Assembly (NCBI GenBank): GCA_036768485.1
Contig: JAVLUZ010000330.1
Coordinates: 62,001-126,000, forward strand
Reading direction: 5' to 3'
Origin: Mermis nigrescens
Taxonomy: Eukaryota > Nematoda > Enoplea > Mermithida > Mermithidae
Length of the DNA stretch: 64,000 nucleotides
Shown here: piece by piece, positions 1 through 64,000 of the stretch
How positions within the stretch are numbered: the stretch's first letter is position 1
Layout of the letters: each line of letters opens with the position of its first letter
Position numbers and translations under genes: made by a program
The notes under the pieces: model-generated
The model's input: the letters and a program-made list of their open reading frames with translations, nothing else
Told to the model about the DNA's origin: nothing
Databases searched by the model: none

Positions 1-274
1 TGAGGACAAAAATCACTAAGAATCGTCTTAAAACAGGGCTAAGCGCCAAAAAATTTGACAATTTTCTTTCGAAATGTAATTTATGCCAATATACAGATAT
101 AAAGAACACACAATTACTCATTTCGGCGCGAAGCACCGAAAATTTTGCGAATTTTACATCTTTTTTGAAGTTTTTGTCCTCCCAAAAATCTTTGTAAAAT
201 GTGCAAAGACGGTTCCGAAAAGTCTTTGTATTGGGAAAAATCTTTGCCTAAGACAAAAAAAGCGTGCTTGCCAC
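1..274. repeat. Interspersed hAT-like repeat, copy cut by window edge
   Basis: This is one copy of an abundant family whose ends carry a run of A or T next to GTAC words, and whose body carries TTCGGCGC/GCGCCG words and TTTGTAC...GTACAAAG hairpins. Related copies occur near 2011-2756, 16985-17376, 18787-19085, 22521-23180, 26740-27665 and 28905-29010. The end near 274 (AAGACAAAAAAAGCGTG) matches the terminus of the 2011-2756 copy, which has 8-bp duplications. No gene is supported here; the short ORFs in it are repeat-derived. Confidence 0.5.
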
Positions 275-576
275 ACATCTTTTCACAAAAAAATCTCAAA
301 ATTTTCGGCATGGAAAATATTGTTAAACCCACAAAATTTAATACGCCTGCTAATTTAGTTTCCGACTTTCCATTCAATTCAACAACTGTCAACCCTTTAA
401 ATCTGATTACTTTTTATACTAGTGCATCTCTAGCAACTCTTAGAGATACGCAATGACGTAGGAAATGAATCAACTTGTTTACAATTTTTTATTCATTTTT
501 AACGTCTTGAAGTTTTATCCTGAAAATGCAATGAAATTTTGATTCTGTCTTGCACCTGAGCGGCTTCCTGAGTAGC
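275..576. other. Unannotated flank left of the Polinton
   Basis: No gene, RNA or repeat boundary that I can support. This is AT-rich sequence directly before the target duplication of the Polinton. Confidence 0.4.
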
Positions 577-582
577 ATCCTT
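577..582 (+). repeat. Left target-site duplication of the Polinton (ATCCTT)
   Basis: ATCCTT directly precedes the first base of the left inverted repeat. The same six bases follow the right inverted repeat at 15742-15747. A 6-bp duplication is the hallmark of Polinton/Maverick integration by a retroviral-type integrase. Confidence 0.93.
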
Positions 583-1277
583 AGTAGTACAGCATGGCCC
601 TTGGGGCGCTACAATGATTAACTATACTACATGTTGAAGCATAGGCGCAAAGCGCCGAGCTCAGTACACTTGTACTTGAAGGCACAAGTGCACTGTACCC
701 CTTGAAATACCAGGGCAAGCTGGGGCGAGCTAGCCCTGGGGAGGGGGTTCGGGCCATACCCTTGAAGTCCCAGAGCTAGCTGGGGCGAGCTAGCTCGGGG
801 GCCCAGGCTGTTCAGCCTGAGCATATTCTCTGCAATTCCGTCGAATGTAAAGGAGACTTGAAACATCATTTTCACGGGTTTAACTAGGAAGTATGATTCA
901 TCATAAGTACACTCGTACTAAACTAAGCAACTTCACAACCTCTTCAGAATTTGGTTCACATAATTTTTAATAAACCATTCACTGATAAAAGGAACAGTTT
1001 TAATCATTTCAGAACATTTTCTTTTTTGATAAAATTTGATGCCTTCAAGAATCGAACCTCAGGTTCTGAAATCGTAAGTTCCACCTTCTACCACTAGACT
1101 AGACAAAGTGTCGCTACAAAAATTTTATTCTCTATACATTCCAAGGGCGTTTACACTGAATAGACATTTCTTTTATTGACTACATGCATAATTTTTATCC
1201 ATTAATTTAAAAATGCTGTGATCAGGTCACAACAAGTGCTGTATAGGTAGTATGATTAATCACATATTGCTCAGATA
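583..1277 (+). repeat. Left terminal inverted repeat of the Polinton
   Basis: Pairs with 15043-15741 along its length with scattered mismatches and small indels. It holds two tandem GC-rich blocks (about 702-806, GGGGCGAGCTAG words) close to the tip, and a tRNA-like segment at 1041-1110. The repeat ends at CTCAGATA, 13 bases before the stop codon of the TBP gene, so TBP is the gene nearest the terminus. Confidence 0.93.
1041..1110 (-). other. tRNA-like segment with A and B boxes in the left inverted repeat
   Basis: On the minus strand this reads TAGTCTAGTGG (A-box-like, 1091-1101) followed about 33 bases later by GGTTCGATTCT (B-box-like, 1048-1058), the spacing and words of a pol III internal promoter. 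The D-arm is most like tRNA-Glu/Asp. I cannot form a proper 7-bp acceptor stem, so a functional tRNA is unlikely. The other inverted repeat carries the same segment. Confidence 0.5.
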
Positions 1278-1290
1278 TGTACACATAACC

Positions 1291-1824
1291 TCATATGTGG
1301 AAAGGGCTTATGAGAAAAATAACGTTTCTATAAAATTGGTGTACTTGCGACTCAGTTTTCAGACCTGTGATTACGATCTTGCCAGAACTGAAAATGAGCG
1401 CCGTAGCTCTGCTATCTGGGAATGTAAGTTTTGCGGCGCAAAACAACTCGGGTTCATACTCAACAATTTTGCGATAAGCTCTAGCGAAAGATGGTACGTT
1501 TATTTGCCTATGGATATTGCCAGAACCAACGACGTTATGGATTTTATGAGTGGTAAGTTGTAGCTTATATTCACTAGTTTGTAATAATTTGCAAATTTTC
1601 TCGTTTGCAACGTTATTTTCTTGTATGCTCCTTGCACCTACACAAACTAATTTTCCCGAATTAAATAACAAACCTGTTGCTTTAGGTTCTTTTAATCTAA
1701 TAATCATAGCATTGAAACGCTTATGATCGAACTCTACCCCATCGCAACTTTTCTTAATTTTGTATAAATTTAGGGGTTTTGCGGAAAGCCGAGCTGTTGA
1801 AACAACGTTCACAATCGTAGCCAT
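1291..1824 (-). CDS. TATA-binding protein (TBP) homologue carried by the Polinton
   Basis: The 177-aa product covers both repeats of the TBP core. Repeat 1 (about residues 4-82) has RFNAMIIRLKEPKAT and LLFNSGKLVCVGA; repeat 2 (about 94-175) has YEPELF and LIFSSGKIVITG. The four phenylalanines that TBP pushes into the minor groove of the TATA box are all in place (F37, F54, F128, F145), as are the two SGK turns. There is no N-terminal extension, so it is essentially only the DNA-binding saddle. It has no introns, starts at ATG 1824 with a TATA box (TATAAATA) 36 nt upstream, and ends 13 bp from the inverted repeat. I infer a nuclear transcription factor that recruits host pol II, or possibly pol III, to the element's TATA promoters. 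TBP is not part of the usual Polinton gene set as I know it. The identity is secure from motifs; the role is inference. Confidence 0.9.
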   Translation of the reverse strand: MATIVNVVSTARLSAKPLNLYKIKKSCDGVEFDHKRFNAMIIRLKEPKATGLLFNSGKLVCVGARSIQENNVANEKICKLLQTSEYKLQLTTHKIHNVVGSGNIHRQINVPSFARAYRKIVEYEPELFCAAKLTFPDSRATALIFSSGKIVITGLKTESQVHQFYRNVIFLISPFHI

Positions 1825-1860
1825 TTTGATTAATAATGATAATTAATTGAAAAACACGAG

Positions 1861-1868
1861 TATTTATA
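1861..1868 (-). promoter_or_regulatory. TATA box of the TBP gene
   Basis: Minus-strand TATAAATA, 36 nt before the ATG at 1824 and just before the end of the penton-like gene. TBP may therefore activate its own promoter. Confidence 0.65.
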
Positions 1869-1871
1869 TCC

Positions 1872-3376
1872 TTAAAAGTAGGACGGTTTAATTTTTCGGA
1901 AATGCAATTTGACAATCACTTTCCCCGAAATAAATGGAACAAATTCATCTAAATCGTCTTTAATATTAATTTCAATACTTGAAATATCTTTAACTAGGAC
2001 AGGTACGTAGCACTGCTTTTTTTTTGTACGAGACAAAGATTTTGAGGCTCGTACAAAGATTTTCGGAGCCATCTTTGTACAATGTACAAAGACTTTTTGG
2101 GGCAAAGTAATAGTAATTTTAACGTTTTTTTTGGAGTATTTTTTAGCAAAATTTCTGAAAATTTTCGGCGCTTCACGCCGAGTATCATAATTACATTCTA
2201 TTTAGCTCCAGGCGCGGGCATTAAACACTCCAAAATCTATCTGTAAGCATCTTTGTACAGATTGAAGCATCTTTTACATCTATTTCCACTGTTTTATAAA
2301 GATTTTATGCAGAAAAAAGAACTATTAAACAACTGTGCACTGTTTTCTGCCGTTTGAAGATAAAATTGACTCTTTTATCTTTGCGTTGCATTAAATTCAT
2401 TAGCAAATTGGTGTCTAATATGAGATTCAGTCAGCACATTGCAACCGCTTATTATTTATAATTGTAAAGCACAAGTCATTTTAACTTGCTGAGTCGAATT
2501 TTATGTGTAATTTCAACCTAAGTCTCATGAAAATTTTGGCGTTTCGGGCCGAACTAATGTAACCAGCTGAATTTAGGACAAAGTTACACCTTTTGCGAAG
2601 CGTGCGGGTCACGGATAACAATCTAGTAGTATGTAAAAATGTGTACATATAATTGCATATCTATACGGTATATGTACAAAAAATTTTTGCTCGTACAGAA
2701 GACTTTTACGGGGATCTTTGTACATGTACAAAGAGGCTCGTACAAAAAAAACAGTGGTACGTAGTGAGGAAAGTCGAAGGTTTTATCGATAATATTGGGG
2801 TAGGACCCTTCTACGTTAACAATTTGTAATAAGGGAGCCGCCTACATCTCCAACAATTTGTGGTTCCAAAATATTTGCGTAAATGTACAATACTTCAATG
2901 CCCCCAACGTGTATATTTGGTTCATTAACGCCCCATACTGATTTTGTTATTTTGTTATCTTGAAACCCTAAAATTTTGGTTATTTCTGGTGGTAATGTTA
3001 CTGATTTTACAAATTCACTGTACACTATTGTTTGTACTCGCTTTATCGTACTAAAGTATTTAAAAATATTCCCTTTTTCACAATTTTGCCCCCATTTAGA
3101 AGGCAGAATTGCATCGTCTCAACAAATTCATGTATTGAGTCGTAACACCCTAGCGGTATCTTAATTACATGATCGTCGTCATTAGCGTCTGTTATATGAA
3201 TATCAGTTTTTTCAGTTTTTAGCGTTTCCCAATTGTGTGGTAGATTAGCTGACATAGACCACATTCCAATCTCCAGTCAATTTAATTTTTTGTGGCAAGT
3301 GTACGGTAAATTCAGATGAGGTATTTTGTTTATCGCTAACAGTGTTACTGGGTAATGTTACATAAAATTGATCCAT
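1872..3376 (-). pseudogene. Penton-like minor capsid protein, broken by frameshifts and a hAT insertion
   Basis: Pieces of one protein lie in successive frames from ATG 3376 to the stop at 1872. The N-terminal piece has FYVTLPSN and a Leu-Pro/Gly-Asp-Trp pattern. A middle ORF (3043-3264) contains NLPHNWETL. A third (2816-3025) contains LPPEITKILGF and LYIYANILEPQIVGDV. The C-terminal part (within 1872-2002) has IEINI and GKVIVKLHFRK. This is the minor capsid (penton-base-like) protein of Polintons and adintoviruses, which sits at the capsid vertices. At least three frameshifts separate the pieces, and a 746-bp element (2011-2756) splits the C-terminal part; the reading frame on its two sides abuts at the duplicated GTACGTAG. 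The start overlaps the end of the protease gene. Non-functional as it stands. Confidence 0.82.
2011..2756. mobile_element. 746-bp non-autonomous hAT-like element inside the penton gene
   Basis: It is flanked by a perfect 8-bp duplication GTACGTAG (2003-2010 and 2757-2764), which fits the hAT consensus nTnnnnAn. The ends are inverted: CACTGCTTTTTTTTTGTACG at the left and CGTACAAAAAAAACAGTG at the right. Inside are GTAC/TTTGTACA palindromes and TTCGGCGCTTC words shared with other copies in the window; 26740-27250 matches its interior closely. It has no transposase ORF. It entered after the Polinton had integrated or while the element was already decaying. Confidence 0.88.
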
Positions 3377-3867
3377 TGATTAGCAATTTGATTAACTAGA
3401 AATTCTTCATTTACTACTGTTGTGCTGAGCTTAAATAGACTATTTACAAAACCGGTAACAAATTCATCAGAAAAGCTTTTTTTCTAAACTTTGTAAAATC
3501 AATTTCATAGGCACTTTCTGCAGCGCCATACTAAAAAATATACGCACAATTGTCCGCACGTAGATGTTAGAGGTTTCTGCACACATTTTTTATTATATTT
3601 TAAGTGTGATGCATATTTTAGTATCGGTCTCATGCGTTTTTCACTGAAGCGATAGTCCGTAGCTATCGAAATATTCGCATTTATCATTTGCATCGAAAAA
3701 CAAGCATACCCAGTGGAGCCGGGCAGATTACTAGGGTCTGTATTCATAACTAATGCAGATGGTTTACTAAAAATTGGCGGTAGTTTATCACTGGAAAAAC
3801 TCCACAAAAAACTTCGACCAACCGCCTGGTCGCTGTTTAAAACATTAATTAGCTGAATAGTATTCAT
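3358..3867 (-). pseudogene. Adenain-like cysteine protease, frameshifted
   Basis: From ATG 3867 the first frame has the N-terminal signature ending NTDPSNLPGS. The catalytic His-Trp dipeptide is read only in a second frame just downstream (about 3710), the Cys block STCGQLCVYFL returns to the first frame (about 3545), and the C-terminal tail lies in further frames down to a stop at 3358-3360. The catalytic Cys is the one in QLC. The family (C5, adenovirus protease) cleaves capsid and core precursors during maturation. At least three frame changes are needed, so the gene is broken; the ORF that remains open (3505-3867) lacks the histidine in frame. It begins 4 bases after the native capsid stop and its end overlaps the penton start, as in compact Polinton capsid cassettes. 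Confidence 0.82.
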
Positions 3868-3870
3868 CTT

Positions 3871-5440
3871 TTAAGCAGTATAATCAAATATTACATTTCT
3901 ATGCTTATCTAACATTACTAAATTATCAAATTCGGCGCAAACTACTACTTCAATACCTGTATCTGGAATTTTTTCTGCAAAGAAATTTCAATGCTAGTCG
4001 TATCTTCCCTAATTGGATCCACACCTGGGCGTGGGGGGTTTGGGGGTATGCACCCCCCAGAAACTAAATACCCCCAGAAATCAAAATACCCCCAGAATTC
4101 AATTTTTTGAAAATTTTTTCGTTTTTTTCGCAATATTTTGATGCCAATGGATAGTGCTTGATGAGAAACGTCGAAAAATGGTGTTTTTATCGCCATACCA
4201 CCATTTTTAAGGCCATTTTTCGACCTTCAAAAAAATCATGCACCCCCAGAATTTTCTTGCTGCCCACGTATGATTGGATCCCAATGGGCGCCGTCATCTT
4301 CGTCGGGAGTGAGATCAAATGCAAAAAGCACTGACCATCGTTGAACCCTTCTCGAGTTATATTGTTTCCTTTATTGTCCCTAGCAATATCCAGCACTTCA
4401 AATAATTGATCAAACGCTCTAATATACTTCCCTTTCTTAAAATCTAGCTTCAGAGGATGGGAAGGAAAAGTCGCGCCACCAGAAATCACTTTAACTTCAT
4501 TTATGCTATATGATTTAAAATTAAATGGCGATTTTTTAACGTCACCTTGATACGCGTCTGCATCGATGCATCCAAAAATTATGCGTCTAGGGAGCTGTCC
4601 GGAAAATAATGTGTTAAGTGGGGTTGACTGAGATGTACTGGGAATGTGTAAGTTCATCATCATTACTCTACGAATAGGATACTTTGCAGTATTTTTAGTC
4701 AGCACTTGCTCAACAGCTAAATGCACACTGTCTAAAATTTCGGTTTTTCTTACTAAAAATTTCATTTGTTGTACACTCAGACGAGCATTTATTGCTCCAC
4801 CTGGGCTTTCTAAAACAAATGCATCCGGATTTCTATTTAATTCGAGTCTTAAATCGGTATAGTTTAATAAAACTCTGTCTTGCAAAAATAAATCAATATG
4901 AAGCGGAGCTGTTACTTCGATTATTGTTTTATCTTTAAAGTAAGAAACGCGCTGTTTAAAGCCATAATTATCTTCAGAATCCCGTTTATTATCTTGAGTA
5001 TACAATGCGGATTGTAAATGCGAATTTTTTGCATCCCAATTATAGCTAAGTTCGGTCTCTAAGAAAGCTCTGTATGCATATTTATCGCCGCTATCATGTA
5101 CGAGTTTACCATTTAAAAATAACTTGACTTGTCTAAAAAATGTTTTACCAATTAAATTTATAGGCGCTACAGCTGGCGTGGCAGGAATTTTTCCATCTGC
5201 TCCTGCTAGCATAACACCTGGAGATAATGAAAGCTGCATGTAAATGTAATTTTTATTTAGTTGCAAAAAATGAGGATCGGGAGGTATGTGAAATTCGTAA
5301 GGACCTTCATCTGTTACCGGGTTAGTCAAATTGATTTCATCCCAATATCCTCTTTTCACAGCAACCTGGGTAGGAGGAACAGTGAAAAAATCTAACTCGC
5401 TTTTTGTACTAGCGAGTGAGAGTGAATCGATTAATGACAT
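3871..5440 (-). pseudogene. Major capsid protein (double jelly-roll), 3' part broken by a MITE and frameshifts
   Basis: The ORF 4187-5440 encodes 417 aa; roughly the first 370 are the Polinton major capsid protein of the C. elegans F54H12.2-like family, the double jelly-roll hexon of the capsid. Visible family blocks are the N-terminal DFFTVPPTQVAV, PYEFHIPPDPHFLQL, FFRQVKLFLNGKLVHD and YPIRRVMMMN. Near 4330 the native frame is lost, and a 253-bp MITE (4020-4272) with duplicated ATTGGATC interrupts the C-terminal coding part. The last ~29 residues of the ORF are MITE sequence. The native stop is visible at 3871-3873 after one more frame change near 3965. The start is ATG 5440, overlapping the 3' end of the pX-like gene by 10 bases, with TATAAAAG 43 nt upstream. 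Confidence 0.88.
4020..4272. mobile_element. 253-bp MITE (CACACCTGGGC...CCCACGTATG family) in the capsid gene
   Basis: Exact 8-bp duplication ATTGGATC (4012-4019, 4273-4280), hAT-like. The ends CACACCTGGGC and, inverted, CATACGTGGGC form short terminal repeats; runs of C/G follow. The same family occurs at 31182-31445, 41206-41435, 41962-42205, 42270-42520, 51967-52208, 54935-55160 and, truncated, 29886-29990. Confidence 0.9.
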
Positions 5441-5853
5441 TTTCGTTTTTGCTTTTTACTTGAAAATATATCCTGCTTAGGTTCTTTTATAGACTTTGGA
5501 CGCACCCCAAGACCACGTCCCTTTTGTAATGCTTCATTTGCCTGTTTTAATAAATTTGATGCGCCTTCTTTTCCATGCTGTTCGAATGATTGTATTATAG
5601 GTCGACCGTGTAGAACATCAGCTGCTACGTGAGCGCCGGATGCAAGCGCCTGCTTACCAATGCTAGTCGCCGCTGATTTCATTAATGGTATAGCCATTCG
5701 AAAAAGTGAGCGAAAAAAGTTACCCAAACCCGCGCCCCGTTGGTAAGGTGTTCCCCTAAATCCTATCATATTACCATAGCCGACCTGTGAAGCCTGGTCG
5801 CTATAGTAGTCGAGCCAAATGTTAAAATTTTCGGGATTAAATTGTTGTCTCAT
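5431..5853 (-). CDS. pX-like core/membrane-active protein of the Polinton
   Basis: A 140-aa basic protein with a Gly-rich lead (RGAGLGNFFRSLFRMAIPLM, about residues 39-58), an Ala/Gly middle (SIGKQALASGAHVAADVLHG) and a lysine-rich C-terminus (SSKKQKRKC). This profile matches the pX/mu-like proteins of Polintons and adintoviruses, thought to bind packaged DNA or disturb membranes during entry. It starts at ATG 5853 with TATAAAAG 33 nt upstream, and its last 10 bases overlap the capsid gene start. It is intact, with no frameshift. The family match is clear; the exact role is inferred from adenovirus analogues. Confidence 0.82.
   Translation of the reverse strand: MRQQFNPENFNIWLDYYSDQASQVGYGNMIGFRGTPYQRGAGLGNFFRSLFRMAIPLMKSAATSIGKQALASGAHVAADVLHGRPIIQSFEQHGKEGASNLLKQANEALQKGRGLGVRPKSIKEPKQDIFSSKKQKRKCH
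5484..5496 (-). promoter_or_regulatory. TATA promoter of the major capsid gene
   Basis: Minus-strand AAGTCTATAAAAG, 43 nt before ATG 5440, inside the 3' end of the pX-like gene. It is the same 12-base core (AGTCTATAAAAG) as before the pX-like and membrane-protein genes. Confidence 0.7.
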
Positions 5854-5886
5854 TTTTAGAATTTGTTATTTTTTATGCACGCATTT

Positions 5887-5899
5887 CTTTTATAGACTT
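5887..5899 (-). promoter_or_regulatory. TATA promoter of the pX-like gene
   Basis: Minus-strand AAGTCTATAAAAG, with TATAAAAG ending 33 nt before ATG 5853. Confidence 0.7.
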
Positions 5900-6624
5900 A
5901 TTTTTGTCCAATTTTTCAACAAACTGCGCGTACGTGGTCTTTTTTTAAGCGCTGGCGGCGTTAGCGCCTCATAATTGTCTGATGGTGTGCTTTGCGTACG
6001 AGCTCTTTTGTACATTGTAGAGGGAGTAGACATATCGGGCGATACATACAACTCTTTTTCTTGCAGTAAGCTTAAACGTTTTTTATTTACAATAGATGAT
6101 TTTGGCACATTATCGTCCATTAATTTTTGCAGAAAAATGTCGGCTCCTATAGCCGGCTCAGACTTGCCTGTTCGGGAAAAATCGGTAATTAAATCTACAA
6201 TATTTGAACCAACAATTTTATTCCCAGCAATAATCATTTCACCTTTGTCAGACCATCTAATGTGTGGACTTGTGCGCGCATATTGTAACAGTGACATGGC
6301 ATTTTTTTGCCATTTTATTGGTACTATGTTAAACACTGCCTCCTTTACGGAATCAATCACTTTATTTTCCTGTGAGTCACGTGAAACCTGATTATTCAAT
6401 TCCTTAATTTCTAATTGAAGCGGTTTTTCAGAATCTTGCTTAGCAATTTGATACCTATGCAAAATTTGATTATATTTTACTACTTTAGCATCAATGGGCA
6501 ATGTCTTATCTTGCAAAATGCTTAACATTTCATTATCTAAATCTGACATATATTTTACATTGCTTTTGTTTTCTCCCGCAGCTAACTCGTGCGGTACTAA
6601 AATCATCTTGTTTGCGTGCATCAT
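5890..6624 (-). CDS. Conserved Polinton structural-type protein (KMILVP family)
   Basis: The frame is open from 6750, but the conserved part begins at the paired Met codons at 6624/6621 (MMHANKMILVPHE), so I prefer that start; the upstream part overlaps the 99-aa gene in another frame. The product (about 244 aa) has an acidic helical region (about residues 20-80, with KVVKYNQILHRYQIAK), a middle ending in IADLITDF-type sequence before a GADIFLQKLMDDNVP block, and a basic tail (KKRPRTRSLLK). The pattern Lys-Met-hydrophobic-Val-Pro plus the late Asn-Val-Pro block is recurrent in Polintons, where the protein sits beside the capsid genes; no biochemical function is established to my knowledge. 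It lies between the 99-aa gene and the pX-like gene. Possible alternative: a frameshifted extension of the 99-aa protein. Confidence 0.68.
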   Translation of the reverse strand: MMHANKMILVPHELAAGENKSNVKYMSDLDNEMLSILQDKTLPIDAKVVKYNQILHRYQIAKQDSEKPLQLEIKELNNQVSRDSQENKVIDSVKEAVFNIVPIKWQKNAMSLLQYARTSPHIRWSDKGEMIIAGNKIVGSNIVDLITDFSRTGKSEPAIGADIFLQKLMDDNVPKSSIVNKKRLSLLQEKELYVSPDMSTPSTMYKRARTQSTPSDNYEALTPPALKKRPRTRSLLKNWTKISL

Positions 6625-6664
6625 CGTTTTATTATTGCATCCGCTAATAATTGACCCGCAATTC

Positions 6665-6964
6665 CTAATATAGGCGCAAGGAGAATGGGTAGAAAACCGC
6701 CTTTTTGCACGAGCAAGTTCTTTTTTCGTTAATCGTTGCATTGCTATCAATTATACGCCTAAGCAGCGATTTGTACTTAATCAATTTTTCAACTTCATTA
6801 GATTTTAAAGGAATATTGCCATTAAGAACATTGAGAATGCATTCGCATAGGCATATGATTAGATCATTATCGGCAGTTTGTAATATTGCTCTACGCTGTT
6901 TAGGTCTAGCCTTGGCGAGCACGTCAATGTGACTAAAATTTTTGCGTAAACGTTTTGGAGCCAT
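6665..6964 (-). CDS. Conserved small basic Polinton protein (99 aa)
   Basis: Begins MAPKRLRKNFSHIDVLAKAR and carries KPKQRRAILQ-type basic sequence (here RPKQRRAILQ), DNDLIICLCECILNVLNGNIPL, then KYKSLLRRIID. This short protein recurs in Polintons and adintoviruses immediately upstream of the capsid block; its function is unknown, and the basic N-terminus with a helical core suggests DNA or core binding. The usual C-terminal hydrophobic segment is poorly preserved (KKAVFYPFSLRLY), so the 3' end may be decayed. ATG 6964 has TATAAAAG 35 nt upstream. The 3' 86 bases overlap an open but probably non-coding extension of the next gene. Confidence 0.75.
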   Translation of the reverse strand: MAPKRLRKNFSHIDVLAKARPKQRRAILQTADNDLIICLCECILNVLNGNIPLKSNEVEKLIKYKSLLRRIIDSNATINEKRTCSCKKAVFYPFSLRLY

Positions 6965-6999
6965 ATTTTAAGAATGAATAAAAATTACAATATACATTT

Positions 7000-7012
7000 C
7001 TTTTATACTTTT
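7000..7012 (-). promoter_or_regulatory. TATA promoter of the 99-aa gene
   Basis: Minus-strand AAAAAGTATAAAAG, 35 nt before ATG 6964; it overlaps the last codons of the ATPase gene. Confidence 0.65.
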
Positions 7013-7614
7013 TCAGTATAAACTACAGAACGATTTGAAAAGATTTTAGCTCTAAGACGTAAGTTTTCCGATATAGATTGAGTCAAGTCGACTAAAAGGA
7101 ATGAAAATGGTTCTTTTGTAGCATCATTAAAGGCTTCTAGAAAAAATTTAGGATTATGAGGGTAAAGCTGACGGGCTAATGTTTGCACTTGAAGCCGATC
7201 TGAGGGGTTTTTCATTAAAACTAAATATTCTGTGTTAATGCGACACGTTCTTAAACCCTTAAAAAATATATTTTGTACTATATGTACAACAGAAATGTTC
7301 CAGTGATGACACCCTCGTGTAAATAATATTTCATTTTTCATTTCATGCATTAAGTCATCGATAATTACAAGCTGAGGTTCATACGAATATTCTTTAACTA
7401 AACTTAAATCAGGAGGGCCTTTAATAAATTTTACAAAATTTTCAAATTCTTTATGTAAAGTTTGCTCTTCAGTGTAAAACCACCAAATATATTTAGGAGA
7501 GGGAAAAATCAACTCACCAGCGTTTTTTACGAGTTGCCTAACAAAAGTCGTTTTCCCAGCTTTTGTTGGTCCAGCTATGATGCACGTGAATGGGTGTTTA
7601 AAGCGTAGATCCAT
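7003..7614 (-). CDS. Genome-packaging ATPase (FtsK/HerA-type)
   Basis: I start at ATG 7614 (MDLRFKHPFT), the conserved beginning of the family, rather than the upstream Met at 7665. The protein has 203 aa: Walker A GPTKAGKT (residues 15-22) and Walker B LVIIDD (82-87), followed by HHWNISVVHIVQN, the sensor region of Polinton packaging ATPases, and an NPSDRLQVQTLARQLYP block. It would drive DNA into preformed capsids at a single vertex. TTTATATT lies 33 nt upstream as a TATA-like promoter. It is uninterrupted, unlike the capsid, protease and penton genes, so loss of the packaging motor did not precede loss of the shell. Confidence 0.93.
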   Translation of the reverse strand: MDLRFKHPFTCIIAGPTKAGKTTFVRQLVKNAGELIFPSPKYIWWFYTEEQTLHKEFENFVKFIKGPPDLSLVKEYSYEPQLVIIDDLMHEMKNEILFTRGCHHWNISVVHIVQNIFFKGLRTCRINTEYLVLMKNPSDRLQVQTLARQLYPHNPKFFLEAFNDATKEPFSFLLVDLTQSISENLRLRAKIFSNRSVVYTEKV

Positions 7615-7647
7615 ATTAATTGCTAAAAGTTTGCTGCACCAATTGCT

Positions 7648-7656
7648 AATATAAAG
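7648..7656 (-). promoter_or_regulatory. TATA-like promoter of the ATPase gene
   Basis: Minus-strand CCTTTATATTA, 33 nt before ATG 7614. A weaker TATA than the others, but at the same spacing. Confidence 0.45.
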
Positions 7657-7669
7657 GAAGCTCACTCTG

Positions 7670-7775
7670 CCAACTCTAAAGAGTTGCCCAGCCTGCGGGA
7701 CGTGGACCCGGAGCTTCTTTGCAGGCCATTTTTTTGGTTTTTTTTTGTTTTTTTTTCTTTTTTTTAATTCTACAA
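7670..7775. other. Hairpins beside a long T/A tract
   Basis: On the plus strand a 7-bp stem (CAACTCTAAAGAGTTG) and a GCCTGC...GCAGGC stem are followed by about 40 bases of nearly pure T. A similar block lies at 10385-10490. Both separate a gene with the 67-nt promoter type from the next gene, so they may end or insulate transcripts. Confidence 0.45.
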
Positions 7776-7781
7776 ATAATA

Positions 7782-8168
7782 TTACAAGTGTAAATTGTCA
7801 ATAAGTCCCTTGATGCGATCAATTTGCGTTTCTACGGTATCTTCGGCTGGCAATATCCAAATCATACGGCATTCAGGGCGGAAGTGCTGCCACATTTCGT
7901 AGAAAATGTTCCGCTTGAAACTGTGCACATTACGTTCTAACGCAATTGCAAAATACCAAAAACCTCGTATTTTTCTTTTTCCACTGAGTCTATTTGTTTG
8001 ATTATAGTTTTCTGCTTTGAATTTCCATTGCTGTTTGTAGTGATCCGTAAAACGATTCCAGAAATACGAAGCAACGCGTGCCAAGTCACGGTTTTCATAC
8101 AGATTATATGCAAATGAGGAGAGTAACTGATCACAGAAAATTACAAAAAGAGCTTCGCCACGAGCCAT
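7782..8168 (-). CDS. Unknown 128-aa Polinton protein, co-regulated with the polymerase
   Basis: I do not recognise this protein. It is a mixed alpha/beta-looking, Trp/Phe-rich sequence (SYFWNRFTDHYKQQWKF, RGFWYFAIALERN, FYEMWQHFRPECRMIWILP) with no clear zinc, nucleotide or membrane motif. What supports it is position, length and promoter: ATG 8168 follows at exactly 67 nt the same CTCTCCTTTTATACTTTTGAG block (as read on the plus strand) found upstream of the DNA polymerase. By promoter class it would be expressed with the replication gene, so an early or regulatory role is possible. The 65-aa ORF at 7937-8134 is an overlapping frame and not counted. Confidence 0.65.
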   Translation of the reverse strand: MARGEALFVIFCDQLLSSFAYNLYENRDLARVASYFWNRFTDHYKQQWKFKAENYNQTNRLSGKRKIRGFWYFAIALERNVHSFKRNIFYEMWQHFRPECRMIWILPAEDTVETQIDRIKGLIDNLHL

Positions 8169-8230
8169 TCTATAAAACCGACTGAACAGTGCTGCGAAAA
8201 TGAAACAGAATGAATAGTTTAAAGAGTAAC

Positions 8231-8284
8231 TCTCCTTTTATACTTTTGAGCAGGTGAGTCATCAAAAACCGGAATAAACCGGAA
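8231..8284 (-). promoter_or_regulatory. Second-class (67-nt) promoter with AP-1-like site
   Basis: Minus-strand CTCAAAAGTATAAAAGGAGA (TATA at 8236-8242) lies 67 nt before ATG 8168. A TGAGTCA/TGACTCA AP-1-type palindrome is at 8255-8261, and CCGGTTT words are at 8265-8282. The block is nearly identical to that before the polymerase. Confidence 0.65.
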
Positions 8285-8290
8285 AAATGA

Positions 8291-8662
8291 TTAATTAATC
8301 ATGAAGGGAGGGGCTTTTTCAGGTTCAGCTGCAAGATTTTTTTGTTCAGCTATATGCCTATGCAAAACCACAGACCCTGCCTCCTGCGCCGCCCTGTTGT
8401 ACTCTACGCATTTTGGACACATTTGTATTGAGAAATAAACGCGACCCGAGTCTGTTACAAAACAGTCCCTTTCACAACTACTTTTTTGACAAAAGTAGCA
8501 CAATTCAATCATAAGAGGGTACATAGGGCGAGGCATATTGCGGGCACACAATTCGATAGGAGGTTTAATACTCCTACCGAATGGGCGCCTGTCCTCAATA
8601 GTGGTTTTAGGCTTAACTTCGGAAGGTTTTTCCATTTTTGTTGCTTCGGATGATGTATCCAT
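8291..8662 (-). CDS. Small zinc-ribbon-like Polinton protein (123 aa)
   Basis: The N-terminal ~50 residues are polar and basic. The core has CYFC (C55, C58), two further cysteines (C63, C67) and CPKC (C82, C85): two CxxC knuckles about 23 residues apart with RVYFSIQM between them. This resembles the two CxxC modules of the neighbouring 9732-10169 gene, so the two may be paralogues. The TATA (TATATAAG in AAGTCTATATAAG) is 30 nt upstream of ATG 8662. It lies between the integrase and the 128-aa gene. Function unknown; nucleic-acid or protein binding by zinc ribbon is the simplest guess. Confidence 0.72.
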   Translation of the reverse strand: MDTSSEATKMEKPSEVKPKTTIEDRRPFGRSIKPPIELCARNMPRPMYPLMIELCYFCQKSSCERDCFVTDSGRVYFSIQMCPKCVEYNRAAQEAGSVVLHRHIAEQKNLAAEPEKAPPFMIN

Positions 8663-8692
8663 TTTTGTTTTACATTTTTAGATCTCAAAGTT

Positions 8693-8705
8693 CTTATATA
8701 GACTT
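8693..8705 (-). promoter_or_regulatory. TATA promoter of the 123-aa zinc protein
   Basis: Minus-strand AAGTCTATATAAG, 30 nt before ATG 8662, at the integrase stop codon. Confidence 0.68.
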
Positions 8706-9729
8706 AGATTTTCACGATATGATTCACCCAGCTATCGAATTTATCAGGATAGCCACGCCATTTGACGAAATACTCAGTCTTTCCACGCTTTTTGCGCGTT
8801 TTTATTATTTTCTCTATAATGTATACATTGTCAATTACTTCGACTTTTTGCATTTCTGGTTCATAAAATACGCCTTCTAGTTTTTCGCCCATTGTATCTT
8901 TCAGGACGTAAACGGGCGGTTTTCTCTTTAACCGTTTATCAACTATAAACGTTTCTTCGCTCCAATTTGGTTCGTAGCCCTTTTCAAAAACGCCCTTCAC
9001 TTTGCTTATGCGTACTTTATCAGATATATCAAATTTAAACTTAATGTCACTTGTATCAATTTTGAATGCTTTTTGCAAAATTTCTCGTTCATTTTTAGAA
9101 TTTACGTTAACTGGCTCTATACCAATAGTGCGATGCTTTGTGTTATTATAGCCAATTAATAAATTTTTCAATACGTCTATGTATTTATACGTGTTGTGTT
9201 TCGTGAAATAGCGCCACATGCGTTCTTTTAATGTACGATTAAACCTTTCAACAACAGATGCCTTGAGCTCGCTGTTTATAGTAAAAAACTCAATATCGTT
9301 TTGTTGTAGAAAAGTTTGAAACTTTTTATTTGTAAATTCAGTGCCAGCGTCGCTTTGCACTTTTTCTGGCTTTCGGCCGCCTTCTAAAATTGATCTAAAT
9401 GCATTTACTATCGCATCCGCGCTTTTGTTTCTTATAGGTACGCTCCAAGCATATTTACTAAAGACATCGATACAGTTTAGTAGAAATGTGTAACCGTTGT
9501 TTTGTTTTTTAAGCGATTGCAAATCAGCTAAATCAATCGCCCATTGCTCGTCAATTCTTGATACTATAACTTTATTGCGGGCGTATTTTTTCTTTGATGG
9601 TTTATGCACCGTGTAAGCAGGCTGTGTTTCTAACCATTTTACTACCGTGTGTCTAGGCAGTTTAACTCGGGTACACAAAATATTTGCGCCAGTGTAACCA
9701 GTTTTAGGGTCGTAATACACTTTTTCCAT
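8704..9729 (-). CDS. Polinton integrase with C-terminal chromodomain
   Basis: The 341-aa protein is a retroviral-type DDE integrase. The core has D66 (WAIDLADL), D127 (QSDAGTEF) and E161 (ASVVERFNRTLKERM), with 33 residues between the last two acidic residues. The C-terminal ~40 residues form a chromodomain (YFVKWRGYPDKFDSWV), as in Maverick integrases; it may steer insertion to methylated histone tails. The N-terminal zinc-binding HHCC is not visible, as is common in this branch. The enzyme cuts and joins the ends of the element, which explains the 6-bp duplication. ATG 9729 comes 2 bases after the stop of the zinc gene; there is only a weak TATA-like TTATATTTC inside that gene, so it may be read from a shared transcript. 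Open throughout. Confidence 0.95.
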   Translation of the reverse strand: MEKVYYDPKTGYTGANILCTRVKLPRHTVVKWLETQPAYTVHKPSKKKYARNKVIVSRIDEQWAIDLADLQSLKKQNNGYTFLLNCIDVFSKYAWSVPIRNKSADAIVNAFRSILEGGRKPEKVQSDAGTEFTNKKFQTFLQQNDIEFFTINSELKASVVERFNRTLKERMWRYFTKHNTYKYIDVLKNLLIGYNNTKHRTIGIEPVNVNSKNEREILQKAFKIDTSDIKFKFDISDKVRISKVKGVFEKGYEPNWSEETFIVDKRLKRKPPVYVLKDTMGEKLEGVFYEPEMQKVEVIDNVYIIEKIIKTRKKRGKTEYFVKWRGYPDKFDSWVNHIVKI

Positions 9730-9731
9730 GC

Positions 9732-10169
9732 TTAATAGAAATATAATGCGTTTTTACCTTTTGCGATCGTACAAAACTGATTAGAACACTTTTTGCAGAA
9801 TTTTACAAAAATTTTCAGAGTAGTATTTTTGCGAGTAACTTTTAAAATGCAATGTTTGCATTCGACTGCAAAGCTTATATCGTTTGATTTAGATCGAGGT
9901 CCGTCTACATCTTCAAGAAAAAAATACAACATATATTTATTTTTCTTGACAACATTCACCTCGGCAGAACATTTTAGGCACAATCTAAATGTAAAACGTA
10001 ATTTATTTTTATCACTAACGATATCTAAAATGCAGTGCTTGCATCCTGGCTTAAAAAATCTACACCATCGTCGCAAAAAATGGGGTTCTTTACGGAGGAA
10101 GCTGCATATTTCGTAATGGTATGTTGATTTTGGCACTAGGAAACACAGAGGACACTGTGGGAGACTCAT
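9732..10169 (-). CDS. Duplicated zinc-module Polinton protein (145 aa)
   Basis: Contains two tandem copies of one module: CKHCIL...CLKCS (C43, C46, C64, C67) and CKHCIL...CKKCS (C104, C107, C125, C128), each with 17 residues between the two knuckles and each ending in a YFF/YFY block. An extra CPLC (C6, C9) is near the start. The internal duplication is plain by eye and the module resembles that of the 123-aa protein. Function is unknown; zinc-dependent nucleic-acid binding is a guess. The TATA (TATATAAG) lies 28 nt before ATG 10169. The first 80 bases overlap the 3' end of the membrane-protein gene, and the integrase follows after 2 bases. Confidence 0.78.
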   Translation of the reverse strand: MSLPQCPLCFLVPKSTYHYEICSFLRKEPHFLRRWCRFFKPGCKHCILDIVSDKNKLRFTFRLCLKCSAEVNVVKKNKYMLYFFLEDVDGPRSKSNDISFAVECKHCILKVTRKNTTLKIFVKFCKKCSNQFCTIAKGKNALYFY

Positions 10170-10338
10170 TTCTGCTAGAACCTAAACTACGCACTCTCTT
10201 ATATACCTTTTCCAGCTGTTTTTTCAAAAGCTTACATAAAATTAGGATAGATAATATTATTACAATTATAATACAACCCATTATTTCATTATAAATGGGC
10301 TGCAGATGATTCCTATCTATGCAAGTATCGTTGATCAT
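10090..10338 (-). CDS. Small single-pass membrane protein of the Polinton
   Basis: 82 aa with a strongly hydrophobic stretch at about residues 20-38 (MGCIIIVIILSILILCKLL) followed by a basic segment (KKQLEKVYKRVR) and a polar tail. No signal-peptide cleavage site is evident; a type III or II single-pass topology fits. I keep it as real because ATG 10338 has its own AGTCTATAAAAG promoter 24 nt upstream, identical to the promoters of the capsid genes. Its 3' end overlaps the zinc gene. A role in envelopes, entry or membrane docking is possible but not shown. Confidence 0.68.
   Translation of the reverse strand: MINDTCIDRNHLQPIYNEIMGCIIIVIILSILILCKLLKKQLEKVYKRVRSLGSSRNESPTVSSVFPSAKINIPLRNMQLPP
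10198..10207 (-). promoter_or_regulatory. TATA promoter of the 145-aa zinc protein
   Basis: Minus-strand GGTATATAAG, 28 nt before ATG 10169, inside the membrane-protein gene. Confidence 0.6.
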
Positions 10339-10362
10339 TTTTAAAAATTAATGCTTCAAAAG

Positions 10363-10374
10363 CTTTTATAGACT
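10363..10374 (-). promoter_or_regulatory. TATA promoter of the membrane-protein gene
   Basis: Minus-strand AGTCTATAAAAG, 24 nt before ATG 10338. Confidence 0.68.
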
Positions 10375-10384
10375 ATGTAGTACG

Positions 10385-10490
10385 CCTCTTTGCCGCATAA
10401 TGCGTTGCCCGGTGCCACCACTTGGAGGTGGGCGTACTTCGGCACCTTTTTTTTTGTTTTTTTCTTTTTTTTTGATTTTTTTTCAACAAA
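10385..10490. other. GC-rich hairpins beside a long T/A tract
   Basis: Stems GTACGCC/GGGCGTAC, CGCATAATGCG and GGTGCC/GGCACC on the plus strand are followed by about 40 bases of nearly pure T. It has the same architecture as 7670-7775 and again lies between a gene with the 67-nt promoter (the polymerase) and the next TATA promoter. Confidence 0.45.
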
Positions 10491-10601
10491 ATTAGACCAC
10501 CCGTGTTTCGACTACCCACCGGCACTTGCTCTTTTCAGGGAGATCCGGCAGGCAGGCGAGAACAAAACAAAATAGTAAACATAACCATCATACGAACAAA
10601 A

Positions 10602-10757
10602 CAAAATGACGTCTTGTCCAGTCACGCTGTGTTTCAAGACAGGTACTGGCCAGTGGAACGAAATAAACAAAAAGATTGACCAAGCAAAATGACGTCTTGT
10701 CCAGTCACGCTGTGTTTCAAGACAGGTACTGGTCATAGGAACGAAATAAACAAAAAA
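10602..10757. repeat. Two 83-bp direct repeats with interlocked inverted arms
   Basis: Two nearly identical units (starting 10602 and 10685) downstream of the polymerase. Each has GTCTTG...CAAGAC and CCAGT...ACTGG arms that cross each other, so RNA could form a pseudoknot-like fold, and a TGACGTC CRE-like word. This is the largest gene-free stretch inside the element; it could be a regulatory or replication site. Confidence 0.6.
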
Positions 10758-10821
10758 TGATGGTCAGAGGGTTAAATAATAAAATAAGGCACGGGGTAAA
10801 CAAAAAATATGCAGAAAAAGA

Positions 10822-13800
10822 CTAAAAGCCATACGGCACAGTAGAGAAATCGGGCTTTACAACACGTTTATTATAAACAATTTTGTACTTTTTTGACGCA
10901 TCTTCTGTCACAATAGTATGATCAGGCAAGCGTCGAATTTGCGGAAAATATACAACTTTTTCAACAATATTGTTTTCCTGTACAAACATTTTTACCATTT
11001 TTAATAATGATTGAAAATTAATTTTTGTGGCAGTCACTGACGACAATGTGAATCCACGGACCTTTATATGGTAATACATTTTACCATCTCTTGCTGAGCA
11101 TACTTTATACGCATAATTTTTAGGTCCGCCACTAACAAATTCGTCAATGTAGCTGCCTTCACCGTAATCTTTCAATTCATTTGTCATATTTCCTAAATAT
11201 GATCCTATAGGCACTCGATATTCATCATTGCCAAGTGTGCTTTTAAATATGACACTATCTGTGTCAAAGTATAAGACACGATCGCCAAGTTTTTCTAAAT
11301 GTTCGTATAATCTGAGTCGCGCTTGAGATGTTGTGTAAGCCGCGAGCACAGGATTCGTATTTCCCATCACATCGGCGAATTCATCTTCTTTCGCATGTGT
11401 AACGGCCATCAGATTTTCATTAATCGCGTTAATTGAGTAAATTACATTTGAAGGGTCAAAAATTAAGTCAAAATATGGGGCTGGATCGGTAAAAAATGAA
11501 ACTTTTGACATGTTATTTCGCTGTCCAAATTTCCCCCAGAATGAATTTAACATTAGTTTTGCGAGAGCGCGCATACCGCCGTTTTTCGTAATTTTTGTAG
11601 CATCTAGTTCGATTCCTTCGTTATCTTTGTAATCTTGCACGTATTTAGCTCTGTCGTCATCCGATTTTACCCATGCAGGCCAACCATCCGATTCTTGCTT
11701 TAGTTTCATGAATTTGTTAATATATGACGTAAATAGACCACTGTCTGGGTTATTCATTTTATCATATTGCTCAGTCTTTTCATAGTGCCAGATTTCATAT
11801 ATTTCCATTATTTTGTAGCCCAATTCTAGCGCTTTATACACTTCGAGCGTTACCCATGCACCCACTATTGCACGTTCTTCGTCACTATGCTCGCATCTTG
11901 TTGTTTGATGCGTTTCAGTGCACGTTCTGCATAGTGGAAAATACAATTTTTCGCCAAATCTATAGGGCAATAAAGGGTGGTATACATTACTGGGTGGAAG
12001 AATTTTCGCTTTAATTAAACCTTCGTAGGGTCTGCTGTCAACTGTGATTTCAGAAAAATTTTCAGTCAAAATTTGTGGGTGGCCAATAGGGTACAGGCCG
12101 TATTTATTAACGGTCGGGTATAAGCTGCAGATATCTGTGTACATGATATGTTCTAATGGATCGCCATTTTCACTGCGTTCAATTTTCTCATATAACTTTA
12201 TTGCGTTTGTGCGCCCACCATAAAACGCTTCTCTGGGGTCAAGCGGGTCAACAATCTTTATTGAATCGAAAAATTGTTTCATTACAGGATTTGCTTTTAA
12301 TTCCCGTCGTAATTCACACTCCCAGAGTTCTATTACAGTATACCCCATTTTTTCAATTGTTTTGCGCCGTCGTACTGTATTTTGAAACGCTTCTTCGGCT
12401 GATGTTATTTGGTCTGCCGTCAGTTGTGTTCGTTTTTTCATGCATTTCGGACACCCATGCCAGAAGCATCCATTGAATTCGTACACTGTCTTTTCATAAA
12501 TTCCGTCTACGCGATAATTGCCCACTTTTTGCTCGCCCGTGTTGCGTGCGTGTCTAATGTTGATTTTATTCATTTCGCTGATCCACTTTAACCATTTTAT
12601 GGCTGTTATCGAATGCTTTTTCATTCGCCTATATCCGCCATGCGGTACTATACCTATTGTTTTTGGCTGTAAGTAAGTCGACCGGAAAACTTTGTTACAC
12701 GCGCTCGCTATTGTTAAAGAACACTCAAAAGGATCCATGCCCGTCTCGGCCATAAATAAATCGCGAAATTTAAGGCAGCATCGCCTTAAAATGTCGACGT
12801 CAGACTCACAATAAGCCAAAAGTTCCGACTTGAAATTAAAAATTTTGCCCTTTTGTTCAGCGTACCATTTTTGAAAACTTTCTTTGTTTTTTGGGCTCAT
12901 GGTGGCTGGGGAGTAGTACCACGCATCTGGCCACTCACCTGCATAATTTTCATTTGCACGTGTATTGAAAAGATGCGGAAAAAAGCCTTTTTTTAACTCA
13001 GGCTCATCGAACGTTTTTGGCAAAGCAGCTAGGGCCATAGGCAGAAAATTGAATGAATCAATTAATTTTATCGATCCTGCACTAAGGCTCATGATTTCTA
13101 AACCCTTTGTGACTATAGTGGGCGCGACAGCTTGTTTAAACAGGTATTTTAAAATAAAGTGTCCGTCAAAACCTTTAGCGTTATGAGCGATTGCTATAGC
13201 ATTTTCGAGGCCAAAAAGAAAATCACAAAATGCATCTGTGCAATTTTCGCCATAAAATATGCGCTTGTTTTCGCCGCATTTATCGCATAGTCCAATCGGT
13301 TTTGCTAGGCAGTCTGTACATACAATATGCGCTATACATAAATTTGGTTCATGCTCCATCCTTGAATTACCACATGCTTTTTCTTGCCTGGTTTCGAAGT
13401 CAAAAAACACGTATTTTGTTTTTTTCTTTTCATCTTTTCCTTCGGCTATGACTTGCATAAAACATTTATGATCGTTATTAATAGGCACGTCAGCTTTACA
13501 CGTTTTACAATAAAAGTGACCACATTTATGTTTCCGTATTTTATCGATTCTATTTACATGCCGACCACAATTTTTACAGAGCATCTTTTGTTGACAAATC
13601 GACTTTTCGTTTTTTCCGACTTTTTTATGATTTTCAAAACACTTCCGACCTCTAAATAGGCGATTACAGTCTGTACATTCCGCGAGAGCAACATTTGGGC
13701 ATGCTGAACCGTAGCAACATGGGCAAAGTTTAGAACAACGGTGACCAATCTTATCGTTATAACCCTTGTTACAAGCTTCGCAAAAATAACCGCGATTCAT

Positions 13801-14723
13801 AAAGCCGGTCATACTACCAATAACGTCAAAATGATTATTATTATGATACAAGTGTACTACTTTTTCTGCGGACGGTCCTTCAAAAATTATGGCATTACAG
13901 AAATCGGCGCTGAAAACTTTAATTTGAAAATTAGGCATTGCAGCCTGTAATGCTTGCAGCTCTGCTATACTGCAAGGGCCTATATGATCTGTTAAGCCAG
14001 CAAGATTCATCAATTCTAGCGCTCTTGTTCGCTGCATAGTGTATCGACGTGCATCACCTCTGCACATGTGTTTATATTTTGCTTTAAGAGTTTTATCGTC
14101 AGGCTTTTCCATGTGCAACGCACGCGCTTTTGCTACTACTAATGCTCGGGGCAAACATAAATCATCATTGTTTTTAATTTTTACAAAACAGTTTTTCATT
14201 ATCATTTCCTTTTCCAAATTTATAAATCTACGTTTATGCTGTCCTGAACCATTTGGAGGGCTAACCTGTACAATTTTTATCCGCGTTTCCGGCTGTTCGA
14301 GCTTTACTTCTTCATTAGACTGCAAAATGCGTTCGATAGTATGTACAATTTGTTCGCCATTTATTTGTTTGCCTTTTCGGAAAGGTACAATTGCCGTTTT
14401 CTTCAGCGTCGGATGCGTGACCTGCACGCCCACCATCTCCGTTGCACTTGTCCCATCCATGATTTTCATGATCGCGCTATCAAAAATTTCGGCCAAATTT
14501 TTTTCCAAATCGAGATGATCGAGGTTCTTGAAATTCAACATGTACGCGCGTCCTTCTGTGTTGAATCGTTTTATCTTTTGGATTTCTGGTTCCCCCAGTT
14601 CGTAAAATTCTTCTGGGGAAACCACTCATCTACAACTTCAAGGTCTTCCTCCCGCATTTCTTCGTCCGATTCGTACCATGCATCTTGCGTTAATAATTCT
14701 TCCATTTCAATATTGGAGCCCAT
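10822..14723 (-). CDS. Protein-primed family B DNA polymerase of the Polinton
   Basis: The long open frame (10822-14625, 1267 codons counted from a GTG at 14625) is a complete Polinton PolB. In order: conserved N-terminal region with RRFINLEK and LCLPRALVVAKA (about 132-170), several CxxC zinc knuckles (282-388), exonuclease ExoI DFE (409-411), ExoII HNAKGFDGHF (481-490), ExoIII YCESDVDIL (605-613), an insert with YEFNGCFWHGCPKC (715-728) typical of these enzymes, motif A DICSLYP (831-837), motif B KLMLNSFWGKFG (about 1023-1034) and motif C YFDTDS (1119-1124). It copies the element from its ends using a protein primer. The natural start is probably ATG 14723 (MGSNIEMEELL, an acidic leader); it is in another frame (98 nt offset), so one frameshift around 14625-14640 separates leader and body. 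TATA 67 nt upstream of 14723. Confidence 0.94.
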
Positions 14724-14784
14724 TTTTAAAAAGTCACCTTCTTCTGGAGCAAAGATTTTGGAGAATGATTTTTGCTAGTTCGCT

Positions 14785-14894
14785 CTCTCCTTTTATACTT
14801 TTGAGATGACTAATCGAAAAAAACCGGAAAAAACTGAAAAATTGTAGCTTTTGTTGGACTTTGGACTCAGTCATATGACTAACTCGATGACTCA
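14785..14894 (-). promoter_or_regulatory. Second-class (67-nt) promoter of the polymerase gene
   Basis: Minus-strand CTCAAAAGTATAAAAGGAGA (TATA at 14791-14797) lies 67 nt before ATG 14723. CCGGTTT words are nearby and a TGACTCA AP-1-type site is at 14888-14894. Compare 8231-8284. Confidence 0.65.
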
Positions 14895-15042
14895 TAGTTA
14901 TTTTAAAGTGAAACGATTTTTTTTGTATTTTTTAGTATTTAAAAATGTTAAAAATGCTTAGTATGTGTCGGCAATTTTTTATAATGCGTATAAAGAATGT
15001 TTTTAGCCAACAAACTAAATAATACACGATTTAAAGAGCATG

Positions 15043-15741
15043 TATCTGAGCAATATGTGATTAATCATACTACCTATACAGCACTTGTTGTGACCTGATC
15101 ACAGCATTTTTAAATTAATGGATAAAAAGTAGGTATGTAGTCTATAAAAGAAATGTCTATCCAGTTTAAACGCCCTTGGAATGTATAGAGAATAAAATTT
15201 TCGTAGTGACACTTCGTATGGTCTAGTGGTAGAAGGTGGAACTTACGAATTTCAGAAGCCTGAGGTTCGATTCTTGAAGGCATCAAATTTTATCAAGGAC
15301 GAAAATGTTCTGAAATGATTAAAATTGTTCCTTTTATCAGTGAATGGTGTATTAAAAATTATGTGAACCAAATTCTGAAGAGGTTGTGAAGTTGATTAGT
15401 TTAGTACGAGTGTACTTATGATGAATCATACTTCCTGAGTTAAACCCGTGAAAATGATGTTTCAAGTCTCCTTTACATTCGACCGGAATTGCAGAGAAAA
15501 TGCTCAGACTGAACAGCCTGGGCCCCCGAGCTAGCTTGCCCCAGCTAGCTCTGGGACTTCAAGGGGTATGGCCCGAACCCCTCCCCCAGGGCTAGCTCGC
15601 CCCAGCTTGCCCTGGTATTTCAAGGGGTACAGTGCACTTGTGCCTTCAAGTACAAGTGTACTGAGCTCGGCGCTTTGCGCCTATGCTTCAACATGTAGTA
15701 TACTTAATCATTGTAGCGCCCCAAGGTCCAGCTGTACTACT
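15043..15741 (+). repeat. Right terminal inverted repeat of the Polinton
   Basis: Inverted partner of 583-1277, with inner end TATCTGAG and outer end CTGTACTACT. It contains the promoter word AGTCTATAAAAG on the plus strand (15139-15150), pointing towards the terminus, then the tRNA-like segment, then the GC-rich double block (about 15520-15630). Confidence 0.93.
15211..15283 (+). other. tRNA-like segment with A and B boxes in the right inverted repeat
   Basis: TGGTCTAGTGG (15219-15229, A box) and GGTTCGATTCT (15264-15274, B box). TTCGTA/TACGAA flank the A-box part. The acceptor stem does not pair, so it is tRNA-derived or a pol III promoter rather than a sound tRNA gene. Confidence 0.5.
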
Positions 15742-15747
15742 ATCCTT
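15742..15747 (+). repeat. Right target-site duplication of the Polinton (ATCCTT)
   Basis: Exact copy of 577-582, directly after the right inverted repeat. Confidence 0.93.
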
Positions 15748-16272
15748 ACACAAAATTTTTACTTTAGTTCATCACTCACAGTTCTAGCTCTACACGAGGG
15801 ACTATAATTAATTTAACGAAGGTAGCTCAGATCTATGCCAGAAAGAAAATGTAGTGTATACTGTAGTAGCATCAATATTATGCATTTCTGCCGAAAAAAC
15901 TATGGTTAGCCTAATAATAAGCACGCAATCTTTTTACAAATAGATACATTTGTAAGTTCCAGTATAAACTAGAAAGTTTCAGAAAACTTTTACGCACCTA
16001 CCAGTACACGTATAAAGGGGGTGTACAAAAAATAATTAGTGCGTGGTTATAAATAGTAATGCATGGATACTCACGCTCACCGCGTCACAAAATAGTACTG
16101 AATCAGATGATAGCCATCGGCACTTTGAAACTCTCTTATCTCACTAAAGTCAGGCCCATTAGTCAATGCCGTTCTGTAAATCAAGCTATCGTTACAAAAA
16201 TGTTCCTCGCCCTAGAGAAATTAAAAGATATTATTTCACAATCTTTTATTGAACAGAAGGACATGAACGATA
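15748..16272. other. Unannotated flank right of the Polinton
   Basis: No convincing gene or repeat. The 76-aa plus ORF at 16059-16289 runs into the MITE and has no recognisable domain. Confidence 0.35.
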
Positions 16273-16274
16273 TA

Positions 16275-16622
16275 CAGTGGTCGCCATGAAAGATGACGCG
16301 TATCATCCTCAGAATTATGATAGAGGATGCGTCGCGAGCGCCACATTACGTCCATCATGCGCTATCATCTCTTTTTCTATTAAGCGCCATTAACCTCTAT
16401 CATACCGTTAATCTGGCAATGCAGACGGCGCAATTTAGCTATTAATAGCGCCAACAAGAAGGAAGCGCGCCAGCATCACCAGATTAACGGGATGATAGAG
16501 GTTAATGGCGCTTAATAGAAAAAATAGATGATAGCGCATGATGGACATAACGCGGCGCTCGCGACGCATCCTCTATCATAATTCTGAGGATGATAGCGCG
16601 TCATCTTTCATGGCGACCACTG
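16275..16622. mobile_element. 348-bp Tc1/mariner-like palindromic MITE
   Basis: CAGTGGTCGCC...GGCGACCACTG flanked by TA on both sides. Terminal inverted repeats of about 141 bp (16275-16416 against 16479-16622) enclose a short unique loop. It is unusually GC-rich for the window. No ORF. Confidence 0.85.
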
Positions 16623-16984
16623 TACAAAACATTTGCATATACTCGTACATTTGTATGCTAAAAGAATCACAGAACAATCGCTTTCTGTAAAACGTACTTA
16701 CATTCTGATTTAATTATCTTTTTAACAGATTGAAAGATGATTGTAAAGTGGCACTTAAGTACAGAGGCCTATATAAAAAGAGTTGAGAATATTTGAAACA
16801 GCCTTGTGAAAGCTTTTATTAAATCAATACAATAATTTATGTAATTCGACTAATATACACAAACATGCTGACGCGTATTCAGGGGGAAGGGGGAGGAGGC
16901 CGGTTCCCCCGGAATCGAAAAATAATAAAATTCTAAGATTAGGTCTGAAATATCACCAAAACAAATTTTTAGCGTACTTTTGAG

Positions 16985-17376
16985 GTAGTAAACTCAACAT
17001 TTTCCAGCACTTCGCACCGGATTTATTGTTTATTTATAGTTTTTGTCTTCTTTACAAAAATTTCGCGCCGAAATGAGTAATTGTGTGTCCTATATATCTT
17101 TATAATAGCAGAAATTACATTCCGAAAGGAAAATGTCAAATTTTTCGGCATTTTGCGCCGTTTTAAGACGATTCTCAATGATTTCTGACCTCAGAAACCT
17201 AGAAATTAGGTAAAATACACTGCCAAAGGACAAACAACTCTGTTTTTAACACACTATAGTCGCTAGTGTACTATGTTATAGTACACAAACATTTGTGTAT
17301 ACTAAATGTACAAAGACTTTTAGGGACCATCTTTGTACATGTACAAACGAACCTTGTACAAAACAATACTGGGTGA
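16985..17376. repeat. hAT-like repeat copy
   Basis: Shares with 22521-23180 the GCGCCGTTTTAAGACRA and CAAATGTACAAAGA words, and ends with GTACAAAACAATACTG. Same family as the window-edge copy at 1-274. The sequence from there to ~17760 has a degenerate repeated word, GGCTATATAGCTAATTTTC. Confidence 0.5.
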
Positions 17377-17912
17377 GAGGGAGTATTACTCCCCTGAGCT
17401 CTAAAAAACTGATAGCTTTACAGCCATTTTGACCGAATAATCATAGATATATTTCATTTTTGGGCTCAGAAAATTAGCTATTAGGCACAGTAAACTAGCT
17501 ATATAGCCTTTTTGGACTTGGAAAAATACCGTATGTACTCAGAAATGCCATATAGTTGTCTTTCCAGAGTTTCAAAAGGATATATAGCATGACACCAAAA
17601 AGTGATAAATGGCTATTTTTAACCCAAAAAGGTTATTAGCTATGTTTATGAATCCAAAAAGGTTGTATAGCTAGTTTCCTGAACACAAAGAGGCTGTATA
17701 GCTAATTTTCTGAGCCCACAAAGGCTATATAATCGTTTTACGCTATCTAACAATTTTTGGTTTTCGCCACCCTCTGAAAGTCTGATCTTGCGCACCTATA
17801 CCCACATACCACCTCAATAGTCGCAGTCTCTTTTAGCGTTGGCCTAAGGATGTTGATAAGACTAAGAGAATCAAAGATAAAAACAAATGAAACTGACCCA
17901 CATACTCGTACT

Positions 17913-18103
17913 CAGTGGCGGATCCAGGATTCTCCTTAGGGGGGTGGTACCCCTAAGGGGGCGGAACCCTGACTTGGGCGGAAAAATTAGCCACTTTAAC
18001 CCGAAAATCGCTAAAAATCGCTCAAAAATCCTTAATTTTGCGCACTACTTTGGGCCAATGGGTGGGCGGCCGCCCCCCGGCCCCCTCCCTAAATCCGCCC
18101 CTG
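17913..18103. mobile_element. 191-bp hAT-like MITE
   Basis: Ends CAGTGGCGGATCCAGG and AAATCCGCCCCTG, a terminal word seen in many hAT MITEs. Flanked by CTCGTACT and CTCGTACA (7 of 8 identical). GC-rich, no coding. Confidence 0.82.
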
Positions 18104-18111
18104 CTCGTACA

Positions 18112-18786
18112 TAAATCAGACAAAACTATACTATTATTCATATGAAGGTGGACAATTCGGCGCCGCCAGTTCGACGCCACATGACTTTACAGGACTTTTA
18201 CACTAAACTGACCTAATCTGCAAAAAAAGTGATTATCTATCTGGGATGCTTTACTGAAACGGGCTACAAACTGATAATACACTTTAAAATTCCACCCCCT
18301 CCCCCACCTCCCTTTGAATTCCAATGCTGTGCTGTGCATGTCTGGTTCTAGACCATATTCGTATCCACATGTAGCAATCAGTCACCGACCAAACAAAAAA
18401 GTACATAATAATGAACCACCCAATAGATCCCGTTATTAATCAGATAACCAACCATTCAAACAAGCAGCCGTCCGCATGAGAAACAAATATTACCAGTATA
18501 TAACGAAATTAAATCACTATTCGAATTTGATGCATGACTTTTTTATTGGTGCCAGCGATAGAAATTGACCGTTCAAAATTCCTAAAAGTGATTTTTCTCA
18601 GATACACTAACATATGGAATATTTTACCGGACACTGTTGTTTCATCTCCTTTTGGAAGATTTCAAAACGAGATTAGCTAACATTGATTTAAATACATTTT
18701 TGAAGAGCAAACCTAATTCGTCATGATTACCGTGACCATAACAATCATACCTGGGCAATGGCCGGTATCTCGTTGATAGCGGGAGC
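18112..18786. other. Unannotated stretch
   Basis: Nothing recognisable. I looked here for a third exon of the PC-esterase-like gene on the minus strand and found none. Confidence 0.3.
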
Positions 18787-19085
18787 CAGTTTTTTTTGTA
18801 CAAGGTCCGTTTTTACATGTACAAGGATGGTCCCCAAAAGTCTTTGTACATTTTGTACATGCAAATTTTTGTGGACTATTATATATTACGGTAGCGATTT
18901 TAGTGTGGTAAAACAGAGTTTTTCGACCTTTGGTAGTGTATTTTCGCGAATTTCTGGGTCTCTGAGGATAAAAATCACTAAAAATCGTCTTAAAACGGCG
19001 CTACGCGCCGGATTAGTTGACATTTTTCCTTTTGAAATGCAATTTCTGCCATAAAAAAGATATATAGAACACACAATTACTTATT
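18787..19085. repeat. hAT-like repeat copy, one end kept
   Basis: Begins CAGTTTTTTTTGTACAAGG and continues into the TAGTGTGGTAAAAC / AAATCGTCTTAAAACGGCGC body also seen at 1-60 and 22700-22870. Confidence 0.55.
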
Positions 19086-19617
19086 TCGGTTGATACCGGG
19101 TTGAACCGGGTTCAATTCATGGTCCAGGTGTGGTAACAATGTACTTTTATCATTTCTGTTAATTCCTTTTATGTACATGTAATCATTACTTCGCATTTTC
19201 ACGACAATAATCTTTTTTTCTTCTAGTGCTTAAACACACAAAGCATGGGAATCCTGGGAATTTTGCAGATCAAAACAATGAATACGCATGAAAAACATCA
19301 TTTTTAGCGTTTCTGGTGATGCTTTACCTTTCCAGACGTAAAAACGTAAAAAAGTGCCGAAAAAAATATTTTAAAATATTCGAATAAAATTAAACAACAT
19401 ATGTACAGTCAAAAAAATAAGTACATGGCGCAGAAAATATGACACTTTTGAGCAAACAGATTGCTAAAAAAGCTTAAAACAGCATCTTTTTTACAATTTT
19501 TCTGAAAACTCGCAGGTTCTATAGGAGTGGAAAAATTGGGGGCGGGTGAAAAGCTTTCTGGGGGATAAAAAACCCATCTCCACGTATAATCATCACCATT
19601 ATACTGAGTAAACTTAC

Positions 19618-20274
19618 TTTAGCTTTCAGATCAAGTCTTTCGAGTAAATTCTCATTATGTATCAGCTGAACCAGATCCTTGTACATTCCTCGGTACACTG
19701 AACAAGAATGACAAGTAGGTATGTACTTAAAAATATTTTAAGCAAAGTGGAAAATGAATCACAAAAACAATTAGATTAACATTAGACATTAATTAGATAG
19801 AGATGATGCCTCACGTTAAGATGCTGAGTGGGCCAAACAAATCAACTTCAGATTTCTCACAACTTATTGGCTAGGTCATTTACAACAAAAAATAAATTAG
19901 GGTTAGATATGAAAAATACATGTATGTCTGACTCAATAGCAGCTACATATGTTACCTATTAGAAATATATTGTAGATCACACAAAGAAGCACAGAAAGAG
20001 TGAAGACTAGCGACAAGTCAAATTTAAATTCAGCCATCCGCTCTACAAAACTTGGTTATATATTTTCAATTGCATCTTACGGGCGCAAATATTCAAAAGA
20101 GTCATCCGTCAGTCATCACTCACCAATTGTCCTTCAAAGCTAAGATTACAGATTAAAAAGAAATAAAGCGTTCACTATGCAAAAAATTTGCCTAATACCT
20201 GAATCTCCAACGATTACAATTTTTTTATTTTTTAGCAGCTGTCGTACGTCTTCACTAAGGAACAAATTAGCCAT
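19618..20274 (-). CDS. First two coding exons of a host PC-esterase-domain (PCED1-like) gene
   Basis: Minus strand. Exon 1 is 20274-20199 and encodes MANLFLSEDVRQLL plus KNKKIVIVGDS, ending one base into a codon at a CAG|GTATTA donor. Exon 2 is 19697-19618, follows a pyrimidine-rich TTGTTCAG acceptor, completes a Val codon and encodes YRGMYKDLVQLIHNENLLER plus LDLKAK before a GTAAGT donor (phase 0). The intron is 501 bp, GT-AG. The GDS block is the catalytic-serine motif (block I) of SGNH/PC-esterases, and GDS-x-x-R-x-x-YKDLV is characteristic of PCED1/FAM113 proteins. Family function is poorly known (acyl-ester hydrolase fold). Further exons should lie at lower coordinates; I could not find them, so the Polinton and other repeats probably sit in the long second intron, or the gene is truncated. 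Confidence 0.85.
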
Positions 20275-20983
20275 GATTTGCCGCTTCAAGTGCGAATCGT
20301 AATAGACTATCTCCAACTACGTTCTCTCGTTCATTAATCAATAAAATGTACAATTAAATAAAGGATAGAATAAAAACCCTGCGCTTACACCTGCAGAAAT
20401 ATTACGCACAAATATGAAAAAAAGGTTTCGAAAATTTTAATAAAAGGTCTTCTTTCCCTCCGATTTGCAATTTTCCAATAAACAATTTCGAGAAAGTCAT
20501 GGTTTGAGCGTTTTTAGCAATCTTCTAGTTCAAAAATGCCAGTTCTTCGACCGAACAATCATTTTTTGATCATATTTTGCTTAACTCCACTAAAGTAATC
20601 CTAAATATTTTTTTATTTCTATCGCCTATGATAAAAGAGCATCGCCAGAAACGCAAAAAAATCAGATTTTTGTCGCATCGTTTTTGTGCCCAGAAAAAGT
20701 ACTTTAGAAAATTGTTCTGGTATCACCCTCCTGCCCCCAGAATTTCCAGGTTGAATGTATGGCGTTGCCTCTGTCCGACCTTTCAACAAAAATTATTAAA
20801 CCTCCCCCCTCGCCCCTACATACACAAGTACATGTGTGCTGCATGGCCATACTATAAAAAACATTTCTACAGATTACACTGAGACATTCTTAAATTAAAT
20901 TCTTACCTATTATTTCCACACGTCTTTTTAGATGGATTAGGAAGGGTTTTGTTTAGCTCCAAGAATGGCTACTGACCATACAT

Positions 20984-21180
20984 GTAAGAGGAGGGATGGG
21001 GGATCCCCCTCCCAATATTGGACGTCCCCCCATCCCTCAGAGCCAGAAAATTATTGACCCCCATTTTTGGAAAAAGATCAAATTATTTGGCCGTTTTCAG
21101 GCGTTTTTTGGTCATTTCTAGCCAAAAATTGAAGGCCATTTACTCCCTACTCCAAACATGGACGGGAACCATATAGTGCT
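20984..21180. repeat. Interspersed repeat, G/C-run family
   Basis: The words GGACGTCC(C)CCCATCCC and GCCAGAAAATT...TTGACCCCC recur at 29229-29420 and, inverted, at 26365-26590. No ends with a clear duplication found. Confidence 0.5.
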
Positions 21181-21690
21181 GGCCTCTAAAAAAACCCAGT
21201 CGATTTGTAACCTAAAAAAACCATCCCTTTTTTCCATAACCAAAAGGAGATGACTGATATTATACTGGCGAACAAGCTATGCCGTGAGGATTACAACAGA
21301 CCCCCAATCTCTTTCCGGATCATTCAGAAACTTGCGATATAAATTTGTCGAAAAGTTCCTAAAATTGCCGTTTTAATGATTTTTTAAAGCATTTTAGTCC
21401 TGTCATCCACATGGCTACAGTATACCTTCAAAGTCAAAGCTAAAAAACCAGTTGTAACCTAAAAAAACCAGCGCCTATTTTTACAAAACTTAGCAGGAAT
21501 GTGCCTCGTAGCAACTTACATGATGCCTGATATTTATTTTTCACAAAAAATAGAAATCACCCCAAAAACTACCAAAAGTTCGATTGTAACATTAAAAAAC
21601 CACTGTAATCTAAAAAAAGACCAATGCTTAGTGTACATTGCCATGGCAACGAAATTACTATTCATCAAGTTGCATAATTTTGCAATGATT
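21180..21690. repeat. Degenerate repeated word region
   Basis: At least four copies of AACCTAAAAAAACCA-type words (for example near 21205, 21455 and 21585). No gene supported. Confidence 0.4.
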
Positions 21691-21698
21691 TCTTGCAG

Positions 21699-21823
21699 AG
21701 GATGTAGAAAAGACTTACCTAGAGTTGTTTTTATTACTTGAAGACTATATTTGTGAAATTTATAGACCTTTTAATAAAATTCAGAAAAAAATTATTGATT
21801 TTTATATAAATGTGATAAAATGA
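21699..21823 (+). CDS. Possible 3'-terminal exon of an unknown host gene
   Basis: Follows a strong acceptor (TGATTTCTTGCAG, ending 21698). One frame is open for 40 codons to TGA at 21821 and looks protein-like: VEKTYLELFLLLEDYICEIY and later NKIQKKIIDFYIN. I recognise no family and found no upstream exon, so it may be chance in AT-rich DNA. Confidence 0.25.
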
Positions 21824-22520
21824 ACAGAAATATAGTGAAAAATGTTTTTTTTTCAAAAATTATGATCATGTTAGGTCAACTAACTATCTTACGCTGCAAA
21901 CCAAGAAATTCCTTCAATATTTTGGTGGTGGTTTTTTTATTTCCCGTGGTTTTTTATTACTTCCTAAATGGAATTTGCTGATTTTTTTTTAGTTTTGACT
22001 TAGATCTTTTTCTCCAAGACTAAAGGGTTCTATCAAATCAACTAAGTGGCGAAAGATGGAGCATCGACAGGACATTGCTCTGATTATATAAGTTTCTAGT
22101 TTGGGGTGCTTGCACAATGAATATATGCAAAAAACATGAAACGTGGTTCTTTTCTCAGAGGCCAAGACTATACATGATCTTGCGGGATTTGGGGAAAAAG
22201 ACTTTCACCCCCACCCCCACTCCAAAATTTTTCCCCTTCGAAAAAAATTTTTTCAGTCCCTCCCCAAGATTGGCGATTTTCTTAAACTTATCAAAAATTT
22301 CCTAAAAATTTCTAGAAAACATACTTTTAAGAATTACTCATGTTTCTATTATATTTTATTCAATTTGTTCCGACTTTTTTGATTTTTTCGGAATTTTTTT
22401 TGTTTTTATGCTCCAGAAAGATAGATTATCTCAGAAACGCTGAAAAACGATGTTTTTGACGTCGTACCTACCATTTTTGGACCCAAGAAAGGCACTCCCC
22501 CAAATTCCCATGCTGTGCAT

Positions 22521-23180
22521 CAGTGTTTCTTTTTGTACTCGGCAATGATTTTTCCCGATGTAAAAAGACTTTTTGTGACCATCTTTGCACATTTACAAAG
22601 ATTTCTGGGGAGACAAAAATTGCAAAAAATATCTGAAGTTCGCAAAAATTTTTGGCGCTTCGCACCGAAATGAGTAATTATTTGTCCTACATATCTTTAA
22701 AATGGCAGAATTTGCATTTAGAATAGAAAAATGTCGAAATTTTCGGCGCTTTGCGCCGTTTTAAGACAAGTTTTAGTAATTTTTGGCGTCAGAAAACCAG
22801 AAATTAGCTAAAATACACTACCAAAAGTCGAACAACTGTTTTTACCACACTAAAATCGCTACTGTACCATATAATAGTACCCAAAATTTCTGTGTACAAA
22901 ATGTACAAAGATTTTTGGGAAGACAAAAACTGTAAAAAGGTATAAAATTCCCAAGAATTTTCCAGAAACGAGTAATTATTTGTTCTACATATCTTTAAGA
23001 TGGCAGAATTTGCAAAATTAGAAAAATTTCAAATTTTTCAGCGCTTCGCGCCGTTTTGAGACAATTTTCAGTAATTTTTGGCGTTGGAAAGCCAGAAATT
23101 AGCTAAAATACACTACCAAAGATCGAAAATCCTGTTTTACCACAGTAAAATCGCTACCTACTGTACTATAGTGCTGTACT
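22521..23180. repeat. hAT-like repeat with a tandemly doubled body
   Basis: Starts CAGTGTTTCTTTTTGTACTC. The body unit (GAGTAATTATTTGTYCTACATATC through CTACCAAAGATCGAA) occurs twice, at about 22600-22880 and 22920-23160, each with a GCGCCGTTTTGAGAC-type GC patch. Confidence 0.55.
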
Positions 23181-23448
23181 CTAAAGAAAACCCACTTTTT
23201 CCTTTTTCATGTGTAGTTCCTGCAGCTTGCAATATTATGTCGGTTGCAAGTATGCATTTATTGTGGCTATATCTCATCTACATGACCATATAGTGATCCT
23301 AACAATCTCTTGCTGTTCTTTAAAAAATTGAAAAATTGAGAATTTGAAAAAACCCATATTTCCCTAATAAAAAAACCCATGTCCTAAATGAAACCCACTT
23401 TCAAAAATTCACTCTAGAATCACAATTTTTGATTTTTATGCAGCAAAG

Positions 23449-24277
23449 TAGAGCTGTGCCGGGGCCGCCTTTTTTGCTGGGGCCGGGGCCGGGGCCTAGG
23501 CCCCGGTGCCGGGGCCTGGGCCGGGGCCTGGCCGGGGCCAATAATAGCGTGCTTTACCATGCTTATAGTATGACCCTGCCTGCCCTACCCCTTATATGTA
23601 CCTATGCATATATTCTTGCTTGTAGATATGCACGTCAAGCGTTAATATTTGTTGGGATTACAAGATATAACAGAACATGGGCATTAGGGGATCTAGACCC
23701 CCAGAATTCTTATTCTCTCCCCCCCCCAAAAAAATCCGCTAGACCCCCCAGAATTTGATTTTCAGAATTTTTTTCTGTTTTTCTGCGATTTTTTGATGCT
23801 AATGGATAGCTCTCATTGAGAAACGCGAGAAAACTGTGTTTTTTCGCTCTACCATATATTATCAGGCACTTTTTGACTTTGAAAAATTTTGGACCCCCTA
23901 GAATTTTTGAGCTGCCCGTGTATGGATTTAAAACCTCTGACTTGGATGCGTTTCTCAATGTGCTTTACTTTGCACTTTTTTTAGGCTTATTATTCTATTT
24001 GTTCTGATAGACGTAGCTGTCTGCTACCAAGCAAGCTGGAAATGCTCGTCTATATGAATTGCAATTTAAAATATGTCAATTTTGATTAACTAGAAGTTTG
24101 CACAAATCTGACATAGTGAAATAAAGATTTGAATTAGCAAGATCTGTGGTTTGCTTGAAATTGAGTTTGAAGGTAAATCTGCCCAAAACATCAAGTTTCT
24201 ATATTATAATTGACTATAAAATTGGCCCCGGCCCCAGTGCCGGGGTCGGGGCCAGGCCTGGCCCCGGCACAGCTCTA
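23449..24277 (+). mobile_element. 829-bp non-autonomous hAT element, copy 1
   Basis: TAGAGCTGTGCCGGGGCC...GGCCCCGGCACAGCTCTA with perfect 8-bp duplications CAGCAAAG (23441-23448, 24278-24285). The ends are extremely GC-rich (repeats of GGGGCC), the middle AT-rich. A degraded relative of the CACACCTGGGC MITE is embedded at about 23685-23935. The same element lies inverted at 25380-26247. Confidence 0.9.
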
Positions 24278-25379
24278 CAGCAAAGTTATGTTTTAAAGTC
24301 AGGGCAGTCTATTATTTCATTCTGCAAATGTTTTTCGGCGGTTATGGTAGGTGAAATAATCAATATGCCGATTTTCGAAATTTACATGCAAATCTCGTAT
24401 TAACACAGCCAAATTTTCAGTCAGTTCAGGTTTAAAAGTTTATTCATCATCCTAACATTCCGAAATCTTGAAAAAAGGAAAACAGATCACTTCAACGATC
24501 AAAAATCCTGCAAATCTGCTACCAAGTACTGCGGATTTCTTCATAAATCGGCATCAGAATCAAAACCGCATTTCTGTCCACTGGATTGTTTGGAATTGGG
24601 CCAAAAAATGTCGTTGGAAAACACAAACTCCAGGGGAGCACTTGGCTTTGTAATAAATCTTAAATATTTGTGCAAACGATTTTTGGATTTTTTGCCTTTT
24701 TTGCAAGGTGGGTTTTTTTAGGAAAAAAGGGTTTTTTAGGTACCTACAAAAAAATTCTCTCTGGATTTTCCAGACCCCAAGTATTCAGATGTTGTAAAAA
24801 TTAATACAGTAAGGTGCAGAAGGTTGCAAAGCATATTACCAGCGATTTCAAACCAAATTTGAGTTGCGTTTTATAGGTCCAATGTGGGTTTTTTTAGCTC
24901 CCACTCCGAAGGAATACTGTAGATCACAAGTTGAAGGTATTACCAGTGATTGGACCGAGGCCTCGGCCTCGGACTCGGCCTCGGCAAGCCTTGGCGTTTT
25001 TTGGAGCCTCGGCCTCGGCGCCGAGGGCGAAGCTGAAAAGTGCCGAGGCGCCGAGGGTTAAAATCAAATTTGAATAAGTTTAATATGTCCGTTGAATATT
25101 AACTATTTAGAATGCATCTGCAGTACAAAGGCTATTTTTTACCTATAGACTTTTCTTGTGGTTTTAGTCGCCACAAAGTTAAATACCGCAAAAGGCCAAT
25201 TTATTATTCATGTGATGACTAAGTTTTAATTCTCATGCTTACTACATGGATCGGAAACACACATTCCCGAAGGGAGGGGTGAGGGAGGTTTATTACCCCC
25301 TCTCAGGGTACAAGACTCAAGTCACTGTCAGACGATTTTTGGTGAAAATCTTTTGAATATTTTTGAACCTAATTTTTAC

Positions 25380-26247
25380 TAGAGCTGTGCCGGGGCCAGG
25401 CCCCGGCCCCGGCCCCGGTGCCGGGGCCTAGGCTCCCGGCCCCGGGCCAGGGTCAGGCTGGCCCCGGCACCGGGGCCGGGGCCAATGTTAGAGTTGATAA
25501 TAATGTAGAAAATTGATAATGTTTTGGGCAGATTTACCTTCAAACTCAATTTCAAGCAAACCACAGAACTTGCTAATTCAAATCTTTATTTCACTATGTC
25601 AGATTGGTGCAAATTTCTAGTTAATAATCAAAATTGACATATTTTAAATTGCAATTCATATAGACGAGCATTTCCAGCTTGCTTGGTAGCAGACAGCTAC
25701 GTCTATCAGAACAAATAGAATAATAAGCCTAAAAAAGTGCAAAGTAAAGCACATTGAAAAACGCATCCAAGTCAGAGGAGTTAAATCCATACATGGGCAG
25801 CTCAAAAATTCTAGGGGGTCCAACATTTTTCAAAGTCAAAAAGTGCCTGATAATATATGGTAGAGCGAAAAAAACACCGTTTTCTCGCGTCTCTCAATGA
25901 GCTATCCATTAGCATCAAAAAACCGCAGAAAAACAAAAAATTGTGAAAATCAATTTCTGGGGGGTCTAGCGGATTTTTGGGGGGAGAATGAGAATTCAGG
26001 GGGTCTGGATCCCCCGATGCCCATGTTCTGTTATATCTTGTAATCCGAGCAAATATTAACGCTTGACGTGCATATCTACAAGCAAGAATATATGCATAGG
26101 TACATATAAGGGGTAGGGCAGGGTCGTACTATGAGTATGGTAAAGCACGCTATTATTGGCCCCGGCCAGGCCCCGGCTCCGGCACCGGGGCCTAGGCCCC
26201 AGCCCGGCCCCGGCCCCGGCAAAAAAGGCGGCCCCGGCACAGCTCTA
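25380..26247 (-). mobile_element. 868-bp non-autonomous hAT element, copy 2 (inverted)
   Basis: Same family as 23449-24277, opposite orientation, with duplication ATTTTTAC (25372-25379, 26248-26255), which fits nTnnnnAn. Nested inside the 3.45-kb element, so it is the younger of the two. Confidence 0.9.
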
Positions 26248-26739
26248 ATTTTTACTATGGCAAAAGTGCAGCTAACTATTAGAATTTCTCGAAGTGATAC
26301 ACTATTTTTGAATGTAAGCAAGAGTAAATAGACAAACTGTCACTATAAAACATGCATGTAACAGCTCAAAATTTTCGGGAGGGGCTCCTCGGCATACATG
26401 TAATGGCTAGAAATTTTGGGTGGGGGATTAGCAACTCTAATTCTATGTCAAAAATGGCAAAAGCACCTAAAATAGCCAACAAAGCGCAAATTTTCGCCAA
26501 AAAAAGTGGAGGGTGGGTCAAAATTTTCTGACGTTGGAGGGAAGGGTTAGGGGAGACGTCCAACCCTGGGTAGGTGGGGAATTACCCAAAGCCCTTCCTG
26601 TTATACATATGGTTTTCGGCCATTTTTATGGGAGAGGACGTGAATGATTACGAATTTTTGGCCAAAAATCGCAAAAACGCAGCTAAAAATGGCCAATAAA
26701 TGCAGGTTTTGCCAAAAATCAATTTCGGTCGTGCATTTT

Positions 26740-27665
26740 TTGGAGCCATTTTTATACAATGTTAAAATACTTTCTTGGAGAAAGGGATATTAATTATATC
26801 GTTTTTCAGTATTTTTTTAGGAAATTTCAAAAAATTTTCGGCGCTTCGCGCAAAATATCGCTAATATACTGTATTTAGATTGAAGCAGAGGCATTGAACA
26901 CTCAAAAATCAATTTTTGTGTAATCTAGGCATCTTTATGCAGATTTAAATATCTTTCGTATCCATTTATACTGTTTTTAAAAATTTTATGCAAAACAAGT
27001 ACCATTTAAAAACTCAGCACATTTAGCCGTTCAAAGATAAAATTGACTAATTTATCCTGATGTTGCATTGGATTTCTAAGCACAGTAGTGCTTATTACAA
27101 GATTTAATTGGCATATTACAATATCTGTAATATTTCTGATTTTGTAGTACAAGTTGTTTTAGCTTTCTCAGTCAAGTTTTATGTGTAAATTTCATCAAAA
27201 GCTCATAAAAATTTCAGCGCTTCGCGCCAAATAATCTTATGAACTATATCCAGGCCGAATTATCACATTTAGGACCACGCTTTTTTGTATTCGGCAACGA
27301 TTTTTCATAATGTACAGAGACTATTCAAACTGTCTTTGTACATGCACAAAGATTTTTGGAGAGACAAAAACTGTAAAAAGGTGTTAAATTCCCGAAAATT
27401 TTCGGCGCATCAGTAATTGTCAGTCCTATATATCTTTAAAATAGTAGAATTTGCATTTAGAATGGAAAAAATGTCAAATATTCAGAGACCCAGGAATTAG
27501 CTAAGATACGCTACCGAAGGTCGAAAACCCCTGTTTTACCACATTAAATCGCTACTGTACCATACTATAATAGTACACAAAAATTTGCATGTACAAAATG
27601 TTCAAAGACTTTTGGATACCATTTTTGTACATGTAAAAAGGTATCTTGCACAAAAAAAAACACTG
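26740..27665. repeat. Long hAT-like repeat copy
   Basis: 26740-27250 follows the interior of the 2011-2756 element word for word with changes (AAATTTCAGCGCTTCGCGCC near its end). 27250-27665 follows the 22521 type and ends CACAAAAAAAAACACTG. Confidence 0.6.
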
Positions 27666-28493
27666 TTTAGGACTGCATGCCAGTTGCAGGTCACACACTG
27701 GCAGTATGAAAAATGTGTATGTTTAAAAATATATTTATATAAAATATCTACAAAAATTTGTTTGCTCATACAAAGACACTACTTAATTTACTGGTCCCCC
27801 ATTTTGTGATTTCACCCTTCCCTCAACTCTGGACCTTGGGAAACTATGATTGGAAAGTACAGTGCAGTTCCTGTCATATTACCTACCACACCAGAATTGG
27901 ATGACTGAAAAAGCGTGTTTAAACATGCATTACTGCAAAAGCGAGCACAACAATGGCTACAGTTCTGTCTTTACTTAGCTTATTTCGTTTGTTCGTTTAT
28001 TTCTTTGACACTGTTTTCTCATTTATGTTTAGTGATAAAAGTTTTTAAGTGCTTGTTCAGCCATATTTTTTATTATATTTTCCAAGTCTTCAACGGCAAC
28101 TTGTTAAATTAAGTATGCTTTCATTCTGCTGACTTTATTCAATAAATCCTTCACACATTTAATCTACTATTATTGAAAATGACATTTGATAAAGTGTTCA
28201 ATATTACGATTATTCTCTAGCTCTTGTGCATACAAAATATTCTAAGAGCACTATTTATGGGTATAGGTATATAAGCTTGACCCTCGGCATTACCCTTGGC
28301 CTCGGCCTCGGCCTCGGCTGAGGCAAGGATTTTAAGGCGCCTCAGCCTCGGCCGAGGCCGAGGGTCCAAAAGTACCCTCGGTCCGATCACTGGGTATTAC
28401 CTCAAAATTGTATTTCTGAAAAGCCTGGCAGAAGGGCTAACATAAAATATTACAAAAATGCAGATAACCGTGTACATAAGATAAATATACGGC

Positions 28494-28855
28494 ACAGAAA
28501 ATCGCAAAAAAATCGATCAAAATCACAATTTTTTCAAACTTTTGTAAAATTTTGTTCCTGAAGAACGAGTTAGGCCTGAATGATCACAGTGTGTTTTTAA
28601 AATCATACTTGGTCTAGATAGTATGCATGCAAGAAATTATTTTCCCAGCTGCTCTACAAGCCGAGAAAATATGTCAGAAAATCGCAAAAAAATCGATCAA
28701 AATCACCATTTTTTTCAAACTTTTGTAAAATTTTGTTCCTGAAGAACGAGTTAGGCCTGAATGATCACAGTGTGTTTTTAAAATCATACTTGGCCTAGAT
28801 AGTATGCATGCAAGAAATTATTTTCCCAGCTGCTCTACAAGCCGAGAAAATATGT
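28494..28855. repeat. Exact-period tandem duplication of 180 bp
   Basis: CAGAAAATCGCAAAAAAATCG begins at about 28496 and again 180 bases later; the two units differ at only a few bases, so the duplication is recent. Confidence 0.85.
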
Positions 28856-28904
28856 GGGTTTTTTTCTAGGAAACAAATGACCTTGGGTTTTTTTAGAGGA
28901 CAGC

Positions 28905-29010
28905 CTATATATTATAGTACACAAAAATTTGCATGTACAAGATGTAGAAAGACTTTTGGGGACCATCTTTGTACATGTACAAACGGACCTCGTACACAAA
29001 AACACTGCTG
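28905..29010. repeat. Terminal fragment of the hAT-like repeat
   Basis: Runs from ATAGTACACAAAAATTTGC to CTCGTACACAAAAACACTG, the end word of the family. Confidence 0.5.
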
Positions 29011-29228
29011 TGCATGTATGCTACGAACCCCAACCAAAATTTTGAGCCGTTATGTGTATGCTACTGACAGGCATGCACCGCAGCATAAGAATTCTGGGGG
29101 AAGAAATTTCAAAATGCCTTTTTGGGCCTAAAAATGGTGGATATGCGTCAAAAACCTCATTTTCCAGCGTTGCTGACAATGGCATAAAAATAAAAAAATT
29201 TCGGAACAAAATTTAAATAACTTGAACC

Positions 29229-29420
29229 ATACATGTAACAGGGGGATGAGGCTCCCCCACCCAAAGTTGGACGTCCAGCCATCCCCCAAAGCCAGAAAAT
29301 TTTTGACCCCCAATTTTCGGAAAAAATCCAATTTTTAGGCCGTGTTTAAGCGTTTTTGGCCGAAGCTTGGAGGTAATTTACCCCCCCCTAAAAATGGCCG
29401 GGACCTGCCTAAATTTCGAG
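29229..29420. repeat. G/C-run repeat family copy
   Basis: Matches 20984-21180 (GTTGGACGTCC, GCCAGAAAATTTTTGACCCC). Confidence 0.55.
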
Positions 29421-29885
29421 CCGTTGTATGTATGACTTGAACACAGTAAAAAATGAGATGAGTGATGATAAAACGATACGCTTTTGAGCATAGGTGCACA
29501 AGGTCAGGTCGGCGGGGGTGGGGGTAAAATCTCAGAAATCCAAAACAGTAAATTTATCTTTTGCATATTTCTTATTGTTTAAATGACCAAAATGGCCAAA
29601 ATAGCCTCTGAAATAAACGTCTTTTCGTGATAATTCCGCATTGTTACAGCATTTTTAGTCCATCTTTACTGCATTATATCACTTTTAACACTACAAAGTA
29701 CAGAAATTGATCATTTTTGGCAACTTTTGGGTAACAAAGTACATAAAAAGCACTAATCCGACGCGGAGCGAAAAACATTTTGACATTTTTACTGCTTTTG
29801 ACCTCAAAAATGATGCAAAAACGTTCTGTCAGCTCAAAATCGCCTGATAGTACCTGCCTGGCTGGCCCTTAAGCGGGTGGTTATA

Positions 29886-29990
29886 CCCATAGGTGGGCAG
29901 CACCGAAATTCTGGAAGGGTGCAAGATTTTGCAAAGGTCAAAAATGGTCTTAAAAAATGGTGGTATGGAGAAAAAACACCTTATTTGCTT
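29886..29990. mobile_element. Truncated CACACCTGGGC-family MITE
   Basis: CATAGGTGGGCAGCACCGAAATTCT start with GGTGCAAGATTTT and the TGGTCTTAAAAAATGGTGG block; the other end is missing. Confidence 0.6.
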
Positions 29991-30356
29991 TCTGATATTA
30001 AACGGATTTAATGGGTGCAGGGAAAATTTACTAAGCATATTCAAGCTAGCTAAAATTTCTTATGAAGAGCGGTGAAAAGCGTTGAATTTAGAACAGCTTG
30101 AATTTCGCAGAATTTATTTGTTGCGTATATTTTTCATAATAATCTTTTACCTTCTGACGATTTTTTATCAGTTTTTTTGGACATTCGCGTACTGAAAATG
30201 CATTTGCAAATTTGATGTAGGAGGTAAATTTCAACTTGATCGTAAAAGGTATTGCTCTGCTACTGGGTAAGCTAGAATTTGGAACCGAAAATTCTTCAAA
30301 TGTTGAGACATTGAGAGGAATTCGAAATTTAAAATTCCGTATTTCGCATTTAGGCA

Positions 30357-30790
30357 AGACAAGTGAGACAAGACAAGAAATTATTTATTGTTTAAAAAAC
30401 ACACAAAATTTGGTAAAACAAAAATGCATGATAAAACAGCGACTGAACAAAAGGACATACAGATCAAGGAGTGATACAACTAGGTATACCCCGACAATAA
30501 AATCGTAGAATCAATGTTTAGCAGCTCTTTTTTGAACTGACCAATGTTAGGAGTAGCGATAACATCAGGTAACTTGTTCCAAATTTTTAAATAACTTTGT
30601 GTGTGAGAAGTCGTTGAGGTGAGCATTGGAACGAACAACTGCTAACGTGAGTTTATAACGATTTGCAGCTTGAGTGATGTTAGAACTATAAATAAAAAAT
30701 TCATTTGCATCAATACAAGATAAAGCGTTAATAATTTGATACGTGAGACATAGAAAAAGGTCATTGCTTCTTTCTTTGTGATATTTTAGC
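30357..30790 (-). mobile_element. 3'-end fragment of a non-LTR retrotransposon (second copy)
   Basis: Minus strand. Matches the 3' end of the larger element at 30895-31600 without the MITE: same AAACAGCGACTGAAC..., AGCAGCTCTTTTTTGAAC and GAGGTGAGCATTGGAACG words (plus-strand view). It ends in an ACTTGTCTTG/CTTGTC-type tail, as expected of 5'-truncated copies. Confidence 0.75.
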
Positions 30791-31181
30791 ACTACGTTTA
30801 TCTGAAGGAAGTTTAGTATATTTTAAACACACGCTATAAATACAGCGTGTTTTTAAAATATTATAAGGAATAAGGTATATAAATTGTAACTTAACAAGAC
30901 AACAACAACACATTTATTGTCCAGAAAAATACACAAAAATTGGTAAAACACAAATACATGGTAAAACAGCGACTGAACAAAAGGACATACAGATCACGGA
31001 ATGTGATACAACTAGGTATATATGCCCCGACAATAAAATTGAAACAGCAATGTTTAGCAGCTCTTTTTTGAACAAACCAACTTTAGGAGAAGCGATTACA
31101 TCATTAGGTAATTTTTTCCAAATTTTCAAATATCTTTGGGAAAAGTCGTTGAGGTGAGCATTGGAATGGACGACTGGTAAC

Positions 31182-31445
31182 CACACCTGGGCGTGGGGGG
31201 TTTGGGGGGTATGCACCCCCCCAGAAACGAAAATATCCCCCCAGAAATCAGAATACCCCCCCCAGAATTCAATTTTTGAAAATTTTTTTCGTTTTTTTCG
31301 CAATTTTTTGATGCCAATGGATAGTGCTTGATGAGAAACGTCGAAAAATGGTGTTTTTATCGCCATACCACCATTTTTAAGGCCATTTTTCGACCTTCAA
31401 AAAAATCTTGCACCCCCCCCAGAATTTTCTTGCTGCCCACGTATG
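31182..31445. mobile_element. 264-bp MITE in the retrotransposon RT
   Basis: CACACCTGGGCG...CCCACGTATG with exact duplication CTGGTAAC (31174-31181, 31446-31453). The uninterrupted target is visible in the second copy at about 30640, proving the insertion. Confidence 0.93.
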
Positions 31446-32628
31446 CTGGTAACGTGAGTTTATGACAATTTGTAGCTCGAGTGTTGTTTGAACAGAAAAT
31501 AAAAAATTCATTAGCATCAATACAAGAAAAACCGTTAATAATTTGATACATGAGACTTAGACATATGTGAAGACAACCAAGTTCTAAAGAAGGAAGGTTA
31601 AGAAGTTTTAGGCGTTCAGGATAAGATAAATTGCTATGAAAACCAAAAAAGCGTCTAGTTAATTTACGCTGAACAATTTCAAGACGATTTATATCAATTG
31701 CATAATATGGATTCCATACAGAAACAGAAAACTCAAGCATGGGTCTTACATAAGTAGTATAGGCCCTAACTAAAATATTTTTATCACAAGAAAGAAAAGC
31801 TTTGTGTATTAGAAAACAACGAGAAACAGCTTTTTTGATTATGTGATTTAAATGCTCCTTGCAATAAAGATTATGAGAAATATAAACACCCAGATCACGA
31901 GCGGAACTAATGTCACTTGGAATAGTTAGATTATTCAAAGAATAAAGCTTTTTTGGATTATTTTTACCGAGATTCAAAACTGCACATTTTCCCGTAGCAA
32001 TAGAAAGTTGCCAATTATTAGACCAAGTATAAATAGTATCCAGATCTTTTTGTATTAAATGATAATCAGAAGATGGACCGAAGATTTTAACATCATCGGC
32101 AAAGAGGTAAATTTGACTATATTCAATCAAGTTACAAAGGTCATTAACATAAATTAAGAATAAAGTAGGACTAACACAACTACCTTGAGGGACACCACTG
32201 CCAACAGGCATCAAGTCAGAAAATACTCCATTAATACAAACACGCTGAGACCGACCATGTAAAAAGGAATCGAGCCAATTAATATGTAGACCTTTTATTC
32301 CATATTCTGAGAGCTTATATAAAAGCTTAGACAACGGGATTTTATCAAAAGCTTTCGAAAATTCGATGTAAGCTACATCGACAGGAGTCCTATTCCTCAA
32401 AGATACCGTCCAGCTATGTTTACATTTAAGTAGTTGTAATTCACAAGACTTAGATTTTAGAGAACCAAACTGAGAAGATAAAAGTCGGTTTGTAGTCAGA
32501 AAATCGATAATTTTTGAGTTGATCAAACTTTCCATGATTTTACTTGATGAGCAGCAAATCGAAATTGGTCTGTAATTACTCACTAAGGCTGCGTCTCTTA
32601 TTTTAAACACAGGAGTCACATTGGCCAA
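31357..32628 (-). pseudogene. Reverse transcriptase of the non-LTR element, truncated by the MITE
   Basis: The 423-aa frame has NYRPISICCSSSKIME (about 18-33), SKAFDKIPLSKLL (about 91-103), GVPQGSCVSPTLFLIYVNDL (145-164) and the polymerase active site YLFADDVKIF with FADD at 176-179. The first catalytic Asp of motif A appears as Glu (E89 in YIEFSKAFD), which would impair catalysis. About the last 30 residues (from AYVGSKKIL) are encoded by the MITE. The N-terminal part continues in another frame at 32681-33610, so this is not an intact polyprotein. The family copies RNA back into DNA at the target (target-primed reverse transcription). Confidence 0.88.
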
Positions 32629-32680
32629 TTTCCATAAATTGAAGATAGTGCTAGTTAAAAAGAAACATTAAAGATACTTG

Positions 32681-34030
32681 TTAAAGGCTCAGCAAGATAA
32701 TTTGAAAGTTTTTCAAGAAAAAATGACAGAGTCCGTCGGGTTCAATAGAAAAAGAACCTTTCGTTCGATTTAAAACCAGTTGCATGTTCCAAGCGTCAAA
32801 ATGAATGGTTTGCAATGCAAAACCAGTCATCGAATCTAAAAAAGGAAGATGATTATTATCAACAGAAAAAACAGAAGAAAAGTAATTAAACAAATTTACC
32901 TTTCCTACAGGATCAGAAACGATTTTGTGGTCATGAAGAAGAGGTGGAAAAGAGCAATGATTATTCAACCGATTGTTGACGAATTTGTGAAATGATTTCA
33001 AACTTTTGTCATTAAGAAGATTAATTTCTTCAGAAGCAGAGAAATTTTTAATTTCAACGTTCAATTTTTCGCAAAAAGATTTATTTTTGATTTTTGTATC
33101 AGTGGAGTGATAAAGTTTATGTTTCTTCCAAAGTATACGCTTCTTAGTTAACATTCTTTTAATCAGTTTAGGATATTTACGTTTCATGAGCTTAAGGTGA
33201 GTCAATGGGATAAAAGCATAAATTAAAGAGTGAAGCACTTCAACAAACAAAGTATACATATCATTTACATTAGAACAGGTATCAAAAAGATCAGGCCAAG
33301 AAATCTGAGATAGTTCAAGACCTAACGCATTAAAATCAGCTTGACGGAAGTTGAAAAAAGATGACCTAGGATTTTTGACTGGCATCAAAAGACAATCGAA
33401 TATAATTGAATTATAGTCACTGTTAAAAAAAGGAATATCAACTTTAACGTTAGAAATTTGATCAGATGCAAAGAGAAGATCTAGTATATTATTATCGTGA
33501 GTATTTTCTGTAATAAAGTGATGTAAACCAGTGCCCGAAAGTGTGTCGAAAAATAGGGTATTACGATTATCAGTTGGAACCGAATTAATCCGCCAATTAA
33601 TTTTAGGCAAATTGAAATCTCCTAAGATTACAATAGGGAAAGGAACAGAACAAGCCCATTCAATACATCTACATAAAATTTCAGCATAAGCTAGATCAAA
33701 ATCAGGGGGTCGCTAAAGCAAAATAAATCTTACCTATCAGAATCAAAAATATCAGTTATTAGAATTTCGGAAGCTTTAAACGCGGGTGATGGATTAATTC
33801 GAATAGCATTAAAAGAAGCTTTTAGAAATAGAGCTATACCCCCACCACGTTTAGAGTTTCGATCACAGCGAAAAATGCGAAAATTTTTCCCAGGGCAAAA
33901 TAGTCCATCGGAAATATCAATATGAAACTAACTTTCAGAAAAAATAGAGCATCAAAACTTTCTTTATTCAGCAAAAAGTGTAAGTTGCTTTTGAATAATC
34001 TTGGGGCGCGGATACCCAATGAGCGAGTCA
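32681..34030 (-). pseudogene. Endonuclease C-terminus and linker of the non-LTR element
   Basis: ORF 32681-33610 (309 aa) holds the end of the APE-type endonuclease (NILDLLFASDQISNV and PFFNSDYNSIIFDC, the Ser-Asp-Tyr-x-x-Ile block matching the SDH region) and a lysine-rich linker (KRKYPKLIKRMLTKKRILWK) up to the RT start. Upstream pieces to 34030 lie in several frames with stops, so the endonuclease is dead. Confidence 0.75.
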
Positions 34031-34049
34031 CAGGTTATCAATATTTACA

Positions 34050-34480
34050 TTTGGTTTACATTTAGCACAATCAGCACGAAAATCAATGTACAGTCCTTGT
34101 TCTCTTCGAGATTTACGATCATTCAGCTCATATACCAGTTCGCATTGCCGTTTTCATTGAAGAAAAGATAGGTCAGGACGACACCGTAGACGCGAAAGTG
34201 GGCCTTTAGACTGGATGCGGACTGTCTTATTTATCAATGAGATAAAGCGATGCCTTGCCTGAACCGAAGTCAGGCAAACTTTGATAAATTGAACGCGATT
34301 TTCGTGAGTAGGACCATCACGAAAGACTCAAGTAACATCGGACGACACTAGATCATGACCATCAGAATGAGAGTCAATTAGAGATTTTACCTGATCAATG
34401 TCCTCAACACTGTTCGATACAGGCAAATTGAATAGATCGGCACTGAACTTTTTGGAATCCCTTTCAATCGCATCATTTAT
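34050..34480 (-). pseudogene. ORF1 remnant of the non-LTR element
   Basis: Minus-strand frames contain a lysine/serine-poor coiled region and a RREQGLYIDFRADCAKC block, as at the C-terminus of ORF1 RNA-binding proteins of this class. It has at least two in-frame stops. Confidence 0.5.
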
Positions 34481-34620
34481 CATGGCAGACAATTCTTTTT
34501 ATCATAATCAGTAGAATAATTTCGCGAATGTTCAAGGCAATCAATTTTATTTTGTAAGTCAGCAAGCTGATTAGCAAAATTATCTAAGCGTTGTTCTTAT
34601 TAATCATAATCTGTTTTGAT

Positions 34621-35745
34621 TTAATTTATTAATTTTATTTTAATATATATAAATTCAGTTTCAGTTTCTAAACTCAGTATGTTCGACTTCATCAGGAAAA
34701 ATGTTTTGCTGTGAAATATATTTTGAAATAACCGTCATTATTACGGCCCGCTTGCCGCCTTTTGCTATAGATCTTTTGCTTTATAGAGAATAAGCGAAGC
34801 CAGGTTTTTGCTAGGGAAATCCAAAAAAATTTTTCTTGAAAAACCCCTAAAAATGAGCAGGGTCCGTTAAATAACGTGTTTTTTCGGGCTTTTCACATCG
34901 TCCTGCACTATTTAGGCGATGCTAAAAATTCATTTTTTTTATTTTTCACATTTTTGACGGATAAATGCTTATTATGCGCTCGAAGCGCTAATTTTTTGGA
35001 GAATCTCTGCAATAAAATGATAGAAACTGCTATAAGATAGCAAGAAATCGGCGCGAAGCACCGACTTTTTCGATTTTACGTCACAGAACAGTATCATGCT
35101 ACCAAATTGCTCAGTTCTTGAACATTTCGAAATCTTCCCCAAGGGAAATACCCCCACTCCCCTCCTCCACTGGCTATGCCAATGTTATAGACTTTACGTT
35201 TTCATCTTATTCTCTGTAGTAGGTAATTATTGTCACACTTAATCGCAGTGAAACTTTTCACTCAGTTCACTTTAATAAATCTACCAGTATTTGCGGCACG
35301 ATAAAATTTTTTCTCTATTTGACTCTGCACCAGAATATAGGTATGTTTTTCGTTAAAATCTGTGATGTTTATCACCAATTCAGCTAGTGTTTCTGACGCG
35401 TAACCCTCATCTTCAATCCTAAAAAAGAAACTTTATAAAAAATTTTCAAGCTGAGTCGTGATTTACCAACAAAAAATTTGAGAGAAATATAAAAATTCTA
35501 ATGTTCAGCAGTTTACCCGCCTATACAGCGCAAGAGGATGCGGGAGTAAGTTAAGAATATGGTACTTTCAGGATACTATGAAATAAACTTCAGAAGAGCG
35601 GATTTTTTGCTTAGTACTTAGAACATGTTGAAAGAAAGCGCGGAAAAAATATTCATCCGTCAATGATCAATATTACCAAAGCTATGGGTTTCGTTAATTA
35701 GCCTCTCCTCGACCTATGCAAGCATCCGACCTAAGTATTTGAAGA
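34621..35745. other. Unannotated stretch
   Basis: No gene recognised. A GCGCGAAGCACCGAC word near 35050 hints at a decayed hAT-like repeat. Confidence 0.3.
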
Positions 35746-35749
35746 TACA

Positions 35750-35905
35750 AATAGCTGAATGCAAAGGTCGATATTAGCATCTATACATCGACCTAAGCAT
35801 CTATACATCTACCTACGCATCTATACATCGACCTAAGCATCTATATGTACATCGACCTAAGCATTACATCGACCTAAGCATCTATACATTGACCTGAGCG
35901 GGAGC
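35750..35905. repeat. 20-bp minisatellite (CATCTATACATCGACCTAAG)
   Basis: About seven units, some shortened or with GTAC inserted. Confidence 0.85.
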
Positions 35906-36976
35906 GACCTCGACCTAAGCAGCTTAAAACGCCTTTTCATATATACTAAGCCTAAGCCTAAGTATATTAGAAGCAAAAACTTAGATTTTACTATATCTTA
36001 TCAAGTAAAAACCGAAAAAAACAAGCAAAAAAATGAAAATTTTTTAAAGTTTCAAGTTTCTTTAAACTTTAAAACAGCTTTCCGCGCCTTTTTCTTTTTT
36101 CTCCTTCATTGCTATGCTTCCTTCCATAATTTAAGCCCATATTATTTATTTCTGACAAATGTGTAAGTCCTTGGATCGAGCCGTTTAATCGTCCCACCCA
36201 ACACTCAAATCGACAGTTGCCTGCAACTTTGCAGGTATGGCTCAGATTTTCACCAAATTTCTTCTACCGCGCTTCAATTTATCATGTTCTACCAGTTTGG
36301 CACAGAAATTTTGGCATTCCGTATTCGTTTTGCTCCTTTTCTGAAAGTACCATATTCTTAACTTTAGCCGAGGATGCGAAAGGCCTAAAAGGACATTTAA
36401 CAAAGCCAGAGAATTTTTATTTGCCAATTTGTGCACTTTACAGTAAGCAGGATTCTTTTTCGAAATTCGTGTATGCTTTCTCACTTTTAATTAAGTATTG
36501 AAACTACTCACAAAATCACAAATATATTCCAATCGGCACATTTTTTGCTGGTCTTATTACTGTAATAAATTTTCACTGCACGAACGGCTTTTTCAATTAT
36601 AATTTCGTAACAGCTTGTTGCCTTAAACTCTTCTTATTGATATTCAATGTGCTTAGTTTAATGTGTGGTGCATCTGACAGGTTGTCGCATTAACCTGACC
36701 CGTAAAATGTTCGGCTATAGAAATAAGCCGTATAACTAAAATGGGTCGTTTGGTGTGGAACAGACTATAGGAAAGCAAGGACTTGAAAACTATTTACCTA
36801 CACAAAGTGCAATAAATTTTTCCACAAATGGACAGTGTACGCTTACCGTATAAGCAGAGAGAAATTCGCGAACTTATTCTTGTCTGTCACTCTGCACTAC
36901 TGGCAATCATGTGGCAAAGTCGGAATTATTCTTTAATACTCAAAAAATAGATTTAAAGAACATTAGTTCTGTAACT

Positions 36977-37203
36977 ATAGTCTGTTTCATTAAGCTGTGA
37001 GGTTTTTGAAAAAATTTAAAGTGACTACAAAAGTGTTTTAAACTAGTGCGGTAAATATGATATTCTACAGTATATCGAGTCATATGGAGACGCATGTCAT
37101 TGTTAAGTCGCATTACTGCATCAAAATTTTAAACCACTTTTGTAGCTTGATTCTTGCGGAAAAATTTGAAATAAAACCGCAAAGTTTAATGAAACAGACT
37201 ATA
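36977..37203. mobile_element. MITE with TATAGTCTGTTTCATTAA ends
   Basis: CTATAGTCTGTTTCATTAAG at the left and TTTAATGAAACAGACTATAG at the right form inverted ends. A further isolated end lies at ~36765. Confidence 0.7.
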
Positions 37204-37404
37204 GGACAGTAAACGATATGAACTTTATACAAACAATTTACCATCAGTTCGCGAAAGCCAGCCGACGACATCGTTATACTGTACCGGATTTACATAACTA
37301 AGCAGCCATCCTTGAGATGTGTTAGTTCGAGGTTATGCCTTCAGTTCTCAATTAACCCCATTTTTCAATTCAAAATTCAATTTCATTTATCTGTTTCATA
37401 GTCT

Positions 37405-37946
37405 GTTTCATTTATCCGAGAGCTTTTTCAGCAAATGTTTTCGGAGCTTACAGTAACCCCTTATTTCTTATTTACTGTAGGTCGCTAGACCTCACTATAG
37501 CTATGTAGTAAAGACGGGTTTTTCAACAACATTTTTGCGGCATAATTTATTCCCGTCTTCCAGCAGATCAATTAACTTACTGATAAAAATCGCGCATTCA
37601 TCATATCTTGAGTCGACACTTCAAAAACAATCGACTAAGATGCTAAGAAACGCCGCGAACTGCCGCATAGCTCAATGGTAAAACTTCTTGCTTGTAGTCG
37701 AAGCAACCCGGGTTCGCTTCTAGCCGATAGCTTTTTGTTTAGCGCACTTACTTTAGTATGTCCCAGCACTGATTAAATGCCTAAATCAAATTTATTTGGG
37801 CGTATTAGTGCATTAAAAATGGAAGAATTTTAACCACTCGCCCTCACTGAGCTGATCTGCTGGAGTACAGTAATTTGTCTTGTTTAGCTTACTGTAGCCC
37901 TTAAAAGAATTGACTAAAAAGCTCTCGAATAAATGAACTAGACTAT
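37405..37946. mobile_element. Related MITE of ~540 bp carrying a tRNA-like segment
   Basis: CATAGTCTGTTTCATTTATC and, inverted, TATAGTCTAGTTCATTTATT ends, followed on both sides by CGAGAGCTTTTT. Confidence 0.7.
37664..37735 (+). tRNA. tRNA pseudogene or tRNA-derived segment (possibly Thr-AGT)
   Basis: TAGCTCAATGGTA (D-arm/A box), a 5-bp stem TGCTT/AAGCA around loop GTAGTCG (anticodon AGT) and GGGTTCG at the T-arm. The acceptor and part of the T stem do not pair, so I regard it as degenerate. A T-run follows. Confidence 0.45.
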
Positions 37947-37969
37947 AGGTACTTGTTTGGTAAAGTAGA

Positions 37970-38960
37970 ATCACCTTACGTATATGCAAACAGCAGTAAT
38001 TTACTTATGTTACCGCTATAAGCTTCTATAACATTCGATTTAGTAAAAACTTATTTTGATCGTTGTTGAGTTGTTTTCGTTGACATTGCTTTACTGTAGT
38101 CATCCTAGTAGGATAGTCAGTCGGAGTTCTGAAGTTTTTGGCGTTGTTGCGTTTTAGCTTTAGCATTATTGTTGTGTGCCGGCTTGCAGCCGTGCGTTGT
38201 ACATTTGTGTAATAAAATTGGAAAAAAACCACCCAGTGATAAGCTACATCGAGGGTTGGTCAGGCGACGTCGACGATTATTTTATTTTGGATTTCGACTG
38301 GGTAGAAAAGGGTAAATAATTTATGGTCTTATCTTTTATTTGTTTCGCGGAAATTCTCTTATCTTTTCTCAACCCGAAAATAGCTAAAAATATATTTAAC
38401 ATTTTTTGATGACTGACCAGTTGAGAGCTCGCTGTTGTTGTATTCGAAATTCAGAGTGCTACACAAATTAGGAACCAAAAACATTTTTGAATTACTCGGA
38501 CCTCAGAAAAGGAGTTAAATTATCAACTTGAGTTGGGTTGAGATAGGTCAACTGACCTTGCGAGCATTCCGCGATTAAGGTAGGTACAAGTGTTAGGAAC
38601 TAGGGCGTAGCTGCTGAGATTCCCGATAGGTAGCGGTCAGCAATATTAGGACCGAGGGTATCAAAGCCGTAGGTCTACAAGGGTCAATGGGTTCAGAATC
38701 GCCCCGTGATTCGACGAACCTGACCAGCGCTGAGAGCAGTTTAGGTACCTAAGTAAGTCCCGAAGGCAAATACACCCGTATCTGTGTTGAGTCTGTAAAT
38801 ACAGTGCGGCTCTGTATTTACTGTTCGTTTTCGTTTTTTGCTTTCCTTACGTTACTAATTTTTTAGATAGCGACCGATAGCCTATAGTTTGCGCACAGGG
38901 CAAAATTATGGTAGGAAGGGGTCGGTCGTGTCGCCTCAACGGCCCAAAACAGTTAGGGGG
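37970..38960 (+). mobile_element. Solo or truncated LTR, same family as 44.8 kb
   Basis: Shares GAGCTC...GTTGTTGTATTC, GGAACCAAAA, ATAGGTCAACTGACC, CTGACCAGCGCT and AAGTCCCGAAGG with the LTRs at 45.5 and 49.2 kb. Its first half matches, inverted, 56170-56700. Confidence 0.65.
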
Positions 38961-40692
38961 AACAAATAAGGTATTTCGCAATGATTTTCGGAATTGAGAC
39001 ATTCACTTGCTTTCTTGGCAGCCTGTTTTCATGACTACGATTTCTACGATTTCTTTTCATGACTACGATTTCTTTTCATGACCACGATTTCAAGAGGTCC
39101 AGGTCCAGAAGTCCCCACTTGGCCATCTCAGATTTTAATAAAATTTTGTGTGTAGGTAGGTACCCTAGAGTCTCAAACGAACATCTGCAAAATTTTTTCT
39201 CATAATTCTGAAAGCTCTGGCAGGTAGTGCTTAAAACCAAAACCCTACTGTGTATTGATTGCTCGGAAAGCCTTAAAACTTAGACATAATTATACTTGCT
39301 AAAAACTAATTAAATATATAATTTCTAAATCGAACAAAATAAAAATAATACACTAAACTATATTTTAATTATTATGACTATATTTAAGAATCCGCAACTT
39401 CGAAATAACATTGTAGCCGAACCAAACCTTTTTAACCGTTGAAAATTTGTAGGCATAGTAAACTTTGTGCCCTCTTTTAAACTGTTGTTAAACTTGTTTA
39501 TTTACGGCTTTAGATAACAGATTATAAAATATCCACAGTATAAAGATATGATCGCGCAAACTTTCAAAAATCAAACATAATACACATTTTCCAATTTTTC
39601 AGTTGCTTTTTTTCAAAAAAATACCTATCCTTCAATTTTTTTCTGTATGATTCCATTAGAAAGAGCAGCTTCTGTCTACTGAAATCATCTTGAATTGGGT
39701 TGGACACTCTGACCGTCGCTTCAAAAAACGGTTACAAACATTTGTATACTGATGAGAAATGTATCGAATTGTAGTCACTTCCTGAAAGACTCGATTCGAG
39801 GTTGGACAAGTCAAAAATTAACCTCCTCTGATTCTAATATGTACAATGTAGTTTTTAAGACTGAGATCGATGCTGCAACTTGTTTTTCTCGAAAACGAAT
39901 ATTTATCGTGTAAAGAGGCTGTGTAAAGAATCAGAGCGTAACCTTTTTGTCAAATTCTACAGGGTGTAGCATTTTTCATCATAACTCAGGATCATCATGA
40001 TCAAACTCAATAATTCTTTCTTTTATTTGAAAGATTAGTAATTTTTACATTTGTAAAATTAATTTAAATTTACAGTATTCCTTCAATATTTAGTGGTATG
40101 ATTATAAACGTACAACATTTGCTATGTTGACTTCTGTTTTTACGATAATTTTCAATGTAGCGCATATACATGCGGGCCTTTAATCAAATTATAATATTTT
40201 ATAGCTTATCGCTAGGGATTTTTATGAGAAAGAAAAAATAAATAAAATAACTACTTTTTTGCGCAACAGATGTTTGAATAGAACATAATTAATTTGGACA
40301 TTTATACTGAATCGCAGCTTTGGCCGTTATCAAGAACTCATACATATGTACCTGAAAAATTAGATTAAAAAATTCCCATTCAAGGTAACAGACCTTTAAC
40401 GAAAACATTGTGTGCTGAAAAGTTATGAAATTTCTTGATATTTTGACAAACAATATTTTTTATTATTCTTTTAAAAAATGGAAGCAGTTCACATCTAATA
40501 TGTTTTCAAAAATTATTAGGGACTTTTAAAGAAGAATTTAAAAAGATCAAAGGACCGCTTTTTAGTTAGATATATTTAAACAGAACATATTGTGCTTAGA
40601 AATAAACAAAATTAGACTATGTACTTTGACATAAAGTGTCAGAAAATTTTTTTATTAAAATCGTTTGATATAGGTCGATTGTTCTTAACACT
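38961..40692. other. Unannotated AT-rich stretch
   Basis: Only a small tandem (TTCATGACTACGATTTCT, about 39045-39095) is visible. No gene. Confidence 0.35.
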
Positions 40693-41007
40693 TCAGGCCT
40701 GTATTCACAATCGCGTGTTAACCTAATGTCGTGTTAAGACTTGACACTGTGTTTGGACAGACACCGTGTTAAGTCTAACCCCGTATTCACAATGGCGTAT
40801 TAAATGTGTGTTAAGTAACACCGTGTTACGTAAAATAAACACAGTGTTATGCATGCGTTGTAAACTACAAAATCGATTGGTTAAGAGGAAAATGGGATCA
40901 TACATGTAATTCGGCTATTATGCTCCCGGATTGTTTTGTCGGACTGGGCTACATTTGTTTCAGTATATTTGACATAATTTCTTGTTAAAACTTTTGATAA
41001 GTATTCA

Positions 41008-41184
41008 ATGGAAAATGATAAGAAGTCTCGGGAGCAGAACTTTTGTAAAGGAGGAATCGAATTTTTGATTCAAAGCGTTTTTGAACGGCTTTCTACAATC
41101 GAATCGAAGAAAACGGACGCTAAATCGTTAAGCATTATAAAAATGGCGTGGAACGATATTGAAGGTTTTTTGGAAAATCCATAA
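41008..41184 (+). CDS. Myb/SANT-like ORF fragment of the Harbinger element
   Basis: 58 codons beginning MENDKKSREQNFCKGGIEFL and reaching KKTDAKSLSIIKMAWNDIEG. The helical pattern with a conserved Trp (AWNDI) is that of the Myb/SANT-like DNA-binding protein that accompanies Harbinger transposases. It stops at 41182; decayed coding seems to continue after the MITE at 41436. No DDE transposase is left. Confidence 0.55.
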   Translation: MENDKKSREQNFCKGGIEFLIQSVFERLSTIESKKTDAKSLSIIKMAWNDIEGFLENP

Positions 41185-41205
41185 GCCAAGAATCGTTCCC
41201 GGGAG

Positions 41206-41435
41206 CACACCTGGGCGTGAGGGTTTTAGGGGTATGCATCCCCAGAAACCATAATACCCCCCAGAATTCAATTTTTGAAAATTTTTTGTTTTTCGCAATT
41301 TTCTGATGCCAATGAATAGTGCGCGATGAGAAACATCAAAAAATGGTGTTTTTCGTCATACCACCATTTTTAAGGCCATTTTTGGACCTTTGACAAATCT
41401 TGCACCCCCCAGAATTTTCTTGCTGCCCACGTATG
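41206..41435. mobile_element. CACACCTGGGC-family MITE in the Harbinger element
   Basis: Duplication CCCGGGAG (41198-41205) against CCAGGGAG (41436-41443). Confidence 0.88.
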
Positions 41436-41961
41436 CCAGGGAGCTATTTCTTGACAAATGTAAAGTTCGAAATCAGTAAGATATTTTCCTCAAATTGGCG
41501 AAAAGATATTTTCCTCAAATTGGCGAAAAAAAATCGAACATGGCGAATATGGTGAACATCTTCATTTTCATCGATATGATCCAAAAGGTCCAGAATATCC
41601 ATCAGAATTTGAAAAATAACGACCAACTATTACAAACACGCCGTTAAACCTGATAGGCGGAAGGGTTAAAACGTCGTGTTAACTTTTGCTTGTCTTGACT
41701 TAACACGTCGTAAGCACGCAATTGTGAATACCGAGTTGAAAGTTAACACCGTGTTAAGTCCAAATTTAGCACCGTGTCAGGCTAACACGCCGTTAACACG
41801 CGATTGTGAATACGGGCCTCAGTATCTTATTAAGTGTTATCGGAAAATTTTAAAAGAAAAATATGAAAAACATATAATACCTACGTTTTGCGCAATGTAG
41901 GTTTAAATGGATCGTGGGATGACAGATTATTTTTAACTGAGAGAATTTAGAATTAAAACAT

Positions 41962-42205
41962 CATAGGTGGGCAGCACCAGAGTTCTGGGGGTCGCGAGAT
42001 TTTTTTAAGGTCAAAAAATGGTCTTAAAAATGGTGGCATGACGAAAAAATGCTATTTTTCAACGTTTCTCATCAAGCACCATCCATTGGCATCAAAAATA
42101 TTGCGAAAAAACAAAAAATTTCAATAATTGAATTCTGGGGGTGGTATTTCGGTTTTGGGGGGAATTCGGCCTTCTGGGGGTGCATACTCCCACGCCCACG
42201 TGTAT
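41962..42205 (-). mobile_element. CACACCTGGGC-family MITE, inverted
   Basis: CATAGGTGGGCAGC...GCCCACGTGTA; flanks TAAAACAT and TAAGACAT (7 of 8). Confidence 0.78.
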
Positions 42206-42269
42206 AAGACATAAATTTATTTTTCAATTTTGGTAATTTTATACATTTGGGTCTCGCATCGTCATGACC

Positions 42270-42520
42270 ATAGGTGGGCGGCACCTAAATTCTAAGGGTA
42301 CAAGATTTTTCAAAGATAAAAAATGGCCTTAAAAATGGTGGTACGGCGAAAAAAACCATTTTTCAACGTTTATCATCGAGCACTATCCATTGGCATCAAA
42401 AAACTGTTGGAAAAACAAAAAAAATTAAAAAATTGAATTCTGAGGGATTTTGGTTTCTGAGGGGTATTTTAGTTTCTCGCGGGGTGCATACCCCTCAAAC
42501 CCTCTCCACGCCCAGGTGTG
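42270..42520 (-). mobile_element. CACACCTGGGC-family MITE, inverted, second copy
   Basis: CATAGGTGGGCGGCACC...GCCCAGGTGTG. Flanks are only partly alike (GTCATGAC/ATCGTGAC). A decayed relative follows at about 42535-42690. Confidence 0.72.
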
Positions 42521-43264
42521 ATCGTGACCAAACATGGGCGTGAGTGGTCTTTAACGTCGCCTCCCCCCCCGAGAATCTAGTGGACCCCACCCGAAAATCG
42601 GTAGAACCCCACACTTGAATTTCTGATGTTACTTTTCACAATTTCGCCCCATCAGACACCCAGAATTCTTTTGCTGCCCAAGACTATGACACTTTATAAA
42701 AGCATTTCTGTGATAATTTTTAGCGAAATAAACGTTTAAAGATTTATGCTGAGTTCTTGGACTTCTCAATTACACAAATACATATACTGAGAAGTTTTTA
42801 ATTTGAGCAATTTTAACCAAAATCAGTAGGTATTTTTTCTTTGCTTGAATAAAATTTATTAGTCTTCGAGAAAAATTGAAGAAGTAAATTACTACCGCAA
42901 GGAAAAAATTTAGTTTGATCAAAACAAGGTTTTTCAATGACTTAAATAAAATCGTATGTAAGAAGTAGAATTAGAAAACGTTATGCTATTTTCAAGTTAA
43001 AATAAACCAGAAGTTCGCTGCGCTCACTTCTGGTTTGTTCGCTTCGCTCACGGAGAAGGCCGTAAAATTCTCTACAAAACAAAAAAAAATTTCTGAAAAT
43101 TGGATAAAAATTTAGAAAGTTATGAAGAAAATAAGAAAATGTGTTAAAATGCGCTAAAACGTGTTAAGAATCAGCATGCTTTGAGGAAGATAAGAAAGCG
43201 CGGCTGCGCCGCACTTTGTACTGATTCCAGCTACCTTGCTCACTGGGGTAATTACTATCAATTA

Positions 43265-44335
43265 TACACGCTCACTTTGCTCAAATGGGGCGCTTTGCGC
43301 ACCTATACGCGCTCACTCAGCTCGCAGGTGCGCTCCGCGCACCTATACGCGCTTGCTTCGCTCGCATGGTGCGCTCGCGCACCTACACACGCTCGCTTTG
43401 CTCGCCTGGTGCGCTCCGCGCACCTATACGCGCTTGCTTTGCTTGCATGGTGTGCTCCGCGCACCTACACGCGCTCGCTTTGCTCACATGGTGCGCACCG
43501 TGCACCTACACGCGTTTGCTTCACTCACATGGTGCGCTCCGCACACCTATATGCGCTTGATCTGCTCGCATGGTGCGCTTTGTGCACCTATACGCGCTTG
43601 CTCTGTTTGCATGGCGCGCTTCGCGCACCTACATGCGCTCGCTCCGTTTGCATGGTGCGCTTTGCGCACCTACACGCACTCGCTTTGCTTACATGATGGG
43701 CTTTGTGCACCTATATGCGCTCAATTCGCTCACATAGTGCGCTTCACACACCTATACACGCTCGCTTCGCTCGCATGGTTGCGCTCCACACACCTACACG
43801 CGCTCACTCCGCTCGCATTGTGCGCTTTGCGCACCTATACGCGCTTGATCTGCTCGCATGGTGCGCTTTGTGCACCTATACGCGCTCGCTCTGTTTGCAT
43901 GGTGCGCTTCGTGCACCTATGTACATGTGCTCGCTCCATTTGCATGGTGCGCTTTGCGCACCTACACGCGCTCGCTTTGCTTGCATGATGGGCTTTGTGC
44001 ACCTATATGCGCTCAATGCACTCACATAGTGTGCTTCACACACCTATACATGCTCGCTTCGCTCGCATGGTGCGCTCCGCGCACCTACACGTGCTCACTC
44101 TGCTCGCATTTTGCGCTTTGCGCACCTATACGCGCTTGCTCTGCTCGCATGATGCGCTTTGCGCACCTATATGCGCTTGCTCAGCTTGTATGGTGCACTC
44201 CGCGCACCTATATGCGCTTGCTTTGCTCGCATAGTGCGCTTTGTGCACTTGTAGGCACTCGCTTCGCTCGCAAGGTGCGCTTTGCGCACTTGTATGCACT
44301 TGCTTTGCTTGCATGGTGCTCTTTGCGCACCTCGT
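43265..44335. repeat. 41-bp satellite array, about 26 units
   Basis: Unit CACCTATACGCGCTTGCTTCG then CTCGCATGGTGCGCTCCGCG, with an internal TGCGC...GCGCA palindrome. Because 41 is not a multiple of 3, each of several frames reads through the array with a 41-residue super-period (CTYTRSL/LHALALLAWCA words), giving ORFs of up to 250 codons that I do not regard as genes. Confidence 0.92.
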
Positions 44336-44782
44336 CAATTTTATCGTGCCTTATCGTAAAATCTTGTTTTTCTCCTCATTGTTTTTTGTGCCTTAACATT
44401 CCTCGTGTTTTAATCTCGTCACTTTATCTCGTCTTATAATCTCGTTGATTGGTATCTCGTGTTAATTCCATTTTTGCTCACATATTTTCGGCCTTATCTA
44501 AAATTTTATCTAAAAACTACTTAAATTTTATCTTTTATCTTTCAGCTTCCGTTCTCAACACTACTTGACAGAGGCTCAGTCATGGCTTCAGCCGCCATAC
44601 TTTTCATTCAAATTTTTATTCCCCCTATCCACAGGGAATGGGCCCAAAAAAATTCTATTTGACTTCGAAATGTCAAGTTGACATCCGTCAACAATTTTTA
44701 CTCAATTTTTGGTCATTTTCTCTTTCCTCCAATTAAAAAATTCTGGCTCGTGATCCGAATTTTTTCCCGGTGAGGGGAGGAG

Positions 44783-47700
44783 TGTAGATGGTGTATCTAC
44801 ACGCGTTTCGCGTTATCGAGCGGAACGCCGTTGACCGCATCGTTTTTGGCCCAATATTCGCCTAATTATCTTTCCCGGCGTTTCCAGCCGAAGGAGGCGA
44901 ACTTTCGCTATTTAACCACCCACCTTTAGCCATGGCGCTCGGGCGCGAAAGTCCCTACGCGCCCATTGGTCCATTGGCAAATCACGTACATACCCCGTGA
45001 GGTATGCTATGTGAGCCATCTTGTGGATATTACTATACGCCCCCTTCTTTTATCATTAAAAACATAGGCGACATGACCGCTAATCAGGTTAAGCCTGTGT
45101 TGAGATCGGAACGCCCCTTGACTCCGCCTACGTGCGAATCTTTTTTGTTATAAGCATATTATTGATTTGAAGATATACTGTAATTAATTTAGTGGAAGGA
45201 ATCATTCTCTTGGCCGTTTTCGACGCTTGTATAGCAGCGCTCGTCTTTTTGTTTTATTCATTTCTTTTCGCCGTATCCAGCCGTTCAATTTTGTTGTTTT
45301 TTCTTGTACATAAACGTAGCATTTTTACCTGCCTTGAAGTGCATTATACTGCAGGCAGAAGGAACGGTTTGGACGGCCCGGCCTTCGACGATTTCATAAA
45401 ATATTTTATTTCGTCGTAAAATTCAAGGTGATCACATTTTACTATTTTTCGTCTTTTCTAGAAAGAATCCATTCAAGTTTCGGAACCAAAAATCATAAAA
45501 ATTATTACATAATTTTTACGTTAAAATGACTGCCCGGGCTAGAGCTCTTAGTTGTTGTATTCAATATGTATTGTGCTATTGGAACCAAAATTGAAAGTTA
45601 AAAAAAACGCCATAAGTTCACTGGCGATAATATCATTTCAGGCTTTCGCGAATTTAATATTTTAGGTCCTGAATAGGTCAACTGACCTAAGGGTTAATTT
45701 CCGGGGTTGCTTACGTACTGCTGTGTAGGATTGCTAGGGCGTAGGTACCTAATTCTCCCTAGGTACGGACAAATCTAGGTCCGAGGAGTTTTAGGTATTA
45801 AGTACTTTGAGGGCCAACGGGTGACACCGGGCGTACTGCCTTAACATCCTGACCAGCGCTAAGAGTAGCCAGGTACTTAAGTAATTCCCGAAGGTAATTA
45901 TTTGGGTTGTTTGGGTTTGTGTTTGTGGGTTTGGTAACTATAGGGGCGGCATGCTGCCCGTTTAGCTATCGGTACCTACCTTCACAACTCCCATCAACCC
46001 ATTTAATTTACATTGGTTAGTCCCACTTCAAGGTTGCTCGCGACAACCGACCCGGCGCAGTCATTATTATTAACTACCTATCTTTTTTCTTTCCAAAAAT
46101 AAATTATTTTTGGCCATCTAATGATGTGTATTATTTCGCCCGTGTTTTTTGTCGTCTCGTCCGCGTCGAGGCAGTGCGCAATTAAGTTAAGCGTTCGTGG
46201 CAAATCCTTTGTGTATTTGTGGTAACGTCGCTGGTATTTTTCTATACCTAAAGGTGACTAATCCTCATTTTTCGCCACACTTATACGCCTGTCGCCCCGC
46301 TTATACTCGTAACTCTTGCTCGTTTGGCAGGTCGAATTACGTTTTCATATTACGTTTCTCGAAAAACCTCTTTCCTAAGGGGTCAGATTCGAAAAAATTT
46401 TTTTGGCTCCAAACGATAGCTGATTTTTGCCAAAATTTTCTTTTACCTCACGTTCCATTTTGAAAAATGGGTGGTAAGAAAATTCTTCGCACTCCCCCGG
46501 CTAAAAAATTGCCCACATCATCCCATTCGACGCGCCAAACGCAGAATCCACAAACCAGTTCTGCGACGAACGATAATAATAAATCACCTTCCCCGGCGAA
46601 TAATACCTCCGTCATTCCTTCTGATGATGAATCGACAACGAATAGCGTTCCTATGGGAACCGGCAATTCAGTCGATACATCAGACGAAATTCTTTCTGAC
46701 GAAACGATCGTAAATACTGATCCTAATCTTCGCACGGATAATAATAAACCCGAAGACGAAGCCGTTTTACCCACCCATACTCTTGATATGGAAAGTAACG
46801 CTTCTGAAGGACTAAATGAGGACGAAAATCGTCCAAATTCGGTCAATTCTGATCGAATTCTTTCGGCTATTCTCGAGAATATTCAGAAAATGAACTCCCA
46901 ACATACGCAAGAGATGCGTCAAATTCGTGAGGAAATGAATACCCTACGTCTTACGGCTACGTTTTCTGGTCGCCCGGAGGCTACTCAGTCTCTGCGATCC
47001 CACCCTGATGAAAACGTAAGTACTAATGTTCCTATTGAATTCCCTAAACGACGTATCGAACCATCGGATAATATCCATATAAATTCCGACACTCCCTCAC
47101 CTATTTTGCGTCATCATCTTAATAAGCCTAAACCTAGAGTCGAACTCGCGTCCGAAAGGACTTTTGCGCCCATATTACCCATGAGTGAGCGTCATTCTAA
47201 TGACTCCGCGCCTACCTCACGCATTTGCGAGCAGCGCGCCCAAAAACCCATACCTATGGAAACTTTACCCAATTCTGCGCATATTTCGCAGTGGTCGTTA
47301 AACCAGCAATCTGCTGAAATCGCTCCTAATGCATCGCATTTTTCGCAGCGGCAATTAAATCAGTTAGCTCCTGAGTTTGTGCCTAACTCTGCGAGTAATG
47401 TGTCTCATTCATCCCTGAAACCGCCGCCCTTGCATTATTTTCCTCCTAATGCGGAATGCGCGCCTATGCAACACGCTTCGCAGCAAGTGAGTGATAATTT
47501 TTCGGCGCAAGATAATTTATTAAATCCTAATAACGAACCCATACCTATCGACGACACCGTAAATTCCCAACCCCCGAGCCAGCGTCGTGTTACGTTCTCG
47601 GATGAGGACTCTAATCATTCGCATCATGAATCTTCGCATCGTGAACATTCGCATCGCGAACATTCGCATCGCTCGCATCGTCACTGCAGCTCGCGTCGTC

Positions 47701-49605
47701 ATCGCCATAATTCTGATTCATCATCATCGTCAACTGAAGTTTCATCTTTTGCTGATGCAGTAAATCGTGCACCGTTTTTACAGCAAATGCAAATCGCAGT
47801 CGCTAGTCGAAAAACCTTTCAAGGCGAAAAAACGGACATACGAAAATTTTTTTGCATTATTTGAACAACTGGCAAAAGTGTACAAAATTGACAAAGCGGA
47901 AAGAGCTGAATTTGTCTCTTCATTTTTGACGACTATGCCCTAAACTTATACGAATCCCTACCCTCGGATATTCGAACCTCCTATACCAAAACTAAGTATG
48001 CTATGATCGCTGAGTTTCGTCCCCTCGATCAAGATACTTTAATGGACCGTTTCCTTGAGCGCAAGCAACAGCCTAATGAGTCTGTCCAAGCATATTTTCT
48101 TGCGATTCATCGAGAGCTAAAGCGCGCAGAACCTGATCTTGAGGTTGATTCCCCACGTTTTAATAAGATGCTTAGGTATCAATTAAAACGCGGCCTGTTT
48201 CCCCGAAATTTCAACAGCAGCCTATCAGCGCGCGCCTGAAGCCCTTTGCATGAATTTTTGCATAATGCTAAGTGTGCCGAGTATGCTAATCGTCAACTCA
48301 CAGAGCAAAAAGCTCCAACTCCTTATGTATCGGCGATAGCTACCCCTACTGGCGGCCCATTGTCTAAGGACCCTGCATTTCACGTGAGTAATGTCGAATC
48401 TGATCGCTCGCGCACTAAAACTTTCAGTCGCTCAAAACGCCCTGCAAATGAAGAAGCAGCGCAAAAATTTTGCACGTTTTGTAAACGCGCGGGTCACCGC
48501 ATGAAGAATGTTTCCAGCGATTAAGGCAACGCAAAGCAGAGCAGAATGCGCAACTACAGAGAAGCGATTCCACCATGCGTCAGCGTAGTCAGTCGCGTTC
48601 CTGGAATAATCGTAATCGCTCATCGTCGCGTCATAATCATAATAATCGCCAATCATCTAAGACTAGATACCGCGATCAAAGCCAAAATCGTCAATCTACT
48701 TCCCAAAACTCGGACGCACGTTTTGATTCGAGACGTTCCGCGCCCAATGTTTCGGCAAAATTATAATGATTCCGCGCCACATTATCGTCAAAATTTTCAA
48801 AATCAGCGCTACGATAATCGTACCCCACGTTCTGACTATCGCCAATCTTACCCATACGTGACTTACCCGCCAGAACCACGTAATACGTTTTATAACTCAT
48901 CGTATCGTTCTGCGCCACAACAGTATCCCCTAACGTCACGCACATAGCGGATTACCATCCCAATGGAGCCTTACCCCCTCCACAACCGCCCTTTTTGTCC
49001 CAAAATGACGTAAACACGGTTAACCTCAAACGTACCTGAGGCCAAAAGCGTGAAGAAAGTTTTGCGTCCCAAAGATTTTTGGAAGAGTACGAATTAGATT
49101 GCAGCGTTTTAAGACTCTGCAGTCTATGAAAAATTGGCAACATCCCCTACCCTAAATAAGGATTTTGAAACTCAATATGTATTGTGCTATTGGAACCAAA
49201 ATTGAAAGTTTAAAAGAAAACGCCATAAGTTCTTACTGGCGATAATATCATTTCAGGCTTTCGCGAATTTAATATTTTAGGGTCCTGAATAGGTCAACTG
49301 ACCTAAGGGTTAATTTCCGGGGTTGCTTACGCACTCGCTGTGTAGGATTGCTAGGGCGTAGGTACCTAATTCTCCCTAGGCACGGACAAATCTAGGTCCG
49401 AGGAGTTTCTAGGTATTAAGTACTTTGAGGGCCAACGGGTGACACCGGCGTACTGCCTTAACATCCTGACCAGCGCTAAGAGTAGCCAGGTACTTAAGTA
49501 ATTCCCGAAGGTAATTATTTGGGTTGTTTGGCATGTGCTTGTGGGTTTGGTAACTATAGGGGCGGCATGCTGCCCGCTTGAGCTACCGGCACCTACCTTC
49601 ACAAC
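44783..49605 (+). mobile_element. LTR retroelement remnant with gag only
   Basis: The 5' LTR runs from TGTAGATGGTGTATCTACACG (44783, a hairpin start) to about 46040; a GGCGCAGTC word near 46053 may be the primer-binding site. A gag-like region (46467-48950) follows, then 49172-49605 repeats 45562-46000 of the LTR. Pol is absent, and the 3' LTR is cut on both sides. Confidence 0.75.
46467..48525 (+). pseudogene. Gag of the LTR retroelement, frameshifted
   Basis: The first frame (46467-47864, 465 aa) is a low-complexity N-terminus (Ser/Thr/Asn/Pro-rich) ending in a His-Ser-Arg block (HREHSHREHSHRSHRH, near residue 400). The capsid-like retrotransposon gag part follows in other frames: 48003-48239 has MDRFLERKQQPNESVQAYFL and LRYQLKRGLFPRNF. 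The nucleocapsid zinc knuckle CTFCKRAGHRMKN lies in 48246-48524, but its last Cys falls in the next frame. Gag forms the retroelement particle; the knuckle binds its RNA. At least three frameshifts, so dead. An Arg/Ser/Asn-rich tail continues to ~48940. Confidence 0.75.
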
Positions 49606-50335
49606 GCCCGCCAACGGCATACAACAAATGCCGTGAAGGCACACAAATAAAATGGCAAATGCGTAGGGGCGAAAAAGCCTGCCCACTACGCAACAAAAAT
49701 GACGAGATTTACCTGCAGCCATGCAGGAGAAAACAATTGGGACAACGTGCGGAGACTACTCGACGCTGCGGAAAAGAAAAATGATGCACAGTGTACAAGC
49801 TGGCGTAAAAAGGCTCAAAGCTCAATGTAAAATGAAAAATTCTTAAAGTGCCGGAATGATCATCAAAACTGCGCTTGCACGCAGTTTTAAATGATACAAA
49901 AAAGAGGCATATCAAACGCGGACAAAGAAACGCGGAATGGATCTACGAGAATAACAATAGGCCTATTGGCAAAGCTTATGGTAAAGAATGTACAAACGGA
50001 ATAGGCACAAATATGAGACACACACATATGGAGTTTTAAGACACGTATGATATGATAGCACACATACCAATCCGTACTCAAGTCGCATTAAGCCCGAGTG
50101 CCCATTTTCCTATCCCGGATTTTTATTGAAAATATGTGTGGGAAAGCAAATGAAGATATGATAATTTTAAGAGGGAACGTAGGTGGTCCCGGGCAACACA
50201 CTAAAGCATTACGCTGAGTGGTCGCGTACGTGCAAATGGAATTTAAGCACAAAATTGAGCATCTGGGTCAAACAGTCAACGGAATGTAGGTACAATGTAG
50301 CACAAAACAAATGGAATTTCAGCGTTGAACCAACG
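49606..50335. other. Unannotated stretch between LTR fragments
   Basis: No recognisable gene; perhaps internal sequence of the same retroelement family. Confidence 0.3.
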
Positions 50336-50341
50336 CGGCAA

Positions 50342-51155
50342 AAACGGGGTGTAGAGCCATCTCTACACTCGTGAGGTCAGTTGACCTATCTCAACCCAGC
50401 TCAAGCTGATAAATTAACTTGTTTTCAACCAAATCGCTATCTAGAAATGTTTTGGTTCCTAATGTACGTAGGTAGCACAATGAAATTTGAAAACAACACC
50501 AACGAGCTCTAAGCTGATCAGTCATCATAAAACATTAAATACATTTTTAGCTGATTTTTAGGTTGATAAAAGAATTTTGAATTTTATCGAAAGATACGAT
50601 CAAAATGTCATTCACCTTTCCAATTCCACTAAAAATCCAAGAAGTCTTCGACGTTGGCAGCCGGCCTACCTCACCCTCGATTTATCGGATCCCTGGGTGG
50701 GTTTTCTACTTTTATTCACAAATGTACACCACGGCTACAAGCCGGGAAAAAGCAAAATATCACTAAGGAATAAAACGGACCAAACTACAATTTCGTCAAA
50801 ACGCCAACTAACTATCCCGTCAGGGATTAATACAGTAAAACGAAACTCAAGAAGACAACTTATCATTAAACTAAAATAACTTTTTATCAATTAGAATATT
50901 CTCGAATGTAGATAAGATAATTACTATTAGCATATACATAATTCTATTTTACCGGACAAGTATCTAATTGATTTTGTAATAAAAAATAGGGATTTTAATG
51001 AGAACTGAAGGCATAAACACGAGCTCACACATCACACGGATGGCTACTCGAAAATGGCTATGTTAACCGATACAGTACCAAGCTGTTGTTGGGAGGCTAC
51101 CACGAACTGGTGGCAAGAGTTCGCACCGTGTAACTCTCGCAGTTACATAAGTCAC
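50342..51155 (-). mobile_element. LTR fragment of the same family, inverted
   Basis: GGTCAGTTGACCTATCTCAA, TTTGGTTCCTAATGT and AACACCAACGAGCTC at the left; GTGTAACTCTCGCAGTTACA at the right is the LTR start hairpin on the minus strand. Matches 55925-56716. Confidence 0.65.
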
Positions 51156-51966
51156 AGTTGCTATATCCACCATGTATGTAATTGTAGGACTACTGAGAGC
51201 AGAAAAATAGAAAATCTTTAGCCATTGTTTTTTTGTACTTATAACATTAGTACAGAAGAGTTTTTCAGCCATTGCTCCAGTCTCAGGGAGATTACAGTGT
51301 TAAAATGCTAAAAAACCTATCTTTCTTAAACTTAAGCAATGGCTGAATATAATTATATTATTATATTATTATTTTATTGGCTTATACCTCAGAAGCTATA
51401 AGGGAATCTATCAGAAGCTGCATTTTTCAAAGTTATCAACCATGTACCCTCTCTATTAATATCATAGTACCCTAACTTTTTGATAGAAATCTTCTGTAGA
51501 AGGGTAAAATTATGTAGGAAATAGTTGGATTGGAAAGTACTGAAGTTTTGGAGCTTCTCTATCAAATAGGTGCAAGTTTTCTGTGAATTAACTTCCCCAG
51601 ATTTACAAATTTCATGCAATGTGCTATAACTTTTAGTCAAAATTTGGGCTATATTTGTCAAAAATTACCTAAAAACACAAAAAACATGAAAATTTTGCAG
51701 TCTATTCATATACTCTACAATCTCTGATAAAAAATTGCTAAATTTTGCGTGATTCATTTGATTCATTTACTTTGTAAAAAATACTATGTTTGTTTCACAC
51801 GGTATTTGAAGAATTATATGACAGGCTGAAGCAAACCATATATAAATATCAATGAAATTTCATGGCTAAGAGACCAACACTAAGCCATTTGTGTACGTGC
51901 AGAAAATACATGCAATTTTCCCGAATTTCAATCTAATCAACCATTTTATACTGTGAGGAATATGAA
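51156..51966. other. Unannotated AT-rich stretch
   Basis: No gene recognised. Confidence 0.3.
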
Positions 51967-52208
51967 CACACCTGGGCGTGGGGGTTTGGGGGGTATGCAC
52001 CCCCCAGAAACCAAAATACCCCCCCCCAGAATTCAATTTTTGAAAATTTTTTTCTTTTTCTCGCAATTTTTTGATGCCAATGGATAGTGCTTGATGAGAA
52101 ACGTCGAAAAATGGTGTTTTTATCGCCATACCACCATTTTTAGGACCATTTCTTGACCTTCAAAAAATCTTGCACCCTCCCCCAGAATTTTCTTGCTGCC
52201 CACGTATG
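51967..52208 (+). mobile_element. CACACCTGGGC-family MITE
   Basis: Duplication AATATGAA (51959-51966) against AATATGAC (52209-52216). Confidence 0.87.
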
Positions 52209-52369
52209 AATATGACTATATTCAAGTAGATCATTTCGGGATTTTGACCATTGTTGAGTTTTTGTCGTTATTCTGCATTCTCTATATGCTAGTGTATATA
52301 TAGCTTACAAAATTATAACAGCAATCCTGAAGCAATGCCATATTAAATGAAGATTTTCCAAACTTTGCA

Positions 52370-52690
52370 AGAAATTTTCCAAATTTTACAAAAAAATTCC
52401 CAAACTTGACAGAAAATATTCTAAACTTAACAAAATTCCTATGCTTAAGCATATAACATTTATTCCAAACTTTACAAAAAATATTCCAGACTTTACAAAA
52501 AATATTCCACCCTTTACAAAAAAATATTCCAAACTGTACAAAAAATATTCCAAATTTACAAAAAATATTCCAAACTTTACAAAAATTGTTGAAACTTTAC
52601 AAAAAAATTTTGAAACTTTACAAATTCTTAGATCAATACTGATGACATAGATGAAGTTATGTATTCATCAATCACTTCTGTGTGGAGGTT
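52370..52690. repeat. 21-bp tandem repeat plus left flanking copy around the TBP-like ORF
   Basis: Units ATTCCAAACTTTACAAAAAAT, then GATCAATACTGATGACATAG. The same composite block recurs at 53075-53400. Confidence 0.82.
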
Positions 52691-52809
52691 TGCAAAGTAA
52701 ATCCTAGCCTCAGGGCTTAAAAATTCCCTTCCCCCTAGTTAAATAGCAGGCATAGATCGCCCTTTTCCAGGCTGTTAATGCATTAAATGCTAAAAGTGAT
52801 GATTTAAAG

Positions 52810-53067
52810 GTGAAACCTCATATGTTTGCAGTTTTGGCAAATTTAGGGTTCCGCATAAATCTTTGTAAATTTTATGAGCTGGTGAAAAGAAAATGCATGT
52901 ATGAAGTAGAACTGTTTCATGGATTAGTGTACAAATTTTGCAATGTAACATTTATATTGTTCACAAGCGGAAAATTAATTCTTACAGGTGCAAAACAGGC
53001 GCATGAGTTGCACAGAGCATATAAAATAGTTTCAACAATGCTTGATAAATGCAGATTAGCTACATAA
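52810..53067 (+). CDS. TBP-like half protein (second TATA-binding-protein repeat)
   Basis: 85 codons (the frame is open further upstream) matching only the C-terminal repeat of TBP: YEVELFHGLVYKF then ILFTSGKLILTGAKQAHEL. The two minor-groove phenylalanines expected in this repeat are present (F36, F51), as is the SGK turn. It differs throughout from the Polinton TBP repeat 2, so it is not a simple copy of it. No introns, no N-terminal repeat visible. It lies between two copies of a repeated block with 21-bp tandems, so it may be a gene fragment captured by a mobile element or a remnant of another TBP-carrying element. Whether it is expressed is unknown; as half a saddle it would need a partner or dimer. 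Confidence 0.75.
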   Translation: MKPHMFAVLANLGFRINLCKFYELVKRKCMYEVELFHGLVYKFCNVTFILFTSGKLILTGAKQAHELHRAYKIVSTMLDKCRLAT

Positions 53068-53074
53068 TAAATCA

Positions 53075-53400
53075 AACTTTACAAAAAATTTCCCAAATTT
53101 AACGAAAAAATATTCCAAACATTGCAAAAGTACTATGCTTAAGCATGCAAAATTTAATTCCGAATTTTACAAAAATATTCCAAACTTTACAAAAAATATT
53201 CCAAACTTTACAAAAAATATTCCAAACTTTGCAAATTTTTAGATCAATACTGATGACATAGATGAAGTTATATGTTCATTAATGAATTTTGTGTGGAGGT
53301 TTGTAAAGTTGACCCTAGCTTCAGGGCTTAAAAATTTCCACAAGTTGAACAGCAGGCAGCAGGCAAAGATCGCCCTTTTTCAGGCGTTTTCTGATAAACT
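53075..53400. repeat. Right copy of the repeat block around the TBP-like ORF
   Basis: CCAAACTTTACAAAAAATATT units, then GATCAATACTGATGACATAG and GATCGCCCTTTTTCAGGC, as at 52370-52780. Confidence 0.8.
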
Positions 53401-54400
53401 TTAAGAAGCTCAAAATTGCATGATAATTAAATTTGAGCAATGTTCGCCTATACTGTTTGCTTATTTTTGGGCAAAAATAACCCCTAATGGCATCATTAGA
53501 CAAGTACTGGTAAAAAATCAAGCATTGTAAAGACAGTGTGAATAAAAAATCAGCATACTGTAGGTTGTGCGCTAAAATTTTGTACATAGCATACCTAAGT
53601 AAACCTAACGTACTTTGAAAATTTGAGCCAAATCTGCCCTCTACTTCTTGAAATATAGTGCTATATGAGAAAGTGTAAAGTAAACTGGTGTACTGTAGGC
53701 TGCGCGCTGAAATTCCGTATATAGCATGCCTTGCCTATATACATCATATCCTAACAATTTGAACAAAATCACAGCATTGGTTCTTTAAATATGGTGCTAT
53801 ATGAGGAAGTGTAAACTAAAATCGGCATACTGTAGATCAAATGCTGATAACAATAAGATGATACATGCAACATAAACCCACCCTACTATGAGAATTTCAA
53901 GCCAATTTGCCCTCTATTTCTAAAGTTATAGTACTATTTGAGCAAGTGTAAAGTAAATTGGTATACTGTAAGCTGCGCGCTAAAATTGCGTGCATAGCAT
54001 GCCTCGCCTATATACATCATATCCTGAAAATCTGAACAAAATCCACGCATTGGTTCTTGAAATATGGTGCTGGCATACTGTAGATTACATGCTGTTAACA
54101 ATAAGATAACACATGCAACATAAACCCACCCTACTTTAAAACTTCAGCCCAATCCGCCCTCTATTTCTAAAGTTATAGTACTATATGAGCAAGTGTAAAG
54201 TAAATTGGTAGACTGTAGGCTGCGTGCCAAAATTCTGTGCATAGCATACCTCGCCTATATACATCATATCCTGAAAATTTGAACAAAATCCGGCCATTGA
54301 TTCTTGAGTTATGCAAAAGTGTAAACTTATGCTGGTATGCTGTAGGTTGCGCGCTAAAATTTTGTACATAGCATACCTAACATACACTTAACATACTCTG
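53400..54400. repeat. Degenerate tandem repeats of ~130-260 bp
   Basis: Repeated words GTGTAAAGTAAATTGGT, ACTGTAGGCTGCGCGCTAAA, ATACATCATATCCTGAAAAT and CATGCAACATAAACCCACCC occur three to five times. Confidence 0.75.
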
Positions 54401-54934
54401 GAATTTTTAGCCCATTCCAGTTGCTGGTTAAGTTCCTAATAGCTACTAAACGATTAAACGAGAAACGAGCATGCCACAAATTAGTTACACAAAGATGACG
54501 ATTTAGAGACGAAAAGTGTTATAATGTTTGTATTACTAATGCACGCTAATTTAGAAGGAAAGGGTTCTAAAACGGAATAAAAAACGGAATAATGCATCGT
54601 AGTATTGCTTATATAAGCGCATTCCGCCTTAGTCATACATTAATGAAATTTAAAATGGACATCGTCCGCGTTCAAACCGGACAGCTTGTCGCCAATACCA
54701 CATTAACCTATTAATTCAAGTATCTTGACTGTGATTGCAAGTAACACGCCCAGCATGAAGCATAGAGCATAGACCGATTTCGAAATTCATTATTCGAGCC
54801 GCTAAATATTGCAACATACATAGTTTAATTAAATTTCTATCACTGAGTACATACGGTACATTCAATACCTGATAGGTATCGAAATAAGAGATAACAAGTG
54901 AATATCGATTTCTCACATATTTTAATGCGTTACA

Positions 54935-55160
54935 TCCAGACTTGGGCGTGGGGGTTTTGAAGGGACATGCACCCCCCCCCCGAAACACAAAAATACCCTC
55001 CAGAATAGAATTTTTGAAAATTTTTTCGTTTTTTACGCAATTTTTTGATGCCAGTGGATAGTGCTCAATGAAAAACGTCGACCATACGACCACTTTTTAA
55101 GACCATTTTTTGACCTTTGAAAATTTTTTCACCCCCGAGAATTTTGTTGCTGCCTACCTA
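54935..55160 (+). mobile_element. Degraded CACACCTGGGC-family MITE
   Basis: CCAGACTTGGGCGTGGGGG...GCTGCCTACCTATAG; no clear duplication, so old. Confidence 0.7.
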
Positions 55161-55164
55161 TAGT

Positions 55165-55690
55165 GGTCCAGAGTGCTGGAACAGTGGTTCTTGAGGTAGG
55201 GCCCATCAGGGTGAACACCCGACCCCATTTCCAGTAAAATTTCTCCTACTGAAGAGGGTGGTTTAAAGGGCTCGGAAACAGGGATGGGGTGTGTTCACCC
55301 TGATGAGCCCTGCATAGCCTAGGAAACCCCGGTTCAGGCGCTTTTGACTATCCCCGGGGTGGAGAAACCCCTACGGAACCGGGGTCGGCTTCACATATGA
55401 ATAATGGACTAGCCCATTCCCGAGCCCTTAAGCCCCCCTTCAGTGGGAGAAATTATGCCAGAAACTGGATTGGGGTGTTCACCATTATGGCCCTATGCAC
55501 TTGGGAAACCTCAATTACGGCACTTTGGATCACCCTCCCGGTGTAGGAACCCTTGACAAAACTGGAATCAGATTCATATATGAATAATGCCCTCTTCCCG
55601 AGCCCCTAAGCCACTTTCAGTGAGAAAAATTTTACCGGAAACGGCGTCGGGGTGTTCGCACTGTAAATGTAGGGGCCTGCGTCTACAAGA
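55165..55690. repeat. Imperfect repeat of ~200 bp
   Basis: GGGTGTTCACC, CGAGCCCTTAAGCC and CATATGAATAATG words recur two to three times. No coding seen. Confidence 0.5.
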
Positions 55691-55699
55691 GCGACACAG

Positions 55700-56716
55700 A
55701 CCGACCTAACATTACCTTCGAGATTTACCTAGGTACGTAGGTACTTAAGTCTACGCTTAGTGCTGGCCCCGATCGCGCGGCTCTGAATGGCTTTCGATCT
55801 TTGGACCCTTACAGACCTTACGGCTTCGATCCCCTCAGCCCTAATATTGCTGGCTGCTTTTTGTCGGGTGATCTCAGCAGCTACGCCCTAAGACCTAAGG
55901 CTACCTACCTAGTCTCGGTATTTGCCGCGGAGGTCAGTTGACCTATCTCAAGCTCAAGTTGTAATTTAACTTATTTTCAATCAGTGCCTGATCAGAAATG
56001 TTTTTGGTTCCTAATATGTGTAGCACGCTGAACAATGAAAACAACAACAACGAGCTCTACGCTGATCAATCATCCTTAAAAATTAAATAATATTTTTGAT
56101 CAATTTTTGGCTTGAGAAATAAATTATGATTTCCGAATAAAATAAACTATCATACGAAATTTACCTATCAGTCCACTAGATGGGTGGAAATCCTCGACGT
56201 AGGGATGGTGGCCGACCTAACCCTCGGTATAACCAAAAACCACTGGGTAGGTTTTCTCTATTTTAATTCGACGTAGAATTCACGGCCTACAGCCGGACAA
56301 CAAAATACGCAAAGGAAAAACGAAAATGTACAGACTATACAGTCGAATAACCGGCCAACAAAAAAACCAAAAGCCAGACTAAACTACAACGTTACGTACA
56401 CTGGCCTCAAGGACCATTACAGTAAATTAAACAAAGATCAAATTAACGTAATACTGATAAGCTTTTATCTCAGATCGAAAGTTCTCGATTACACAAGCGG
56501 TATGCATGAAACAATTACTATTATCATACACTTAACTCTATGCTACCGGACAAGTATCTAAATGTTTTTTATTATTGAAAAATTGGGGAAATAATGGGAA
56601 GACCGAAGGCATAGCCCACAGTGCACTATCATAGATAGCTACTAGTATTGGCTATGTTATGGCTATCGCGAACTGCTAAGGCAAGTTCGCCTACCGTGTA
56701 ACTCTCGCAGTTACAC
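55700..56716 (-). mobile_element. LTR copy of the same family, inverted
   Basis: From CCTAGGTACGTAGGTACTTAAG to GTGTAACTCTCGCAGTTACA. Reads inverted relative to 37970-38960 and shares TTTTTGGTTCCTAAT and GAGGTCAGTTGACC. Confidence 0.68.
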
Positions 56717-57195
56717 TCCCCCACGTATAGAAAAAAATTTGAAACGAAGTGGAGAATTTTTTCGGGGTACACCATCAACACTAGCGTCGGCGACGCTCTA
56801 CAACTCGGCTCTCTGGCGTTCGCAACGCCTCAACTCTGGCGTCCGCAACGCCTCATCCTGAGCGAACGTGAAAAACGAAAAATAAAAAGAACGAAAAAAT
56901 AACAAATATCGATAACCGGTAACGGTCAACGCATGACCTCGTTCGCACTCAGGAAAACTCTCGAGCAACACTCTACAATGGCGCTAGGGATAACTATATT
57001 GTTGCCCGAGTAATGATGAACTCCGGTCTTGGGTACAAGTTCATCCGCTGTCCCATCAGCCTCCTCAGTCCCCGGGTAATGAGAAAAATTTTGAATTGAA
57101 AAATTTGTAGATTGGGTATAAATTAACCCCTTGTCCGTTAAAGAGTTAAGGTACCATAATAGTAACACCACTAATTGAGCAAAAGACAAATTAAA

Positions 57196-58160
57196 ATGAG
57201 CTTATTAAGCGAGAGTTGTAAACCAAGAGAAAAACTTAAAGTTTAAACATACCATTAAATTATGAAGAGAATTATAAAAGATTTTAAACTAGAAGAAAAT
57301 GAAAAAGGTGGGATTTCAGTAAATTAAAACAAATTTAGAGGATATGATGAAACATTATTGTTGAGAATAGGACGATCACGTGCTATGTATAACGTACTCC
57401 TTGATTAAAAGATCAAAAGAGTTGGATGCTCGACTAATAACCTTGAAGCAATCTGATGTAATTGAATGATTGCTATTTGAGACATGTTTGTGAATAGCAG
57501 ATAAGCTATCACCCTGAATTGGCTTTTCCTGTAGCAAATGAGATGCCAGTATGTTCTGCAATTCTACTTCCCAAAATGTCGGCGAGTTTCGCCAATGTAA
57601 CTAGCCATACAGCTAGAACACGTATACTTATATACTAGCTTAGATAGCTTAGCAGGTACAGCATCCTTGTTCTAGAACAACCGGCTTATACACATATACA
57701 CTGCTAAGCTACTCTCAAATTTAGTATATAAGTATACGTGTTCTAGCTGTATGGCTAGTTACATTGGCGAAACTCGCCGACATTTTGGGAGTAGAATTGC
57801 AGAACATACTGGCATCTCATTTGCTACAGGAAAACCAATTCAGGGTGATAGCTTATCTGCTATTCACAAACATGTCTCAAATAGCAATCATTCAATTACA
57901 TCAGATTGCTTCAAGGTTATTAGTCGAGCATCCAACTCTTTTGATCTTTTAATCAAGGAGTCGTTATACATAGCACGGGATTGTCCTATTCTCAACAATA
58001 ATGTTTCATCATATCCTCAATTTGTTTTAATTTACTGAAATCCCACCTTTTTCATTTTCTTCTAGTTTAAAATCTTTTATAATCCTCTTCATAATTTAAT
58101 GGTATGTTTAAACTTTAAGTTTTTCTCTTGGTTTACAACTCTCGCTTAACAAGCTCATTT
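57196..58160. repeat. Large palindrome of Penelope-like 3' sequence
   Basis: Arms 57196-57652 and 57705-58160 (about 455 bp each) are nearly exact inverted copies around a ~50-bp spacer. Both arms end in TAAGCGAGAGTTGTAAACC. Each arm encodes the same endonuclease fragment; the right arm is the more complete. Confidence 0.85.
57751..58038 (+). pseudogene. GIY-YIG endonuclease fragment, Penelope-like element
   Basis: 95 codons beginning MASYIGETRRHFGSRIAEHT, with the YIG motif (residues 4-6), basic Arg residues (R9, R10, R15), H40/H47 in an AIHKHVSNSNH block and the catalytic-type Glu E70 in LLIKESLYI, ending with a PILNNNVSS block. This is the C-terminal GIY-YIG domain of Penelope-like retroelements (Neptune/Poseidon type), which nicks the target before reverse transcription. 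The upstream half of the domain (GIY strand) and the RT are missing, replaced by the inverted copy. A 5'-truncated, non-functional remnant. Confidence 0.72.
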
Positions 58161-58399
58161 TTTCAAAACTATTACCTAGTGCACAGTCGCTTCTACAAAT
58201 TAAAAATACGGAATGATAAGGCAAAATTATGCTGAGCAAAATTAAAGTCACTGATGAGTTAAAACACGAGGTCAGATAAAAACGAGAAAAATGGCAAATT
58301 ATACGAGATAACAAGGAAAATACGAGCACCGTCAAAGAAGAAAAAAAAATTTTTACAGCAAGAAAAATGACAAGAGAAAAAATACACAGGAAGCAAATG

Positions 58400-59325
58400 A
58401 TAATGTGAAATCCTGGAATCCACATCAGGACAAAACGAAAAAAATTGACAAAAAGCTGCTGGTCGAATTCGACACCGTCGCAGAGTTCCAAAAAGTTCAG
58501 TACGTCGAACTTGATAATTAATAACGATCCTGATAATTGGCCTTCGAGCCATGCGGTTTTCTCCGCAACGTCTTTGACGTTGAAAATATTCTTGATCCGA
58601 TTCCGGTTCGCGAGGCGTATTCGAATGCTCATGATACTGATATGGCGATTGCCTACGCCCGTACATATAAAGGCGAAGCGCGATGTGGATCGACTGGTTG
58701 ATCGTCATCCTCAAAATTGTCGTCATCCTCGTAGTCGTCCGCGTAACGACGCGGTATAGGTGGCGGCGGAGTAAATAATTGCTCCGGCGTAAAACCGTAA
58801 GATTGTTCACATGAAGGTTCGCGTGACGCTGTTGTTGTTGCGTAACAGGCCACGGTTTTGGCAAAAGTGTGGACCGGGTCGAGGTTGTGGCTGATAACCC
58901 CGGTGGCTGGTTGACTTTGTTCCAACGGTGAGCAATACAACTGGTCCCATTGTTGACGTTGACGGGATTGTGACCGGCCCCGATGAGTTCCGTGGTTTGA
59001 CTGTGGCGGACGGCGATTCATAAGGCTGCTGCTGTCGTGAGCGCGACAGATGACCAGCATCGGCCTGAGAATACGCCGGAACGCTCACGCAATTCCGTAT
59101 ATTGCTGCTGTTGCCGCGGTTGGGTCTGCGGTCTGTGTATTGCTGTACATGTGGTTTTACTTGTGTTTGCGGTTGTGCTTGCGATTGTGAACAATGGTGC
59201 GTTTGTGCATAGTGTTGCCGGGATGACTGCGGCTCGCCGCCTGATCCTCTTTGGCCTAAACGCGCTTTCAATTTAGCTGCAACTTCAGCTTGAACGAGTC
59301 TTCTGACTCGTTGTTTTTCCAAATT
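58400..59325 (-). pseudogene. Decayed gag-like retroelement ORF
   Basis: Frames 58807-59322 (MEKQRVRRLVQAEVAAKLKA start, then Gln/Ser/Pro-rich), 58653-59060 and 58108-58632 (NRNRIKNIFNVKDVAEKTAW) follow each other on the minus strand. Composition suggests a retroelement gag with frameshifts. I see no zinc knuckle or protease, so the label is tentative. Confidence 0.35.
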
Positions 59326-61227
59326 TCAACTGACGCAAAGTGTAAGCTGGATTTAGTATCGTAAAAACGATTCAATTTGGCCTTGTGTTCGTCTTCAATA
59401 TATGACGAACCTCTGAAGACTCAGCAAGAGAACCCGGCGGCGCGTAACTTCGTCTCTCGCACGCCGTGGCATTTCCGTTGCCAAATTCTCACGATCGCGT
59501 TTCGGATTGTCATGCGTGTTCTACGCATTTTGATTTGTGCCTCCAAGGAAAGATCGACTTCTGGCATATCAAGGTTTGTGCTGCGGATCCGCTTGGGTCC
59601 TGCGAGGATGCTCTGGCCGCCTTTCTCTACAAATTTTCTCTAATTCGCCTTGAATTCGATGTTTAAGGTAAAATACAGATTTTTGACGACCTCGAAATGA
59701 TCAAATTGAGCCGGAACTTCAAGCGGTGGGTTGGTTGCTAACCGAATTTGCCAAATCATGTTGTGTAAAACATGAGGACTTTCAATTTGTGCCGTTAAGT
59801 CCGGAATTCGGGAAAGCCTCACTTGGCAAAGGTGTGTAAGATTCATCAAGGGAATGCTACGCGCAACATGCGACGTAATTGCTCCACCATGCGCCAACCT
59901 ATTCCAGGATTACCGTAGGCGTACGCAAAGAAATGGAATTTCCTATCCAAGAATTCCAAAGCGCTGTAGCGCGCAGACGTCTATTGAAGAAAAGATCGTC
60001 ATGTGTCAATACTCCGAATCATATAATGACTGAAATTCTCGGAAAGTATCAAAAATGTCAACCATTTGACGTGCGATATTAAAATAGGCGCCAGGGTGAT
60101 CTGGCGCTGGCGACATCCTGTGCGGATATAAACTGGGCAAATCTGATGCGCAACGCCATCAATCACCTTGCTCGGTGCGTCAAGGTGTGGGTGTACGACC
60201 AAATACTCGAGCGGAACCTCATACAACATCATTCCGGTTGTGATAAAGAACCGTATGCGCACAAAGTATTGGTCTGATAAAATAATCGGTTAAACACGCT
60301 CAATTTGCTAATAAACCAAGGTGCGGGCTCACGATCGACATTAGCCACAGGCTGTGCGATTGTAGGCCACACTAAATTCTATAATTCATTTTTTATGTGG
60401 GAGCTTTAGATATAGAGCTGCTGTGGCTCGCTTTATAGGGACGCTCATGCGGGTGGGCCTACTTATTCGAATGTACGTAAGTGTTCCTCAGACAGTAAGG
60501 AGCGTGGGAAGGGCTTGGAAGGTTAATACGGAGAATTCGGAGATCTCTCAGAAGTCGAGAGAGATCCCCAAATTCTTTTGGCGCTGTTCTGCGGATTTTT
60601 GCCAGTTTTACCCGCATAGACCCTTTAAATTAGGTAGATGCCGCTAGCCAGTTAATGGCATGCCTTAATTTTTTTATTAATTTTAATCTTTGACTTCGAC
60701 GTATAATGTTCTAAAATGAAAAGGCTTTTTGTGAAGTATTTTGGCTGGAGCAATGAAATGCTTTCCACCATTAGTACATTTGTCTTTAAATGGGATTTAA
60801 CGTTTAATATGGCTTGTTAATCAATTTACCAATATGTGAGCCTTAAAAAAATCGTCAGTTACGATAATATTCTCGATAAGTAGAAGGGCGTTCATCAACT
60901 TGTTTCAAAAATTGACGAGTTCAATTGTTGCTACGTACAATCGAGAGCATTATTCGAATCATTTTGGTGATGTTTTAAAATTAGCTGACACTCACTGAAA
61001 GATTAGAAGGTGTCAAAAAGCTCAATCTTTAGGAAAAGAAAATCATAAAGCTTCGTTTTATAGCAAACAAATCAAAATAATGACTTTCAATCTATTATTA
61101 CAGTAAAAATATATTCATTTCAAAGATTTGACGGAGGTGCTCAGGATTTCAGAAAGAAGTTCTGTTGGCGGACCTACATCTTTAGCCTGAATATTTTGTG
61201 CGTTAAAGTCGATTAGGGAATTCAAGG
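59326..61227. other. Unannotated stretch
   Basis: Short ORFs on both strands (for example 59640-59897 minus, 59999-60262 minus) may continue the decayed retroelement; none shows a recognisable domain. Confidence 0.3.
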
Positions 61228-61229
61228 TA

Positions 61230-61347
61230 CAGTCGAACTCGGATATTACACCCCGGATGCCATTTTTCCTGGTTGATACTTACTGCTGACAAGGTCGGAT
61301 AATGCACCTTTACCTTGATACGAAGGGCACATTATCTGATTCGACAG
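61230..61347. mobile_element. 118-bp Tc1/mariner- or pogo-like MITE
   Basis: CAGTCGAACTCGGATA...TATCTGATTCGACAG flanked by TA on both sides; sub-terminal parts are also inverted (GGTAAAGGTGCATTATCCG-type). Confidence 0.65.
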
Positions 61348-61399
61348 TATTTTAAAAAATTTAGATAGGCGCACTTTAGTATTGGCCCATCCCACGCCG

Positions 61400-64000
61400 T
61401 TTAGGTGTACCATAAGCATATTGACCGATTTTACAAAATGAATCCAAAATCACAATTTACATTCGACAGCCGATGTTCCCACGTAGTTTTAAACGCGTTA
61501 CCCCAAAAATCTGTTTCAAAAGCCATCTTACTAGCCTCCTTGAACAACGTCTCGCTCAGGAATCAGAGCCAAAAGCAATCCCTCTCAGTTCCTTTTCCGC
61601 ACGTTAAATCTCATCTAATCCTCTTATTTTTCAAGAATGGTGTCCTCCCTCACAGGTGCATTACCGACTAACAGTGGGAAGAGGAGTTGTTTATTCAGAT
61701 TCTAGGATAAAAGGAAAAAGATCTCTTGCGTAGGTGCGTAAATACCAATTTGATTGGGCTTTCTAATTTTAGACCTTCTACGGATATCCTCAGGTGACCA
61801 AACCCAAATGTATTATCAGTTATAACCAACTAACAGGTACTGATGCGCGAGCAAAAATAAATCTCATACAAATTATATACACGAACACATGCGTACTAAT
61901 TCAACTAATTCATACGAATATGTGCAAAATTTTAATTTCGTATGACGAGCACGAAGTTATATCGAGAACGTCATCATAAGTCATAATTAAACCACATCGG
62001 CGTTATGCATCAACGAAATTAGGCACATTCTCTTGATTAAAATGATCCCACTAACCAGCCAGTAGTATACCCACATAATAATATACATTATTGGACTGGT
62101 ATTTTATTATTACAGCTTCTTTCATTTCATACACGCCTTTGTTTTGCTACATTTTAATTCAGATTTGTTGAAATATTTGATGAATTGGACGTTCTCACGA
62201 CGATGGCTTACGGCGCTTCAGGCTTTCTACGATGCAACGATTTTTCTCTTATTATTTGCTGTTGCGTTTTGATGGTTCACTGGTAAATTATTATTGTACG
62301 AATTCAATTCTTGTTTTTGTTGACTCGACATTTTTGAGTTCGACATAAAAGTCGCTGAAGAAGAAGTTTTTCATAGGTCACTTGGCGATAGTCATAATTT
62401 TTGAGTGAAAATCCTTATCTTTGACGTAGTTTTAACGAAGTGTTGCCCTGTAAATAAATAAAGCATAAAAAGATAGATATTTTCAACTCTAAATTATCTA
62501 TCTTCCTGTTTGGTGTAACTTCTATTCTGCCGCTCTTTTCATTGCGTAAAAACTTGAAATTGTTATCAAAATTTCAAATTAGAGATTCCCCTCTAAGAAA
62601 CCCCAATTTCCGTCCCTATTGTTAAAAAATTTCCTAATTTATAAGTTACATTTAAAGATGATGTACTATCTTAACCTCTTCTAACTTTATCTTTATGAAT
62701 ATTATTAAATTCTTATAGCATGCAAAAATTGTCATTTTTGGAAAAAAGTATTTATTGTTAATAACTTTTATAAGGAGCATTGCTTAAGCGACACTGACAT
62801 GAATAATGCAACCTTAGCAAAAATACATATATCAAATAGTACAGAATGTGCAAAATTGAAGTTTCTTGTGGAGACGGAAAACATTATGCTAACTTAAAGT
62901 TTTATTTATATTTGGTCATGTATACTCTTATTATTGCATATATCTGCAAAAGAATATAACTACAGAATAGTATCTCATTTCATATATATATTGTCTCATT
63001 ACAGGCATCTTTAGGGGTGAAATTTATATCAAGCAATGCTATTGATTAAAGTTGCATTTCTTAAATTGAGATCAACGTCGTGATTTTGTATCTTTTGAAA
63101 AAGTTCTATTAGATGAATCATACCAATTAAAGGATAATCTGGAGGAGAAATTGAACTTTCGTCCTTAGTCCAATTGGTCTTTTCTTTGATCATTTAGCAG
63201 GATGGAAGTTCTGGGATTTAATTTAGTGCTTTTAAACATAAAAACGATGGATAAGCGTCAAAAAGAGCGTTTCCAGTGTTTCTGACGACAAACATAGAAA
63301 AATTTACGAGAGGAAATGAAACAATTCGAATAAATTGGACCGTCGTATAAAAAAGTTATGGCGCAAAGCCCCCGGCATTGTACTTTGAGCAAAACATTAA
63401 AAACGCATTTGACAGCACAGTTTCTGTAAATTTTGTGAAAACTTTTTAGAAACTCGCAAACTTTTTTTTGGGGGGAAGATTTTCTGGAACCTTCCAAACC
63501 CCTTATGATCGTGTTTGATGTTCCTTCAAAATTTAGGAGATTTAAGAATTGAATTGACGGTTCCAGTCAAATCGTTTCAATGATACTTTTTTATTGATTA
63601 GTACGTGTGCATTTTTTAATTGAATTTTCATGATGGTAAAAAATACAAAGTCATTTTTGCTTATTATTTTCATGCAATGCGTTTCATACTTTTTTTCGAG
63701 TGCTTTGCTTCGCCTTTCTTATTTTCCACGTAAGCTTTAATAACCCAAATGTTTTGCTCCAGGCAGACGTTTTATAGATAAAAACAGACAGCAGAATTTC
63801 AATACTTTTGCTGAAAAAAATTTTAAAATATTTTAATAAATTCTATGCATAGGCAATACTTCTTTATTTAACAAAAAAGGAAAACTGATGAATTCACTCA
63901 AGCACGTTCCATCTTCTGCAGTTTAGATCAAAGCTGGTATTTTTAGAAAAGAAATTTTGAAATTTTAATTTTGAAGTTTATTTTCTTTTGAAAATAGCGA
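61400..64000. other. Unannotated AT-rich end of the window
   Basis: No gene, RNA or repeat I can support. The 79-aa minus ORF at 63258-63497 has no recognisable domain. Confidence 0.35.

Follow-up and report, generated by a model that had tools for sequence, protein, structure and literature searches.

Polintons of the nematode Mermis nigrescens carry a gene for a predicted TATA-binding protein

Polinton DNA transposons in the genome of the nematode Mermis nigrescens carry a gene for a predicted TATA-binding protein (TBP), which, judging by its recurrence and conservation, is a long-standing gene of these elements and neither a stray nor a recent processed copy of the host gene. The gene occurs in Polintons that are present in many copies and have TATA boxes before most of their genes, which points to elements that supply a transcription start factor themselves and do not use only that of the host. 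The standard list of Polinton genes is not known to include TBP.

A Polinton with a minimal TBP gene

The reference element lies at 583..15741 of the window (the whole stretch of 64,000 nucleotides that was analyzed). Terminal inverted repeats (TIRs) of approximately 0.7 kb delimit it, and the 6-bp sequence ATCCTT is duplicated at the target site (577-582 and 15742-15747). The left arm (583..1277) and the right arm (15043..15741) have computed pieces running from 595 to 1277 and from 15043 to 15730, with the outer ends placed by eye, and the element ends read AGTAGTAC and GTACTACT. Together with a type-B DNA polymerase and a retrovirus-like integrase, these features mark the element as a Polinton. 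The polymerase, POLB (1239 aa; 10822..14541, minus strand), matches PF03175 with an E value of 2.6e-42. The integrase (341 aa; 8704..9729, minus strand) carries a chromodomain, with matches to PF00665 (2.2e-12) and PF00385 (6.9e-10), and a candidate A32-like packaging ATPase (203 aa; 7003..7614, minus strand) scores just under the cut-off of 22.8 bits with PF04665 (E value, 1.1e-4; 22.2 bits). A candidate for the double jelly-roll capsid protein, a 417-aa capsid-like open reading frame (ORF) at 4187..5440 on the minus strand, has no match in the Pfam scan, and its C-terminal part fails to align with a copy from a sister family of Polintons. The 120-aa ORF at 3505..3867 (minus strand) likewise gave no Pfam match in that scan; comparison with the sister copy identifies it as a homologue of the candidate adenovirus-type protease of the sister family, whose own match to PF00770 in the copy L054 has an E value of 4.5e-4 and 20.4 bits against a cut-off of 21.3.

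The TBP gene is read from 1824 down to 1291 on the minus strand as a single ORF from ATG to stop, free of introns as the initial annotation had stated, and 13 bp separate its stop codon from the inner border of the left TIR arm. The next gene upstream, at 1872..3264 on the minus strand, is the putative minor capsid gene of the initial annotation and a broken homologue of a 258-aa ORF of the sister family, recognized by eye in two pieces (1872-2072 and 3043-3264). The window copy is partly decayed: this adjoining gene is disrupted, and the ORFs resembling a protease and a capsid protein deviate locally from the sister copy; long open frames are kept for TBP, the ATPase, the integrase, and POLB. 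Pfam scans of the element, which took in part of its small ORFs, showed neither an RNA polymerase gene nor one for TFIIB. Outside the Polinton, the window also holds a reverse transcriptase ORF at 31357-32535 on the minus strand (PF00078, 2.9e-22), which probably belongs to a retroelement, and further inverted repeats at 16273-16624 and 17062-19036, one of which has arms that are 95-100% complementary and lie a few hundred bases apart.

The 177-aa product had been described as a complete two-repeat TBP core, and this description holds: PF00352 (TBP) matches the ORF with an E value of 2.6e-40 over two stretches that correspond to the two TBP repeats, and solved TBP structures match residues 4-174 at 2e-29. 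All four of the intercalating phenylalanines that kink DNA through the minor groove are present as had been claimed (F37, F54, F128, and F145), aligning with F197, F214, F288, and F305 of human TBP. An AlphaFold2 model built from an input of 23 aligned TBPs (pLDDT, 95; pTM, 0.86) displays the predicted repeated order of strands and helices. The predicted element TBP is a minimal core with no N-terminal domain.

Recurrence, synteny, and purifying selection

The window TBP protein was used as a query against the assembly from which the window comes (524 Mb, 860 contigs) and retrieved at least 150 scored matches, with identities from 100% down to 48%. Stop-free frames were found in 91 of the 150 matches listed and in 79 of the 108 among them that span at least 165 residues. 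At least 66 of these loci have an ATPase gene upstream on the same strand, 2.0-8.2 kb away, a lower bound given that both the TBP and the ATPase counts come from the 150 matches listed for each. The gap between the two genes is 3.95-4.17 kb in 52 of these 66 family-1 loci and 5.2 kb in the window copy. Since some of the loci seem to repeat a single duplicated region, they do not all represent independent insertions. Seen from the ATPase, 66 of the 93 matches with at least 60% identity have a TBP partner among the matches listed. When six partnerless ATPase loci (L055-L060) were read, three proved to have a TBP with frameshifts or breaks, one is cut short by the end of its contig, and in two the whole downstream part is missing. 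The occurrence of TBP in other Polintons of the same genome, named earlier as a check on the finding, is therefore borne out for many diverged copies with conserved synteny and for a second family, described below, that has the gene at another place. A search of viral contigs for relatives, with TBP, POLB, the capsid-like protein, and the ATPase as queries, gave nothing beyond one distant POLB locus (L001). At the locus L051 (5903-9030), a single 9-kb stretch holds a TBP, fragments of an integrase, and the ATPase in duplicate, which suggests nested or joined Polintons.

Evolutionary rates were computed from 48 loci (L002-L049), 45 of which yielded a TBP ORF no shorter than 100 aa; dropping five short or shifted frames and merging four identical ones left 36 sequences. 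The median dN/dS is 0.18 for pairs with a dS of 0.3-0.6 (61 pairs) and 0.24 for those with a dS of 0.1-0.3 (55 pairs), which indicates that the predicted family-1 TBP is under purifying selection; 436 of the 630 pairs are saturated. Among young pairs, the median rises to 0.36 at a dS of 0.02-0.1 (28 pairs) and 0.53 below 0.02 (15 pairs), as expected of copies that drift once inserted. Across the 36 sequences, F37, F54, and F145 do not vary, and F128 is kept in 35. Further, the distances between TBPs follow those between integrases over 12 elements (r = 0.64), with only 4 of 2000 permutations reaching a correlation as high; the element on contig C584, where the integrase has diverged far more than the TBP, departs from this pattern.

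A second Polinton family and a possible third set

A second family of Polintons is marked by ATPases that match that of the window at 56-59% identity (n = 57 among the matches listed). In four of the five family-2 loci that were read, a diverged TBP lies between the integrase and the ATPase on the opposite strand; the exception is L052, where it is absent. The TBP of L054 has an open frame of 171 aa that matches the Pfam TBP model at 2.4e-45 and shares 33% identity with the TBP of the window. Queried with TBP from Trichoplax, the assembly yielded at least 44 further matches outside family 1, comprising 19 with 172-aa frames like that of L054, 19 with 186-aa frames, and 6 others, which brings the distinct element-type TBP loci listed to at least 194. 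At least 14 of these 44 TBPs stand head to head with an ATPase, with 54 bp between the matched stretches. The notion that family 2 is devoid of TBP had arisen from the finding of no partner for any of its 57 ATPases among the matches listed; it is ruled out by the TBPs in four of the five loci read and by the head-to-head TBPs in 14 of the 57. At L054 (2418-3592), the TBP and ATPase start codons are approximately 45 bp apart on opposite strands. Because each is preceded by a TATAWAW box, their promoters would overlap.

The 19 intron-free TBPs with 186-aa frames, which are 36-41% identical to Trichoplax TBP and are known by their coordinates, may represent a third set. Examples in the assembly (G000) are C584:117136, C667:182821, C59:5545063, and C51:13505343. 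The initial annotation's proposal that "this lineage captured TBP" thus stands as to an element gene and understates its extent: TBP is found in at least two Polinton families, at different places in each, and has short relatives on contigs elsewhere.

The host gene and the origin of the element TBPs

The best candidate for the host TBP consists of two stretches approximately 2.7 kb apart on contig C73, which are 70% and 69% identical to Trichoplax TBP; the remaining 148 of the 150 Trichoplax TBP matches listed have identities of 33-46%. By this resemblance, the two stretches must be the host's own TBP gene, split. That a Polinton had once taken in a processed host TBP, a copy which would be missing from related Polintons and nearly identical to the host gene, had been raised from the start as an alternative reading, and the lack of introns in the window TBP is what such a copy would look like. 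What was found is a TBP that recurs in related Polintons and a separate host gene, the two being compared via Trichoplax TBP. With at least 150 matches in diverged copies, synteny, purifying selection, and a second family in addition, a processed pseudogene is ruled out, and we give the one-off copy practically no credence.

The window TBP is 31-37% identical to 12 other aligned TBPs, and the best other database entries reach 39%. A tree of 61 sequences, which includes one family-2 member (L054) and neither TRF/TBPL1 nor a named mirusvirus TBP, unites 11 family-1 sequences with four short TBPs (P0002, P0198, P0199, and P0201) in a single clade (support, 100/94). This clade falls outside a group of 40 sequences (90/88) that contains all of the eukaryotic cellular TBPs sampled, and the five archaeal TBPs likewise lie outside the clade. 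A clade of Polinton TBPs with animal TBPs has a p-AU of 0.26, i.e., it is not rejected by the tree test.

A single old capture of TBP is favored by these data. Families 1 and 2 might instead have taken TBP independently from different sources, in which case the gene would have been repeatedly useful to Polintons; the family-2 TBP differs in both place and orientation, and that of L054 forms a long, separate branch in the unconstrained tree. Against this, constraining family 1, family 2, and the four short TBPs to one clade gave a log-likelihood 14.4 above that of the free search (p-AU, 0.76), although the single family-2 sequence and the long branches weaken both results. We regard independent captures as a serious possibility that falls somewhat short of an even chance. 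The question concerns the single old capture and leaves the function of the protein untouched.

TATA boxes before element genes

The TBP gene of the window element is itself preceded by a TATA box (TATAAAT; 1862..1868, minus strand) 44 nt before its ATG. More generally, 9 of the 12 window genes have a TATAWAW motif 25-80 nt ahead of their start codons, versus 5.6% of all positions; in this count, two start coordinates are off by 2-3 nt and some small ORFs may be no genes. The same scan of 304 other ATGs on the gene strand gave 4.6% (p about 1e-9 for the window genes). In L054, 9 of 10 genes have the motif, against a background of 11.6% (p = 3e-8), and so does the L054 TBP. Before the family-1 TBP, the box is kept in 42 of 43 sequences (41 distinct places), at positions -32 to -47. 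It is also kept across subfamilies before the genes for the 99-aa (5/5 copies), 140-aa (6/6), 417-aa (5/5), 128-aa (15/16), 123-aa (7/8), and 82-aa (16/17) proteins. Before the 145-aa gene, it is present in 8 of 20 copies and missing in 12. No TATA box was found before the ATPase in any of 25 copies, where TATATTAG mostly stands in that region, or before the integrase in any of 19. The scans cover Polintons that carry TBP, and host TBP could serve the same boxes.

Proposed role of the element TBP

The reading that we consider probable is that the element TBP core binds the TATA boxes before most element genes, that of its own gene included, and recruits host TFIIB and RNA polymerase II, so that element transcription would start without dependence on host TBP or TFIID. 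DNA binding, promoter use, recruitment of TFIIB and the polymerase, and independence from TFIID are all properties that we infer from the sequences. At the positions that contact TFIIB in human TBP, the element TBPs keep E, E/D, and L/I, with the exception of a T in P0201, and the positions facing TFIIA vary. Such a pattern would fit a factor that uses TFIIB while escaping other host control. In the L054 TBP, the second of the DNA-contacting asparagines is replaced by L. The initial annotation had supposed that TBP directs transcription of the element's own genes, a view that gains support from the synteny, purifying selection, coinheritance with the integrase, TATA boxes, and separate host gene.

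It had also named competition with the host factor. Under this alternative, the element TBP would be a decoy that vies with host TBP for TFIIB, TAFs, and promoters and damps host transcription, with host TBP serving the element boxes. An excess of a protein with conserved TFIIB-facing residues would indeed compete, and the TATA box of the TBP gene would permit its strong expression. A pure decoy would have no need of the four phenylalanines, however, and their almost complete retention in the 36-sequence set points to DNA bending. Because TATA boxes stand before most element genes, transcription of these genes is favored over competition, which we think unlikely to be the main role. Less probable still, to the point of being a long shot, is a function in replication or target choice, such as bringing the integrase to promoters. 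TBP-containing complexes lead some retroelements to promoters, which gives the idea a precedent; the integrase here has its own chromodomain, however, and the target duplication, known from one insertion only, is ATCCTT and no TATA box.

Predicted HDV-like ribozymes and their possible role at transcript 3' ends

Two predicted hepatitis delta virus (HDV)-like ribozymes lie between the genes of the window element, both on the minus strand. The one behind POLB (10380..10446), before a TATA box at about 10370, matches RF02682 with 45.5 bits, the cut-off being 44. The other, before the ATPase gene (7657..7727, with the Rfam match at 7656-7729), reaches only 31.9 bits with RF00094 (E value, 0.23; cut-off, 50). 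This pre-ATPase ribozyme was recovered by a pattern search in 25 of 27 sources (the window and L055-L080), corresponding to 24 places since L057 and L067 show one place twice; L060 does not include this stretch, and L072 was missed, though its visible part agrees. Over 11 distinct sequences of the pre-ATPase ribozyme, 98.8% of the cells in the pairings P1, P2, P3, and P4, including the pseudoknot, are paired versus 25.5-52.4% in slid controls, a comparison in which the structure was drawn from the same sequences as were scored, which favors high pairing. Four pairs show changes in both partners; two of them belong to P2, the pseudoknot helix, and two to P4. For four of five measures, none of 500 shuffles equaled the ribozyme values; for the fifth (pair types), 499 of 500 did. 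Rfam searches of seven loci (the family-2 stretches and L055/L056) gave a single, weak HDV-like match, which lies in L053 (26.5 bits; E value, 0.82).

The 54 nt before each of the two window ribozymes are 65% and 70% A versus 34% over the element strand; in many other family-1 copies, the corresponding tract is A+T rich rather than A rich. A possible function of these ribozymes is to make the 3' ends of element transcripts: in family 1, a genome-encoded, A-rich, poly(A)-like tail would be cut free by the HDV-like ribozyme. Both the cleavage and its use in family-1 Polintons we infer from sequence and covariation. A tentative extension, which we consider rather less than evenly probable, is that the Polinton kit sets both ends of its transcripts, with the element TBP loading polymerase on TATA boxes and, in family 1, A-rich tails being freed by ribozymes; its probability is lowered by the restriction of clear ribozymes to family 1. 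If it is true, the element mRNAs would be made without host TFIID and without the cleavage and polyadenylation machinery of the host.

Comparison with known systems

Transposons, virophages, adenoviruses, and giant viruses are considered to be linked through Polintons. The transcription control of Polintons is little described in the literature searched, and a TBP under selection in at least two of their families would mean that an element of 15 kb has a general transcription factor of a kind noted until now in viruses of far greater size. The proposal is open to direct test by asking whether the element TBP drives element promoters and bypasses TFIID. In the same way, ribozymes behind A-rich tracts raise the question of transcript 3' ends made without the host machinery. 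In those parts of the open-licence literature that were accessible, supplements aside, we found no report of TBP in a Polinton, Maverick, or virophage and none of ribozymes in Polintons, and TBP terms are absent from the main text of three papers on related viruses (PMC11071296, PMC11071308, and PMC10120064).

The present elements share with Polintons/Mavericks the TIRs, the 6-bp target duplication, POLB, and the chromodomain integrase, to which come the candidate A32-like ATPase and, in the sister family, a candidate adenovirus-type protease; they differ in carrying the TBP gene. The predicted ribozymes share with HDV-like ribozymes (RF00094 and RF02682) the P1-P4 pairings with a pseudoknot, one window copy being above the Rfam cut-off, and differ in their setting between genes within a DNA transposon, where an A-rich tract often precedes them. 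Virus-encoded TBPs have several precedents: TBP is present in 59% of mirusvirus genomes (PMC10132985), falls within the conserved set of the Mimiviridae and their allies (PMC3620924), and is encoded together with two TFIIB genes by CpV-BQ1 (PMC12085832). What these viruses share with the Polintons is a TBP of their own, without any implication of kinship between the proteins; their genomes are hundreds of kilobases long, whereas the present case is a 15-kb transposon in which no TFIIB or polymerase gene was seen. A further parallel is offered by the mirusvirus-like heliorhodopsin elements of Cymbomonas, in which TATA-binding protein genes occur sporadically (PMC10675990). Like the Polintons described here, these are endogenous virus-like elements with TBP genes; unlike them, they are kin to viruses with HK97-type capsids, were found to have neither a polymerase nor a packaging ATPase, and are not Polintons.
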